A DNA stretch of 64,000 nt, taken from the NCBI GenBank assembly GCA_019022495.1, contig JAFEKR010000027.1, positions 533,501 to 597,500 of the forward strand. The letters run 5' to 3'. The position numbers and the translations under genes were made by a program. This DNA comes from Epichloe hybrida (taxonomy: Eukaryota > Ascomycota > Sordariomycetes > Hypocreales > Clavicipitaceae). Shown piece by piece: positions 1-64,000 of the stretch. The first letter of the stretch is position 1; each line of letters starts with the position of its first letter. The notes beneath the pieces are model-generated. The model did no database searches and was not told where the DNA came from. It saw nothing but the letters and a program-made list of their open reading frames with translations.

Positions 1-648
1 AAGCTAAAAGTAATGTTTAATTAGTTTAAATAGTAAATAAATTATTTAAGCTTTTTTTGAGTTTTTATCCTATTAATTATAATATATAAGTACTAAGTAT
101 ATACTTTATTAACTTCTAGTTATTTCTTCTAAGTTACTAATTAATTTTATTATATCAGTTTAGGGTATTATTATAATTAGAAATAATAATAATAATGATA
201 ATAATAGAAAATAATTCTTAGTAATAGTAAATAAAATAATAAAAAGGGTTTTCTTAAAGTTATATTAGTAAAGAAAAGTATTAAGAATAATAGTCTTATA
301 AAAAACTTATAATAGTACTTATAACCCTAGTTATAATAAAATCTATAAAAGGTTATAATCTTATAACTTAAATAACTAATTTAATAAAATAGCTAATAAT
401 ATAAGTATAAGAATAATAGCTTTCTTCTAATTAGTATATTAATACTACTATATAAAAAGACCCACTTTTTATTCACCTAACACTACATTTATAGTTTTTG
501 TAGAGTAGTGTAGTTAGTGTAGTTAGTAACTACACTAACTACAAAAAAAAAAAAACTACACTACACTAAATACTAGCTTAAAAAAACTACACTATAAATA
601 CAAGATTTTCCCAAAAACTACACTAACTACACTACAAACAATGCTCTA
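1..648. mobile_element. MITE-0: right end of a hAT-like non-autonomous element (left end outside the window)
   Basis: The right terminus ATGCTCTA at 641-648 is the complement of the CAGAGCAT terminus of MITE-1 and MITE-2, with one C-to-T change. The body is AT-rich with no reading frame. It holds one copy of the family motif (GACCCACTTTT, about 459-469), which in the other two copies forms a tandem minisatellite, and a terminal array of short repeats. The flank 649-656 (ATCCTAAT) lies inside a CopA RNase H region, so this MITE inserted into a copia element. Its left end and first target copy are not visible. The hAT assignment rests on the exact 8-bp duplication of the sister MITE-1. Confidence 0.7.
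497..640. repeat. Terminal short-repeat array of MITE-0 (TGTAG-type units, both orientations)
   Basis: Units of the form GTAGTGTAG and TTAGTGTAG run one way at 497-527. Their complement (CTACACTA) runs the other way from about 528 to 640, interrupted by A-runs. The 510-541 stretch is a near-perfect palindrome that could form a hairpin. The equivalent arrays in MITE-1 and MITE-2 use TGTAT and TGTAA, so the unit differs by one base between copies. Confidence 0.75.
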
Positions 649-1667
649 ATCCTAATAGACCTTAAGAAGGTAAAGCTCTTTACCTTTATAAATAAATCCT
701 TTGCTAATAACTAGGACCTATCCTTATAACTAGGATATATACTTATCCTAGCTAATAAAGACTATACTAATAGTAAATTTATAATTAAAGGTAATATTAT
801 ATACTTTAGCTTAATAAAGAGTAAAGGAGTTATATAAAGCTTGCTTACCTTAGAGGTTTATAGTATAGTAGCTAGCGTTAATATAGCTTATATAATTATA
901 ATAACCCTAAACCTAGTTACTAACTAACTAAAGCTCCTAAAGATCCTAGTTATTATATATATAGAATTATACTCCTTATATAAGTGCCTTATTAAGCTTA
1001 GTATAATAAAAGAGAAACACCTAATAATTAATATTATAGCTCTTTAATAATTATATAAGCGCTAAGAACTCTATAAGATCTAATAGATTAATAAGGAGAA
1101 TAACCTAGCTAATACCTTTATAAAAGCATTACCTAATAAAGCCCTTAAAAGCTTTATCTTAACTAACTAGATAATTATCTAGATATAGGGATAGGTTACT
1201 TACGCGTAGCATATATATAGTAAGAGAAAAAGGTATTCTCTAGGAGGGTAGCTATAAGGATAAGATAGTAATACATAGGGGATTTACACCCTTATAGTTA
1301 ATATTCCTAGTAGCTATAATTACACTAGCTTACTAGGCCCTCCTAGTAGATTATAGAAATTAATAATAGTATATAGGAGAAGAAAGGTATTATATTAGAA
1401 GGGGGAAGACACTATATATACGCTATAGTATAGAAGATATGTTATTTTAGGGAAAGAAGGGATTTAGAAGGGATTTACTTGTTCTTATATAGGCTTATAA
1501 GCTAAGCAAGATTATTATTTCCTTTTTATTAGCTACTATATACCTAGATAGGCTATAAGTTCTTTTCTTTATATCCCTTATTAATTGAATCCTTAATTTA
1601 CCTTTCTTTTTTATTTCTATGATTAATATTATGCGTTAATAATTATATTAAAAGAGAGAGGTTCTCG
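649..1667 (+). pseudogene. CopA fragment: RNase H end of copia pol plus 3' untranslated region
   Basis: This is the 3' part of a Ty1/copia polyprotein. The reading from about 649 to 1190 matches, with RIP stops, the RNase H domain of CopA-2 and CopA-1. Recognisable pieces are a GYVL-like start, a KSK-VT motif, SEVY, a TDS-like stretch and MKEKRLMINI, ending in a KALKSF-like motif. After about 1200 there is a long untranslated stretch ending in a polypurine tract (AAAAGAGAGAGG, 1650-1661) just before the LTR. The 5' part is cut off by MITE-0. Stops occur in every frame, so it is dead. Confidence 0.8.
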
Positions 1668-1954
1668 TGTTAGAATAAAGGTACCATTAATCACGTGTTA
1701 TAGCTGTAATTACCTAGCAAAAGCTTAGGCTACGCGCGCCTTACACGTGACTCATAACCTAGCCTGTTAATTAGCTAGGAAATGTGGGGCTACAAACGCG
1801 TAACCCCTTTTTCCTTTCTTTAATTATAGCTACTAGCGCTTAACTTCTCTTTTCTACACACACAACGCAGCCTAGAATAGATAATCAATAATGATACTAT
1901 TCTTCGGGCTCACAACCTTATTAGATTGAATTCAATACCCTGTGAAAACTAACA
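1668..1954 (+). repeat. CopA 3' LTR (287 bp)
   Basis: It starts TGTTAGAATAAAGG and ends GAAAACTAACA. It is colinear with the CopA LTRs at 12018-12313, 18238-18545, 24734-25041 and 45233-45528, and slightly shorter than them. The outer (right) half keeps more C and G than the left half. The next bases, CTCTG (1955-1959), would be the target copy. GypA sequence resumes there, so this CopA sat in a GypA element. Confidence 0.85.
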
Positions 1955-3926
1955 CTCTGCTTATACTTATAAAAATAGTGGTTTAAAAAGAGAAAGGTAG
2001 CCTTTTTGCTACTAACTCCCTATAAGTTTGCAAAAGTAATATATAATAAGATAATAGTATATACTATTATAGGTATTATAGAAGATAAGTTTATTCCCCT
2101 TAAAGATAAAGAGAAGGTAAAAGCATATAAAACTATTAAAGATATCCTAGAGAAACTACATAAGTTTAAAGATATTTTTACATTACATAAGGTAAGGAGT
2201 CTTCTATCTAAGAAGTTAACTAACTATATAATTAATTTTATACTAGGAGCTATACCCTTATATAGACTAATTTACTCTCTCTCCTAAAGCAAACTTAGAG
2301 AGCTCTAGGAATATATTAATAATAACCTAAGGAAAGGCTAGATAAAACCCTTAAAGAGCCTAGTAAGCATGCCTATCCTATTTATACTAAAGAAGGATAA
2401 AACACTATAGCTATATATTAACTATTAGGGACTTAATAAGGTAATATAGAAGAATTACTATACTCTCCCCTTAATTTTAGAGATCCTTAATTAATACTAA
2501 AGGGCTTATTTCTTTTTAAAGATTAATATTAAGAATATATACTACTAAATTTATATTAAAGAAGGTAATAAGTAAAAGATAGCTTTTTATATATATTATA
2601 GGCACTATAAGTACCTTATAATACCTTTTAGATTAACTAATACCCTAGCTACTTTTAAAAGCTATATCTATAAGGCACTTTATAAGCTAGTTAACACTAT
2701 TTACGTAATATATCTAGATAATATCTTAATCTTCTCTAAGATAAAAGAGAAGTATACTAAATATATTAAGTAAGTCTTAAAGTATATAAGGTTAGTAAAA
2801 TTATATATAAAACCCTTTAAGTACTCTTTTTATAAGAAGTTAGTAAAATTCCTAGGGTTTATTCTCTTTATTAATAGGATATTAATAAATACTTACTAAG
2901 TTAATATAATTAGAGAATAGAAGGAGCCTATAAGTTTTAAGTATATATAGTTATTCTTTAGATTCTATAACTTTTATTAATAGTTTATCTATAAATACTC
3001 TAGGATTATAGTACCTCTCTATATACTAATAAAAGGTAGTTAAAATAGTATTTAGACTAGGAGGTTTATATTTAGAGAAAAGGAGTAGCTAGTATTTAAC
3101 TAGCTAAAAGATACCTTTTAGTAAGCGCCTTTACTTTAATACTATAACCTAAGTTAAGAAGTATATATTAAGATAAATACCTTAATTTTTATAATAGTAG
3201 GAATTCCATCCTAGTAGGATAATAAGGGTTATTAGCACCTAGTAGCCTTTTAGTTAAGAAAGTTTATAAAGACTAAGTATAACTATAGTATAGCTAACTA
3301 AGAGTTACTTACTATAGTAAAGTTATTTAAATACTAGTAATACTATATTAAAGGCATAAAGACCCCTATAGAGGTTTTATTAGACTATTATAACCTATAG
3401 ACCTTTATAAGGTAGTAAAAGCTAAATGGAAAATAAGTATAATAGTATATATTCCTTTACTTTTTTTACTTTATAATTAAGTATAAACTAAGGAAAAGTA
3501 ACGCTATAAATACACTATTAAGAAAGTCTAATTATAAGGGTAAACCTATATTAAATAAAGCGCTCCTACTAGAGCTTTAAAGAAAGATAGTAAATATCTA
3601 TATAGTAAAAAAAGAAGTACTAATATATTAAAGACATTATAGTATAATACTAGTCTTAAAACTAACTAAGGTAAGAGTAGCCTATATAGAAGGCTAGTTA
3701 GCTACTATAAATCTAGTAATAAGTTAGCTAAATAAGGGTAATTTTAAGGAGAAGGTAGTATATATCTAAGATATTAGCGTAATATAAGTAATCTAGGGGG
3801 CTATTATATTACTTAATCCTTACTAATCCGTAGTAAATAAACTATTAGTATAACTACTATAAAAGGTATAGGACTAAGATTTAGATTTATAAAGATATAA
3901 AGGTAAGGTTAACTCCTAAGTAAAAG
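1955..3926 (+). pseudogene. GypA-2 left part: gypsy reverse transcriptase and RNase H remnant
   Basis: This is the Ty3/gypsy pol region of a chromovirus, order RT then RNase H. From about 2230 the RT reads as a PLY-like start, SKLREL, GLNKVI and LPLI. It continues with a degenerate MPFGLTNAP box near 2619 (IPFRLTNTL) and the catalytic box YLDN at 2711-2722; the family has Y-D-D there, so the second Asp became Asn by a G-to-A change. RNase H follows to about 3500, then the linker to integrase. Stops are frequent. The element is cut at 3926 by GypA-1 of the same family and resumes at 10526. Confidence 0.85.
2006..2287 (+). pseudogene. Longest surviving frame in the window: protease-RT linker of GypA-2
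   Basis: A 93-codon open stretch is the largest in the window. It corresponds to the region just before the gypsy RT fingers, including FKDIFT-like and GAIPLYRLIYSLS stretches that align with 5700-5970 in GypA-1. The Met is not a biological start: the homologous copy at 5690 reads straight through upstream. It is a stop-free fragment of a dead polyprotein, not a gene. Confidence 0.8.
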
Positions 3927-4128
3927 TGTGAGGCCCTACTCATAACACTAGCGCGCTAGCGCACCACTAGGCAAGCGCACCACGCCCTAGGGCTAGGTCC
4001 ACGTAACACTAGCAAGTTACTAGCTATAAGTTAGTGACTCGCACATATAATACACTTAGACCTAGTAAGCTTTAGTTAATATATAAACACCCCTATACCT
4101 CTTGCCTAGCTATCCCTTTATTCTTATA
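3927..4128 (+). repeat. GypA-1 5' LTR (202 bp)
   Basis: It starts TGTGAGGCCC and ends TTCTTATA (family end TTCTTACA). The left, outward half keeps C/G-rich words (CTAGCGCGCTAGCGC), while the right half is TA-converted. The 3' LTR shows the opposite polarity. Confidence 0.9.
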
Positions 4129-5300
4129 ATTCTAAAGCTTCTCTTACTAGCTACCTAAGAGTAATATAGGGGGGAGAATAACTTAATTTACTAGAACTAT
4201 ATTATATATTACTTAGAATTAGCTAGATAATAGTAACACTATAGCTAGGGATATACTATATTTTATAACCCTATCTAAAGCTATACCCTTTACTATAGTA
4301 GTAAAAGAGGTAGTAGTTAGGGAGTAAATTACCTAACTTAAGTAACTTAAGGAACTATAAGATTAAGAAAAGGAGCTTATTAACTTAATATAATCTTATA
4401 AAGAACTAGTAAAAAAGGGCTAAAAGAATAGTTTATCCTTAAGCCTTAGTAGCTAAGAAGTTAAGATTTAAAATATTATAGAACTCTAATACCTTATAAA
4501 CCTATAGAAGCATAAGATATAGCTTAATAACCTTAACTATACCTTTAAGGGGGTAAAGAAAAAGTATTACTAGGATAACTAAAAGATTCTCTTTACACTT
4601 AACTATATATATATAAACTATTAGGCTAGATAGGACTAATATATTAAAGAATAACTAGCTAATAGTTAGGATTATCCTAAGGATAACTAGAATAAGTTCT
4701 AAGACTAGACCCTTATATTACTTTAAGACTCTATAAGTTATAATATATAAATAGCTACATAGCTAGAAAACGCAAAGTAAAAGGAGGGCTAGAGTCCTAT
4801 TAAGTTTAGTATTTACTTAGATTTACTAGAGAAATACCTAGAATAAGCTCTAGAAAAGACCTATGCTTTTATATTCTTTATAAAATTACTTCCTAACTTA
4901 TAAGATTATATTAACCTACACGCGGATATTACTAGTCTAATATAAGAAGATGTTATATAACTCACCTAGTAATTCTAGGAGGTAATATTAAAGAATAAGC
5001 AAAAGCTAAATAATTTAGAAGAGAAGGGGCTATATAAGGTAGCTTAACACTAAAGATATAACTCCCTATAAGGGCATTAGCTAAATAGGGACTAAAGAGA
5101 TAAGGATAAGGATAAGAAAAAGACCCTAGCTACCTACCTAAATAATAATAGACTATAAGGAAGAAAATAGTGCTTTAATTATAGTAGTATAGAGCACCTT
5201 ATTTATAATTATAATAAGCTAAGGAAAGACTAGTAAGAGGGTTAGGAAAACTCCTAGAGGTAGAAGTAAAAGCCCTTACCTTTACCTTAGATACTAAGGT
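4129..5300 (+). pseudogene. GypA-1 gag remnant with zinc knuckle
   Basis: This is the region between the 5' LTR and protease/RT, where gypsy gag lies. The clearest mark is a degenerate CX2CX4HX4C nucleic-acid-binding knuckle at 5171-5212. It reads C-F-N-Y-S-S-I-E-H-L-I-Y-N-Y, so the first Cys and the His survive and two Cys became Tyr by G-to-A changes. Upstream frames carry stops every few dozen codons. It is followed directly by the protease and RT region. Confidence 0.75.
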
Positions 5301-8300
5301 ACTAGTAGGATACTAATTCTATACACTAGTTACTATCTATAGGTATAAAGATATTAAAATAGTAGCGGATCTTAATAGTTATGCTAAGATTAATATTATA
5401 AGCGCCTAATTTACATAGACTTATAAGCTTAATTAGGCTAAGGCTATAATACCTATCTTAAAGGTAGTAGGGGCTTTAATAGTCCCCTAATATAGTGTCT
5501 ATAAGGTACCTATTTTAATTAAAGATTTATAGAGTAAAAAGAAAGACCTTAAGTTACTATATATAGCTATTAATAAGGACTTAAGAGCAGAGGGAAGCCT
5601 TATATTAATTAGAATATATATGCTTATAGAAGAATATATATATCTTTGCTTATACTTATAAAAATAGTAGTTTAAAAAGAGAAAGGTAGCCTTTTTACTA
5701 CTAACTTCTTATAAGTTTGTAAAGGTAATATATAATAAGATAATTATATATGCTATTATAAGTATAATAGAAAATAAGTTTATCTCTCTTAAAGATAAAG
5801 AGAAGGCAAAAGCATATAAAACTATTAAAGATATCCTAGAGGAACTATATAAATTTAAAGATATATTTATATTAGATAAGGTAAGGAGCCTCCTATTAAA
5901 GAAGTTAACTAACTATATAATTAATCTTATACTAGGAGCTACACCCCTATATAGACTAATCTATTCTCTCTCCTAAAGTAAACTTAAGGAGCTCTAGGAA
6001 TATATTTATAATAACCTAAAGAAAGGCTAGATAAGACTCTTAAAGAGCCTAGTAGGCATACCTATCTTATTTATGCTAAAGAAGGATAAAATGCTATAGC
6101 TATATATTAACTATTAAGGGCTTAATAAGGTAATATAGAAGAATTACTATACTCTCCCCCTAATTTTAGAGATTCTTAATTAATACTAAGGGGCCTATTT
6201 CTTTTCTAAGATTAATATTAAGGATATATACTACTAAATTTATATTAAAGAAGGTAATAAATAGAAGATAGCTTTTTATATATATTATAGGCACTATAAG
6301 TACCTTATAATGCCTTTAAGTTAATAAATACCCTAGTTACTTTCTAGAGTTATATTTATAAAGTGCTATATAGGCTAGTTAATACTATTTATATAGTATA
6401 TTTAGATAATATCTTAATTTTCTTTAAGATAAAGGAGAAGCACACTAAATATATTAAGTAAGTTCTTAAACATATAAGGTTAGTAAAGTTATATATAAAA
6501 CTCTCTAAGTACTCTTTCTATAAGGAATTAGTAAAATTCCTAGGGTTTATTCTCTTTATTAATAAGATATTAATAGATACTTACTAGGTTAATATAATTA
6601 GAGAATAGAAGGAGCTAATAAGTTTTAAGAATATATAGTTATTTCTTAGGTTTTATAACTTTTACTAATAGTTTATTTATAAATACTCTAGGATTATAGT
6701 ATGTCTTTATATATTAATAAAGGGTAGTTAAAATAGTATCTAGACTAGGAGGTTTATATTTAAAGAAAAGAAGTGGTTAGTATTTAACTAGCTAAAAGAT
6801 ACCTTTTAGTAAGCGCCTTTACTCTAATACTATAACCTAAGTTAAGTAATATGTATTAAGATAAATACCTTAATTTTTATAATAGTAAGGATCCTATCTT
6901 AGTAAGATAATAAGGGCTATTAGTATCTAGTAGCCTTTTAGTTAAGGAAGTTTATAAACACTAAATAAAACTATAGTATAGCTAATTAAGAGCTACTTAC
7001 TATAGTAAAGTTATTTAAATACTAGTAATATTATATTAAAGGTATAGAGATACCTATAGAGGTCCTATTAGACTATTATAACCTATAGACCTTTATAAGG
7101 TAGTAAAAGCTAAATAGAAGATAGGTATAATAGTGTATATTCCTCTGCCCTTTTTATTTTATAATTAAGTATAGACTAGGGAAAAGTAACCCTATAAATA
7201 CACTATTAAGAAGGTTTAATTATAAGGGTAAACCTATATTAAATAAGGCACTCCTACTAAAGCTTTAAAGGAAAATAGTAAATATCTATATAGTAAAAGA
7301 AGAAGTACTAATATATTAAAGAAGTTATAGTATAATACTAGTCTTAGAACTTCCTAAGGTAAGAGTAGCCTAGGTAAAAGGCTAGTTAGCTACTATAGAT
7401 CTAGTAATAGGTTAGCTAAATAAGGGTAATTTTAAGGAGAAGGTAGTATATATTTAAGATATTAGTATAGTATAAGTAATTTAGGGGGCTATTATATTAC
7501 TAAATCCCTACTAATTTGTAGTAAATAAACTATTAGTATAACTACTATAGAAGGCATAGGACTAAGATCTAGATTTATAAAAGCATAAAGGTAAGGTTAA
7601 CTCCTAAGTAAAAGGGAGGGGAAAAGCTAATCTATAGTTATATAGTATAAGGGGCCTTCTAATATATAAAGACTAGGTAGTTATTCTATAGGAGCCTATT
7701 TTATAATAGGAGCTTTTATAGCTATACTATAATAATCTATTAGTAAGTTACTTTAGGACTAAACACACTTTAAAGCTACTAAAATATTACTATTAGTAGC
7801 TAGTAATAAGTAAAGCTATTTTAGACTATATATCTAGCTATAAAGTATACTAGTATGTAGTAATAAGATAGTATTACCCCTATGGAAGCCTTAAATTACT
7901 ACTAATACTAAGGTAACTATAGGCAGAGATCTTAATAGACTTTATTATAGGTTTACTACTAGTATAGCTAGGTAAGCAAGAAACTAACGTAATCCTAGTG
8001 ATTATAGACTAATTTACTAAGTACTTTATCTTCCTTCCTATAAAAACTATAATTAATATAGCTAAATTAGTAAAGTTATTCTATAAGGAGATTAAGCTAT
8101 AATTTAGAGCGCTAGAGGGCATTATATCTAATAGAGGGTTAGTATTTATAAGCTAATTCTAGTTAGAGGTATGTTACTAGTTATATATAAAGCAAAGGCT
8201 TTTAATAGTGTTTTACCCCTAAACTAATAAGTAAATAAAGAGAATAAATTAAGTGCTTAAGCATTACTTATAATATTTTATTAAAGAGAACTAATAACTA

Positions 8301-8975
8301 TAGCTAAAGCTACTCCTAATAGCCTAATTTATGTGTAATAATGCTATTAATAAGATAATAGGCTACTCCCCTAACTACGCTCTTATAGGCTATTTACCTA
8401 AGTTTTACCTTACTCTTAAAGGTAAGAGTATAGAGGGGGAGGTCCTAGAGGCTTATATATATATTAAAAAGCTATATAAGGTTAGGGAGAAACTAGTATA
8501 TAACTAGGTAAGGGCTACTAAAGCATAGGTAAAGTACTATAACTAGAGATATTAGCTAATAACCTTAAAAAGAGAAGACTTAGTACTACTATTAGTAAAG
8601 AATATTAGGCTTAAGGACATAAAATAGAAGCTAAACCTAAGATTTATTAGGCTATTTTAGATACTTAATGCTATAGGTAAATGAGCATACTAACTAGCGC
8701 TACCTAATAAGTATAGCTAACTATATAACGTGTTCTATATTAGCCTATTAGAGCTATAGAATTACTAGGAAGACACCTTAGATAAGGATATGCTAATACT
8801 AGACCTTAAAGATAATAATAATAAGTTTAAAGTTAAAGAAGTTAAGGATTATAGGAAGATATATAAAGGTAATAAATACCGAGTAAAATAGAAGGGCTAG
8901 CTAAGTGAATATAATTAATAGGTAATATTAGAAGATATAGAAAGCGCTTAATATATAATTTAAGCTTTTTATTAA
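5301..8975 (+). pseudogene. GypA-1 pol remnant: RT, RNase H, integrase, chromodomain
   Basis: A protease-like stretch precedes RT (about 5641-6800), which has a degenerate MPFGL box near 6309 and YLDN at 6399-6410 in place of the catalytic Y-D-D. RNase H follows to about 7200. The integrase core starts near 7929 with ILIDFIIG. Next comes SNRGLVF near 8127-8147, where the family has S-D-R-G and Asp became Asn. NKQIKRINQ follows near 8229-8255, where the DD35E Glu appears as Lys. At about 8830-8970 the words YKGN, YRVK, KG and SEYN mark a chromodomain, which in chromoviruses steers integration to heterochromatin. In-frame stops abound. Confidence 0.88.
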
Positions 8976-10323
8976 AGTAAAACAAGTAGAAAGCATAGTA
9001 AGATATAAGTAAGTTATAAGTAATAAGGGATAAGGTAATTATAAAAAAGGCCTAGCCTTATTAGCTACTATCACACTCTAATTAAAACCCTTATTAGACT
9101 ATTTACTAAATAATAAAAGAAAAGATGCTTATAAGGAGGGGAGTCTTATAGGAAACCCTTCTATAGTTACCCCCTTATATATTAAAATAACACTATTATA
9201 AAGAAGGTACTTAGCACCCTTGCTCTTATCCTCCTAAACCACTACCTCTATTACCTAGAAAAACTAGTGCTTTACCACCCCCTAGGGTATAAATCCTAGA
9301 TTATAATATTATAGCTATAAAGTTATTTTTCTCTTCTAGGAATTATAATATATAGTATAGTTTAGCTATAAAAAGTTAGTAAATAGGTAGTAAAGGAGAA
9401 GTAATAACTTATAATCCCTAGGGCAGGGGTAGGATATATAGTAACTAAAAGTTACTAGTATAAAATAATATACTAATTATATATAGCTAAAGTAGCTTAC
9501 CTAGGGAGTAAGCAAAGGTCTAGAGAATATATAATAAAACATACCTAATAGACCTTAGTAGCCCTAGTTAAACTAAAGGAAATATAATAAGCTATATTAG
9601 CGTAATTAAACCCTAAAATAAGGTTTAAATAATATGTGCTAAAATAGCAGTAAGTTAACTTAGAAAAATATAATTATTAGGGTTATTAGGGTTCTAATTA
9701 CTTAGGGTATCTATTAAAATCTTTACTTAATTAAGGGCAGTAAGAAGATCTAAAAAATCCCCTTATATAGTTAGTATTACCTAGAGAGATATAGGTAATT
9801 AGGGACTAAAAGAGTAAAGAATATAATATACTTACTGTCTTATAAGTATTACTATATTTAACACACTAGATATAATACTTTAAATATTTCCCTTTAATAA
9901 TAGTAGTTAGTGTGCTAGGGAATTAATAGTTAATCTAAGGGATATTAGGCTTAGCTAGAGGATTTTTCTTAAAGTTCATGTAACCTATATGTAAATAATA
10001 TATATAGGAATATTCTCTTAAATAAATATTAGGGATAGCTATAATAATAATACTCTTAATGCTTTCCTTATCTAATTCATTCTAATAATAAGGCAAGTGG
10101 TAAAGGTAAAGTTATAGTAATTAATAATATAATAGTATCTAGGGAAAAGTTTACTATAGATAAGAAAGGGAAAAGTTAGTAATATAATAGGGAGTTATAA
10201 GTGAATTTATACTTAAATACTAATGTTATTTATTATTATTTTAGTATAGCTACTACTTAGTAAATAGCTATATAGTACTTACTAAAAGCTATTTAGAAGC
10301 CTAGCTAAAAGTAAGGGGGTAAT
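8976..10323 (+). other. GypA-1 3' untranslated region with polypurine tract
   Basis: About 1.35 kb between the chromodomain and the 3' LTR has no coding sign. It is conserved in position in GypA-3 (about 41730-43072) and, inverted, at 44119-45232. It ends with the purine run AAAAGTAAGGGGG (10307-10319), the likely plus-strand primer, four bases before the LTR. Confidence 0.7.
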
Positions 10324-10525
10324 TATAAGGCCTTACTTATAATACTAGCGCGCTAGCGTACTACTAGGCAGGCGCACCACGCCCTAGGGCTAGGTCTATG
10401 TAACACTAGTAAGTTACTAGCTATAAGTTAGCAACTTGCACGTATAACACACTTAGACCTAGTAAGCTTCAGTCAATATACAAACGCCCCTATACCTCTT
10501 GCCTAGCTATCCCTCTGTTCTTACA
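10324..10525 (+). repeat. GypA-1 3' LTR (202 bp)
   Basis: It starts TATAAGG (TGTGAGG in the 5' copy) and ends TTCTTACA. Here the right, outward half is the less mutated one (it keeps CAAACGCCCC and CTGTTCTTACA), the reverse of the 5' LTR. The 5-bp flank is ATTAG (10526-10530). Confidence 0.9.
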
Positions 10526-12017
10526 ATTAGGGAGGGGAAAAGCTAGTCTATAGTTATATAGTATAAGAGGCCTCCTAATATATAAAGACTAGGTAGTTAT
10601 TCTATAGGAGCTTATCTTATAATAGGAGCTCCTATAGCTATACTATAATAATTTACTAGTAAGTTACTTTAAAACTAAATATACTCTTAAGCTATTAAAA
10701 TACTACTATTAGTAGCTAGTAATAAGTAAAGCTATTTTAGACTATATATCTAGCTATAAAGTATACTAGCATATAGTAGCTAGAAGGCACTACTTATGTA
10801 AAAGCCTTAAATTACTACTAATACTAAGGTAACCCTAGGTAAAGATCTTAATAGACTTTATTATAGGATTACTACTAGTGTAACTATATAAGTAAGAAAC
10901 TAATATAATCCTAGTAATTATAGACTAATTTACTAAGTACTTTATCTTCCTCCTTATAAAAACTATAATTAATATAGCTAAATTAGTAAAGCTATTTTAT
11001 AAAGAGATTAAGCTATAGTTTAGAGCACTAGAGGGTATTATATCTAATAGAGAGTTAGTATTTATAAGTAAATTCTAGTTAGAGGTATATTACTAGTTAT
11101 ATATAAAGTAACGGCTTTTAATAGTATTTTACCCCTAAACTAATAGGTAAATAAAGAGAATTAACTAAGTGCTTAAGCATTACTTATAATATTTTATTAA
11201 AAAAAACTAATAACTATAGCTAAAGCTACTTCTAATAGCTTAATTTATATATAATAATACTATTAATAGGATAATAAGCTACTTCTTTAATTATACTCTT
11301 ATAAGCTATTTACCTAAGTTTTACCTAGCTCTTAAGGGTAAGAGTAAGGAGTGGGGGGTCCTAGAAGCCTATATATATATCTAAAAGCTATATAAGATTA
11401 GGGAGAAACTAGTATATAACTAGGTAAAGGCTACTAAAGTATAAGTAAAGTACTATAACTAAAGATATTAGCTAATAACCCTAAAAAGAGAAAACTTAGT
11501 ACTACTATTAGTAAAGAATATTAGGCTTAAGAATATAAAATAGAAGCTAAACCTAAGATTTATTAGGCTATTTTAAATACTTAATACTATAAGTAAATAA
11601 GTATACTAACTAGCGCTACGTAATAAGTATAGTTAACTATATAATATATTTTATATTAGCCTATTAAAGCTATAAAATCACTAGGAAGACACCTTAGATA
11701 AGGATATACTAATACCTAACCTTAAAGATAATAATAATAAGTTTAAAGTTAAAGAAGTTAGGGATTATAGGAAAATATATAAAGGTAATAAATACCTAGT
11801 AAAATAAAAGGGCTAGCTAAGTAAATATAACTAATAGGTAATATTAGAGAATATAGAAAGTACTTAATATATAATTTAAGCCTTCTATTAAAGTAAAATA
11901 AGTAGAAAGTATAGTAAGATATAAGTAAGTTATAGGTAATAAGGGATAAGGTAATTATAAAAAAGGCCTAGCCTTATTAGTGACTATCTATTACACTCTA
12001 AATAAAACCCTTATTAG
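10526..12017 (+). pseudogene. GypA-2 right part: integrase and chromodomain remnant
   Basis: This continues GypA-2 from 3926. The integrase core begins near 10850 (LIDFIIG-like, then FTKY). The Asp of the SDRG motif is read as Asn near 11047. A chromodomain remnant lies at about 11740-11890. The copy is cleanly interrupted at 12018 by the 5' LTR of CopA-1, whose target duplication ATTAG is 12013-12017. The rest of this GypA should lie right of the window. Its inverted copy is visible at 44119-45232, where ATTAG appears again (as CTAAT) next to a CopA LTR. Confidence 0.85.
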
Positions 12018-12313
12018 TGTTAGAACAAAGGTGATATCAATCGCGCGTCGTAGCCGCAATTACCTAGCAAAAGCTCGGGCCACGCGCACCCCACACGTGA
12101 CCCACAACCTAGCCTATTGATTAGCTAGGAAATGTAGGGCTATAAACGCGCAACCCCTTTTCCCTTCTTTAATCGTAGCTACTAGCTTTTGACTTCTCTT
12201 TTTAATTAATTAACAAAACAAATAACGTAGCCTAGAATAAAGAATTAATAATAATACTATTCTTTAGGCTCACGACTATATTATATTAAATTTAACACCT
12301 CATGAATCTAATA
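12018..12313 (+). repeat. CopA-1 5' LTR (296 bp)
   Basis: It starts TGTTAGAACAAAGGTG and ends CATGAATCTAATA. Its length equals that of the inverted CopA LTR at 45233-45528, which is probably a copy of this element's 3' LTR. The outer left half keeps CG-rich sequence (CAATCGCGCGTCGTAGCC) and the inner half is TA-converted. Confidence 0.9.
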
Positions 12314-14071
12314 CTAATTAGTAATTACCTTTATAGATAACTACGTAGTCTTTAAACACCGTAAATTAGTAAGGTTAATTAGAAGAGGTAGCTTACCTAA
12401 TAATGACTTGCCCTATAAAATAGGAGAGCTATGTTTAATAATAAGTTATGCTAATAGAAAGGTATAGTATAGCTCTCTTCCTACTTTAGTATTAATATCT
12501 ATATTTATATAGACTCTAAAATAATAAAGAAAGGTTTAATACTAGTAGCTAAGCTATGCCCTTATCTTTCTTTATTATATATTCTATTACATACTTAAAG
12601 TTAACTACCTTACCTTATAATCCTTTATATCTATAAAATATTATATAAAAATCATATTTACACCTCTCTTATCCCTCATACTAAAGATTTACTCCCCCTT
12701 AACCTGTTAGAATATTAGATATAGCTAGACTATCTAGGACCTCTAGTTAATTTAGAGTTCCTAGTAAGAGTAATAGCTATAATAATACTATAGAAGGTAT
12801 TAAAACCAGAGATAGTAATAAATACCTTAAGAAAGGAAAAACCCTCATTTACACTAATCTATACCCCTATATCTCTAGTAAGACTCTAATAATATATTAT
12901 AAAGGAATTACTCTAATAAATAAGGAGCTCTAAACACAAAAGTATAGTAATACCTAAGGAAATTAGTCTTTATATCCTTATAAAAATTAAATAATATAGG
13001 GAATAAGGATTATTTAGAAGAATACTATTCTCTAAATTTAGTAATAACTTCTATAGATAGTTTAGAGATAAGTTAATAGTAAGGAGAGACCTTTCCTAGA
13101 ATAGACTTTAAGACTATCTCCTCTATAATAAAGTATATATAACTATTAGAAGAGGTATAAAGATAGTAAATAATCTTAAAGAGGTAATAACCTAGGAAGA
13201 ATTTTAATTCTAGACCCTTAAGGAAATTAAAGAAGCTAGGAAGAAGTATATAGGCTTCTAGAAGAACCTAGAGAATAAAGATTTCTTTTGTAATTTACTA
13301 GATAATAGGGATATTAGGACCTAATAGCCTACTAGTTTACCTTAACTATTAGTATAATTATTATTAAAGGGATTAATAAGCTAATCTTCTCTTAGAAGGT
13401 TAATTACTCTAGAAGTAAGAGCACTAAAGAATACTATCTATAAGTATCTATAGATAGCTCCCCTACCTATACCTTTACTATAGATAATTTAATAGGACTA
13501 CCCTAAGAACACTACTAATAATACCCTTAAGTAAGAGTATTACTAAAGGAGTTAACTCCTACTACCTAGGGTTAATAATACCTTAGTTAGAATAACCTAG
13601 AGAGTTATACTTTCTCCTCCCTAATATAAGGAAAAGGAAAATTAGAGGGAATAATAAACCCTAAGATCTTTACCTATAAGGCTACTCTCTTACTTCCTAA
13701 AGATTATACTACCCCCTTTATAAATATAAAGGGAAGTACCTAGAGGACCTTTATAAAATTAAAAGCTTTCTTTAAAGCAAATTATAGACTTATTCAAGGT
13801 ATACCCTAAGAAGTAACTCTATAGTACTAATAACTATAATATCCTGAAATTAAAGCTTTAAATATTTTATAGGAAATATAAATTACTTAATATCTAACCT
13901 AAGTAAGCTAGTTATGCGTTTAAGGTTATACTTAAAGGTAAAGCTTTATAATACTATATAAACTATCTCTTAAAACCTAGTTAACTATAAGACCTCCCTA
14001 CGCTTATTAGCTATATAAGAGAATAATTTAAGACTAAGAATATATAATAAAGATATCTCCTAAAATAGAAT

Positions 14072-14401
14072 TGTTGAAATCAAAAGAGTGGACCGATCCG
14101 ACTGAACCTAGGATTACAAAGCCTTATATATTTTAACACTCCCCCTGGAATTATATATCTAGGTGCCCTATTGGAGGTTAGGCTTATACTAGCAATTAAA
14201 TTTCTTTAGTTATTTTTTTTTTTTTCGGTAGGGTTCGAACCTATAACCTTGCCTCGCAGAGCAGTGCTCCACTATAGTAGGCGGGCTAATACGCTACAGT
14301 AAGCCACAACCACTACGCCACCAGGCTCATAACCTGTTGAAATCAAAAGAGTGGACCGATCTAACTAAACCTAGGATTACAAAGCCTTATATATTTTAAC
14401 A
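14072..14401 (-). mobile_element. TRIM-like miniature LTR element (330 bp)
   Basis: Two 67-bp direct repeats (14072-14138 and 14335-14401) begin TGTTGAAATC and end TTTTAACA. They differ at three sites, all C/T or G/A. The target duplication AGAAT is exact (14067-14071 and 14402-14406). On the minus strand the purine run CCAGGGGGAG abuts the LTR, as a polypurine tract should, so that strand is probably sense. There is no coding capacity; it would need enzymes from a full-size element. It is much richer in C and G than its surroundings, consistent with being too short for efficient RIP. Confidence 0.9.
14232..14320 (-). other. tRNA-like segment with RNA polymerase III A and B boxes inside the TRIM
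   Basis: On the minus strand TGGCGTAGTGG (14310-14320) fits the A-box consensus TRGYNNARNGG and GGTTCGAACC (14232-14241) fits the B box. They are 68 bases apart, longer than in an ordinary tRNA. A run of about 13 A follows downstream (T-run at 14213-14226 on +). The would-be acceptor arms do not pair, so I do not call a functional tRNA gene. It may be a SINE-type head captured by, or inserted in, the TRIM. Confidence 0.6.
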
Positions 14402-14889
14402 AGAATAATTTAACTCTATAAGGAATAATAAATAATAACCTAAGTAAATTAATAATAGAGTGCTTTAATAAACTTATAAATAAGCTAGCTATCTTATAAT
14501 AAGTAGTACCTAAGGTAAGCTAAAGTAAAAGAGCACTTTAGAATTAACTTATAGGAGCTTATAAAGATATTCTAGAATATAAAGAAGCTATTATAGACTT
14601 GCTAAAGGGACTATAGGAGTTTTATAAATAAGTTAGAATAATAATCTAACTTATTAAGGGAGAGAAAAGAAACTATTAATAATTCCTAACTAAAGCTATA
14701 ACCCTAGAGTAATTTTAAACTAACTAAAGATATAATAGGATAGGAAAAGAGACTTAATACCCCTTAAAACTATAAGGAAAAGAAGGAAACCCTTATATAA
14801 AGAAGTGCTATATATATAGTAAAGAAAAATACTAGTTATCTAAGTATCTAGAAGAGGACTACAAGAAGGTATATTAATGCTTTAAGAAC

Positions 14890-15120
14890 TGTTGCGACAA
14901 CCGGGTTAACATCGGATTGACCACTAGGAAAGTGGAGCACATGCGGCAACGCCGCACTGTGATTGGCCGCGCCTGTACGCGAGGCACACACGTGACTTGC
15001 GTTCCCTTTTTCTTGTAGCTATATAATGCTATAGATAGCTTTAATCCTTAAACCTTATTATATTATTAAACCTGACCTTACGTTACACTAGTGCATACTA
15101 ATCCCTTAGTGTAACTAACA
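14890..15120 (+). repeat. CopB 5' LTR (231 bp)
   Basis: It starts TGTTGCGACAACCGGG and ends GTGTAACTAACA. It keeps a C/G-rich core (GCCGCACTGTGATTGGCCGC). Compared with the 3' LTR, its left end is less mutated and its right end more mutated. CTAATTAGTGGTTG follows directly, a probable primer-binding region similar to that of CopA. Confidence 0.92.
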
Positions 15121-16337
15121 CTAATTAGTGGTTGAAAAACCATAGATAAGCTAGGAATTACTTAAGAAGAGGCTTTCCTTTAGCTGCCTAAGGAAGTGTG
15201 CTAAAGGAAGATAGACTCCAGATACTAGATGTTAGGCTTCCTAGGGATTTGACTTTTTCTATTAGCGAGTCTCTGACTATTAATAGAAGAATTAATCCTA
15301 TTATCTATCACAAGAAAACTAATTAACTAACTAAGAGTTTATAGCCACGTATAACTCCTTAAACTAGAGATTAAAAACCCCTTAACCCTACTAGTTAAAA
15401 ATCCCTTAGCCTTACTAGCTAAAGACTATTAATAATAGTACCCCTAAGCAATAAATAAGCTTTATCCTAGACTACTAAAAGAAAATAGCCTACCTAACCA
15501 AGACCTAATAAAGTAAGCCTACCTCTATGACTTTAAAAATATACCTTAGTTATTACCACTAACTAGGAGAGCTTAAGAGAACTAGATCCTTAGACTACTA
15601 AGGAATAGGAGCTTAATAACTATCTTGCTTAGATGATTAATGTCTATGAGAGTGGTTAATACAAAGATCTTGCCCTTTAGGAGATTTTCTATAATAACCT
15701 TAATGGCTAGATAAAAGAAACACTTGATTAAGCTTTATAACCTTTGGTATGCGAATTACAAGACTACCTACGTAAGAATGGTGTCTATATTGTTCGAAAT
15801 TAAAGTAGCAAAATTATTGAATTATTAATTTAAGTCCTTAAAGAAGAAATAATGTTATAGTGGCCTAAGAATAAAATTACAAAGCAAATCGCTACAGGCA
15901 AATTTCTCTCTTTAAATAACCCTGCCCTTAAAAGCCCCCTAATTACAAGCCCTTTAATTTACACTACCCCTATCTATTACCCTTCTGTATATAATCCTCC
16001 TATATATAATCCCCTGATTAATAACCCTTACAATCCTACTCTAAACAACCCTCTAATTACATAATAACCCCTAAGAAGAAACACACCTTAACCCCTAATA
16101 ATTCCAATAATTCCGCTAATTATCCTAGGATAACTGATTTAATAGATGACCCTAGCTATGCAAATAGTGATAATCCTATCTGAAGATTAAATCATGAGAA
16201 AGATCTTAGAACTTACGAAGAGCTATAAGGATAATGACTATTATAGTAGGAAGATGTATAACTTCCTTATGCCAAAAGTTAACTTATTCTAGAATAAATA
16301 TGATAGACTAAATCTCTTGTAGGAATATATGCATAAG
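15121..16337 (+). pseudogene. CopB 5' leader and first part of gag
   Basis: The stretch lies directly downstream of the CopB 5' LTR. It is less AT-saturated than most of the window but has no frame above about 60 codons. The position implies leader and gag, though I recognise no motif here. It is cut at 16338 by GypB-1, whose target duplication ATAAG is at 16333-16337 and 33195-33199. The gag continues at 33200. Confidence 0.65.
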
Positions 16338-16397
16338 TGTCATGACTGTGGTAGGAGAGATATAAACGGAGTGAAGGCTAAGGTTCTTAGTCATAGC
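16338..16397 (-). repeat. GypB-1 3' LTR, outer 60 bp
   Basis: It starts TGTCATGACTGTGG at the element edge and ends in the MITE-1 target copy GTCATAGC (16390-16397). The LTR resumes at 25429. This outer piece keeps more C and G than the same part of the 5' LTR (32928 onward). Confidence 0.9.
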
Positions 16398-16402
16398 CAG
16401 AG

Positions 16403-16548
16403 CATTGTTGTATTGTATTGTATTGTATTTTTTGGCCCTTCGATGTATTGTATTGTATTGTATTGCCCTATGTATTGTATTGTGTATTGTATTGTATTAA
16501 AAATACAATACAATACAATACAATACATACAATACAATGTATTGTTAG
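16403..16548. repeat. MITE-1 left terminal array (TGTAT)n with central hairpin
   Basis: Pentamer TGTAT runs one way from 16408 to about 16500 and its complement ATACA runs on to about 16545. The two halves meet at ATTAAAAATAC (near 16497), making a large foldback. Open frames here are products of the repeat and not genes. Confidence 0.9.
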
Positions 16549-16660
16549 GGAAAAATATAAGTGGGGTATTATATAAATTCATTATATAGTAGATTTTTTA
16601 AATAATCTAATTATAGTATTCTTATTTTTATATATAATTTAGTTATTTATTTAAAAATCT

Positions 16661-16850
16661 ATTAAGTTTTAGCTTATTTAGAAAAGTAAGCTTATTTTAA
16701 ATATATAATATCTTAGTAATATTCTTTTATATCTATTTTAAAATGATCTTAATATATTAAGTTTTAGCTTATTTAGAAAAGTAAGCTTATTTTAAATATA
16801 TAATATCTTAGTAATATTCTTTTATATCTATTTTAAAAAATGATTTTTTC
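16661..16850. repeat. 95-bp tandem duplication in MITE-1
   Basis: The block beginning ATTAAGTTTTAGCTT at 16661 is repeated from 16756 with almost no change. It has no coding sign. Confidence 0.85.
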
Positions 16851-16919
16851 TTAATATATTAAGGGTCTTTTTATTCTTATATCTATTTTCTATGATTTAT
16901 TATAATTATTTATTATATA

Positions 16920-17035
16920 AAAATACATTATAATACAATACAATACAATACATTACAATACATTACAATACATTACAATACATACAATACATTACAATAC
17001 ATTACAATACATTACAATACAATACAATGTATTAT
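16920..17035. repeat. Internal ACAAT/ATTAC-type array in MITE-1
   Basis: A second short-repeat block alternates ATACA and ATTACA units (ATACATTACA repeated). It mixes the unit of MITE-1 (TGTAT) with that of MITE-2 (TGTAA) in one array. Confidence 0.85.
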
Positions 17036-17695
17036 TAAAAAGGTAAGGTAGTATATATACTTATTATATAGTAGATTTTTAATATAATCTAAATAAGATA
17101 TCCTTAAATTTTATACTATTTAGGTATTTAGTTATAGAATTATAAAGTTTTAGCTAATTTAGACTATTAAGCTATATATATATATAGGGTAGCTATAAAT
17201 AGTATTATCTAAACTTAACTTATAGTAAATTTTATTCTTTATATTTGAAAGGTTATCCTATCATTCTAGCTTTTGTTTAGGATTTACTATGCATTTTAAT
17301 ATAGTATTTTTGCTTTAAATATAATATTTACCCTAAAGAAATAATTTATAATTCTAAATAAATAAGATTAAAACTCTAATAAAAATATACTTATATATAT
17401 AAGGAATTTATTATAAAGAGAAAATTAAAATTTATTTAATAAATGCTTCTTTTACTATTAAGCTATTTTATTATAATTATAATAAATTATATTAGCTTTG
17501 AACCTTTTTTAAACTAAAAGAAAAGGAAAAAACCTAGGAAAAGCTTATAAAGAAAAGTTAAAATATTATATAAAGAATAATCATAATATATATACTATTT
17601 TTTTAATATTAAGTAAATAAATAAATAAGCTTTAAAAGTGAGTTTAATTATTTATACTACTTTTAGCTTACTTACTTAGTTATATAGTGTTTCTT

Positions 17696-18112
17696 AAAGT
17701 GGGTCTAAAAGTGGGTCTTATTAAACACTAAAAACCAAGTATAATCCCTTTTTATAGTTATATAACTTTAGCTAAGAAGAGGAGGATATATAAAAGTGGG
17801 TCTAACAGTGGGTCTTGTTAAACACTAAAAACCAAGTATAATCCCTTTCTATAGTTATATAACTTTAGCTAAGAAGAGGAGGATATATAAAAGTAGGTCT
17901 AAAAGTGGGTCCTATTAGTTATACTATAAACCTAGTATTATCTCTTTACTTAGTTATATAATTCTAGCTAAAAAGAAATATATATACAGAAGTGGGTCTA
18001 AAAGTGGGTCCTATTAGTTATACTATAAACATAATAATCTCTTTACTTAGTTATGTAATTTTAGTTAAAAAGAGAGAAATATACTAAAGTAAGTCTTATA
18101 GTTATATTAGGA
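17696..18112. repeat. Minisatellite of about 97 bp, four units plus a partial one, in MITE-1
   Basis: Units start at about 17696, 17793, 17889, 17988 and 18075. Each opens with AAGTGGGTCTAAAAGTGGGT. Units 1-2 are nearly identical to each other, and so are units 3-4. The opening motif is the complement of the GACCCACTTTTAGACCCAC core in MITE-2, so the two MITEs lie in opposite orientation. Confidence 0.9.
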
Positions 18113-18237
18113 CTTACTTTCTATTAGTATAAAATTATAAATAGTATAATATTAAAAACATAAAAAAGAAAGGAATTTTATTTTATTAATATTTTAAAAA
18201 ACCTTTAAATACTAAATAATTAATAAGTCTAGCTTTT

Positions 18238-18545
18238 TGTTGGATTCACAGGGTATTGAATTCAATGTAATACAGTCGTGAGCCCGAAGAATAGTATCGT
18301 CATCGATTATCTATTCTAGGCTGCGTTATCTGTTGTTATGATTAATTAAGTTATAGGAAAAGAGAGGTAAAAAGCTAGAAGTTATAATATATAAAAGGAA
18401 AAAGGGGTTGCGTGTTTATGTCCCTATATTTCCTAGCTAATTAACGTGCTAGGTTGTAGGTCACGTGTGGGGTCCGCGCATAGCCTAAGCTTCTGCTAGG
18501 TAATTACGGCTATAACGCGCGATTAATATTACCTTTGTTCTAACA
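18238..18545 (-). repeat. CopA-2 3' LTR (308 bp)
   Basis: On the plus strand it starts TGTTGGATTCACAGGG and ends TTGTTCTAACA. Its left, outward half is the less mutated one (it keeps CAGTCGTGAGCCCG and ATCGTCATCG). Confidence 0.95.
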
Positions 18546-21500
18546 CTAGAACTTCTCTCTTTTGACATGATTATTAACACGTAATATTAATCATAGAAAT
18601 GAAAAGAAAGACAGATTAAGGATGTAATTAATAAGGGATATAAGGAAAAGAACTTATAGCCTATCTAGGCATATAGTTACTAATAAAAGGGAAACAATAA
18701 TCTCGCTTAGCCTATAAGCCTATATAAGGATAAGTAAGTCCTTCTAAATCCTTTCTTTTCCTTAAAGTAATATATATACTATACTATAGCGCGTATATAA
18801 TATCTTCCTCCTCCTTAGCAACACCTTTATTCTCCTACGCACCGCCGTTAATTTCTATAGTCCACTAGGAGGGCCTAGTAGGCTAGTGTAGTTATAGCCA
18901 CTAGGAATATTAACTACAGGGGCGTAGATCCCCTATGTATTACTATCTTATCCCTATAGCTATTCTCCTAGAGGATCACCTTTTTCTCTTATCACATATG
19001 TGTTATATATAGGTAACCTATCCCTCCATCTAGATAGTTATCTAGTTAGTTAAGATAAAGCTCTTAAGGGCCTTATTAGGTAATGCCTTTATAAAGGTAT
19101 TAGCTAGGTTATCCTCTCTATTAATCCATTAGATCTCGTAGAGTTCTTAGCGTTTATATAACTATTAAAGGGCCATAATATTAATTATCAGGCATTTCTC
19201 CTTCATTATACTAAGCTTAACAAGGCACTTATATAAGGAGTATAAATCCGTATATATAATAACTAGGATCTTTAGGAGCTTTAGTTAGTTAGTAACTAAG
19301 TTTAGGGTGGTTGCAATTGCGTGAGCTATATTAACACTAGCTACTATGCCATAGACTTCTAAGGTAAGCATGCTTCGCGTAACTCTCTTACTCTTTGTTA
19401 AGCTAAAGTGCATAATATTACCTTTAATTATAAACTTACTATTAGTGTAGTCTTTATTTACTAGGATAAGTACATATCCTAGTTATAAGAATAGGTCCTA
19501 GTTATTAGCAAAGGATCTATTTACAAAGGCAAAGAGCTTTGCCTTCTTAAGGTTAATTAGGATAAACATTAGACCTCTCTCTAGGTAATCTATCTGCTAC
19601 TTTAGGTAGCAATTAAGGGCTTTCACGTCCTCCGGGGTTAGCTCCTAGTGTTATATAGTAACAGATAGGTTAAAGTAAGCCTCTAGTTAGCAGATTAAGG
19701 TAATATAAGCGCCTTAGGCCCTCTGCTTAATATATTTACGCTTTAAGTTAGTTATTAGAACTAACTCTAACTTATTACTTTGCCCTTTTTACTAGATCTT
19801 AATAGTATTATTCTCTAGCGAGATAATGCCACTATTAAACGTAAGAGGGTAGTCCTAAGTTAGGAATTACTTTAGCTTTACATTAAAGCCTACTATAGTA
19901 AGCTAGGTCTTTTCCTTCTTAGAGAACCTCTCGTCTAAGAGGCTAATTATATTATTAGTTTGTATTCTAACGCAGGCAAAGTCAGGGCTTTCCTTCGTAG
20001 TTATAAGCAGGCAAGGATTATATATAGAGGTTTCTATCTAGAGGTTCTCTCTATAATGCTTATAATACATAACCCACTAGTGTGTTCCTGCCTCTGTAAG
20101 CCTGTAGAGGGGTTTTATAACCCTTAAGATTATACTAGGTAGGTAAAGATGCTATATCTGAATTAGCAAGCGCGCTAGGATTAGCCGCTCTAGTAATATA
20201 TAGGCCTATATATAAGCCTAATAGATATCTCTTAGCTAGATAAGGAATTTCCTTAATCTTACAGACAGGGCTATTATAAGGATAAGATATTAGCTCGCGC
20301 GTTAAATTGTTAGGGCCTATGTGAGAATGGCCTGTTTTCCTTTATCCTTACACCCTTAGATTACAAGGCATGACTTTTTATAAGGTTCCGTTATCTTACC
20401 CTTAATCTCATTAATAATCCAGGAATTAAAGATTTAAATTCCACTATGTTCTTCCTTGTTAAATATAATGAATTTAAACATACCTTGCTTAATTAAAGCG
20501 TTAATTTCCGCTTTTATTAATAGCTTAAAAGGTTTGCTAGGGGTCTTAATAATTCCTTCCTTACGTAGCTTAATTATAAGAGCTAGGTTACTATGTTCTT
20601 TTGCTAACAGGAAGGCATTAGCACCTTAAGGCATCATAGGAGGGTTCTTCCGTAGCCTTCCATGTCCTTACTTTAATAGTATTAGTAGCACTGTGTTCTT
20701 ATTATAGGCCTCTTACCCTTTCTCTCCTTCCTCTTTACTAGGCTCTATTATCTTCTTTACATTAGGATTATTATAGTAGGGCTTAATAGATATTAACCTA
20801 AAGGTCTTTAGGCCTCTAGGCATGTTAAGTGTATAGCTCTCTCTAGTAATCGCTAGTAGCTTATACAAACCTACCTATCCCTTACCTTCTTACTAGACCT
20901 TAACCTTTAATCTAAGCGGTAGGCTAAGGGTCTTTAAGGTGTCTAGGCTATTACGTTTAGCAAGGGCCTTATTAACCTTCTAGATAGCATAGAGTCTCTT
21001 AATCTCTTTAGTAGCCTTCTATACTATAATTATATACTATGTAATATTAGGTAATAGTAGGGACTCATTTATTATACGTAAGTAAGCTCTAAAGATAAGG
21101 AGGGTTAGGATAAGGCCGTTAGGGCCTATGGTGTTATTCAGGGCCTTAATTACTATTTAAAGGGTAATAGGTTTTAGCGTTATAGGGCATTTACGTCTAA
21201 TTATATCATAGGCTCTTTAGAGCAGCCTATAATACCTTTTAACCTTCCCTATGCTATAGTGTGCCTTAATAGGGACTTCCTTAATTAAAATTAATATTAA
21301 AGCTACAAATTATCTAAATTCATTGCCATAGAAGTTTGTTCTAGTGTCTATAATAATAAAGTCTAGGGGGCCTAGGTAAGCATTAATCTAGCATATTTAG
21401 AGGGCTTCCTAGGTTGTTTTCGTAGAGATATTATTAAGGAATTTCACTACGTTAAACACTATAGTTACATCTATAGCGTAAAGTGTAAGGTAGTTACTAT

Positions 21501-24500
21501 CTAGGTAGAAGATATTTACTATTACTTTATAATTAAAGCTACACTTATCCTTAAGGGTAAACTTAAAGTAATTAGGGCTATTTATATATATTTAGTATTA
21601 GTAGTAAATTCTTATTAGCTCCCTAATAGCTTTAATATTAATATTATGCCTTAATCTACAGAGAACCTTGTGTAGATATTAGATCAATAGATGCCTAAAG
21701 CGGCAATATAGTTACTATAGCTTACCTTCTATAAGGTAGCTCTAAGTAACTACTTCTTCTTTCTATATAAGAAGTATCTAGGCATGCCCTTATTTACGTA
21801 TAATAGGCACTTTAATATTTCCTTATTATAGTGTGTTCTTAGAGATATTAAAGTTAATCTTTAGATAGTCTATATTATTAAGGGATAAGAGAAACAGAGT
21901 ATTTATAGGGATAACCTAAAAGAGAATATTTCTAAAGGGAGTAGGTACTATAGCTACTCTAAGCGTAATAATTAGGTCTCCCACGCTAAACCTAACTAAT
22001 GCCTTTTTCTTTATTAATTTATTAAGCTGCAATATAGGTATCTAACGTTATAAAGCAAGGAATTAAGGGTGCCCTACTATAGAGAACTTTATAGCTCCTG
22101 TATTAGGCATAATCCCTTAGAATATCACATAGGAATAGCAATCTTCTAATATAAACATCGCTAGGGCTTTATTCACGAGTTCCTGCTAAAAGGGGTTTTC
22201 TTTGCTTAGACTATAATAAGCCGCTTGCCTTATTAGGAATTAAACCGTTCTTTCGCTATTAATCTAGGTTCTATAAGTAAAGAAGCTTATAGGTACTAGC
22301 CTATTTATATCATTAGGGCTATTATTAAATCCAATGCTCTTTATATACTAAGTGATTTTATTATTAATAAGGGATTAAGACTTGTAGTCTCCTTTGTACT
22401 ATATAAGAAATAAATAATATAAGTTATTAGTTAGGCCTGTAAGATAGTGATTCTTAAAGCGTTAAAACGCCTTCTTATAGTCCTCTTTAGGGTGCTTAGA
22501 TAACTAGTATCCTTCTTTACTATATATATAGCACTTCCTTATGTAGGGATTACCTTCTCTTTCTTATAGTTTTAAGGGGTATTAGGTCTCTTTTCCCTTC
22601 CTATTATATCTTTAGTTAGTTTAGAATTGCTTTAGGGTTATAGCTTTAGTTAGGAACTATTAATAGTTTTTCTTTTCTTTCTTAATAAGATAAAGGGTTA
22701 TCCTAATCTATTTATAAAACTCTTATAGTTTGTCTAGCGAATCTATAATCACTTCTTTACACTCTAGAATACTATAATAGGCTCTAATAAGTTAATTCCG
22801 GAGTGCCCTTTTAGTTTAGCTTACTTTAGGCACTACTTATTATAAGATAGCTAGTCTTTCTATAAGTTTATTAAAGCATTTAATTATTAACTTACTTAGG
22901 TTATTATTTATCATTCCTTACAGGGAAGTGTTATTTTACTCTAGTAAATATCTTTACTATATATCCTTAGTTTTAAATTATTCTCTTATATAGCTAATAA
23001 GCATAGGGAGATCTTATAGTTATCTAGGTTTAGAGAGGTAGTCTATATAGTATTATAGTGCTTTACCTTTAAGTATAACCTTAAAAGCATAACTTACTTA
23101 TTTAGGCTAGATATTAAGTAACTTATACTTTCTATAGAATATTTAAAGCTTTAATTTAAGAATATTATAGTTATTAGCGCTATAGAGTTATTCTTTAGGG
23201 TATACCTTAGATAGGTTAATAATTTGCTTTAGTAAAGGTCTCTAGGTCTATAGGGGTTCTCTAGGTGTTTCCCTTTATATTTATAAAAGGGATAGTAAGG
23301 TCTTTAGGAAGTAAGAGGGTAGCTTTATAGGTAGTACCCTTAGGGCTTATTATTCCCTCTAATTCTCCTCTTCCTTATATTAGGAAGAAGGAATTATAGC
23401 TCTTTAAGCTATGCTAATAGGGGCACTACTAGCCCTAGATAGTATAGGTTACCTCTATTAGTAACTCTCCTGCTTAGGGGCATTATTAGTAGTATTACTA
23501 GGGTAATACTACTAACTTACCTCTAGTAAAGGTATAGGTAGGGGAGTTACTTACAAATGCTTGTGAATAGCATCCTTAGGTAGTCTTAACTCTAGGTTAA
23601 TTAACCTTCCTAGGGGAGATTAGCTAGGCCTTCCTAGAGGGGATTAGTTTAGTCTTCCTAGGGGAGTCTAGCTTATTAATCCTTTTAATAGTAATTATAC
23701 TAATAAATAAGGTGATAGGGTAGGTTGCCTAGTTCTAACATTACTATTATCTAGTAAATCACAGAAGAACTCTTTATTCTATAGGTTCTTTTAGAAGCCT
23801 ATGTACTTTTTCCTAGCCTCTTTAATTTCTTTAAAAGTCTAAAATCTAAATTCTTCTTAGTTTACTACTTCTTTAAGGTTATTTACTATCTTAGTGCCTC
23901 TTCTAATAGTTATATACACTCTATTATAAAGAAGGTAATCTTAAAGTCCGTTTTATAAAAGGTCTCTCCCTTTCACAAACTTATCCCTTAACTATTTATA
24001 GAAGTTATTACTAAATTCAGAGAATAGTATTCTTCTAAATAACCCTTACTCCTTATATTATTTAGTCTTTATAAGGATGTAGAGACTAATTTCCTCTAGA
24101 GTTATTATCTTTTTATATTTAAAACTTCCTATCTATTAAAGTAGTTCTTTTATAATATGTTATTAAAGCCTTATAAAGATATAGGGGTATAGGTTAGTAT
24201 AGATAGGGGTTTTCCCTTTATTAAGGTATTTATTATTATCTCCTGTTTTAACACCTTCTATAGCATTATTATAGCTATTAGTCTCGCTAGGAACTCTAAA
24301 TTAACTAGAGGTCCTAGATAGTCTAGCTACATCTAATATTCTAATTAATTAAGGGAGGCAGATCTTATAATGTAAGGAGATATAGGGTATAACTATGATT
24401 ATATAACGTGTTTTAGATATAAAGGATTGTGAGGTAAGGTAGTTAACTTTAAATACGTAATAGAACGCATAATAAAGAAAGATAAGGGGATAGCTTAGTT

Positions 24501-24733
24501 ACTAGTGTTAAACCTTTCTTTGTTATTTCGGAGTCTATATAGATATAGATATTAATACCAAAGTAAGAAGAGAGCTATATTATACCTTTCCATTAGCATA
24601 ACTTATCATTAAACGTGGCCCTCCTATTATATAGGGCAAGTCATCATTAGATAAGCTACCTCTTCTAATTAACCTTGCTAATCTGCGGTGTTCGAAGACT
24701 ACGTGGTTATCTATGAAGGTAACCACTGATTAG
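18546..24733 (-). pseudogene. CopA-2 gag-pol remnant: gag knuckle, integrase, RT, RNase H
   Basis: Minus-strand domains with plus coordinates. Gag is about 22490-24730, with a knuckle at 22492-22533 (C-Y-I-Y, then spaced Y and H; two Cys became Tyr). The integrase core is about 21190-21500, with a YLDSNYLTLY-like start, LGPLDFI, NFYGNEF and IKAHYSIGKVKRYY, the usual copia NSxGxxER region. RT is about 19900-20640, with PLYRLTEAGTHW and the catalytic box as IQTNN where the family has QTDD. RNase H is about 19020-19570, with an SKRVTR-like motif and SEVYG-like text. Stops are scattered throughout. Confidence 0.88.
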
Positions 24734-25041
24734 TGTTAGATTTACAGGGTATTAAATTCAATATAATACAGTTATAAGCCCGAAGAATAGTATTATCATT
24801 GATTATTTATTCTAGGCTACGTTGTTTGTTATTATGATTAATTAAGTTATAGGAAAAGAGAGGTAAAAAGCTAGAAGTTACAATACATAAAAGGAAAAAG
24901 GGGTTGCGCGTTTGTGTCCCCACATTTCCTAGCCAATCAACATGCTAGGTTGTGGGTCACGTGTGGGGTCCGCGCACGGCCCAAGCTTCTGCCAGGTAAT
25001 TGCGGCTGCGACGCGCGATTGATATCACCTTTGTTCCAACA
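24734..25041 (-). repeat. CopA-2 5' LTR (308 bp)
   Basis: On the plus strand it starts TGTTAGATTTACAGGG and ends TTGTTCCAACA. Its right, outward half is the best preserved CopA sequence here (24900-25041, with CACGTGTGGGGTCCGCGC), while its inner half is TA-converted. The 67-codon frame across it is not a gene. Confidence 0.95.
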
Positions 25042-25254
25042 CTTTTTCTATAGTAATTTACTTATAAATACTTATATTTATATTATATTAATTTATTACT
25101 TATTTATTTTTAATTAAACTTTAACACTAATAATATTTTAAGTTATATAAGTAATAGAAGTAATATATATATATAAGCTATTATAAGCTATTATAAGCTA
25201 TTATATTAACTATGTATACCTTATAATTAAGGAATTTACTTAAAACTAAAAAAA

Positions 25255-25418
25255 AAAGAAAAAAAAATACAAAACAATACAAATAATACATGTATTGTAT
25301 TGTATTGTAAAATTTTAGATGTATTGTATTGTGTAATGTATTGTATTGTATTGTATTGTCAATACAATACAATACAATACACAATACATCAAATGTATTG
25401 TATTGTATTGCAATGCTC
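25255..25418. repeat. MITE-1 right terminal array (TGTAT/ATACA)n
   Basis: Blocks of TGTAT and of its complement alternate up to the terminal CAATGCTCTG. This is the mirror partner of the array at 16403-16548. Confidence 0.9.
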
Positions 25419-25428
25419 TGGTCATAGC

Positions 25429-25635
25429 TAGAGAGCTACTACTTAGGGGTAAGTATATAAAGGTCTTAAACTCTAACCTTCTATATCTCTTATAGGCAGT
25501 CCTTATCTAAATACCCTACTACACGCACATAGCTATCTAGTAGTTACTTAGTTATTTACGTAAGCTAAGGCTTACCTAAGGGCTCTATTATGTGACTATC
25601 CTATCTATAACTCCCTAGCCTCTATACTCCTAATA
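25429..25635 (-). repeat. GypB-1 3' LTR, inner 207 bp
   Basis: It continues the LTR after MITE-1 and ends CTCCTAATA, identical in end position to the copies at 46274 and 33194. This inner end reads CTATCTATAACTCCC where the 5' LTR's outer end still has CTGTCCGCGACTCCC. Confidence 0.9.
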
Positions 25636-28600
25636 TACTACCCCCCTAATATATAATTATCCTTAATTATAAAGAGCTACTTAGCTAGTGTGTGTTTACT
25701 ACGTATAACCTATAGTAATATTTATATTACTAGCTATACTATTAGTGTGTAGTATTATATCCGCTTTAAATAATAAGGTAAATATTATTAGGTCCTAGGT
25801 AATCCTTCTTATAACATCTGGATTATAGATAGCTACACACTTACTGCTTTATTACCTCTAATATACATGCCTTTATCTAATAAGTTATTAGCACTAAGTA
25901 AGCGGACTACTTATATTAAGTTTTATAATTAGGTTAAATAAATAAGGTAATACGTGCTATTTAAAATAAATAACTTCTTATCTAATATTAAGGATATTAT
26001 ATTAATCTTACTAGGAGTTTATAGCTAGCGTGTGTATTTACTAGTAGTAGCTATAACTATAAATATTATAATCCCTAGATTAGCTATACATAGTGTGTAA
26101 ATTACTTAGGAGTCTAGGGCTAATATAAAAGAGGCTTGCTTTCCCTTACTTTTATATACTTTTCTTCCCTTTATATTCTCCCTTAGTATTATAAGTTACC
26201 CTTACCTATAAGCTAGTAGCTTTATAGCTTCTCTTATAGTAGTTACTAATATCCTATAGTATTACTTTATTATCTATATTTATTCTTATCTAAAACATCT
26301 AAATCCTCTTAAATACTAAAATATTAGTAGCTTACTTTCTACCTATAAGTTTCTTATAGTATATTACTACTAACTTACTAGTAGTTAATAATATCTTTAA
26401 TATAAGTAACTACTTTACTACTACTACCTTCTTTTATTTTAAAGACTCCTATAATATTCCCTTTAAAGTCTCTTAGTAAGAAATATTTAGCTTCTAAAAT
26501 TTTTATATAAGTATAATATCTAGGTTCCCCTAGCGCTTACCTTACTTACTTATAGCTAGTAGTACTAGTAAAATAAAAATCCCCTATATTCGCTATATAT
26601 AATAGGTTATAATATAAGCTATTATACCTAAAGATAGTAATAGTGTAAAGCTATAATATATTATTAAGGGCAAATCTATCCTAACCTAATATACTAATTC
26701 TCTAAGTATAACTTTACTACTATCTCACTATATATTACTCCTAACTTATATAAATAACTTAATAAAATACGCCTATTATATATATAATAATAAGGACTAT
26801 ACTAGGGTTTATTCTCCTTTTCCTATTACTAATATATATACTAATATACTACTAGTATATTACTTAGTTTACTTAGTTATACTATATGCTCTTTAAGTAT
26901 ATTAATGCTTATAGTAATCCTAATAATAATCTATACTTTCTTAATAATATATATATCTTTTATTTCTATAACTTAGTTACTACTAATATACTACTAGTAT
27001 CTAATATATATAAAATATAAACTTTATAATATACTCCTAACCACTAAAAATACTAATAAGTGTAGGTAAGTAAGGTAAGTATAGCTTATAGTAGAAGTTA
27101 TATATAAGGCTAATACTAATAAATAAGTTACTATATTACTACTTAATAATACTATTAATCTAGAAGTCTAGATTAATATTTCTAATAGTTTATGTTTTAT
27201 TATATAAAATCTTCTATCTATATATACTTCCTATACTCTAGCTTATAGCTTTACTAACTTACTAGTAGCTTACTACTAACTTATTTATACTTCCTACTTA
27301 TATTAGGCTACTAGACCTCCCTAGTAAGCTTTGTATATATATATATAGAGAGGGGGATTCTTCTAATAATAAGGATAAATCCTCTACCCCTATTATTACT
27401 AGTAAGACTACTAAGGGCCTAGTAGGTAATATGTTAATAAAGTAATTAGTGTAAAGTAGCTATGAGTTAGGTAATCTAAGAAATTATCTAGATTTTTTTT
27501 ATATATTACTACTACTATCTAAAATCTATTAAATACACCTCTGTGTCCGCAAACTAGCTACTTAGTTACTACTTATAATCCTTAATAATATCTATTATAA
27601 TAAAATCTCTTTTCTTTACCTAAGAATTCTTTAAAGTATTATAGCCTTTCTATTTAACTAGGTATTTCTAACGTCTCCTATTATAATAATATAATATAAT
27701 TCTTTTAACTTTAAACTCTTACTTATTATTTGTAATATTATCTTATAGCAAGAACGCATCTTTTATACTAGATAAGTCCCTTATAAATAGTTTAAGGTTA
27801 GTAATATTAAAAACATTATATAAACGTATTCTAGGTAGTAGCTTTAATTAGTACATAAGTCTATAAGTACTAATTACCTTTTTAATTTTATAAGGGCCTA
27901 GGTACTTTATACTTAGCTTCCTACTAGGTTACTATAAGTTAATATTCTTTATAAATAATAAAATATAGTTACTTACACTAAACTTTATTAGGGTCTGCTT
28001 TTTATTATAGTGTTTTACATACTAGGCCTATAAGTTACTTAGGAGCTACTTAATTACTATATATCTATTTTTTAGCGTGATAGTATAAGTTTTTACCTAG
28101 TTATTTACTATAGGAATATCTATAATTACTTACTATAGTCCCCTAGGGTTATAGCCTCGCAGTGCCTTAGCTAGGGTGTAGCTATAAGTTAAATAGGCGC
28201 TTATATTATATATAAACTATACTATTAAAAGGTTATTAGCTTAATTAGTTTAGTTAAAGTAAGTAAAGGCTCTTAAATAGTGCTCTAAAACTTAGTTTAG
28301 ATATTCTATCTAACTATTTATTTATAAGTAAAACATAATGCTTAGTTACTACTTAGTTATAATAAGATAGTAAAAGGTTATCTAAAACCTACTAGTAAAG
28401 GTTAAACCACAGTCTATAATAATACCCTCTAGAGCGCTATAATTCTTAAAAACGTATTCTAAGAATATAGTAGCTAACCTATTACTAGTTATACGCGTTA
28501 AAACAGGGATGTAAATACTATATTTTGTAAAACAGTCTATAATAACTAAGATTATATTATAGGTTTAGTTTATGTCTTTTATAGGTGGTAGCCTTATAAT

Positions 28601-31600
28601 AAAGTCTATTAATAATTCTTAAAAAGGCTAATTAGGCACTAGCAGTGTAGCTAGCTTACTATAAGGTTTATAGTGCCTTAGCTTTAAAGTCTAGTAGCTT
28701 ATATAAGTTTGTATATATAACTTAGTGTCTTTCTTTATTATTAGCTAGTAATACTAACTTATGATTTAATAAAGAGTCTTGCTAACTCCCTAGTGGCCTA
28801 CTACTAGGTTATTATAGGTAAGTAGTATAACTTCCTTTCTTATACTAACTAGAATAAAAACTCTATTCTTAAATATTAATAGCTTAGAGGGCCTAATAGA
28901 CTATATCTATAATGCTTCTAGGTTACTACTTATAAGTAGCTTTCTCTAACTTATAGTAAAGTTATTACCTTACTATACTTAAAATAATATAACTTAAATT
29001 AAAGTCTCTAATTCTATATACATAGGATAAGCATTATATACAAACTTAGAAGAGGTTTGCTAGACTACCTATATTCTTACTATAATACTACTATAAGTAG
29101 CTAGCTTATAGTATGCTTTTAGACTTATAGATAAATTATAGCTAAGTAGTGTTTTAAGGGGGCGCTTACACTACTTACTAACTACTAACCTAGCTAGACT
29201 CCTAACCTATAGGCTTACTAGACTTACAGAAATATTAGAAAACATAGATAAGGCGTAACCTTACTACTTATAATAAGCGAACCTAGTTAGCGTACTACTT
29301 ATAGGCTTTATAGGACTATTAGGTTCCTTAATAATATAATAAAGTTATATTTTCTTAAAACCCTAGAGGCTTAAATAGCCCTTATAGCGCTCTTATAATA
29401 AACTATTAACTATACTAAGTAATATAACCTTAGGGCCTATAACTATACTATTATATATATAGCGCCCTTACTACTTAGTATTTAAAAACTTAGCTAAGAA
29501 GTTAGGTAGCTATAAGGATATAGCCTCTACCTTATACTCCTTACTAATATAATTTACTCTTCTTAAGAAGGTATTAGTAGGGTTTAGCTTACTTATATAA
29601 TATTTAATCCTAAAATTAAACAGATAAAGCTTATCTAACGCTATTACTTACCTACTAGATAGCTTTAGCTTTATAGCTAGGTACTTATAATTTAGATAGT
29701 TTATAATAACTATAATCTAATAAGTTAAATACATAAGGTAATATCTCTAGGCTTAAAACGCCTCTTAGATTACTAATAACTTAGCGTCTAGGGTTAAGTA
29801 GTAAAGTTTAATATTAGTTAACTTCCTTAAAAAATACACTACTAGGTGCTAGCTACCTAGCACTAATATCATAAGTACAGCTCTAATTACGTAACTAGAT
29901 ATATTTATCTTTACTCTTAGTAGATAAAGTAAGTTAAAGTGCACTAAGATTAGTACCTCCTAGAATTTCTTTTAGAGTTCTCTAAACACTATAAGTTTAC
30001 TAGGCTTTAGCTTAAACTTTACTAGTTAAATACCCTTTAGATAGTTTATTAGTAAGACTACTACCTTACTATACTATTTTATAAAGTATTAGTAAAACCC
30101 TATAAACCTAAGGAATAATTAAATATTAAATATACTATAAGGTATTAGCTAGGTTATAATAGCTTTCACCCTTAATAGTTCTATCTTAATGCCTTTTTTA
30201 GACATAATAAACCCTAGGAATTTCACCTATAATACTAAAAATTAGCACTTCTTAAGGTTAATATAGAGATCCGTGTCTTAAAGTCACTCTAGTACCCTTT
30301 TAATATGCTCTATGTGTCTTATAGGGTTGCTGCTATATATTAGGATATTATTAAGGTAAATAATATAGAATTCGTTTACAAGTCCCTTAAGAGCGTTATT
30401 AATATATTCCTAAAAAGTAGCTAGTGTGTTTACTAATCCAAATAGTATTATAAGGTACTTAAAATGCCTATAGTAGCAATAGAACGCTGTCTTCTACTTA
30501 TCACCCTTATAAATATATAGCTAGTAGTATACCTCTTAGAGATTTAATAACATAAAAACCTTTATACCTGCTAGTTAATTAAGAATTTCAGAGATTAATA
30601 GTAAGGGGGCCTTATTTTTAATGGTAATTCTATTAAGACCCCTGTAATTCACATAAAGCCTTAATTTCCCTAACTTTTTCAGGATAAACAAAATCAGGGC
30701 TTTAGCTAGGCTTTAGCTAGGCTTGTTAATCTTTTAATCTATTCTTTCTCCTACGCACTTATAAGGTACTCCCTAAGCACCTTTAGCTCTTTTTCCGCTA
30801 GGTTATATATAAGTCCTTATAGTAGCTATTTCCTCTTTTCTAATTTAATTACATAAGTATAACCCCTAAGTTCTAGGAGCTTACTAGCTAGATCTTTTAA
30901 AAATATATTTATAAATTCTATATACTCCTCTAGGATTTACTATTAGGGTATATTACTATCTATTTCTTACGTAAACGCTGCTAGCTCCTTGCAAAACACT
31001 GCCTAGAGCGCTATTATGCTTCTTAGTTTCTTCTTCTTTAGGGGCTGGATATTACCTATTACCGTTGCTATAACTATATTATAAGTTAGGTTATTACTTA
31101 CTATATCTCCTATTAGTAAAACTTTATTAGTATCCCTCTCTTTTATTTTAGGCTTAACTACTCTAACTTTTAGTAATACTAGTAATAGCATAATAAAAGA
31201 CTACTTTACTACCTTATATAGTTATTACTTACCTAAAGTAAATATAATATGTTCTTTAGTTATTAGAAACCTTTAAAAACCTTACTTCTAGTCTATTACT
31301 ATAGGTTTATACTCTAGGGTTTAGTCTATTCCTAAGAGTATTCCCTCTCCTATATTAGTAATATAGTAGCTAACTTAGCAAACCTTTATATAGCCTATAC
31401 TATCTTTTACCTTAACTAGTCTATGTTAGATTCCTTAGTTTGGGATCTTATCCTTACTTACGCTTTCTAGTATTACCTTTGCTTTCTTTATATTCTTCTA
31501 ATCCTATTTTAATAATAATTTAGGGTGGATTATTAAATACTCTACACCTATATTAAATAGCACTAGTAGTACTAACTAGTAGTTATCTTGCTATAAGGAT

Positions 31601-32927
31601 ACCTGTATCCTTATTCTTTTATCTATAGGTTTCTCTATAGCAAGACTATTATCCTAGGCCTATGCTAAACTAATTAGAATTTTATTTAGGTTTAAAGATT
31701 TATTACTACTATCTTTATACTTCTTAGTAGTATACCTACTACTCTTATAAATTAAGTAGTTCGCTACTTTATATTTATTTACGCTATATCTAGGGTTACT
31801 GTATTTATAGTATTTAAATAGCTTCTAGCCTATGCCCTATTATTAGGAACCTTACTATAAGTTATCTATAGGGGAGCTAGAGTGTTATCTCTTATTATTC
31901 CTACCCTCTTTGTTATAGCTTCTATTATGACTCTTTATTATAGATATTATTATAACTTTAGCTTTTTTACCTTAGCCTTATAAATAGCTCTAAGATATAG
32001 GGAACTCCTAGCTAACTATATGCTACCTTATAGCATTATTTAAGCTATTTAGGAATATTACTATCCTTAAATATAAGGGGATTTAGTTAGGTAATTTAGC
32101 TTTTACCTTTATCTAAAGTCTTAGGAATAATTAGAATAATTAATTATGCTTTTACCTAAGGTTTAGTAATATCCTAGTAGCTTCTAAGTACCTTATATCT
32201 TTATCTATTATACTAGTGTTTAGCTAAGATATAAATCTATCCTAGGTATAGGATATATAGTTAACTATCCTATTTACTATTACATAATATATCTATTATT
32301 ACTTTATATTATTAGCTAGGTAGCTACTAGTATACACTACCTTTATCCTATTATCCTAGAAGGCTCTTAGGTCTAACTAGAATAGTATATTTAAATCTTA
32401 TAGGTATGCCTATAGATTCTTATAAGTATCTCCTTTATATATAGGCACCTTATACTATGTTTTTATAAAGCTTTATAGGTATATACTTATTATAAACTTA
32501 TTATTAGGTAAGAAACCTAGGAATATAGGATTTATTAGTGTATCTATCTAAGGGGTAATTATAGGTCTTTTACCTAATCTAGCTAATTATAAGTCTGCTT
32601 CTATTTCTTTAAGCTATGCTTTTATTTCTAAGATCTCTTATCTTATATAGGTATTACATAGCTAGGCTTATATAACCTTATATTACCTCTATAGCTAGTC
32701 TAGATTATTATTATTTCTAGATCTAGGGTTATAATATTAGTTAGGTAGCGTTTACTATTTCTTATTATATTCTATAGTTAGAGTATTTAGGTTACTACTT
32801 AGGCGCTATAGGTTTAGGGCTTTCTTACTAAGTAATATAAGTATATTCTAAGTAAATATTCTATAGCTCCTTTATATTTAAATCTAGCTAATAGTTTATT
32901 TTCCTAAAAGGGTTTAAGAGTTTAACT
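25636..32927 (-). pseudogene. GypB-1 gag-pol remnant: zinc knuckle, RT, RNase H, integrase, chromodomain
   Basis: Read on the minus strand. The gag knuckle is at about 31769-31812 (Y-Y-K-Y-S-N-P-R-Y, all Cys and His turned to Tyr). A 62-codon residual frame at 31003-31191 lies just before RT. RT is about 30150-30790, with GLNRI, LDLKGAYY, MPFGL and YLNN at 30347-30358 replacing the catalytic box. RNase H is about 29450-30100. The integrase is about 27830-28640, with LIDFIIRLPPI, VIIDCFTKY, IIIDCGLTF, and INSQIEYLNQ keeping the catalytic Glu. A chromodomain lies at about 27570-27720 (KYLVK, KGY). The 3' untranslated region is 25636-27550. There are many stops. Confidence 0.87.
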
Positions 32928-33194
32928 TATTATAACTATAGTAAGAGAGATATAAATAAAGTAAAGGCTAAGGTTCTTAGTTATAGCTAAAGAGCTATTA
33001 CTTAAGGGTAAGTATATAAAGGTCTTAGACTCTAACCTTTTATATCTCTTATAGGTAGTCCTTATCTAAATACCTTACTATACGCACGTAGCTATCTAGT
33101 AGCTACTTAGTTATCCGCGTAAGCTAAGGCTTACCTAAGGGCTTTATTATATAACCGTCCTGTCCGCGACTCCCTAGCCTCCGTGCTCCTAATA
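32928..33194 (-). repeat. GypB-1 5' LTR (267 bp)
   Basis: On the plus strand it starts TATTATAACTATAG (TGTCATGACTGTGG in the other LTR) and ends CTCCTAATA beside the target copy ATAAG. Its outer right end keeps CCGCGTAAGC and GTCCGCGACTCC. Confidence 0.92.
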
Positions 33195-33199
33195 ATAAG

Positions 33200-36100
33200 G
33201 CCCTTCCTATTATGCTTTTAGGTAATGCTAAATAGTATTACCTTAATTATCTAGTAAACAAAGGCTTTATATATAAATAAATAGTTAATAACGTTTGTTA
33301 GCAATTTAAGATAGAAAGTAACTAATAGTTCTATTACTAAGAATAGAATGGTATAACGCTTAGGAACATTATCGCTACTAACCTAGATAAATCTAAGCTA
33401 GATTGTCTTAAGATTCTACTTATAACCCTTAAGCGTGTTCATAGAGAACTCTTTCCCCTATTAATAGTTAATATAGAACTCTATTATTAGACCCTAAGCG
33501 TAATTTCTAGTGTTCTAGAGTGCAAGCAAGCTAAATATAATTATTTACCTAGCTTTAAAGGACTTGCTAGAGACCTCCGCAAATTAATCTCTATTGCTAA
33601 AGCTAATAAATTAGCTGCCTAATTTAATTAAAGCACTATTAATACTACTAATGCTAACGAATCAGAGGTAATATTTATAGACTACTATTATAACTAACTA
33701 TATAATTAACAAGGTTAAGGCAGAGGCTATAGTTACTATAACTAAGGCTATAACTACGGTAAATACTATATTTGTAATAAGAACAGATGCTAGTTAACGA
33801 ACTATTTAGAAAAAGACTAAAAAGAGGTAAAAGAGTGCTAGTAGAAGAATAAGAGACACTAATTACTACTAATAGAGAAAAAGTATTAGGTATTTCTTAT
33901 AGCCTATAAAGGCTAAGTATTTAAAGAAGCTAATAACCTTACTAATAGAGCATAGGAATTAGCTAAAACCTTTATTAAGTCTAATAATAACGAAGATAAG
34001 AATAATGACACTAAAGAAACCTTTATATTAAAGTTTAACTAGCTAAGTATTACGTAATTCTTTATATTAGGACTTTAACTAGATAATAGTAATATTATTA
34101 ATATCCTAAGAGATAAATCGTTTAAACACACATACCTTAAGCATAATCTTATTAATGATATAAAAACCTCTTATATTTTAGAGAAATATTACTCTAAAGA
34201 AGTTTTCTAAGGGATAATGCCTAATATAAGAGCCTTAGGTGTTTTAACGGCTAGAATTAGATAAGTGTAAGCTTTACTAAGATTAATACTATTACTAAAG
34301 ATTAAACTAACTCTAGAAAAGATAATTGAATTTAGTGCTAGAAGCGCAATCACAAAAGGAGTGGTTAACGTGCTAATAAAGCTAGGCAATATCCCTTTCT
34401 ATGTGATTAACACATATACGCCTTTCTTATTCTCTTTAGATAACATGGATAGGTTACGTGTTCAGGTAAATAACCTTACAAACGTATTAATCCAAGATAA
34501 TAAGATAGTTCCTGTTATTAGGAAATAGGGATATCTTTAGTAGACTCTAGAAGCTAGAGAAATAGTAGCTTTCCACCTATTAGAAACAGAACTCCATTAG
34601 CTATATTAATGATTTGGTTATCTATTAGTTAAATAGCTTATAAAAATACTAAACTAAGCTAGTTATAATATTAAAGCTAAGGCTATTAAATAATTAACTG
34701 AAATTTACTACTATTACTAAATAAACAGAAAAGCTCTAGGTAGATTTAAGTTTATAAATAAAGATAACTATAAGTTTAACTATAAGATTATAGTTAATAT
34801 CATTTAGATTAATAGACAACCTGTTCTTTATGTTATTGATTCTATAACTTTATTTTAAGTAGCCTAATTCCTTAATCTAAACAAGTAGAAGGCCTGTAAC
34901 ATTTAGAACGCCTTACGTGAATGCTAGATTAACACCTACCTTAGTCCTCTAGAATAGATTATTTATAATGCTAGAAAGAACTTTACATTAGTAGAATTTA
35001 AGTATTATATACGATTACTATTAATCAAGATTAATAAAGTTCTAGTTAAGGCCTATAATAGTATTAGAAAGGTTAAACATTATTACAGACTATTATAGCA
35101 AGCCTATACAATTATTACAGACTCTATAGGCTAAGATCTTACGCCTAAGCAATAACTTTAGATAGCTATGAAAGCTATGAATAACTTAGCAGGCCCTAAT
35201 AGTCTTATTCTAATAATTCTTATCTTTAGTGTATATTTACGAATAACTAATAAGTTACCGCTAAGTATATCTATTATTTAATAAGCTAAAGTAATCCGTA
35301 AAGCTACTAATAAAGTCTAATAACTCCTAGCAAAGTAATAAGTTCACGATGCTCTAAGAACTTAAAATAGCCTAGATACACTACTAACACACTAACTTCC
35401 GCTATAGTTAGATATACACATCTAGAGAGAGAAAGATAGATAGTATAGTCCTTATAAACTTCTTACTACTAATAGAGAAACCTATACCCTTTAAATGCCT
35501 TATAGACTAATAAGATTCTAATTAATAGTTATTAAACTATACTATTATAACCTATACTATGCTAAAGAACTTCACGAGTTAATACCTAAAGGCAAAGACT
35601 AAGCTATAGATATAAATAAAACCCTAATAATTAAAGAGATTATCCCTAAAGCTTTAGAAATAAATAAGAAACTCCTATAGCCTAAGAGAAAGCGTAGAAG
35701 ACTATAAAAGAAGCTTATAGTTTAATTTAACCTTATAGGAACTAAATATATAGTAACTATATACTTAGTAAATAAAGACTAAGAGAAAGTATTAATAAAG
35801 GAGCTTATAGCTAATAGCAAGTTAAGTATAGTATTTATTATAGTAAAGGAAGAAGCTAATTAGAATCTAGCCCTTTAGTTACGTTAAGAAGGAAAGATCA
35901 TAACCCTAGGCAAGCCCTTTAAGCTATTAGATTAGATTAAGATTAATGCTTTATAAGCCTATAATATGTTTAGATTCACGCTGTTTAATCCTACTAAGCA
36001 TAGTAACGAGAGACTCTTTAAATCTTATATAGTAAGAGAAATTAAAGGCAAAGGAATAGCTATGCTATATGAAAAGTTATAACTTATGATTTAAGGGACA

Positions 36101-37060
36101 AATAATAAAGGGAAGGAATTCATCCTAACCTAATCCCTAATAATCTAAAGATTAAGCTAAAGATTAATTGTTATAATTGCACTATCACTTAGATCTAGAG
36201 GAATTATCCTATGGATTCGAGACATTATATAAGCTTATATATAATTAAAAACGTAGCTTGCAAGATTAATTATTACTATGTTGCCTAAGTAGATAGCACA
36301 TCTATTCCCTAAAGAAACTATTATAGAAGTTATTATGCCTTTATATAGAATTATAGAAGCTAGAACCTACTAGTTTATAACTTACTTCCGTTACTATAAA
36401 GAGATGCTTAAGATAATGACTTCGTCCTACGACCTATGCTTGCTAATCACAGAAGAAAATAACAATAACCTCTTTAGAGTAGTTAGTATGTAAACTAATA
36501 ATACGCTAGGCCTTAGTAACTAGGATTTCTATAACCTTAAAGAGAAGGAATTATAGAAGGTAAATTTCTTAGTAAAGCTAAAGCAAAAGCTATTAGCTAA
36601 GAATCCCCTTATCTTTAATAGTTATATCCTTACTTAGAACGCTAATAACTTAATAGAACTACGTTAGAAAGGCTAGAGTAAGAAGATTAGGTAGATTAAC
36701 CTGTAATTACTAACTATAAAGCAAGATTATATTAAATAATAAGCACAAGGAAGCTATATTATAACTATCTATTAACCTAAAGCCCTTTATAACCTCTTAA
36801 TCATAGTATAGCATTAAGATCCGACTCCTAATAATATAACTTAATTAAATAAGCAACTTAACTAGCAGATTTAATATTAAGACTAAGGCCTATATTACAT
36901 CCCTCTAGACCTTAAGAATGCGAAGTTATTTGTGTTTATAGATGGATCCCTTGCTAATAATGAAGATCTAAGTTCCTAGATAGGATATGTGATTATTATT
37001 AGTAATGAAGAGGCGAAAGATAATATATTTACCTTAAAAGGTAATATTGTTATGTATAGT
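33200..37060 (+). pseudogene. CopB gag-pol remnant: gag knuckle, integrase, RT, start of RNase H
   Basis: This continues CopB after GypB-1. A gag knuckle lies at about 33758-33800 (Y-I-C-N-K-N-R-C, then N-Y). The integrase C-terminal part is about 35030-35290, with KAYNSIRKVKHYY and then AMNNLAGPNSLI. RT is about 36100-36520, with MPLYRIIEARTYW, SYDLCLL and catalytic TNN for TDD near 36498. RNase H starts near 36926 with VFIDGSLANNEDLSS and IGYVIII, and breaks at 37060 where MITE-2 begins. RIP is slightly weaker here than in the gypsy copies, but stops still occur in every frame. Confidence 0.85.
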
Positions 37061-37068
37061 CAGAGCAT

Positions 37069-37262
37069 CACATTACATTACATTACATTGTGTAATGTTT
37101 GTAATGTAATGTAATTATTACACATTACATTACATTGTGTAATGTTTGTAATGTAATGTAATTATTACACATTACATTACATTACATTACATTACATTAC
37201 ATTACATTACACCCCCCTTTCACACATTACATTACATTACATGTAATTATTTGTAATTAAAT
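37069..37262. repeat. MITE-2 left terminal array (ATTAC/GTAAT)n
   Basis: Pentamer ATTAC and its complement alternate as short inverted blocks. A block of about 64 bp containing both orientations is duplicated in tandem, so several small hairpins are possible. Confidence 0.9.
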
Positions 37263-37459
37263 GTAATTATTTTTTATTTTTTAATATTTAGGTAAAGTAA
37301 TTAGAAATTAATAGTAAGAAATAACTTAAATAATTAGAAAAGTATATATTAGGTTTCTTAAAATATAGATTAAGGTTAAATTACTATACTAATCTTAATT
37401 ATAACCTATAAAACTAATAAAACTTACTTTTTAAGCTTATTTCTTAGAAAAATATTAAA

Positions 37460-38578
37460 AACTTACTTTTAAGTATACTTATTTTAATAGAAAATCATAT
37501 ATATTTAAGTAAATAAGCTATAAAGAAGTAAGTACTATAATTCATAAGGCTTACTTTAAACCTACTTTTAAGTATACTTTCTTTTTAATAAAAAATCATA
37601 TATATCTAAGCAAATAAGCTATAAAGAAGTTAATATTATTATTAGTAAGACCCACTTTAGATCCACTTTTCAGTATACTTTCTTTTTAATAAAAAATCAT
37701 ATATATCTAAGCAAATAAGCTATAAAGAAGTTAATACTATTATTAGTAAGACCCACTTTAGATCCACTTTTCAGTATACTATCTTTTTAAGAGAAAATCA
37801 TAAATATCTTAGCAAATAAGCTATTAAGAAGTTAATACTATAATTAGTAAGACCCACCTTAGATCCACTTTTAAGTATACTTTCTTTTTAATAAAAAATC
37901 ATATATATCCAAGCAAATAAGCTACAAAGAAGTTAATACTATTATTAGTAAGACCCACTTTAGACCCACTTTTAAGTATACTATCTTTTTAAGAGAAAAT
38001 TATAAATATCTTAGTAAATAAGCTATTAAGAAATTAATACTATAATTAGTAAGGCCCACTTTAGACCCACTTTTATATACACCTTCTTTTTAAGAGAAAA
38101 TCATATATATAGCAAATAAGCTATTAAGAAGTTAATACTATAATTAGTAAGACTCACTTTGGATCCACTTTTAAGTATACTTTCTTTTTAATAAAAAATC
38201 ATATATATCTAAGCAAATAAGCTATAAAGAAGTTAATACTATTATTAGTAAGACCCACTGTAGACCCACTTTTAAGTATACTATCTTTTTAAGAGAACAT
38301 TATAAATATCTTAGTAAATAAGCTATTAAGAAATTAATACTATAATTAGTAAGGCCCACTTTAGACCCACTTTTATATACACCTTCTTTTTAAGAGAAAA
38401 TCATATATATAGCAAATAAGCTATTAAGAAGTTAATACTATAATTAGTAAGACCCACTTTGGATCCACTTTTAAGTATACTATCTTTTTAAGAGAAAATC
38501 ATAAATACCTTAGTAAATAAGCTATAAAGAAGTTAATACTATTATTAGTAAGACCCACTTTAGACCCACTTTTTATAT
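37460..38578. repeat. Minisatellite of about 101 bp, eleven units, in MITE-2
   Basis: Unit cores (GACCCACTTTAGACCCAC or close) start near 37548, 37649, 37750, 37851, 37952, 38053, 38151, 38252, 38353, 38451 and 38552. The block of three units from 37952 recurs from 38252 with very few changes, so there is a higher-order repeat of about 300 bp. Confidence 0.92.
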
Positions 38579-39524
38579 AGCTTATATTAATTCTAAATAA
38601 TAACCGTATTATTTTAAATCTAGTAAATTTAGCTTTTTATACTCTTTTTCTACTCTTTTTTTAGGAAATTTTACTATAAAATTATTTATTTTATTTTATA
38701 AAAATTATTTCTTATATATTAAAGTATTAAATTAAGATAAATTAAGATAAATGAGGTATTATATAAGTATTATAAGCTAATTATACTTTAAATTCCTTAG
38801 ATTACTTAATAAATAAATAAACTACGATTTTTTTTATTAAAATAATATTTTAAAAACTAATATATAGTTTTATATTACTTATATTATACTTAAAAGCTTT
38901 TATAATAAGTAAAGCCTTTCATTTAAATAATATAAATAATATTATTTACTTATTTATTTATTTATACTATTTTTATTTAACTTTTTATTCCTAAATCACT
39001 CTTTTTTAACTTTAGATTTTATAAAAGAAAAGAAAAGAATTTAAGATATTTAAAAAGAATATATATTAAATCTAAAAAAATAACTATTATTCTAAATAAA
39101 AGTTATAATATTAATATTAAATTTAAGGTATATAAAAGTCTAATTATAGTTTCTTAATATAATTATTTAGATTTATAATATATTATTTTATATTATTTAA
39201 AAAAGTATATATAGGGTATTTTTTAGTAATAAAAAGTCTTGTTTAAAATAATAAAAATATAATTATAAGAAAATAGATATATAGTTAATATAATATCTTA
39301 TAATATATAAAAAAATTTAAAGAATCTAATTAACCTCATAAACTTACTATATATACCCTATACTAGAAGATATAACTAATAGTCTAAAAGATCGGAAATT
39401 AAGATATTTAATAGTAAATTTAATAAAATACCTATTATAAAAACACTTATATTAATCTAATAGAGAAAAATCTATAGTATATTATAAGATATTAATATAC
39501 CCCACTTTTTTTTCCTCCTAACAT
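38579..39524. other. MITE-2 body, no recognisable gene
   Basis: About 0.95 kb of very AT-rich DNA with no frame of note, no tandem structure and no resemblance to a transposase. It may be the spacer of a decayed hAT element. Confidence 0.5.
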
Positions 39525-39577
39525 TACACATTACATCCAAACCCCAAATATTACATTACATTACATTACATTACATG
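39525..39577. repeat. MITE-2 right terminal array (ATTAC)n
   Basis: ACATTACACATTACAT is followed, after a short C-rich gap, by five ATTAC-type units up to the terminal ATGCTCTA. Confidence 0.88.
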
Positions 39578-39582
39578 CTCTA

Positions 39583-42500
39583 ACTATAACCTAAGTTAAG
39601 TAGTATATATTAAGATAGATGCCTTAATTTTTATAATAGTAAGGATCTTATCTTAGTAGGATGATAAGGGCTATTAGTATCTAGTGGCCTTTTAGTTAAG
39701 GAAGTTTATAAATACTAAATATAACTATAGCATAGCTAATTAAGAGTTACTTACTATAGTAAAGTTATTTAAACACTAGTAATATTATATTAAAGGCATA
39801 GAGATACCTATAAAGGTCCTATTAGACTATTATAACTTATAGACCTTTATAAGGTAATAGAAGCTAAATAGAAGATAAGTATAATAGTGTATATTCCTCT
39901 GCCCTTTCTATTTTATAATTTAGTATAGACTAAGGAAAAGTAACCCTATAAATATACTATTAAGAAAGTCTAATTATAAGAGTAAACCTATATTAAATAA
40001 AGCGCTCCTACTAAAGCTTTAAAGAAAGATAGTAAATATCTTTATAGTAAAAGAAGAAGTACTAATATATTAAAGAAGTTATAGTATAATACTTATCTTA
40101 GAACTTACTAAGGTAAGAGTAGCCTAGGTAAAAGGCTAGTTAGCTACTATAGATTTAGTAATAGGTTAGCTAAATAAGAGTAATTTTAAGGAGAAGGTAA
40201 TATATATCTAAGATATTAGTATAGTATAAGTAATTTAGGGGGCTATTATATTACTAAATCCTTACTAATTTATAGTAAATAAACTATTAGTATAACTACT
40301 ATAAAAGGCATAGGACTAAAATCTAGATTTATAAAAGTATAAAGGTAAGGTTAACTCCTAAGTAAAAGGGAAGGGAAAGGCTAGTCTATAGTTATATAGT
40401 ATAAGGGGCCTTCTAATATATAAAAACTAGGTAGTTATTCTATAAGAGCCTATCTTATAATAGAAGCTTCTATAGCTATACTATAATAATTTACTAGTAG
40501 GTTACTTTAGGACTAAACACACTCTTAAGCTACTAAAACATTACTATTAGTAGCTAGTAATAAGTGAAGCTATTTTAGACTATATATCTAGCTATAGAGT
40601 ATACTAGTGTGTGGTAGCTAGGCAGTACTACCTATATAGAAGCCTTAAATTACTACTAATACTAAAGTAACTATAGGTAGAGATCTTAATAGACTTTATT
40701 ATAGGTTTACTACTAGTATAGCTAGGTAAGCGAGAAACTAATATAATCCTAGTAATTATAGACTAATTTACTAAGTATACTATCTTCCTTCCTATAAAGA
40801 CTATAATTAATATAGTAGAATTAGTAAAGTTATTTTATAAGGGGATTAAGCTATAATTTAAAGCGCTAGAGAGTATTATATCTAATAGAGGGTTAGTATT
40901 TATAAGCTAATTCTAGTCAGAGGTATGTTACTAGTTATATATAAAGCAAAGGCTTTTAATAGCATTTTACCCCTAAACTAATAAGTAAATAAAGAGAATA
41001 AATTAGGTGCTTAAATATTACTTATAATGCTTTATTAAAGAAAACTAATAGCTATAGCTAAAGCTACTCCTAATAGCTTAATTCGCGTATAATAATACTA
41101 TTAAGAGGATAATAAGTTACTTCCCTAACTATACTCTTATAGGCTATTTACCTAAGTTTTATTTAGCTCTTAAGGATAAGAGTAAGGAAGGGAAGGTCCT
41201 AGAAGCTTATATATATGTCTAGAAGCTATATAAGGTTAGGAAGAAACTAGTATATAACTAGGTAAGAGTTACTAAAGTATAGGTAAAGTACTATAATTAA
41301 TAACACTAGCTATTAACCTTAAAAAGAGGAGACTTAGTACTACTATTAGTAAAGAATATTAGACTTAAGAATGTAAAATAGAAGCTAACCCCTAGATTTA
41401 TTAGGCTGTTTTAGATACTTAATACTGTAAGTAAATAAGCGTACTAACTAGCGCTACCTAATAAGTATAGTTAACTATATAACATGTTTTATATTAGCTT
41501 ATTAAAGCTATAGAATTACTAGGAAGATGCTTTAGATAAGGATATACTAATACCTAATCTTAAAGATAATAATAATAAGTTTAAAGTTAAAGAAGTTAGG
41601 GATTATAGGAAGATATATAAAGGTAATAAATACCTAGTAAAATAGAAGGGCTAGCTAAGTAAATATAACTAATAGGTAGTAGTAGAAGACATAGAAGGCG
41701 CTTAATATGTAATTTAAGCTTTTTATTAAAGTAAAATAAGTAAGAAGTGTAGTAAGATATAAGTGATTTATAAGTAATAAGAAATAAGGTAATTATAAAA
41801 AAGGCCTAGCCTTATTAGCTACTATTATACTTTATTTAAAAACCTTATTAGACTATTGACTAAATAATAAAATAAAAGATACCTATAAGAAGGGGAGTCT
41901 TAAGGGAAACCTTTCTATAGTTACCCCCTTATATATTAAAATAATGCTATTATAAAGGAGGTACTTAGTGCTCCCTTTATCTTCCTAAACTACTACCTTT
42001 ATTACCTAGAAAAACTAATGCTTTACTACCCCCTAGGGTATAAATCCTAGATTATAATATTATAGCTATAAAGTCATTTTTGCCTTCTAGGAGTTATAAT
42101 ATGTAGTATAGTCTAGCTAGGAAAAGTTAGTAAATAGGTAGTAAAAGAGAAGTAATATATATAATTCCTAGGGCTAGAGTAGGAAATATAGTAACTAAAA
42201 GTTACTAGCGTGAAATAATATACTAATTATATATAGCTAAAGTAGCCTACTAAGAAATTAAGTAAAGACCTAGAGAATAGATAGCGAGATATACCTAATA
42301 GACCTTAGTGGCCCTAGTTAAACTAAAGGAAACATAATAAGCTATATTAGTATAATTAAACCCTATACTAAGGTTTAGATAATAAGTGCTAAAATAGTAG
42401 TAAGTTACTTTTAAAAATATATAGTCTTTAGGGTTATTAGGAACCTAATTACTTAGGGTAACTATTAAAGTTTTTACCTAATTAAGGATAGTAAGAAAAT

Positions 42501-43072
42501 CTAGGAAATCCCTTTATATAGTTAGTATTACCTAGAGAGATATAGGTAATTAAGGACTAAAAGGGTAGGGAATATAATATACTTACTATCTTATAAGTAT
42601 TACTATATTTAACACACTAGATATAATGCTTTAAATGTTTTTCTTTAATAATAGTGGTTAGCGCACTAGGGAATTAATAGTTAATCTAGGGAATGTTAGG
42701 CTTAGCTAGAGGATTTTTCTTAAAGTCCGCGTAACCTATGTATAGATAATACATATAAGAATATCCTTTTAAATAGATATTAGGGATAGCTATAATAATA
42801 ATGCTCTTAACGCTTTCCTTATCTTATTCTATTCTAATAATAAGGTAAGTGTAAAGGTAAATTTATAGTAACTAATAATTTAATAGTATTAGGGGAAAAG
42901 TTACTATATATAAGAAAGGGAAAAGTTAGTAATATAATAGGGAGTTATAAGTGAATTTATACTTAAACATAAATGTTATTTATTATTATTTTATATAGCT
43001 ACTACTTAGTAAATAGCTAGATAGTACTTACTAAAAGCTATTTAGGAGCCTAGCTAAAAGTAGGGGGGTAAT
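39583..43072 (+). pseudogene. GypA-3, 5'-truncated: RNase H, integrase, chromodomain, 3' untranslated region
   Basis: It starts mid-pol at the position equal to about 6830 of GypA-1, immediately after MITE-2. The integrase core is about 40680-41400, with an ILIDFII-like start and an SNRGLVF-like motif near 40884. A chromodomain remnant lies at about 41570-41720 (YKGN, YLVK). The 3' untranslated region ends in the purine run AAAAGTAGGGGGG just before the LTR. Stops are frequent. Confidence 0.83.
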
Positions 43073-43274
43073 TATAAGGCCTTACTTATAACACTAGCGC
43101 ACTAGCGTACTACTAGGCAGGCGTACTATGCCCTAGGGCTAGGTCTACGTAATACTAGCGAGTTACTAGCTATAAGTTAGCAACTTGCATGTATAACACA
43201 CTTAGACCTAGCAAGCTTTAGTTAATATACGAGCGCCCCTATACCTCTTGCCTAGCCATCCCTTTGTTCTTATA
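43073..43274 (+). repeat. GypA-3 3' LTR (202 bp)
   Basis: It starts TATAAGGCC and ends TTCTTATA, the same length as both LTRs of GypA-1. It is followed directly by inverted CopC internal sequence, so GypA-3 sits in CopC. Confidence 0.9.
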
Positions 43275-43823
43275 TATTTACTTTAAGATTAAATAATTCC
43301 TTATTCTCTAGTGCTTATTATATAATATACTAGTGTAAATTAAGGGAGATATAGTTAAGGAGGTAAGATATAACTTATAGATTAGCTTCTTTTCTAGTAT
43401 TCTTAGGGGGGGTTATATGTTTATAATTAAAGGGAATATCTTAGGTTCTAAATCCCTCTAGTTAATCTTAATATTTTACTATAATATTAGTAGTAAATAG
43501 GAAGGTAAGGGAAATAAAAAGATTATAGAGGTTTAAAGGATTATAAGTAAAGCTATTATCTTTACCTCTTAGTAGGTTTAATTAAATAACTAAATATAGG
43601 TTAGGTTAGTTACTAACTAGGCCTTAATTAAGTTAATAAGCTTAGATTTAGTATAGAGCTAGTTATAGTTACTTAAGGTAAAAGGAGAGCTAGAATATAC
43701 TTCTTCCTTAGCATATTAGTATTTAGAGTAACCTTTCTCTTTTATAAGGTAAGTCTATAATACTAATACCTTTTCTATAAGCCTTGCTAATCTATAGTAT
43801 TTATAAAGATAACTACTAATTAG
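43275..43823 (-). pseudogene. CopC fragment: 5' leader and start of gag
   Basis: On the minus strand, the bases after the LTR read CTAATTAGTAGTTATC and then a leader that resembles the CopA leader. This is therefore the 5' internal end of a related copia element. It has no gag motif and no open frame, and GypA-3 cuts it at 43274. Confidence 0.65.
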
Positions 43824-44118
43824 TGTTAGTATTACAGGATACTAGTAACCTATATATAGGGTTTTTAAGGTAGACTAAAGTGTATATAATTATTATATAT
43901 TCTAGTCTCTTAAAGCAAGTAAAAGAGGGATTAAATAGAAGTAAAAAGGGTATGCTATTTATTATAGGAAAAGAGGCCTTAATTAGGGTTATTAGCAAAG
44001 AGGCTATATATGCTAATTCTAATCGCGGCGCGGTTAGGCTAGACATGTGGGTCCGCGATGCAACGCGCCTATCCAATTAAAGGCGCGTTGCCTTGTTAAT
44101 ATCATGCTTGTTCCAACA
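43824..44118 (-). repeat. CopC 5' LTR (295 bp)
   Basis: On the plus strand it starts TGTTAGTATTACAGG and ends TTGTTCCAACA. The ends resemble CopA but the middle does not, so I treat it as a separate subfamily. The outer right side keeps CG-rich words (GTGGGTCCGCGATGC, AAAGGCGCGTTGCC). The small frames on both strands here are not genes. Flank CTTAG (44119-44123). Confidence 0.8.
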
Positions 44119-45232
44119 CTTAGATTAACTATTAATTCCCTAGTATACTAACTACTATTACTGTTAGTTACACTAAGGTGCCTGCGTAGGTAGGATAATC
44201 CTGTAGTATTGAAGTTGATGATAGTTAGATAGATTGATAGCTAGGAAAGAGAGAGAAGAGAGGGAAAGTCTAGATGCTAGAAAAAGGGGGCGAAATCCGT
44301 AGGTAAGGCAAAAGAGGGGGTGGCGAAGTGATGCAGCCAATCGTATTGCGTGCATCGCGCTGGACCTACAATTGGTCTAGTCTTTGGCCATGATTGAACC
44401 AATGAAGATCCGAAGGATCCGATAATTACTAAAAGGAAATATTTAAAGTATTATATCTAGTATATTAAATATAGTAATACTTATAATATAGTAAGTATAT
44501 TATTTTCTTTATATATTTAGTCCCTAATTACCTATATCTCTCTAAGTAATACTAACTATATAAGGGGATTTCCTAGATCTCCTTACTATCCTTAATTAAG
44601 TAAAAACTTTAATAAATACCCTAAGTAATTAGGTCCCTAATAATCCTAATAATTATATATTTTCTAAGGTAACTTACTACTATTTTAGTACTTACTATCT
44701 AAACCTTATTTTAGGGTTTAATTATACTAATATTACTTATTATATTTCCTTTAGTTTAACTAGGGCTACTAAGGCCTATTAGGTATATTTTATTATATAT
44801 TCTCTAGACCTTTACTTACTCCCTAGGTAAGCTACTTTTGCTATATATAATTAGTATATTATTTTATACTAGTAACTTTTAGTTACTATATTTCCTACCC
44901 TTATCCTAGGGATTATAAGTTATTACTTCTTCTTTACTACTTATTTACTAACTTTTATAGCTAAACTATACTATATATTATAATTCCTAGAAGGTAAAAA
45001 TAACTTTATAGCTATAATATTTAATCCAGGATTTATACCCTAAGGGGTAGTTAAGCACTAGTTTTTCTAGGTAATAAAGGTAGTAGTTTAGGAGAATAAA
45101 AGTAAGGGCGCTAAGTACCTCCTTTATAATAATATTATTTTAATATATATAGGGGTAACTATAGAAGGGTTTCCCTTAAGACTTCCTTTCTTATAAGTAT
45201 CTTTTCTTTTATTATTTCGTAAATAGTCTAAT
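44119..45232 (-). pseudogene. Inverted GypA 3'-region fragment, interrupted by solo LTR-Y
   Basis: Minus-strand match to the GypA 3' untranslated region (about 9070-9940 of GypA-1). It ends at the CTAAT next to the CopA LTR at 45233. Because GypA-2 is interrupted at 12018 by CopA-1 with target ATTAG, this piece is the expected continuation of GypA-2 present here as an inverted copy. It carries no protein domain. Confidence 0.75.
44162..44424 (-). mobile_element. LTR-Y: 263-bp solo LTR with exact target duplication
   Basis: The boundaries TGTTAGTTACAC and GATCCGATA are flanked by ATTAC on both sides (44157-44161 and 44425-44429), with GypA in register outside. The sequence is little RIP-mutated (GC-rich at 44280-44420). 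Its first 17 bases equal the complement of the CopB LTR end, but the rest differs. Strand assignment is a guess. Confidence 0.8.
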
Positions 45233-45528
45233 TGTTAGATTCACAGGGTGTTGAATTCAATATTACACAGTCGTAAGCCCGAAGAATAGTATTATCATTA
45301 ATTATCTATTCTAGGCTACGTTGTCTGTTTTGTTAATTAATTAAAAAGAGAAGTCAAAAGCTAGCAGCTATGGTTAAAGAAGGGAAAAGGGGTTACGCGT
45401 TTGTAGCCCTATATTTCCTAGCTAATTAATAGGCTAGGTTATGGGTTATATATAGGGTGCGCATGGCCTAAGCTTTTGCTAGGTAATTACGGCTATAATA
45501 CGTGATTAATATTACCTTTATTCTAACA
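45233..45528 (-). repeat. Inverted CopA 3' LTR (296 bp)
   Basis: On the plus strand it starts TGTTAGATTCACAGGG and ends TTATTCTAACA. It has the same length as the CopA-1 5' LTR (12018-12313). Its flank CTAAT (45228-45232) is the complement of the CopA-1 target ATTAG. I infer that it is an inverted copy of the missing CopA-1 3' LTR. Confidence 0.88.
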
Positions 45529-46007
45529 CTAGAACCTCTCTCTTTTAACATAATTATTAACGCGTGATATTAATTATAGAAATAAAAAAGAAAGGTAGAT
45601 TAAGGATTTAATTAATAGGGAATATAAGGAAAGGAACTTATAGCTTATCTAGGCGTATAGTGGTTAATAAAAGAGAAATAATAATCTTACTTAGCCTATG
45701 AGCCTATATAAGGATAAGTGAATCCCTTCTAAATCCCTTCTTTTCCCTAAAATAATATATCTCTTGTGCTATAGTGTGTATATAATATCTTCCCCCTTCT
45801 AATATAATACCTTCCTCCTCCTATACACTACTATTAATTTCTATGGTTTACTAGGAGGGCCTAGTAGGCTAGCGTGGCTATAGCCTCTAGGGATGTTAAC
45901 TATAGGGGCGTGGATTCCCTCGCGTATTACTATCTTATCCCTATGGCTACCCTCCTAGAGGATTACTTTTTCTCTTATTATACGTGTGTTACGCGTAAGT
46001 AACCTAT
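45529..46007 (-). pseudogene. Inverted CopA 3' untranslated region
   Basis: This is the stretch between RNase H and the 3' LTR of CopA, homologous to 1200-1667 and 18546-19010. It has no coding sign and is cut at 46008 by GypB-2 (target CCTAT, 46003-46007 and 55407-55411). Confidence 0.8.
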
Positions 46008-46274
46008 TGTTATGACTGTGGTAGGAGAGATATAAACGGAGTGAAGGCTAAGGTTCTTAGTTATAGCTAGAGAGCTACTACTTAGGGGTAGGTATATAAA
46101 GGTCTTAAACTCTAACCTCCTATATCCCTTATAGGTAGTCCTTATCTAAATACCCTACTATATACACATAGCTATCTAGCAGCTACTTAGTTATTTATGT
46201 AACCTAAGGCTTATCTAAGGGCTTTATTATGTAACTATCCTATCTATAGCTCCCTAGTCTCTATACTCCTAATA
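46008..46274 (-). repeat. GypB-2 3' LTR (267 bp)
   Basis: On the plus strand it starts TGTTATGACTGTGG and ends CTCCTAATA. The left, outward side is the better preserved one. Confidence 0.93.
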
Positions 46275-49200
46275 TACTACCCCCCTAATATATAATTATC
46301 CTTAATTAAAAAGAGCTGCTTAGCTAGTATGTGTATACTACGTATAACCTATAGTAATATTTATATTACTAGCTATACTATGAGTACGTAGTATTATATT
46401 TACTTTAAATAATAAGATAGATATCATAGGGTTTTAGATAATCCCTCTTATAACCTCTAGATTATAAATAGCCACACACTTACTACTTTATTACCTCTAA
46501 TATATATACCTCTATTTAATAAGTTATTAGCGTTAAGTAAGTAAACTACTTATATTAAGTTTTGTAATTAGGTTAAATAGACAGGGTAACGTATAAAATT
46601 TAAAAAAAAAATTCTTATCTAATATTAGGGATATTATATTAATCTTGCTAGGAGTTTCTAGCTAGCGTGCGTATCTACTAGTAGTAGCTATAACTATAAA
46701 TATTATAATTCCTAGATTAGCTATATATAGTACGTAGATTACTTAGGGGTCTAGGGCTAATATAAAAGAGACTTACTTTTCCTTACTTTCACACACTTTT
46801 CTTCCCTTTATATTCTCCCTTAGTATTATAAGTTACCCTTACCTATAAGCTAGTAGCTTTATAGCTTCTTTTATAGTAGTTACTAACATCCTATAGCGTT
46901 ACTTTATTATCTATATCTACCCTTATCTAAAATATTTAAATTCTCTTAAATACCTAAATATTAGTTACTTATCTTTTACCTATAAGTTTCCTATAGTATA
47001 TTACTACTAACTTACTAGTAGTTAATAATATCTTTACTATAAGAGATTACTTTACTACTACTACCTCTCTCTAGTAAGAAAAATTCCTTAATATCCCCTA
47101 TAAAGTCTTCTAGTAAGAAGTATATAGCTTTAAAAATTTTAATATAAGTATAATATCTCTACCTACCTAGCGCTTACCTTACTAACTTATAGCTAGTAAT
47201 ACTAGCAATATAAAAATTCCTTATATTTACTATATATAGTAAGTTATAATATAAGCTATTATACTTAAAGATAGTAATAGTATAAAGCTATAATATATTA
47301 TTAAGGGTAAATCTATCCTAACCTAATATACTAATTCTCTAAGTATAACTTTACTACTATCTTACTATATATTACTCCTAACTTATATAAATAACTTAAT
47401 AAAATACACTTATTATACGTATAATAATAAGGATTACACTAGGGTTTATCCTCCTTTTCTTACTACTAATATATATACTCATATACTACTAGTATCTTAC
47501 TTAGTTTACCTAGTTATATTATATACTCTTTAAGCATATTAATACTTATAGTAATCCTAATAATAATCTATACTTTCTTAATAATATATATATCTCTTAT
47601 ATCTATAACTTAGTTACTGCTAATATACTACTAGTATTTAATATATATAAAGCATAAACTTTATAATACACTCCTAACTACTAAAAATACTAATAAGCGT
47701 AAATAGGTAAGGTAAGTATAGCTTATAGCGGAAGTTATATATAAGGCTAATACTAATAAATAAGTTACTATATTACTACTTAATAATACTATTAATCTAG
47801 AAGTCTAGATTAATATTTCTAATAGCTTATGTTTTATTATATAAAACCTTTTATTTATATATACTTCCTATGCTTTAGCTTATAGCTTTACTAACTTACT
47901 AGTAGCTTACTACTAATATATTTACGCTTCCTACTTATATTAGGCTACTAGACCTCCCTAGCAAGCTTTATATATATATATATAAAGAGGGGGATTCCTC
48001 TAATAATAAGGATAAATCCTTTACCCTACTATTATTAGTAAGACTACTAAGGGCTAGGTAAGTAATGTATTAATAGAGTAATTAGTGTGAAGTAGCTATA
48101 AGTTAAGTTATCTAAGAAATTTTCTAGATTTTTAATATATATTGCTACTACTATCTAAACTCTACTAAATACACCTGTATATCCCTAAACTAGCTACTTA
48201 GTTACTACTTATAATCCTTAATAATATCTATTATAATAAAATCTCTTTTCTTTACCTAAGAATTCTTAGAAGCATTATAGCCCTTCTATTTAACTAGGTA
48301 TTTCTAATGTCTCCTATTATAGTAATATAATATAATTGTTTTAACTTTAAACTCCTACTTATTATCCCTAATATTCTCTTATAGTAAGGATATATCTTTT
48401 ACGCTAGATAGGTCCCCTATAAATAGCTTAAGATTAGTAATATTAAAAATATTATACAGATATGTTCTAAGTAGTAGCTTTAATTAATATGCTAATCTAT
48501 AGGTACTAATTACCTTTTTAACTTTATAAGGGCCTAGATACTTTATACTTAGCTTCCTACTAGGTTACTATAAGTTAATATTCTTTATAAATAATAAAAT
48601 ATAGTTACTTACTCTAAACTTTATTAGGGTTTGCTTCTTATTATAGTATTTTATATACTAGGCCTATAAGTCACTTAGAAGCTACTTAATTACTATATAT
48701 CTATCTCTTAGTATAGTAGTATAAGTCTTTACCTAGTTATTTACTATAGGAATATTTATAACCACTTACTATAGTCCCCTAGGGTTATAGCCTTATAATA
48801 CCTTAGCTAGGGTATAGCTATAAGTTAAATAGACGCTTATATTATACATAAACTATACTATTAAAAGGTTATTAGCCTAATTAGTTTAATTAAAGTAAGT
48901 AAAGGCTTTTAAATAATACTCTAAAACTTAGTTTAAACACTTTATCTAACTATCTATTTATAGGTGGAACGCAGTGCTTAGTTGCCGCTTAGTTATAATA
49001 AGATAGCAAAAGGTTATCTAAAACCTACTAGTAAAAGTTAAACTATAGTCTATAATAATACCTTCTAGAGCGTTATAATCCCTAAAAACATACTCTAGGA
49101 ATATAGTAGCTAACCTATTACTAGTTATTTGCGTTAAAACAGGGATGTAAATACCGTATTTTGTGAAATAGTCTATAATAGCTAAGATTATATTATAGGT

Positions 49201-52200
49201 CTAATTTACATCTTTCACAGGCGGTAGCCCTGTAACAAAATCTATTAATAATTCTTAAAAAGGTTAATTAAGCACTAGTAGTATAGCTAACTTACTATAA
49301 GGTTTATAATGCCTTAGCTTTAAAGTCTAGTAGCTTATGTAAGTTTGTATATATAACTTAGTGTCTTTCTTTATTATTAGCTAGTAATATTAACTTATAA
49401 TCTAATAAAGGGTCTTACTAACTCCCTAGTAGCCTGCTACTAGGTTATTATAAGTAAGTAATATAACTTTCTTTCTTATACTAATTAGAATAAAAACTCT
49501 ATTCTTAAACATTAATAGCTTAGAGGGCCTAATAGACTATATTTATAACGCTTCTAGGTTACCGCTTTTAAGTAGCTTTCTCTAACCTATAGTAAAGTTA
49601 TTATCTTACTATGCTTAAAATAATATAACTTAAATTAAAGTCTCTAATTCTATATATATAGGATAAGTATTACGTACAAACTTAGAAGAGGTTTACTAGG
49701 GTACCTATATTCTTACTATAATACCACTATAAGTAGCTAGCTTATAGTGTGCTTTTAGACTTATAGATAAATTATAGCTAAGTAGCGTTTTAAAGGGGCG
49801 CCTATGCTACTTACTAACTACTAACCTAGCTAGACTCCTAACCTACAGGCTTACTAGACTTATAGAAATATTAAATAATATAAATAAGGCATGACCTTAC
49901 TACTTATAATTAGTAGACCTAGTTAGCATACTACTTATAGGCTTTATAGGACTATTAGGTTCCTTAATAATATAATTAAGTTATATTTTCTTAAAACCCT
50001 AGAGGCTTAAATAGCCCTTATAGCGCTCTTATAATAAACTATTAACTACACTAAGTAATATAACCTTAGGGCCTATGACTATACTATTACATATATAGTG
50101 CCCTTACTACTTAGTATTTATAAACTTAGCTAAGAAGTTAGGTAGCTATAAGGATATAGCCTCTGCCTTATGCTTCTTACTAATATAATTTACTTTTCTT
50201 AATAAGGTATTAGTAGGATTTAACTTACTTATATAATATTTAATCCTAAAATTAAACAAATAGAGCTTATCTAATACTATTACTTACCTACTAGTTAGCT
50301 TTAGCTTTATAGCTAGGTACTTATAATTTAAATAGTTTATAATAACTATAATCTAATAAGTTAAATATATAAGTTAATATCTCTAGGCTTAAAATGCCTC
50401 TTAGATTGCTAATAACTTAGTATCTAGGGTTAAGTAGTAAAGTTTAATATTAGTTAACTTCCTTAAAAAATACGCTACTAGGTGCTAGCTACCTAGCACT
50501 AATATTATAAGTATAGCTTAAATTATATAACTAAATATATTTATCTTTACTCTTAGCAAATAAAGTAGGTTAAAGTGCACTAAAATTAGTACCTCCTAGA
50601 ACTTCTTTTAGAGTTCTCTAAACACTATTAGTTTACTAGGCTCTAGCTTAAACTCCACTAGTTAGATACCTTTTAGATAGTTTATTAGTAAGACTACTAC
50701 CCTACTATACTATTTTATAAAGTATTAGTAAAACCCTATAAACCTAAGGAATAATTAAATATTAAATATACTATAGGGTATTAGCTAGGTTATAATAGCT
50801 TTCACTCTTAATAGTTCTATCTTAATACCTTTTTTAGATATAATAAACCCTAGGAATTTTACTTATAATACTAAAAATTAGCACTTCTTAAGGTTAATAT
50901 AAAGATCTATATCTTAAAGTCACTCTAGTACCCTTTTAACATGCTCTATGTGTCTTATAGGGTTACTACTATATATTAGGATGTTATTAAGGTAAATAAT
51001 ATAGAATTCATTTATAAGCCCCTTAAGAGCATTATTAATATATTCCTAAAAAGTGGCTAGTATATTTACTAACCTAAATAGCATCATAAGGTACTTAAAA
51101 TGCCTATAGTAGTAACGGAATGCTATCTTTTACTTATTACCCTTATAGATATATAGCTAGTAGTATACTTCTTAAAGATCTAGTAATATAAAAACTTTTA
51201 CACCTACTAGTTAATTAAGGATTTTAGAGATTAATAGTAAGGGGGCCTTATTTTTAATAGTAATTCTATTAAGACCCCTATAATCCATATAAAGCCTTAA
51301 TTTCCCTGATTTTTTTAGGACGAATAAAATCAGGGCTTTAGCTAGGCTTGTTAATCTTCTAATCTATCCTTTTTCCTACACACTTGCTAGGTACTCCCTA
51401 AGCACCTCTAGCTCTTTTTTAGCTAGGTTATATATAAGTCCCTAGGGTAGTTATTTTCCCTCTTCTAATTTAATTACATAAGTATAGCCACCTAATTCTA
51501 GGAGCTTGCTAGCTAAATCCTTTAAAAACACGTTTATAAATTTCACGTACTCTTCTAGGATTTACTACTAGGGTGTATTACTATTTATCTCTTACGTAAA
51601 CACTGCTAACTATTAAAAATAAGACCTATTTTTAGCCCTTTTCTAGTTAAAGAACCTTCTTATTACTAGCTTGCTTTGCAAGTCTGACAGCTGCACTGCA
51701 GCTGTCAACGGTCGCGAGGGCAGCTATCAATAGCTGCGTCGCAGCTGTTAACAGCTGCGACTGACCGTGTGGATAACTAATTAGTTAATTGCGTTGTGGC
51801 TACAAGTGTGGCTACAACCACGCCACTAGTAATTAGGTAAGCTAGGGTAATGTAAGCTAGGGTGACGTAAGTAGGTTACCTTACACATAACTTACCCTAT
51901 AGCTATCTTTGATAACGATTTTCTCTTTATCTAGAGGTCGTACAAAAGTTTCATATATAGCAAATTAAAGCTTAAAGATAAGGCTTTCTTTTTATGTAAG
52001 GTTATTTTTTGGACCAAAAGTTAGTGTATACGGGTTGCTAGCTAGTATAGTGGTGAGTCAATTTTTTGGTTTTTGCATACAAATGAATTTTACGGAAAAT
52101 CAAAAGTGGCCCGTAAGACCCCGTTAGCGGCCTAAATCCACCAATATGGTTAGTAAGTCTATAAGAGAAAGAAAATCTTTTCAACTAGCTAGATAGCTAG

Positions 52201-54355
52201 TCCTCTTAACTAACAACAGCCGCATTACTCGTATAACGTATCTAAAATCAATTCTATTACTTTATAAGATATTATAAAAGTGATCTAAATTGAATTCTAT
52301 TAGTTAATAACTACCACAACCTTCCGTTACGTTACGTTGATTGATTTAACGTTATAGCCCTATTAGTCCCTGACCGTAGAGCTTGCACCCGTACAGCTGT
52401 TGCTAGCTAGCAACTAGCTCCCTACATTTCAATACTAACTCTTTGTAATACACTGCCTAGAGCGCTATTATACTTCTTAGTTTTTTCTTCCTTAATATAT
52501 AAGCATATTCTACTACTACTACTATAACTATACTATAACTTAGGTTATTACTTACTATATTATCTATTAATAAATTTTTATTAGTATCCCCTTCTTATAT
52601 CTTTAGGTTAATTACCTTAATCTTTAGTAACACTAGTAATAGCGTAATAAAAGACTACTTTACTACATTATGTAGTTATTACTTACCTATAGTAAAAGTA
52701 ATATAGTCTTAGGTTATTAGAAACCTCTAGAAGCCTTACTTCTAGTCTATTACTATAGGTTTATACTCTAGGGTCTAGTCTATTCCTAATAGCATTCCCT
52801 CTCCTATATTAGTAATATAGTAGCTAACTTAGTAAACCTTTATATAGCCTATACTATCTCTTACCTTAACTAGTTTATATATTACTTATGCTTTCTAGTG
52901 TTATCTTTACTTTCTTTATATTCTTCTAATTTTATTTTAATAATAATTTAGGGTAAATTATTAAATACTTCGCGCCTATATTAAATAGCGCTAGTATTAC
53001 TAACTAGTAGTTATCTTACTATAAGAATACTTATATCCTTATTCTCTTATCTATAGGTTTCTTTATAGTAAGACTATTATCCTAGGCCTATGCTAAACTA
53101 ATTAGAATTTTATTTAGGTTTAAAGATTTATTACTACTATCTTTATACTTATTAGTAGTATACCTATTACTCTTATAGATTAAGTAGTTTACTACTTTAT
53201 ATTTATTTATACTATATCTAGGGCTACTATATTTATAGTATTTAAATAGCTTCTAACCTATGCCTTATTACTAGGAACCTTACTATAAGTTATCTATAAG
53301 GGAGCTAAAGTATTATCTCTTATTATTCCTACTCTCTTTATTATAGCTTCTATTATAATTCTTTATTATAAATATTATTATAACTTTAGCTTTTTTACCT
53401 TAGCCCTATAGATAGCTCTAAGATATAAGGAACTCTTAGCTAACTATATACTACCTTATAGCATTATTTAAGCTATTTAGAAATATTACTATCCTTAAAT
53501 ATAAGGGGATCTAGTTAAGTAATTTAGCTTCTACCTTTATTTAAAGTCTTAGGAAAGATTAGAAAGATTAATTATACTTTTACCTAAGGTTTAGTAGTAT
53601 CCTAGTAGCTTCTAAGTACCTTATATCTTTATCTATTATACTAGTGTTTAGCTAAGATATAAATCTATCCTAGGTGTAGGATATATAGTTAACTATCCTA
53701 TTTACTATTATATAATATATCTATTATTACTTTATGTTATTAGCTAGGTAGCTACTAGTATACGCTACCTTTATCCTATTATCCTAGAAGGTTCTTAGGT
53801 CTAACTAGAATAGTATATTTAAATCTTATAAGTATACCTATAAATTCTTATAAGTATTTCCTTTATATATAAGTACCTTATATTATATTTTAATAAAGCT
53901 TTATAGGTATATACTTATTATAAACTTAGTATTAGGTAAGAAACCTAGGAATATAGGACTTATTAGTATATTTATCTAAGGGGTAATTATAGGTCTTTTA
54001 CCTAATCTAGCTAATTATAAGTCCGCTTCTATTTCTTTAAGCTATGCTTCTATTTCTAAGATCTCTTATCTTATATAAGTATTATATAGCTAGGCTTATA
54101 TAACCTTATATTACCTTTATAGCTAGTCTAGATTATTATTATTTCTAGATCTAGAGTTACTATATTAGTTAGGTAGTATTTACTATACCTTATTATATTT
54201 TATAGTTAAAGTGTTTAGGTTATTACTTAGGTACTATAGGTTTAGGGCTTTCTTACTAGGTAGTATAAGTATATTCTAAGTAAATATTCTATAGCTCCTT
54301 TATATTTAAATCTAGCTAATAGTTTATTTTTCTAAAAGGGTTTAAGAGTTTAACT
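46275..54355 (-). pseudogene. GypB-2 gag-pol remnant
   Basis: This has the same domain order as GypB-1 on the minus strand. The knuckle is at about 53190-53250 (Cys and His turned to Tyr). RT is about 50780-51430, with the catalytic YLDD box read as YLNN near 50982-50994. RNase H is about 50080-50740. The integrase is about 48460-49270, with a LIDFI-like core start. A chromodomain lies near 48200-48350 and a 3' untranslated region at 46275-48190. LTR-X interrupts the stretch just upstream of RT. Stops occur throughout. Confidence 0.85.
51611..52434 (-). mobile_element. LTR-X: 824-bp solo-LTR-like insertion
   Basis: The ends on the minus strand are TATTGAAATG and TTTTTAATA, that is TG...CA after one C-to-T or G-to-A step each. 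The exact duplication CTAAC flanks it (51606-51610 and 52435-52439), and GypB is in register outside. It is clearly richer in C and G than its host. At 51690-51775 it has a cluster of CAGCTG-centred palindromes. It has no coding frame. It could be the solo LTR of a large gypsy element; no internal sequence of that family is seen here. Confidence 0.7.
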
Positions 54356-55406
54356 TATTATAACTATAGTAAGAGAGATATAAATAAAGTAAAGGCTAAG
54401 GTTCTTAGTTATAGCTAGAGGGCTATTACTTAAGGGTAAGTATATAAAGGTCTTAAACTCTAACCTTCTATATCCCTTATAGGTAGTCCTTATCTAAATA
54501 CCTTACTATATGCACGTAGCTATCTAGTAGCTACTTAGTTATCTGTGTAACCTAAGGCTTATCCAAGGGCTCTATTGATTTTTAATTTTTTTTGGGGTCA
54601 TTAGCTGTGGCTAATGCATCTAATTTTTAAGGAACCAAAAAAATTACTAGCAATACCTAGCTAGTGCCACATATAATAACTAAATTTAATAATCACTATA
54701 GTGTTAGGTAAAACATAAAAGAAATAAGCTTTAAGCTACAAATTTAGGGGCTGAAAAGTTAATATAAAGTTTATAACAAACTTTGTAGCTATAATTGCGT
54801 AAGATATAGTTATAATTCGCGACCGTAGTCAAACTCAAATCTATTTAAGTTTTACTTATAGTATAAATTAATGTAATTCCCCCTTCCTCTGCGACTATAT
54901 TTATTCTATCTCTCTATATCTTTTCTATCTTATAACTTGTCCTTTAAAGCTCTAAGGCAAACTTAAACCCTAAAAAAACACAACTTATCCTCACTTAACT
55001 CCACTCTAATTCGAAACTAACAAACGCACTGCACAATTCATAGGTAGGTTAAGGGCTACTTATTAACTAATTAATAACTAACTAATTAGAAAAATAGTAT
55101 AGCTAAGGGTAACCACAAGCCAGGGGCTATAACCACTAGGCTACAGAACCTAATAGCTATCCAAAAATCTGAGGAAATTCCAGATAAAAAGGAAATTTAA
55201 AAAACCGAAGAAAATATTAAGGAATTTAGGAAAAGTGAGAAGAAGAAGGGAAATAAAAAGCTAGAGAAGAAGGCTAGATATTTGGAAAAGGTGTTGAAAA
55301 ATAGAGATCTATAATTTAAGCAGTTTTACCTCGTGCCCGGGAGGGTCCAAGGGCTCTATTATATAACTATCCTGTCTATAGCTCCCTAGCCTCCGTGCTC
55401 CTGACA
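54356..55406 (-). repeat. GypB-2 5' LTR, interrupted by the 769-bp retroposon
   Basis: On the plus strand it starts TATTATAACTATAG and ends GTGCTCCTGACA, the best preserved end of this LTR family. Without the insert it is exactly 267 bp. Confidence 0.93.
54577..55345 (-). mobile_element. 769-bp poly(A)-tailed retroposon with 15-bp target duplication
   Basis: The 15-bp duplication TCCAAGGGCTCTATT (54562-54576 and 55346-55360) and the tail AAAAAAAATTAAAAATC on the minus strand are signs of target-primed insertion by LINE machinery. On the minus strand, TAGCCTAGTGG (55133-55143) fits the polymerase III A box, in a tRNA-like context. The B box is weak (GTTTCGAATT near 55010). It could be a long SINE or a 5'-truncated LINE. 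Read in the other direction, about 55150-55345 gives a lysine- and glutamate-rich stretch of coiled-coil type, of unknown meaning. Confidence 0.75.
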
Positions 55407-56295
55407 CCTATCCCTCTATCTAGATAGTTATTTAGTTAGTTAAGATAAAGCTCTTAAGGGCCTTATTAAGTAATACCTTTATAAAGGTATTAGCTAGGTT
55501 ATCCTCCCTATTAATCTATTAAATCTTATAGAGCTCTTAGTGCTTGTATGATTATTAAAGAGCTATGATATTAATTATTAGGTGTTTCTCTTTTATTATT
55601 CTAAGCTTAATAAGGCATTTATATAAGGAGTATGAATTTATACATGCAATAACTAGGATTTTCAGGAGCTTTAGTTAGTTAGTAACTAGGTTTAGGGTTA
55701 TTATAATTATATAAGCTATATTAACGCTAGCTACTATGCTATAAACCTCTGAGGTAAGTATACTTTATATGACTCTTTTGCTCTTTATTAAGCTAAAGTA
55801 TATAATATTACCTTTAATTATGAATTTACTATTAGTATAGTCTTTATTAGCTAGGATAAGTATATATCCTAGTTATAAGGATAGGTCCTAGTTATTAGTA
55901 AATAATCTATTTATAAAGGCAAAGAGCTTTACCTTCTTAAGGTCTATTAGGATAAATATTAGGCCTCTTTCTAGGTAATCTATCTGCCACTTTAAATAAT
56001 AGTTAAGGGCTTTTATATCCTCTAGGGTTAGCTCTTAGTGCTATATAGTAATAGATAAATTAAAGTAAGCCTCTAGTTAGCAGATTAAGGTGATGTAAGC
56101 GCCTTAGGCCCTCTGCTTAATATATTTATGCTTTGAATTAATTATTAGAACTAATTCTAACTTATTACTCTATCCCTTTTACTATATCTTAATAGTATTA
56201 TTCTCTAGTGTAATAATGCCTTTATTAAACATAAGGGGACTATCCTAGGTTAGGAATTGCTTTAGCTTTATATTAAAGCATATAGTAACTAGTTA
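55407..56295 (-). pseudogene. Inverted CopA RNase H and RT-end fragment
   Basis: This continues the inverted CopA beyond GypB-2. RNase H lies at about 55437-55960 on the minus strand. It is the exact mirror of 58173-59061 and stops abruptly at 56295, where CopB 3' sequence begins. That junction is the inner breakpoint of the inverted repeat. Confidence 0.88.
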
Positions 56296-56443
56296 GTGTA
56301 TTATTAACTAATAGGGAGTCCGAATTTAACATCGGACCTACTTATCCTTACATAGGCTTATTTTATTTATATACCTACTAATTCACTCTTTTAGTATTAA
56401 ATCCATCTTACCTTACTTTCTTCCTAAAAAGAGAAGTTGCTAG
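56296..56443 (+). other. CopB 3' untranslated end with polypurine tract
   Basis: 148 bp lie directly upstream of the CopB 3' LTR. They end in AAAAAGAGAAGTTG, a likely polypurine tract, 3-4 bases before the LTR. RNase H should precede it but was replaced by 37061-56295. Confidence 0.7.
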
Positions 56444-56674
56444 TGTTATAATAACTAGGTTAACATTGGATTAACCACTAGGAAAGTGGAGTATATGCGG
56501 TAACGCCGCACTGTGATTGGCCGCGCCCGTACGCGAGGCACACACGTGACTTGTGTTCCCTTTTTCTTATAGCTACACAATACTATAGATAGCTTTAATC
56601 CTTAGACCTTATTATATCATTAAACCTGACCCTACGTTGCACTAGTGCATACCAATCCCTTGGTGTAACCAACA
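56444..56674 (+). repeat. CopB 3' LTR (231 bp)
   Basis: It starts TGTTATAATAACTAGG and ends GTGTAACCAACA, with target copy AGAAC at 56675-56679. The right, outward end is better preserved than in the 5' LTR, the left end worse. Confidence 0.92.
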
Positions 56675-59061
56675 AGAACCATTACCTTATAAATCTAGCT
56701 AATAACTTATATAACTTATTCCTTATATAGTATAAGGGAGAATAAAAGCCCTAATCCCCTATTAATAATAAGATTGCTTAGTATATAAAGAGTATTGGAT
56801 TTAATAACAGCCCTAATAATATAGATAGGCTAGTACTTACGAGCTTCTTTAATTATAGAATATAACTTAAGAGCAAAAGAATAGTTTAATTCCTAATAAG
56901 TTAAGTAGCTTATTATAGTCTAAGTAAAGAAAACCCCTTCTAGCAAGAACTCTTAAGTAAAGCTCTAGTAATATTTACACTAGAAGATTACTATTCTTAT
57001 ATAATATTCTAAGGGATTATGCCTAATACAGGAGCTATAAAGTTCTCTATAGTAAGGCACCCTTAATTCCTTACTTTATAATACTAAATACCTAAGCTAC
57101 TGCTTAATAAATTAAAAGCAAAGAAAGCATTAATTAGATTTAGTATAGGAGAACTAATTATTACGCTTAGAGTAGCTAACATGCCTACCCCCTTTAGAGA
57201 TATTCTCTTTTAGGTTATACTAACAAACAAACTAAAGAGAGCTATATGCTTAATATACCTAGAGGCCTAAAGACTTTTAGGTTAACCTCTATTAAACCCT
57301 ACTATAATAATCCTAGTATAAAGAAAGTAGTGAAGCCTAGTAGAGAGGAAAAGAAAGAAAGGTAAGAGGCCTAAGATAAGAATATAGTGCTAGTAATACC
57401 ACTAAAGCATAGGCATAGAAGGCCCTAAAAGAACCCTCCTATAATACCTTAAGAGACTAATACCTTCCTATTAATAAAAGAGCATAATAACTTAGCCCTT
57501 ATAATTAAGCTACGTAAGGAAGGAATTATTAAGACCCTAGGTAAACCCTTTAAATAATTAATAAAGGCAGAGATTAATACCTTGATTAAGTAAGGTATAT
57601 TTAAATTCATTATATTTAACAAGGAGAAGTATAGTGAAAATTAAATCTTTAATTCCTAAATTATTAATAAGATTAAAGGCAAGATAACAGAACCTTACGA
57701 AAAATCACACCTTATGATCTAAGGATATAAGAATAAAGGGAAATAGGCTATCCTTACACAAGCCCTAATAATTTAACAAGCGAGCTAATGCCTTATCCTT
57801 ACGATAGCCCTATTAGCAAGATTAAGGAAATTCCTTATCTAGCTATATAATATCTATTAGGTGTATGTATAGGCCTATACATTACTAGAGCGGCTAATCC
57901 TAGCACGCTTGCTAATTTAGATATAGCACCTTTACTTGCCTAGCATGATTTTTAGGGTTATAAAGCCCCTCTATAGGCTTGCGGAGGCCGGAATGTATTA
58001 GTAGGTTACGTATCACAAGCATTATAGAGAGAACCTCTAGATAGAAACCTTTACGTATAATCCTTACTTATTTATAACTATAAAGGAAAGCCCTAATATT
58101 ACATATATTAGAATATAAACTAATAATACCCTTAGCCTATTAGATAAGAAGTTCTCCAAGAAGGAAGAGACTTAACTAGTTACTATATGCTTTAATATAA
58201 AGCTAAAGCAATTCCTAACCTAGGATAGTCCCCTTATGTTTAATAAAGGCATTATTACACTAGAGAATAATACTATTAAGATATAGTAAAAGGGATAGAG
58301 TAATAAGTTAGAATTAGTTCTAATAATTAATTCAAAGCATAAATATATTAAGCAGAGGGCCTAAGGCGCTTACATCACCTTAATCTGCTAACTAGAGGCT
58401 TACTTTAATTTATCTATTACTATATAGCACTAAGAGCTAACCCTAGAGGATATAAAAGCCCTTAACTATTATTTAAAGTGGCAGATAGATTACCTAGAAA
58501 GAGGCCTAATATTTATCCTAATAGACCTTAAGAAGGTAAAGCTCTTTGCCTTTATAAATAGATTATTTACTAATAACTAGGACCTATCCTTATAACTAGG
58601 ATATATACTTATCCTAGCTAATAAAGACTATACTAATAGTAAATTCATAATTAAAGGTAATATTATATACTTTAGCTTAATAAAGAGCAAAAGAGTCATA
58701 TAAAGTATACTTACCTCAGAGGTTTATAGCATAGTAGCTAGCGTTAATATAGCTTATATAATTATAATAACCCTAAACCTAGTTACTAACTAACTAAAGC
58801 TCCTGAAAATCCTAGTTATTGCATGTATAAATTCATACTCCTTATATAAATGCCTTATTAAGCTTAGAATAATAAAAGAGAAACACCTAATAATTAATAT
58901 CATAGCTCTTTAATAATCATACAAGCACTAAGAGCTCTATAAGATTTAATAGATTAATAGGGAGGATAACCTAGCTAATACCTTTATAAAGGTATTACTT
59001 AATAAGGCCCTTAAGAGCTTTATCTTAACTAACTAAATAACTATCTAGATAGAGGGATAGG
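56675..59061 (+). pseudogene. CopA-1 right half: gag end, RT, RNase H; integrase core deleted
   Basis: It continues CopA-1 in register from 14889. Alignment with CopA-2 is colinear to about 57230, then jumps from the equivalent of about 21900 to about 20860, so roughly 1 kb holding the integrase core is missing. RT follows at about 57700-58150, with catalytic QTDD read as a TNN box near 58118. RNase H is at about 58500-59030. The element is cut at 59062 by the mirror copy of GypB-2 inside CCTAT. Even before RIP this copy could not integrate by itself. Confidence 0.83.
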
Positions 59062-59122
59062 TGTCAGGAGCACGGAGGCTAGGGAGCTATAGACAGGATA
59101 GTTATATAATAGAGCCCTTGGA

Positions 59123-59891
59123 CCCTCCCGGGCACGAGGTAAAACTGCTTAAATTATAGATCTCTATTTTTCAACACCTTTTCCAAATATCTAGCCTTCT
59201 TCTCTAGCTTTTTATTTCCCTTCTTCTTCTCACTTTTCCTAAATTCCTTAATATTTTCTTCGGTTTTTTAAATTTCCTTTTTATCTGGAATTTCCTCAGA
59301 TTTTTGGATAGCTATTAGGTTCTGTAGCCTAGTGGTTATAGCCCCTGGCTTGTGGTTACCCTTAGCTATACTATTTTTCTAATTAGTTAGTTATTAATTA
59401 GTTAATAAGTAGCCCTTAACCTACCTATGAATTGTGCAGTGCGTTTGTTAGTTTCGAATTAGAGTGGAGTTAAGTGAGGATAAGTTGTGTTTTTTTAGGG
59501 TTTAAGTTTGCCTTAGAGCTTTAAAGGACAAGTTATAAGATAGAAAAGATATAGAGAGATAGAATAAATATAGTCGCAGAGGAAGGGGGAATTACATTAA
59601 TTTATACTATAAGTAAAACTTAAATAGATTTGAGTTTGACTACGGTCGCGAATTATAACTATATCTTACGCAATTATAGCTACAAAGTTTGTTATAAACT
59701 TTATATTAACTTTTCAGCCCCTAAATTTGTAGCTTAAAGCTTATTTCTTTTATGTTTTACCTAACACTATAGTGATTATTAAATTTAGTTATTATATGTG
59801 GCACTAGCTAGGTATTGCTAGTAATTTTTTTGGTTCCTTAAAAATTAGATGCATTAGCCACAGCTAATGACCCCAAAAAAAATTAAAAATC
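59123..59891 (+). mobile_element. Mirror copy of the 769-bp retroposon
   Basis: It starts CCCTCCCGGGCACGAGG, has the A box TAGCCTAGTGG at 59325-59335, and ends in the A-rich tail AAAAAAAATTAAAAATC. The 15-bp duplicates appear as AATAGAGCCCTTGGA on both sides. Confidence 0.75.
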
Positions 59892-62033
59892 AATAGAGCC
59901 CTTGGATAAGCCTTAGGTTACACAGATAACTAAGTAGCTACTAGATAGCTACGTGCATATAGTAAGGTATTTAGATAAGGACTACCTATAAGGGATATAG
60001 AAGGTTAGAGTTTAAGACCTTTATATACTTACCCTTAAGTAATAGCCCTCTAGCTATAACTAAGAACCTTAGCCTTTACTTTATTTATATCTCTCTTACT
60101 ATAGTTATAATAAGTTAAACTCTTAAACCCTTTTAGAAAAATAAACTATTAGCTAGATTTAAATATAAAGGAGCTATAGAATATTTACTTAGAATATACT
60201 TATACTACCTAGTAAGAAAGCCCTAAACCTATAGTACCTAAGTAATAACCTAAACACTTTAACTATAAAATATAATAAGGTATAGTAAATACTACCTAAC
60301 TAATATAGTAACTCTAGATCTAGAAATAATAATAATCTAGACTAGCTATAAAGGTAATATAAGGTTATATAAGCCTAGCTATATAATACTTATATAAGAT
60401 AAGAGATCTTAGAAATAGAAGCATAGCTTAAAGAAATAGAAGCGGACTTATAATTAGCTAGATTAGGTAAAAGACCTATAATTACCCCTTAGATAAATAT
60501 ACTAATAAGTCCTATATTCCTAGGTTTCTTACCTAATACTAAGTTTATAATAAGTATATACCTATAAAGCTTTATTAAAATATAATATAAGGTACTTATA
60601 TATAAAGGAAATACTTATAAGAATTTATAGGTATACTTATAAGATTTAAATATACTATTCTAGTTAGACCTAAGAACCTTCTAGGATAATAGGATAAAGG
60701 TAGCGTATACTAGTAGCTACCTAGCTAATAACATAAAGTAATAATAGATATATTATATAATAGTAAATAGGATAGTTAACTATATATCCTACACCTAGGA
60801 TAGATTTATATCTTAGCTAAACACTAGTATAATAGATAAAGATATAAGGTACTTAGAAGCTACTAGGATACTACTAAACCTTAGGTAAAAGTATAATTAA
60901 TCTTTCTAATCTTTCCTAAGACTTTAAATAAAGGTAGAAGCTAAATTACTTAACTAGATCCCCTTATATTTAAGGATAGTAATATTTCTAAATAGCTTAA
61001 ATAATGCTATAAGGTAGTATATAGTTAGCTAAGAGTTCCTTATATCTTAGAGCTATCTATAGGGCTAAGGTAAAAAAGCTAAAGTTATAATAATATTTAT
61101 AATAAAGAATTATAATAGAAGCTATAATAAAGAGAGTAGGAATAATAAGAGATAATACTTTAGCTCCCTTATAGATAACTTATAGTAAGGTTCCTAGTAA
61201 TAAGGCATAGGTTAGAAGCTATTTAAATACTATAAATATAGTAGCCCTAGATATAGTATAAATAAATATAAAGTAGTAAACTACTTAATCTATAAGAGTA
61301 ATAGGTATACTACTAATAAGTATAAAGATAGTAGTAATAAATCTTTAAACCTAAATAAAATTCTAATTAGTTTAGCATAGGCCTAGGATAATAGTCTTAC
61401 TATAAAGAAACCTATAGATAAGAGAATAAGGATATAAGTATTCTTATAGTAAGATAACTACTAGTTAGTAATACTAGCGCTATTTAATATAGGCGCGAAG
61501 TATTTAATAATTTACCCTAAATTATTATTAAAATAAAATTAGAAGAATATAAAGAAAGTAAAGATAACACTAGAAAGCATAAGTAATATATAAACTAGTT
61601 AAGGTAAGAGATAGTATAGGCTATATAAAGGTTTACTAAGTTAGCTACTATATTACTAATATAGGAGAGGGAATGCTATTAGGAATAGACTAGACCCTAG
61701 AGTATAAACCTATAGTAATAGACTAGAAGTAAGGCTTCTAGAGGTTTCTAATAACCTAAGACTATATTACTTTTACTATAGGTAAGTAATAACTACATAA
61801 TGTAGTAAAGTAGTCTTTTATTACGCTATTACTAGTGTTACTAAAGATTAAGGTAATTAACCTAAAGATATAAGAAGGGGATACTAATAAAAATTTATTA
61901 ATAGATAATATAGTAAGTAATAACCTAAGTTATAGTATAGTTATAGTAGTAGTAGTAGAATATGCTTATATATTAAGGAAGAAAAAACTAAGAAGTATAA
62001 TAGCGCTCTAGGCAGTGTATTACAAAGAGTTAG

Positions 62034-62857
62034 TATTGAAATGTAGGGAGCTAGTTGCTAGCTAGCAACAGCTGTACGGGTGCAAGCTCTACGGTCAGGG
62101 ACTAATAGGGCTATAACGTTAAATCAATCAACGTAACGTAACGGAAGGTTGTGGTAGTTATTAACTAATAGAATTCAATTTAGATCACTTTTATAATATC
62201 TTATAAAGTAATAGAATTGATTTTAGATACGTTATACGAGTAATGCGGCTGTTGTTAGTTAAGAGGACTAGCTATCTAGCTAGTTGAAAAGATTTTCTTT
62301 CTCTTATAGACTTACTAACCATATTGGTGGATTTAGGCCGCTAACGGGGTCTTACGGGCCACTTTTGATTTTCCGTAAAATTCATTTGTATGCAAAAACC
62401 AAAAAATTGACTCACCACTATACTAGCTAGCAACCCGTATACACTAACTTTTGGTCCAAAAAATAACCTTACATAAAAAGAAAGCCTTATCTTTAAGCTT
62501 TAATTTGCTATATATGAAACTTTTGTACGACCTCTAGATAAAGAGAAAATCGTTATCAAAGATAGCTATAGGGTAAGTTATGTGTAAGGTAACCTACTTA
62601 CGTCACCCTAGCTTACATTACCCTAGCTTACCTAATTACTAGTGGCGTGGTTGTAGCCACACTTGTAGCCACAACGCAATTAACTAATTAGTTATCCACA
62701 CGGTCAGTCGCAGCTGTTAACAGCTGCGACGCAGCTATTGATAGCTGCCCTCGCGACCGTTGACAGCTGCAGTGCAGCTGTCAGACTTGCAAAGCAAGCT
62801 AGTAATAAGAAGGTTCTTTAACTAGAAAAGGGCTAAAAATAGGTCTTATTTTTAATA
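62034..62857 (+). mobile_element. Mirror copy of LTR-X (824 bp)
   Basis: Flanked by GTTAG on both sides, the complement of CTAAC. It starts TATTGAAATG and ends TTTTTAATA, with the CAGCTG cluster at about 62693-62778. Confidence 0.7.
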
Positions 62858-64000
62858 GTTAGCAGTGTTTACGTAAGAGATAAATAGTAATACACCCTAG
62901 TAGTAAATCCTAGAAGAGTACGTGAAATTTATAAACGTGTTTTTAAAGGATTTAGCTAGCAAGCTCCTAGAATTAGGTGGCTATACTTATGTAATTAAAT
63001 TAGAAGAGGGAAAATAACTACCCTAGGGACTTATATATAACCTAGCTAAAAAAGAGCTAGAGGTGCTTAGGGAGTACCTAGCAAGTGTGTAGGAAAAAGG
63101 ATAGATTAGAAGATTAACAAGCCTAGCTAAAGCCCTGATTTTATTCGTCCTAAAAAAATCAGGGAAATTAAGGCTTTATATGGATTATAGGGGTCTTAAT
63201 AGAATTACTATTAAAAATAAGGCCCCCTTACTATTAATCTCTAAAATCCTTAATTAACTAGTAGGTGTAAAAGTTTTTATATTACTAGATCTTTAAGAAG
63301 TATACTACTAGCTATATATCTATAAGGGTAATAAGTAAAAGATAGCATTCCGTTACTACTATAGGCATTTTAAGTACCTTATGATGCTATTTAGGTTAGT
63401 AAATATACTAGCCACTTTTTAGGAATATATTAATAATGCTCTTAAGGGGCTTATAAATGAATTCTATATTATTTACCTTAATAACATCCTAATATATAGT
63501 AGTAACCCTATAAGACACATAGAGCATGTTAAAAGGGTACTAGAGTGACTTTAAGATATAGATCTTTATATTAACCTTAAGAAGTGCTAATTTTTAGTAT
63601 TATAAGTAAAATTCCTAGGGTTTATTATATCTAAAAAAGGTATTAAGATAGAACTATTAAGAGTGAAAGCTATTATAACCTAGCTAATACCCTATAGTAT
63701 ATTTAATATTTAATTATTCCTTAGGTTTATAGGGTTTTACTAATACTTTATAAAATAGTATAGTAGGGTAGTAGTCTTACTAATAAACTATCTAAAAGGT
63801 ATCTAACTAGTGGAGTTTAAGCTAGAGCCTAGTAAACTAATAGTGTTTAGAGAACTCTAAAAGAAGTTCTAGGAGGTACTAATTTTAGTGCACTTTAACC
63901 TACTTTATTTGCTAAGAGTAAAGATAAATATATTTAGTTATATAATTTAAGCTATACTTATAATATTAGTGCTAGGTAGCTAGCACCTAGTAGCGTATTT

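Follow-up and report, generated by a model that had tools for sequence, protein, structure and literature searches.

A perfect 19.1-kb inverted duplication in RIP-marked DNA of Epichloe hybrida, probably left by transposon-primed repair

How two long mirror-image arms can be identical in DNA that carries the marks of RIP is the question raised by this locus of Epichloe hybrida. The window, the whole stretch of 64,000 nucleotides that was analysed, corresponds to C77:533501-597500 in an assembly of 80 Mb and 156 contigs; coordinates above 64000 extend the window numbering along the contig, which was read for a further 30 kb. For a biotin synthase piece encoded on this contig, the best named relatives included Metarhizium majus (93%) and Claviceps, which probably points to a hypocrealean host. 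The original prediction had described 5.8-kb arms at 50468-56295 and 58173-64000 with neither indel nor mismatch. By direct comparison, the two stretches were exact reverse complements (5828/5828 bases). The exactness stood and the size did not: identity continued for 13,279 bp further outward, to 37189 and 77279, and the window end had hidden most of arms that measure 19,107 bp each, with zero mismatches and zero gaps (Table 1). When small gaps were allowed (BLAST), 37122-56295 aligned to 58173-77343 at 99.98% over 19,174 columns. Between the flanks outside the termini of the transposon T described below (37061 and 77357), homology at mirror positions was absent.

Table 1. Coordinates of the features discussed, in window numbering unless a contig is named
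Feature	Position	Strand	Remarks
CopB, part left of the inserted arm	36400-37060	+	Copia-like, 3' part of pol (class assigned by eye)
TGTATAGT, last 8 bp of the left CopB part	37053-37060	+	Abuts the T terminus
Left T	37061-39582	+	2522 bp; read as chimeric, with the outer end in CopB and the inner side from the right locus
Left arm, read as the copy	37189-56295	+	Exact reverse complement of 58173-77279, which ends past the window
Tandem array of ~101-bp units within T	37406-38709	+	Same in both arms
ACTATAAC, target duplication of the right locus within the left arm	39583-39590	+	Start of the Gypsy-like half
Gypsy-like half, read as copied from the right locus	39583-43272	+	91% match to window 6822-10523
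Spacer separating the arms	56296-58172		1877 bp
GTG at the non-homologous inner junction	56296-56298	+	Filler of 1-3 nt
CopB resumes, probably its 3' LTR	56299-56675	+	566-591 bp further along than 37060
Right arm, read as the source	58173-64000 within the window, on to 77279 (C77:610779)	-	Inner edge continuous in 39/39 other scored copies
Right T	74886-77357		Flanked on both sides by ACTATAAC, inside the Gypsy-like element
Inverted pair on C113, T inside	2440000-2459150 and mirror near 2592600-2611700

The identity of the arms is neither due to chance nor typical of repeats in this genome. Three 2-kb searches gave 717, 604 and 811 candidates, of which 40 each were scored; the best other copies of at least 1.9 kb among these were 93%, 95% and 95% identical (the place itself and the arms excluded), and the closest copies of the ordinary repeats of the window were 93-97% identical among the scored candidates. 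The composition of the window fits heavy past RIP: G+C was 0.28 and the ratio (CpA+TpG)/(ApC+GpT) was 0.36, and three 10-kb stretches with long open frames on the same contig gave ratios of 1.29-1.31. In the copied part outside T, none of the 490 CpA+TpG sites differed between the arms, and because of this RIP has apparently not acted on them since the duplication. One RIP cycle at 1% per site would leave both arms unchanged with a probability of 5e-5, if RIP is assumed to target the pair. Only two stop-free stretches of at least 90 aa were present in the whole window. Pfam gave no family for seven of nine short pieces and, for the remaining two, a single weak match each that fell under the cut-off; the names Gypsy-like and Copia-like come from motifs picked out by eye and from the labels of the original prediction.

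On its outer side, each arm was found to begin in the terminal part of T, a young, non-autonomous and hAT-like transposon of 2.5 kb with terminal inverted repeats CAGAGCAT / ATGCTCTG and 8-bp target duplications; short terminal inverted repeats and 8-bp target duplications are features of hAT elements. The CAGAGCAT end was present in all 30 T loci fetched, among which two pairs had identical flanks and some others were flanked by related repeats (73-93%). All six T copies with both ends fetched had CAGAGCAT at one end and ATGCTCTG at the opposite end. Equal 8-bp flanks were found in 6/6 other copies with both ends read (four distinct sites), and likewise at the right T. The right T and its left copy end in ATGCTCTA (window 39568-39582), versus ATGCTCTG in the six others checked. 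The right T on C77 and the T at C102:2033171 / C154:31330 share their 8-bp target as well as the 12 bp upstream (TAATACTATAAC), and from these sites it seems that T returns to similar positions in related retroelements. A second hAT-like element of ~9.0 kb was seen at window 16398-25420, with ends CAGAGCATTG / CAATGCTCTG, TATTG-type minisatellites and GTCATAGC on both flanks.

A search with the 296 bp of T just internal to the terminal minisatellite returned 181 candidates. Among the 40 that were scored, 33 were at least 99% identical over 283-296 bp (two of them the arms themselves; the 99-100% classes were taken from rounded percentages), and the other seven were 96-98% identical. Among the fetched loci with fewer than 20 ungapped mismatches, 16 sites varied in 296 bp, three of them in CpA/TpG context, which suggests that the T family likewise bears little sign of RIP. 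The hAT dimerisation domain PF05699 had 127 matches in the genome. In pairs chosen by eye among the matches listed, four of these were 10.9-11.5 kb away from the 3' end of a T, with one relative orientation common to all four, and a fifth was 4.3 kb away; by position only, such loci may be candidates for the autonomous partner of T.

The right locus has the appearance of an undisturbed template. Its T interrupts a Gypsy-like element in the normal way, between two copies of ACTATAAC. Aligned to an uninterrupted copy (window 3927-10523), the two halves of that element overlap by 9 bp, which is what an 8-bp target duplication predicts. Its inner edge was unbroken in all 39 other scored copies (93-96% identity; 403 candidates). 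Since the right inner edge is continuous, the right T has matched flanks and the left edge breaks homology, the right arm is read as the source and the left arm as the copy. The original prediction, in which the right arm was ancestral, is borne out by this continuity and by the matched 8-bp duplication.

The left arm lies in CopB, and 13 uninterrupted CopB copies were available for comparison, one of which matched the right part over 153 bp only. The left CopB part aligned to all 13 without gaps at 88-93% (one copy in two pieces), and 566-591 bp lie between the two CopB parts in 13/13, collinear; this stretch is missing at 37060/56299. By this comparison, CopB lost ~0.6 kb at the insertion site. 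In the uninterrupted copies the T site departs from TGTATAGT at 1-3 bases, by C/T or G/A in every case. A search across the left inner edge gave 404 candidates; the 38 others that were scored matched one side only and stopped within a few bases: matches from the arm side covered query bases 1-98 at most and those from the CopB side began at base 95 at the earliest, with the junction at 96/97. Beyond the inner edge, the arm source reads AGTCTC and the CopB copies read TTG, TTA or TTT; judged by these readings, the GTG filler is not clearly part of either side. On the inner side of the insertion, where CopB resumes, neither a second T end nor a second copy of TGTATAGT was found. TGTAT, a 5-bp likeness noticed by eye, is common to the T target and the inner junction, and given this likeness a later small deletion at the inner junction is possible. 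That downstream DNA was copied in inverted orientation into CopB, as had been proposed, is supported by the 13/13 CopB copies that are collinear across the interruption and with both junctions.

The left T differs from the right T in its surroundings and near its end. Its flanks are unequal, with TGTATAGT outside (CopB) and ACTATAAC plus the Gypsy-like half inside. The first 76 bp from the terminus are identical in the two; the left T is then longer by a net 50 bp, after which 19,107 bp are identical. Near its end the left T carries two copies of a 46-bp minisatellite unit, and two exact 46-bp units were found in this one of the 30 T loci. The switch from old to copied sequence is placed by the alignment within the first ~130 bp of T. 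Because the left minisatellite differs from that of the right T, the comparison suggests that the CopB T was a separate, independent insertion before the break discussed below; slippage during repair or other copying routes could also yield the extra 46-bp unit.

We regard it as probable (about two in three) that the mirror is the scar of one recent T-primed repair event. The junctions, the source, the loss and the identity are read in the sequence, and from them we infer a break, its cause, a strand invasion and a same-chromatid template as follows. T would already have been inserted in CopB, inverted and ~19 kb from the T of the Gypsy-like element. The CopB T, or the DNA next to it, would have suffered a double-strand break, perhaps through excision by hAT transposase; a short T end would have been left, which would have invaded the other T within the terminal minisatellite. 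About 19 kb would then have been synthesised towards the centre by synthesis-dependent strand annealing (SDSA) or break-induced replication (BIR), and the new end would have been joined by end joining to a trimmed CopB end, with ~0.6 kb lost. Perhaps the broken chromatid itself, through its other half, served as the template, and this would account for copying that ended 1.9 kb short of the break. Several features are those expected of homology-primed repair: T is present at both places, one junction lies in shared homology and the template locus is intact; the second junction is non-homologous and accompanied by target loss, as such repair requires. The terminal nucleotide of T is the exact outer boundary at CopB, and inside it follow the right T, its ACTATAAC and 16.7 kb of flank. 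A more general form, in which a hAT-type break is healed from the inverted sister element of the same chromatid up to the resected end, and T clusters in a RIP-silent fungus thus repeatedly seed large perfect palindromes, is put forward tentatively, as a possibility with the odds against it.

Perfect duplications are not unique to this locus. Contig C113 carries two T loci in inverted orientation, 140 kb apart, with 1411/1411 bp of flank shared. Ten mirror-position probe pairs were applied to it: identity was 100% at 2440000, 2444000, 2448000, 2457500 and 2459000, 98% at 2436000 and 93% at 2461000, and the probes at 2433000, 2476000 and 2496000 had no match. Contigs C102 and C154 have 1416/1416 bp of flank in common, and 4/4 probes of C154 against C102 (2.00-2.06 Mb) were 100% identical in the aligned part (the full 201 bp in two of them, 149 and 174 bp in the others); C154 is possibly redundant. 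Other small contigs look redundant or recently duplicated, with equal scores (C122 vs C1:3744511, and C127, C147, C73:546352). The overhanging ends of the compared stretches aside, the C113 and C102/C154 pairs differed only in T, mostly in the tandem array, so that the array in these pairs either changes faster than the flanks or was misassembled. In the window arms the array is identical as well, and for this reason the window event may be the youngest of the three duplications. On the same contig as the window, C77:619031-619919 (extended window 85531-86419) is a 445-bp exact head-to-tail duplication in AT-rich DNA with no RIP difference.

Other origins of the mirror were weighed against T-primed repair. 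In alternative hAT transposition, which corresponds to the reversed-ends scheme of maize Ac/Ds, transposase would have joined CopB to the outer terminus of the right T or a sister copy, the DNA behind that terminus would have been re-replicated, and the aborted end would have been fused to CopB. An outer boundary exactly at the T terminus beside an 8-bp target candidate speaks for this route, as does a duplicated flank that ends at a junction without homology, and ~19 kb falls within the 10,191 to 23,647 bp of maize composite insertions (PMC4270019). In the cases described there, however, the inserted ends carry 8-bp target duplications. Here the duplicated flank does end at an end-joining junction, but two T ends and an 8-bp target duplication were not found together: across the insertion there is no second transposon end and no second TGTATAGT, and the T end differs between the arms (net 50 bp). 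We consider this origin rather unlikely. Macrotransposition of a T end with its flank was rejected on the same missing second end and target duplication. The whole arm was also considered as a giant mobile element of the Starship type, and this was rejected on the continuity of the right inner edge in 39/39 other scored copies and on T ending after 2.5 kb. In microhomology-mediated template switching, a replication fork would have left CopB at T-like repeats and later returned, with no earlier T insertion and no break at T. One junction in short repeats, another with a filler of 1-3 nt and the inverted orientation would suit it, and MMBIR is described with inverted duplications mixed with deletions (PMC2621351), but the switch must land on the terminal base of T, with a plausible 8-bp target next to it. 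Transposition accounts for such a position and chance does not; this origin appears very unlikely.

An error of assembly, by which the assembler or chimeric reads would have put a second copy of the arm into CopB, could explain arms that are perfect across 19.1 kb, and small redundant-looking contigs such as C154 do exist in this assembly. The fold-back form of it raised in the original prediction is disfavoured by the unique spacer of 1877 bp, which is unlike a folded-back read. A misjoin in general is also unlikely on the sequence evidence, as the CopB parts are correctly ordered and oriented around a defined loss, an assembler would meet no misleading homology at the inner junction, and the flanks of T obey the logic of transposition and recombination. 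An old inverted repeat held equal by gene conversion would gain from the C113 pair, whose core of 100% identity gives way directly to 93% outside, a drop that a conversion tract could show. Of the two junctions of the left arm, however, one is of the insertion type and the other is non-homologous, and homology at mirror positions does not continue past the T termini. A non-homologous junction and unequal T target duplications are unlike conversion of an old repeat, which is not needed here and is highly improbable. Among the three alternatives offered by the original prediction (recent duplication, gene conversion, assembly), a duplication after the last RIP cycle gives the best fit, understood as after the last effective RIP. 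A literature search for papers joining several of these subjects (RIP, Neurospora, inverted duplication, palindrome, gene conversion) found none, which does not show that none exists.

Large duplications left untouched in RIP-marked DNA suggest that RIP has not worked effectively in this lineage since the duplications appeared, whether sex was lacking or RIP itself had been lost. Linked inverted repeats that are perfect are also unstable, and those found here could seed further rearrangement. If the duplication is real, the locus is a clean natural record of one transposon-primed copying, in which the source, the start, the end and the lost target can be read near base level without later mutations. 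The elements of the account are known already (hAT elements, ectopic repair, flank loss, inverted duplication). The use of the locus lies in how legibly RIP-marked DNA records a single fresh event here, and in the evidence that RIP seems to have stayed silent at this place from then on.

T resembles non-autonomous transposons of the hAT superfamily in its 8-bp target duplications and its short terminal inverted repeat CAGAGCAT, and hAT transposase domains occur in the same genome. It differs from them in that about half of it is a 101-bp tandem array, in having no long open frame and in the ACATT-type minisatellites at its ends. The maize composite insertions (PMC4270019) are comparable in their hAT-type outer end, in flank size and in a repair junction with little or no homology, whereas the present locus has a single transposon end, an insert without target duplication, a target loss of ~0.6 kb and a T minisatellite that is unequal between the copies. 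There is also a likeness in kind to ectopic SDSA/BIR repair of transposon-linked breaks, as in rice (PMC4423477), where flanking DNA is deleted along with transposon excision, by up to 2,479 bp, and fillers measure 1 to 123 bp. Both share a broken transposon site (presumed here), loss of flank, copying of foreign DNA and end joining; in contrast to the repair described in rice, the present locus apparently received ~19 kb, inverted and copied from a linked member of its own transposon family, in RIP-marked fungal DNA.
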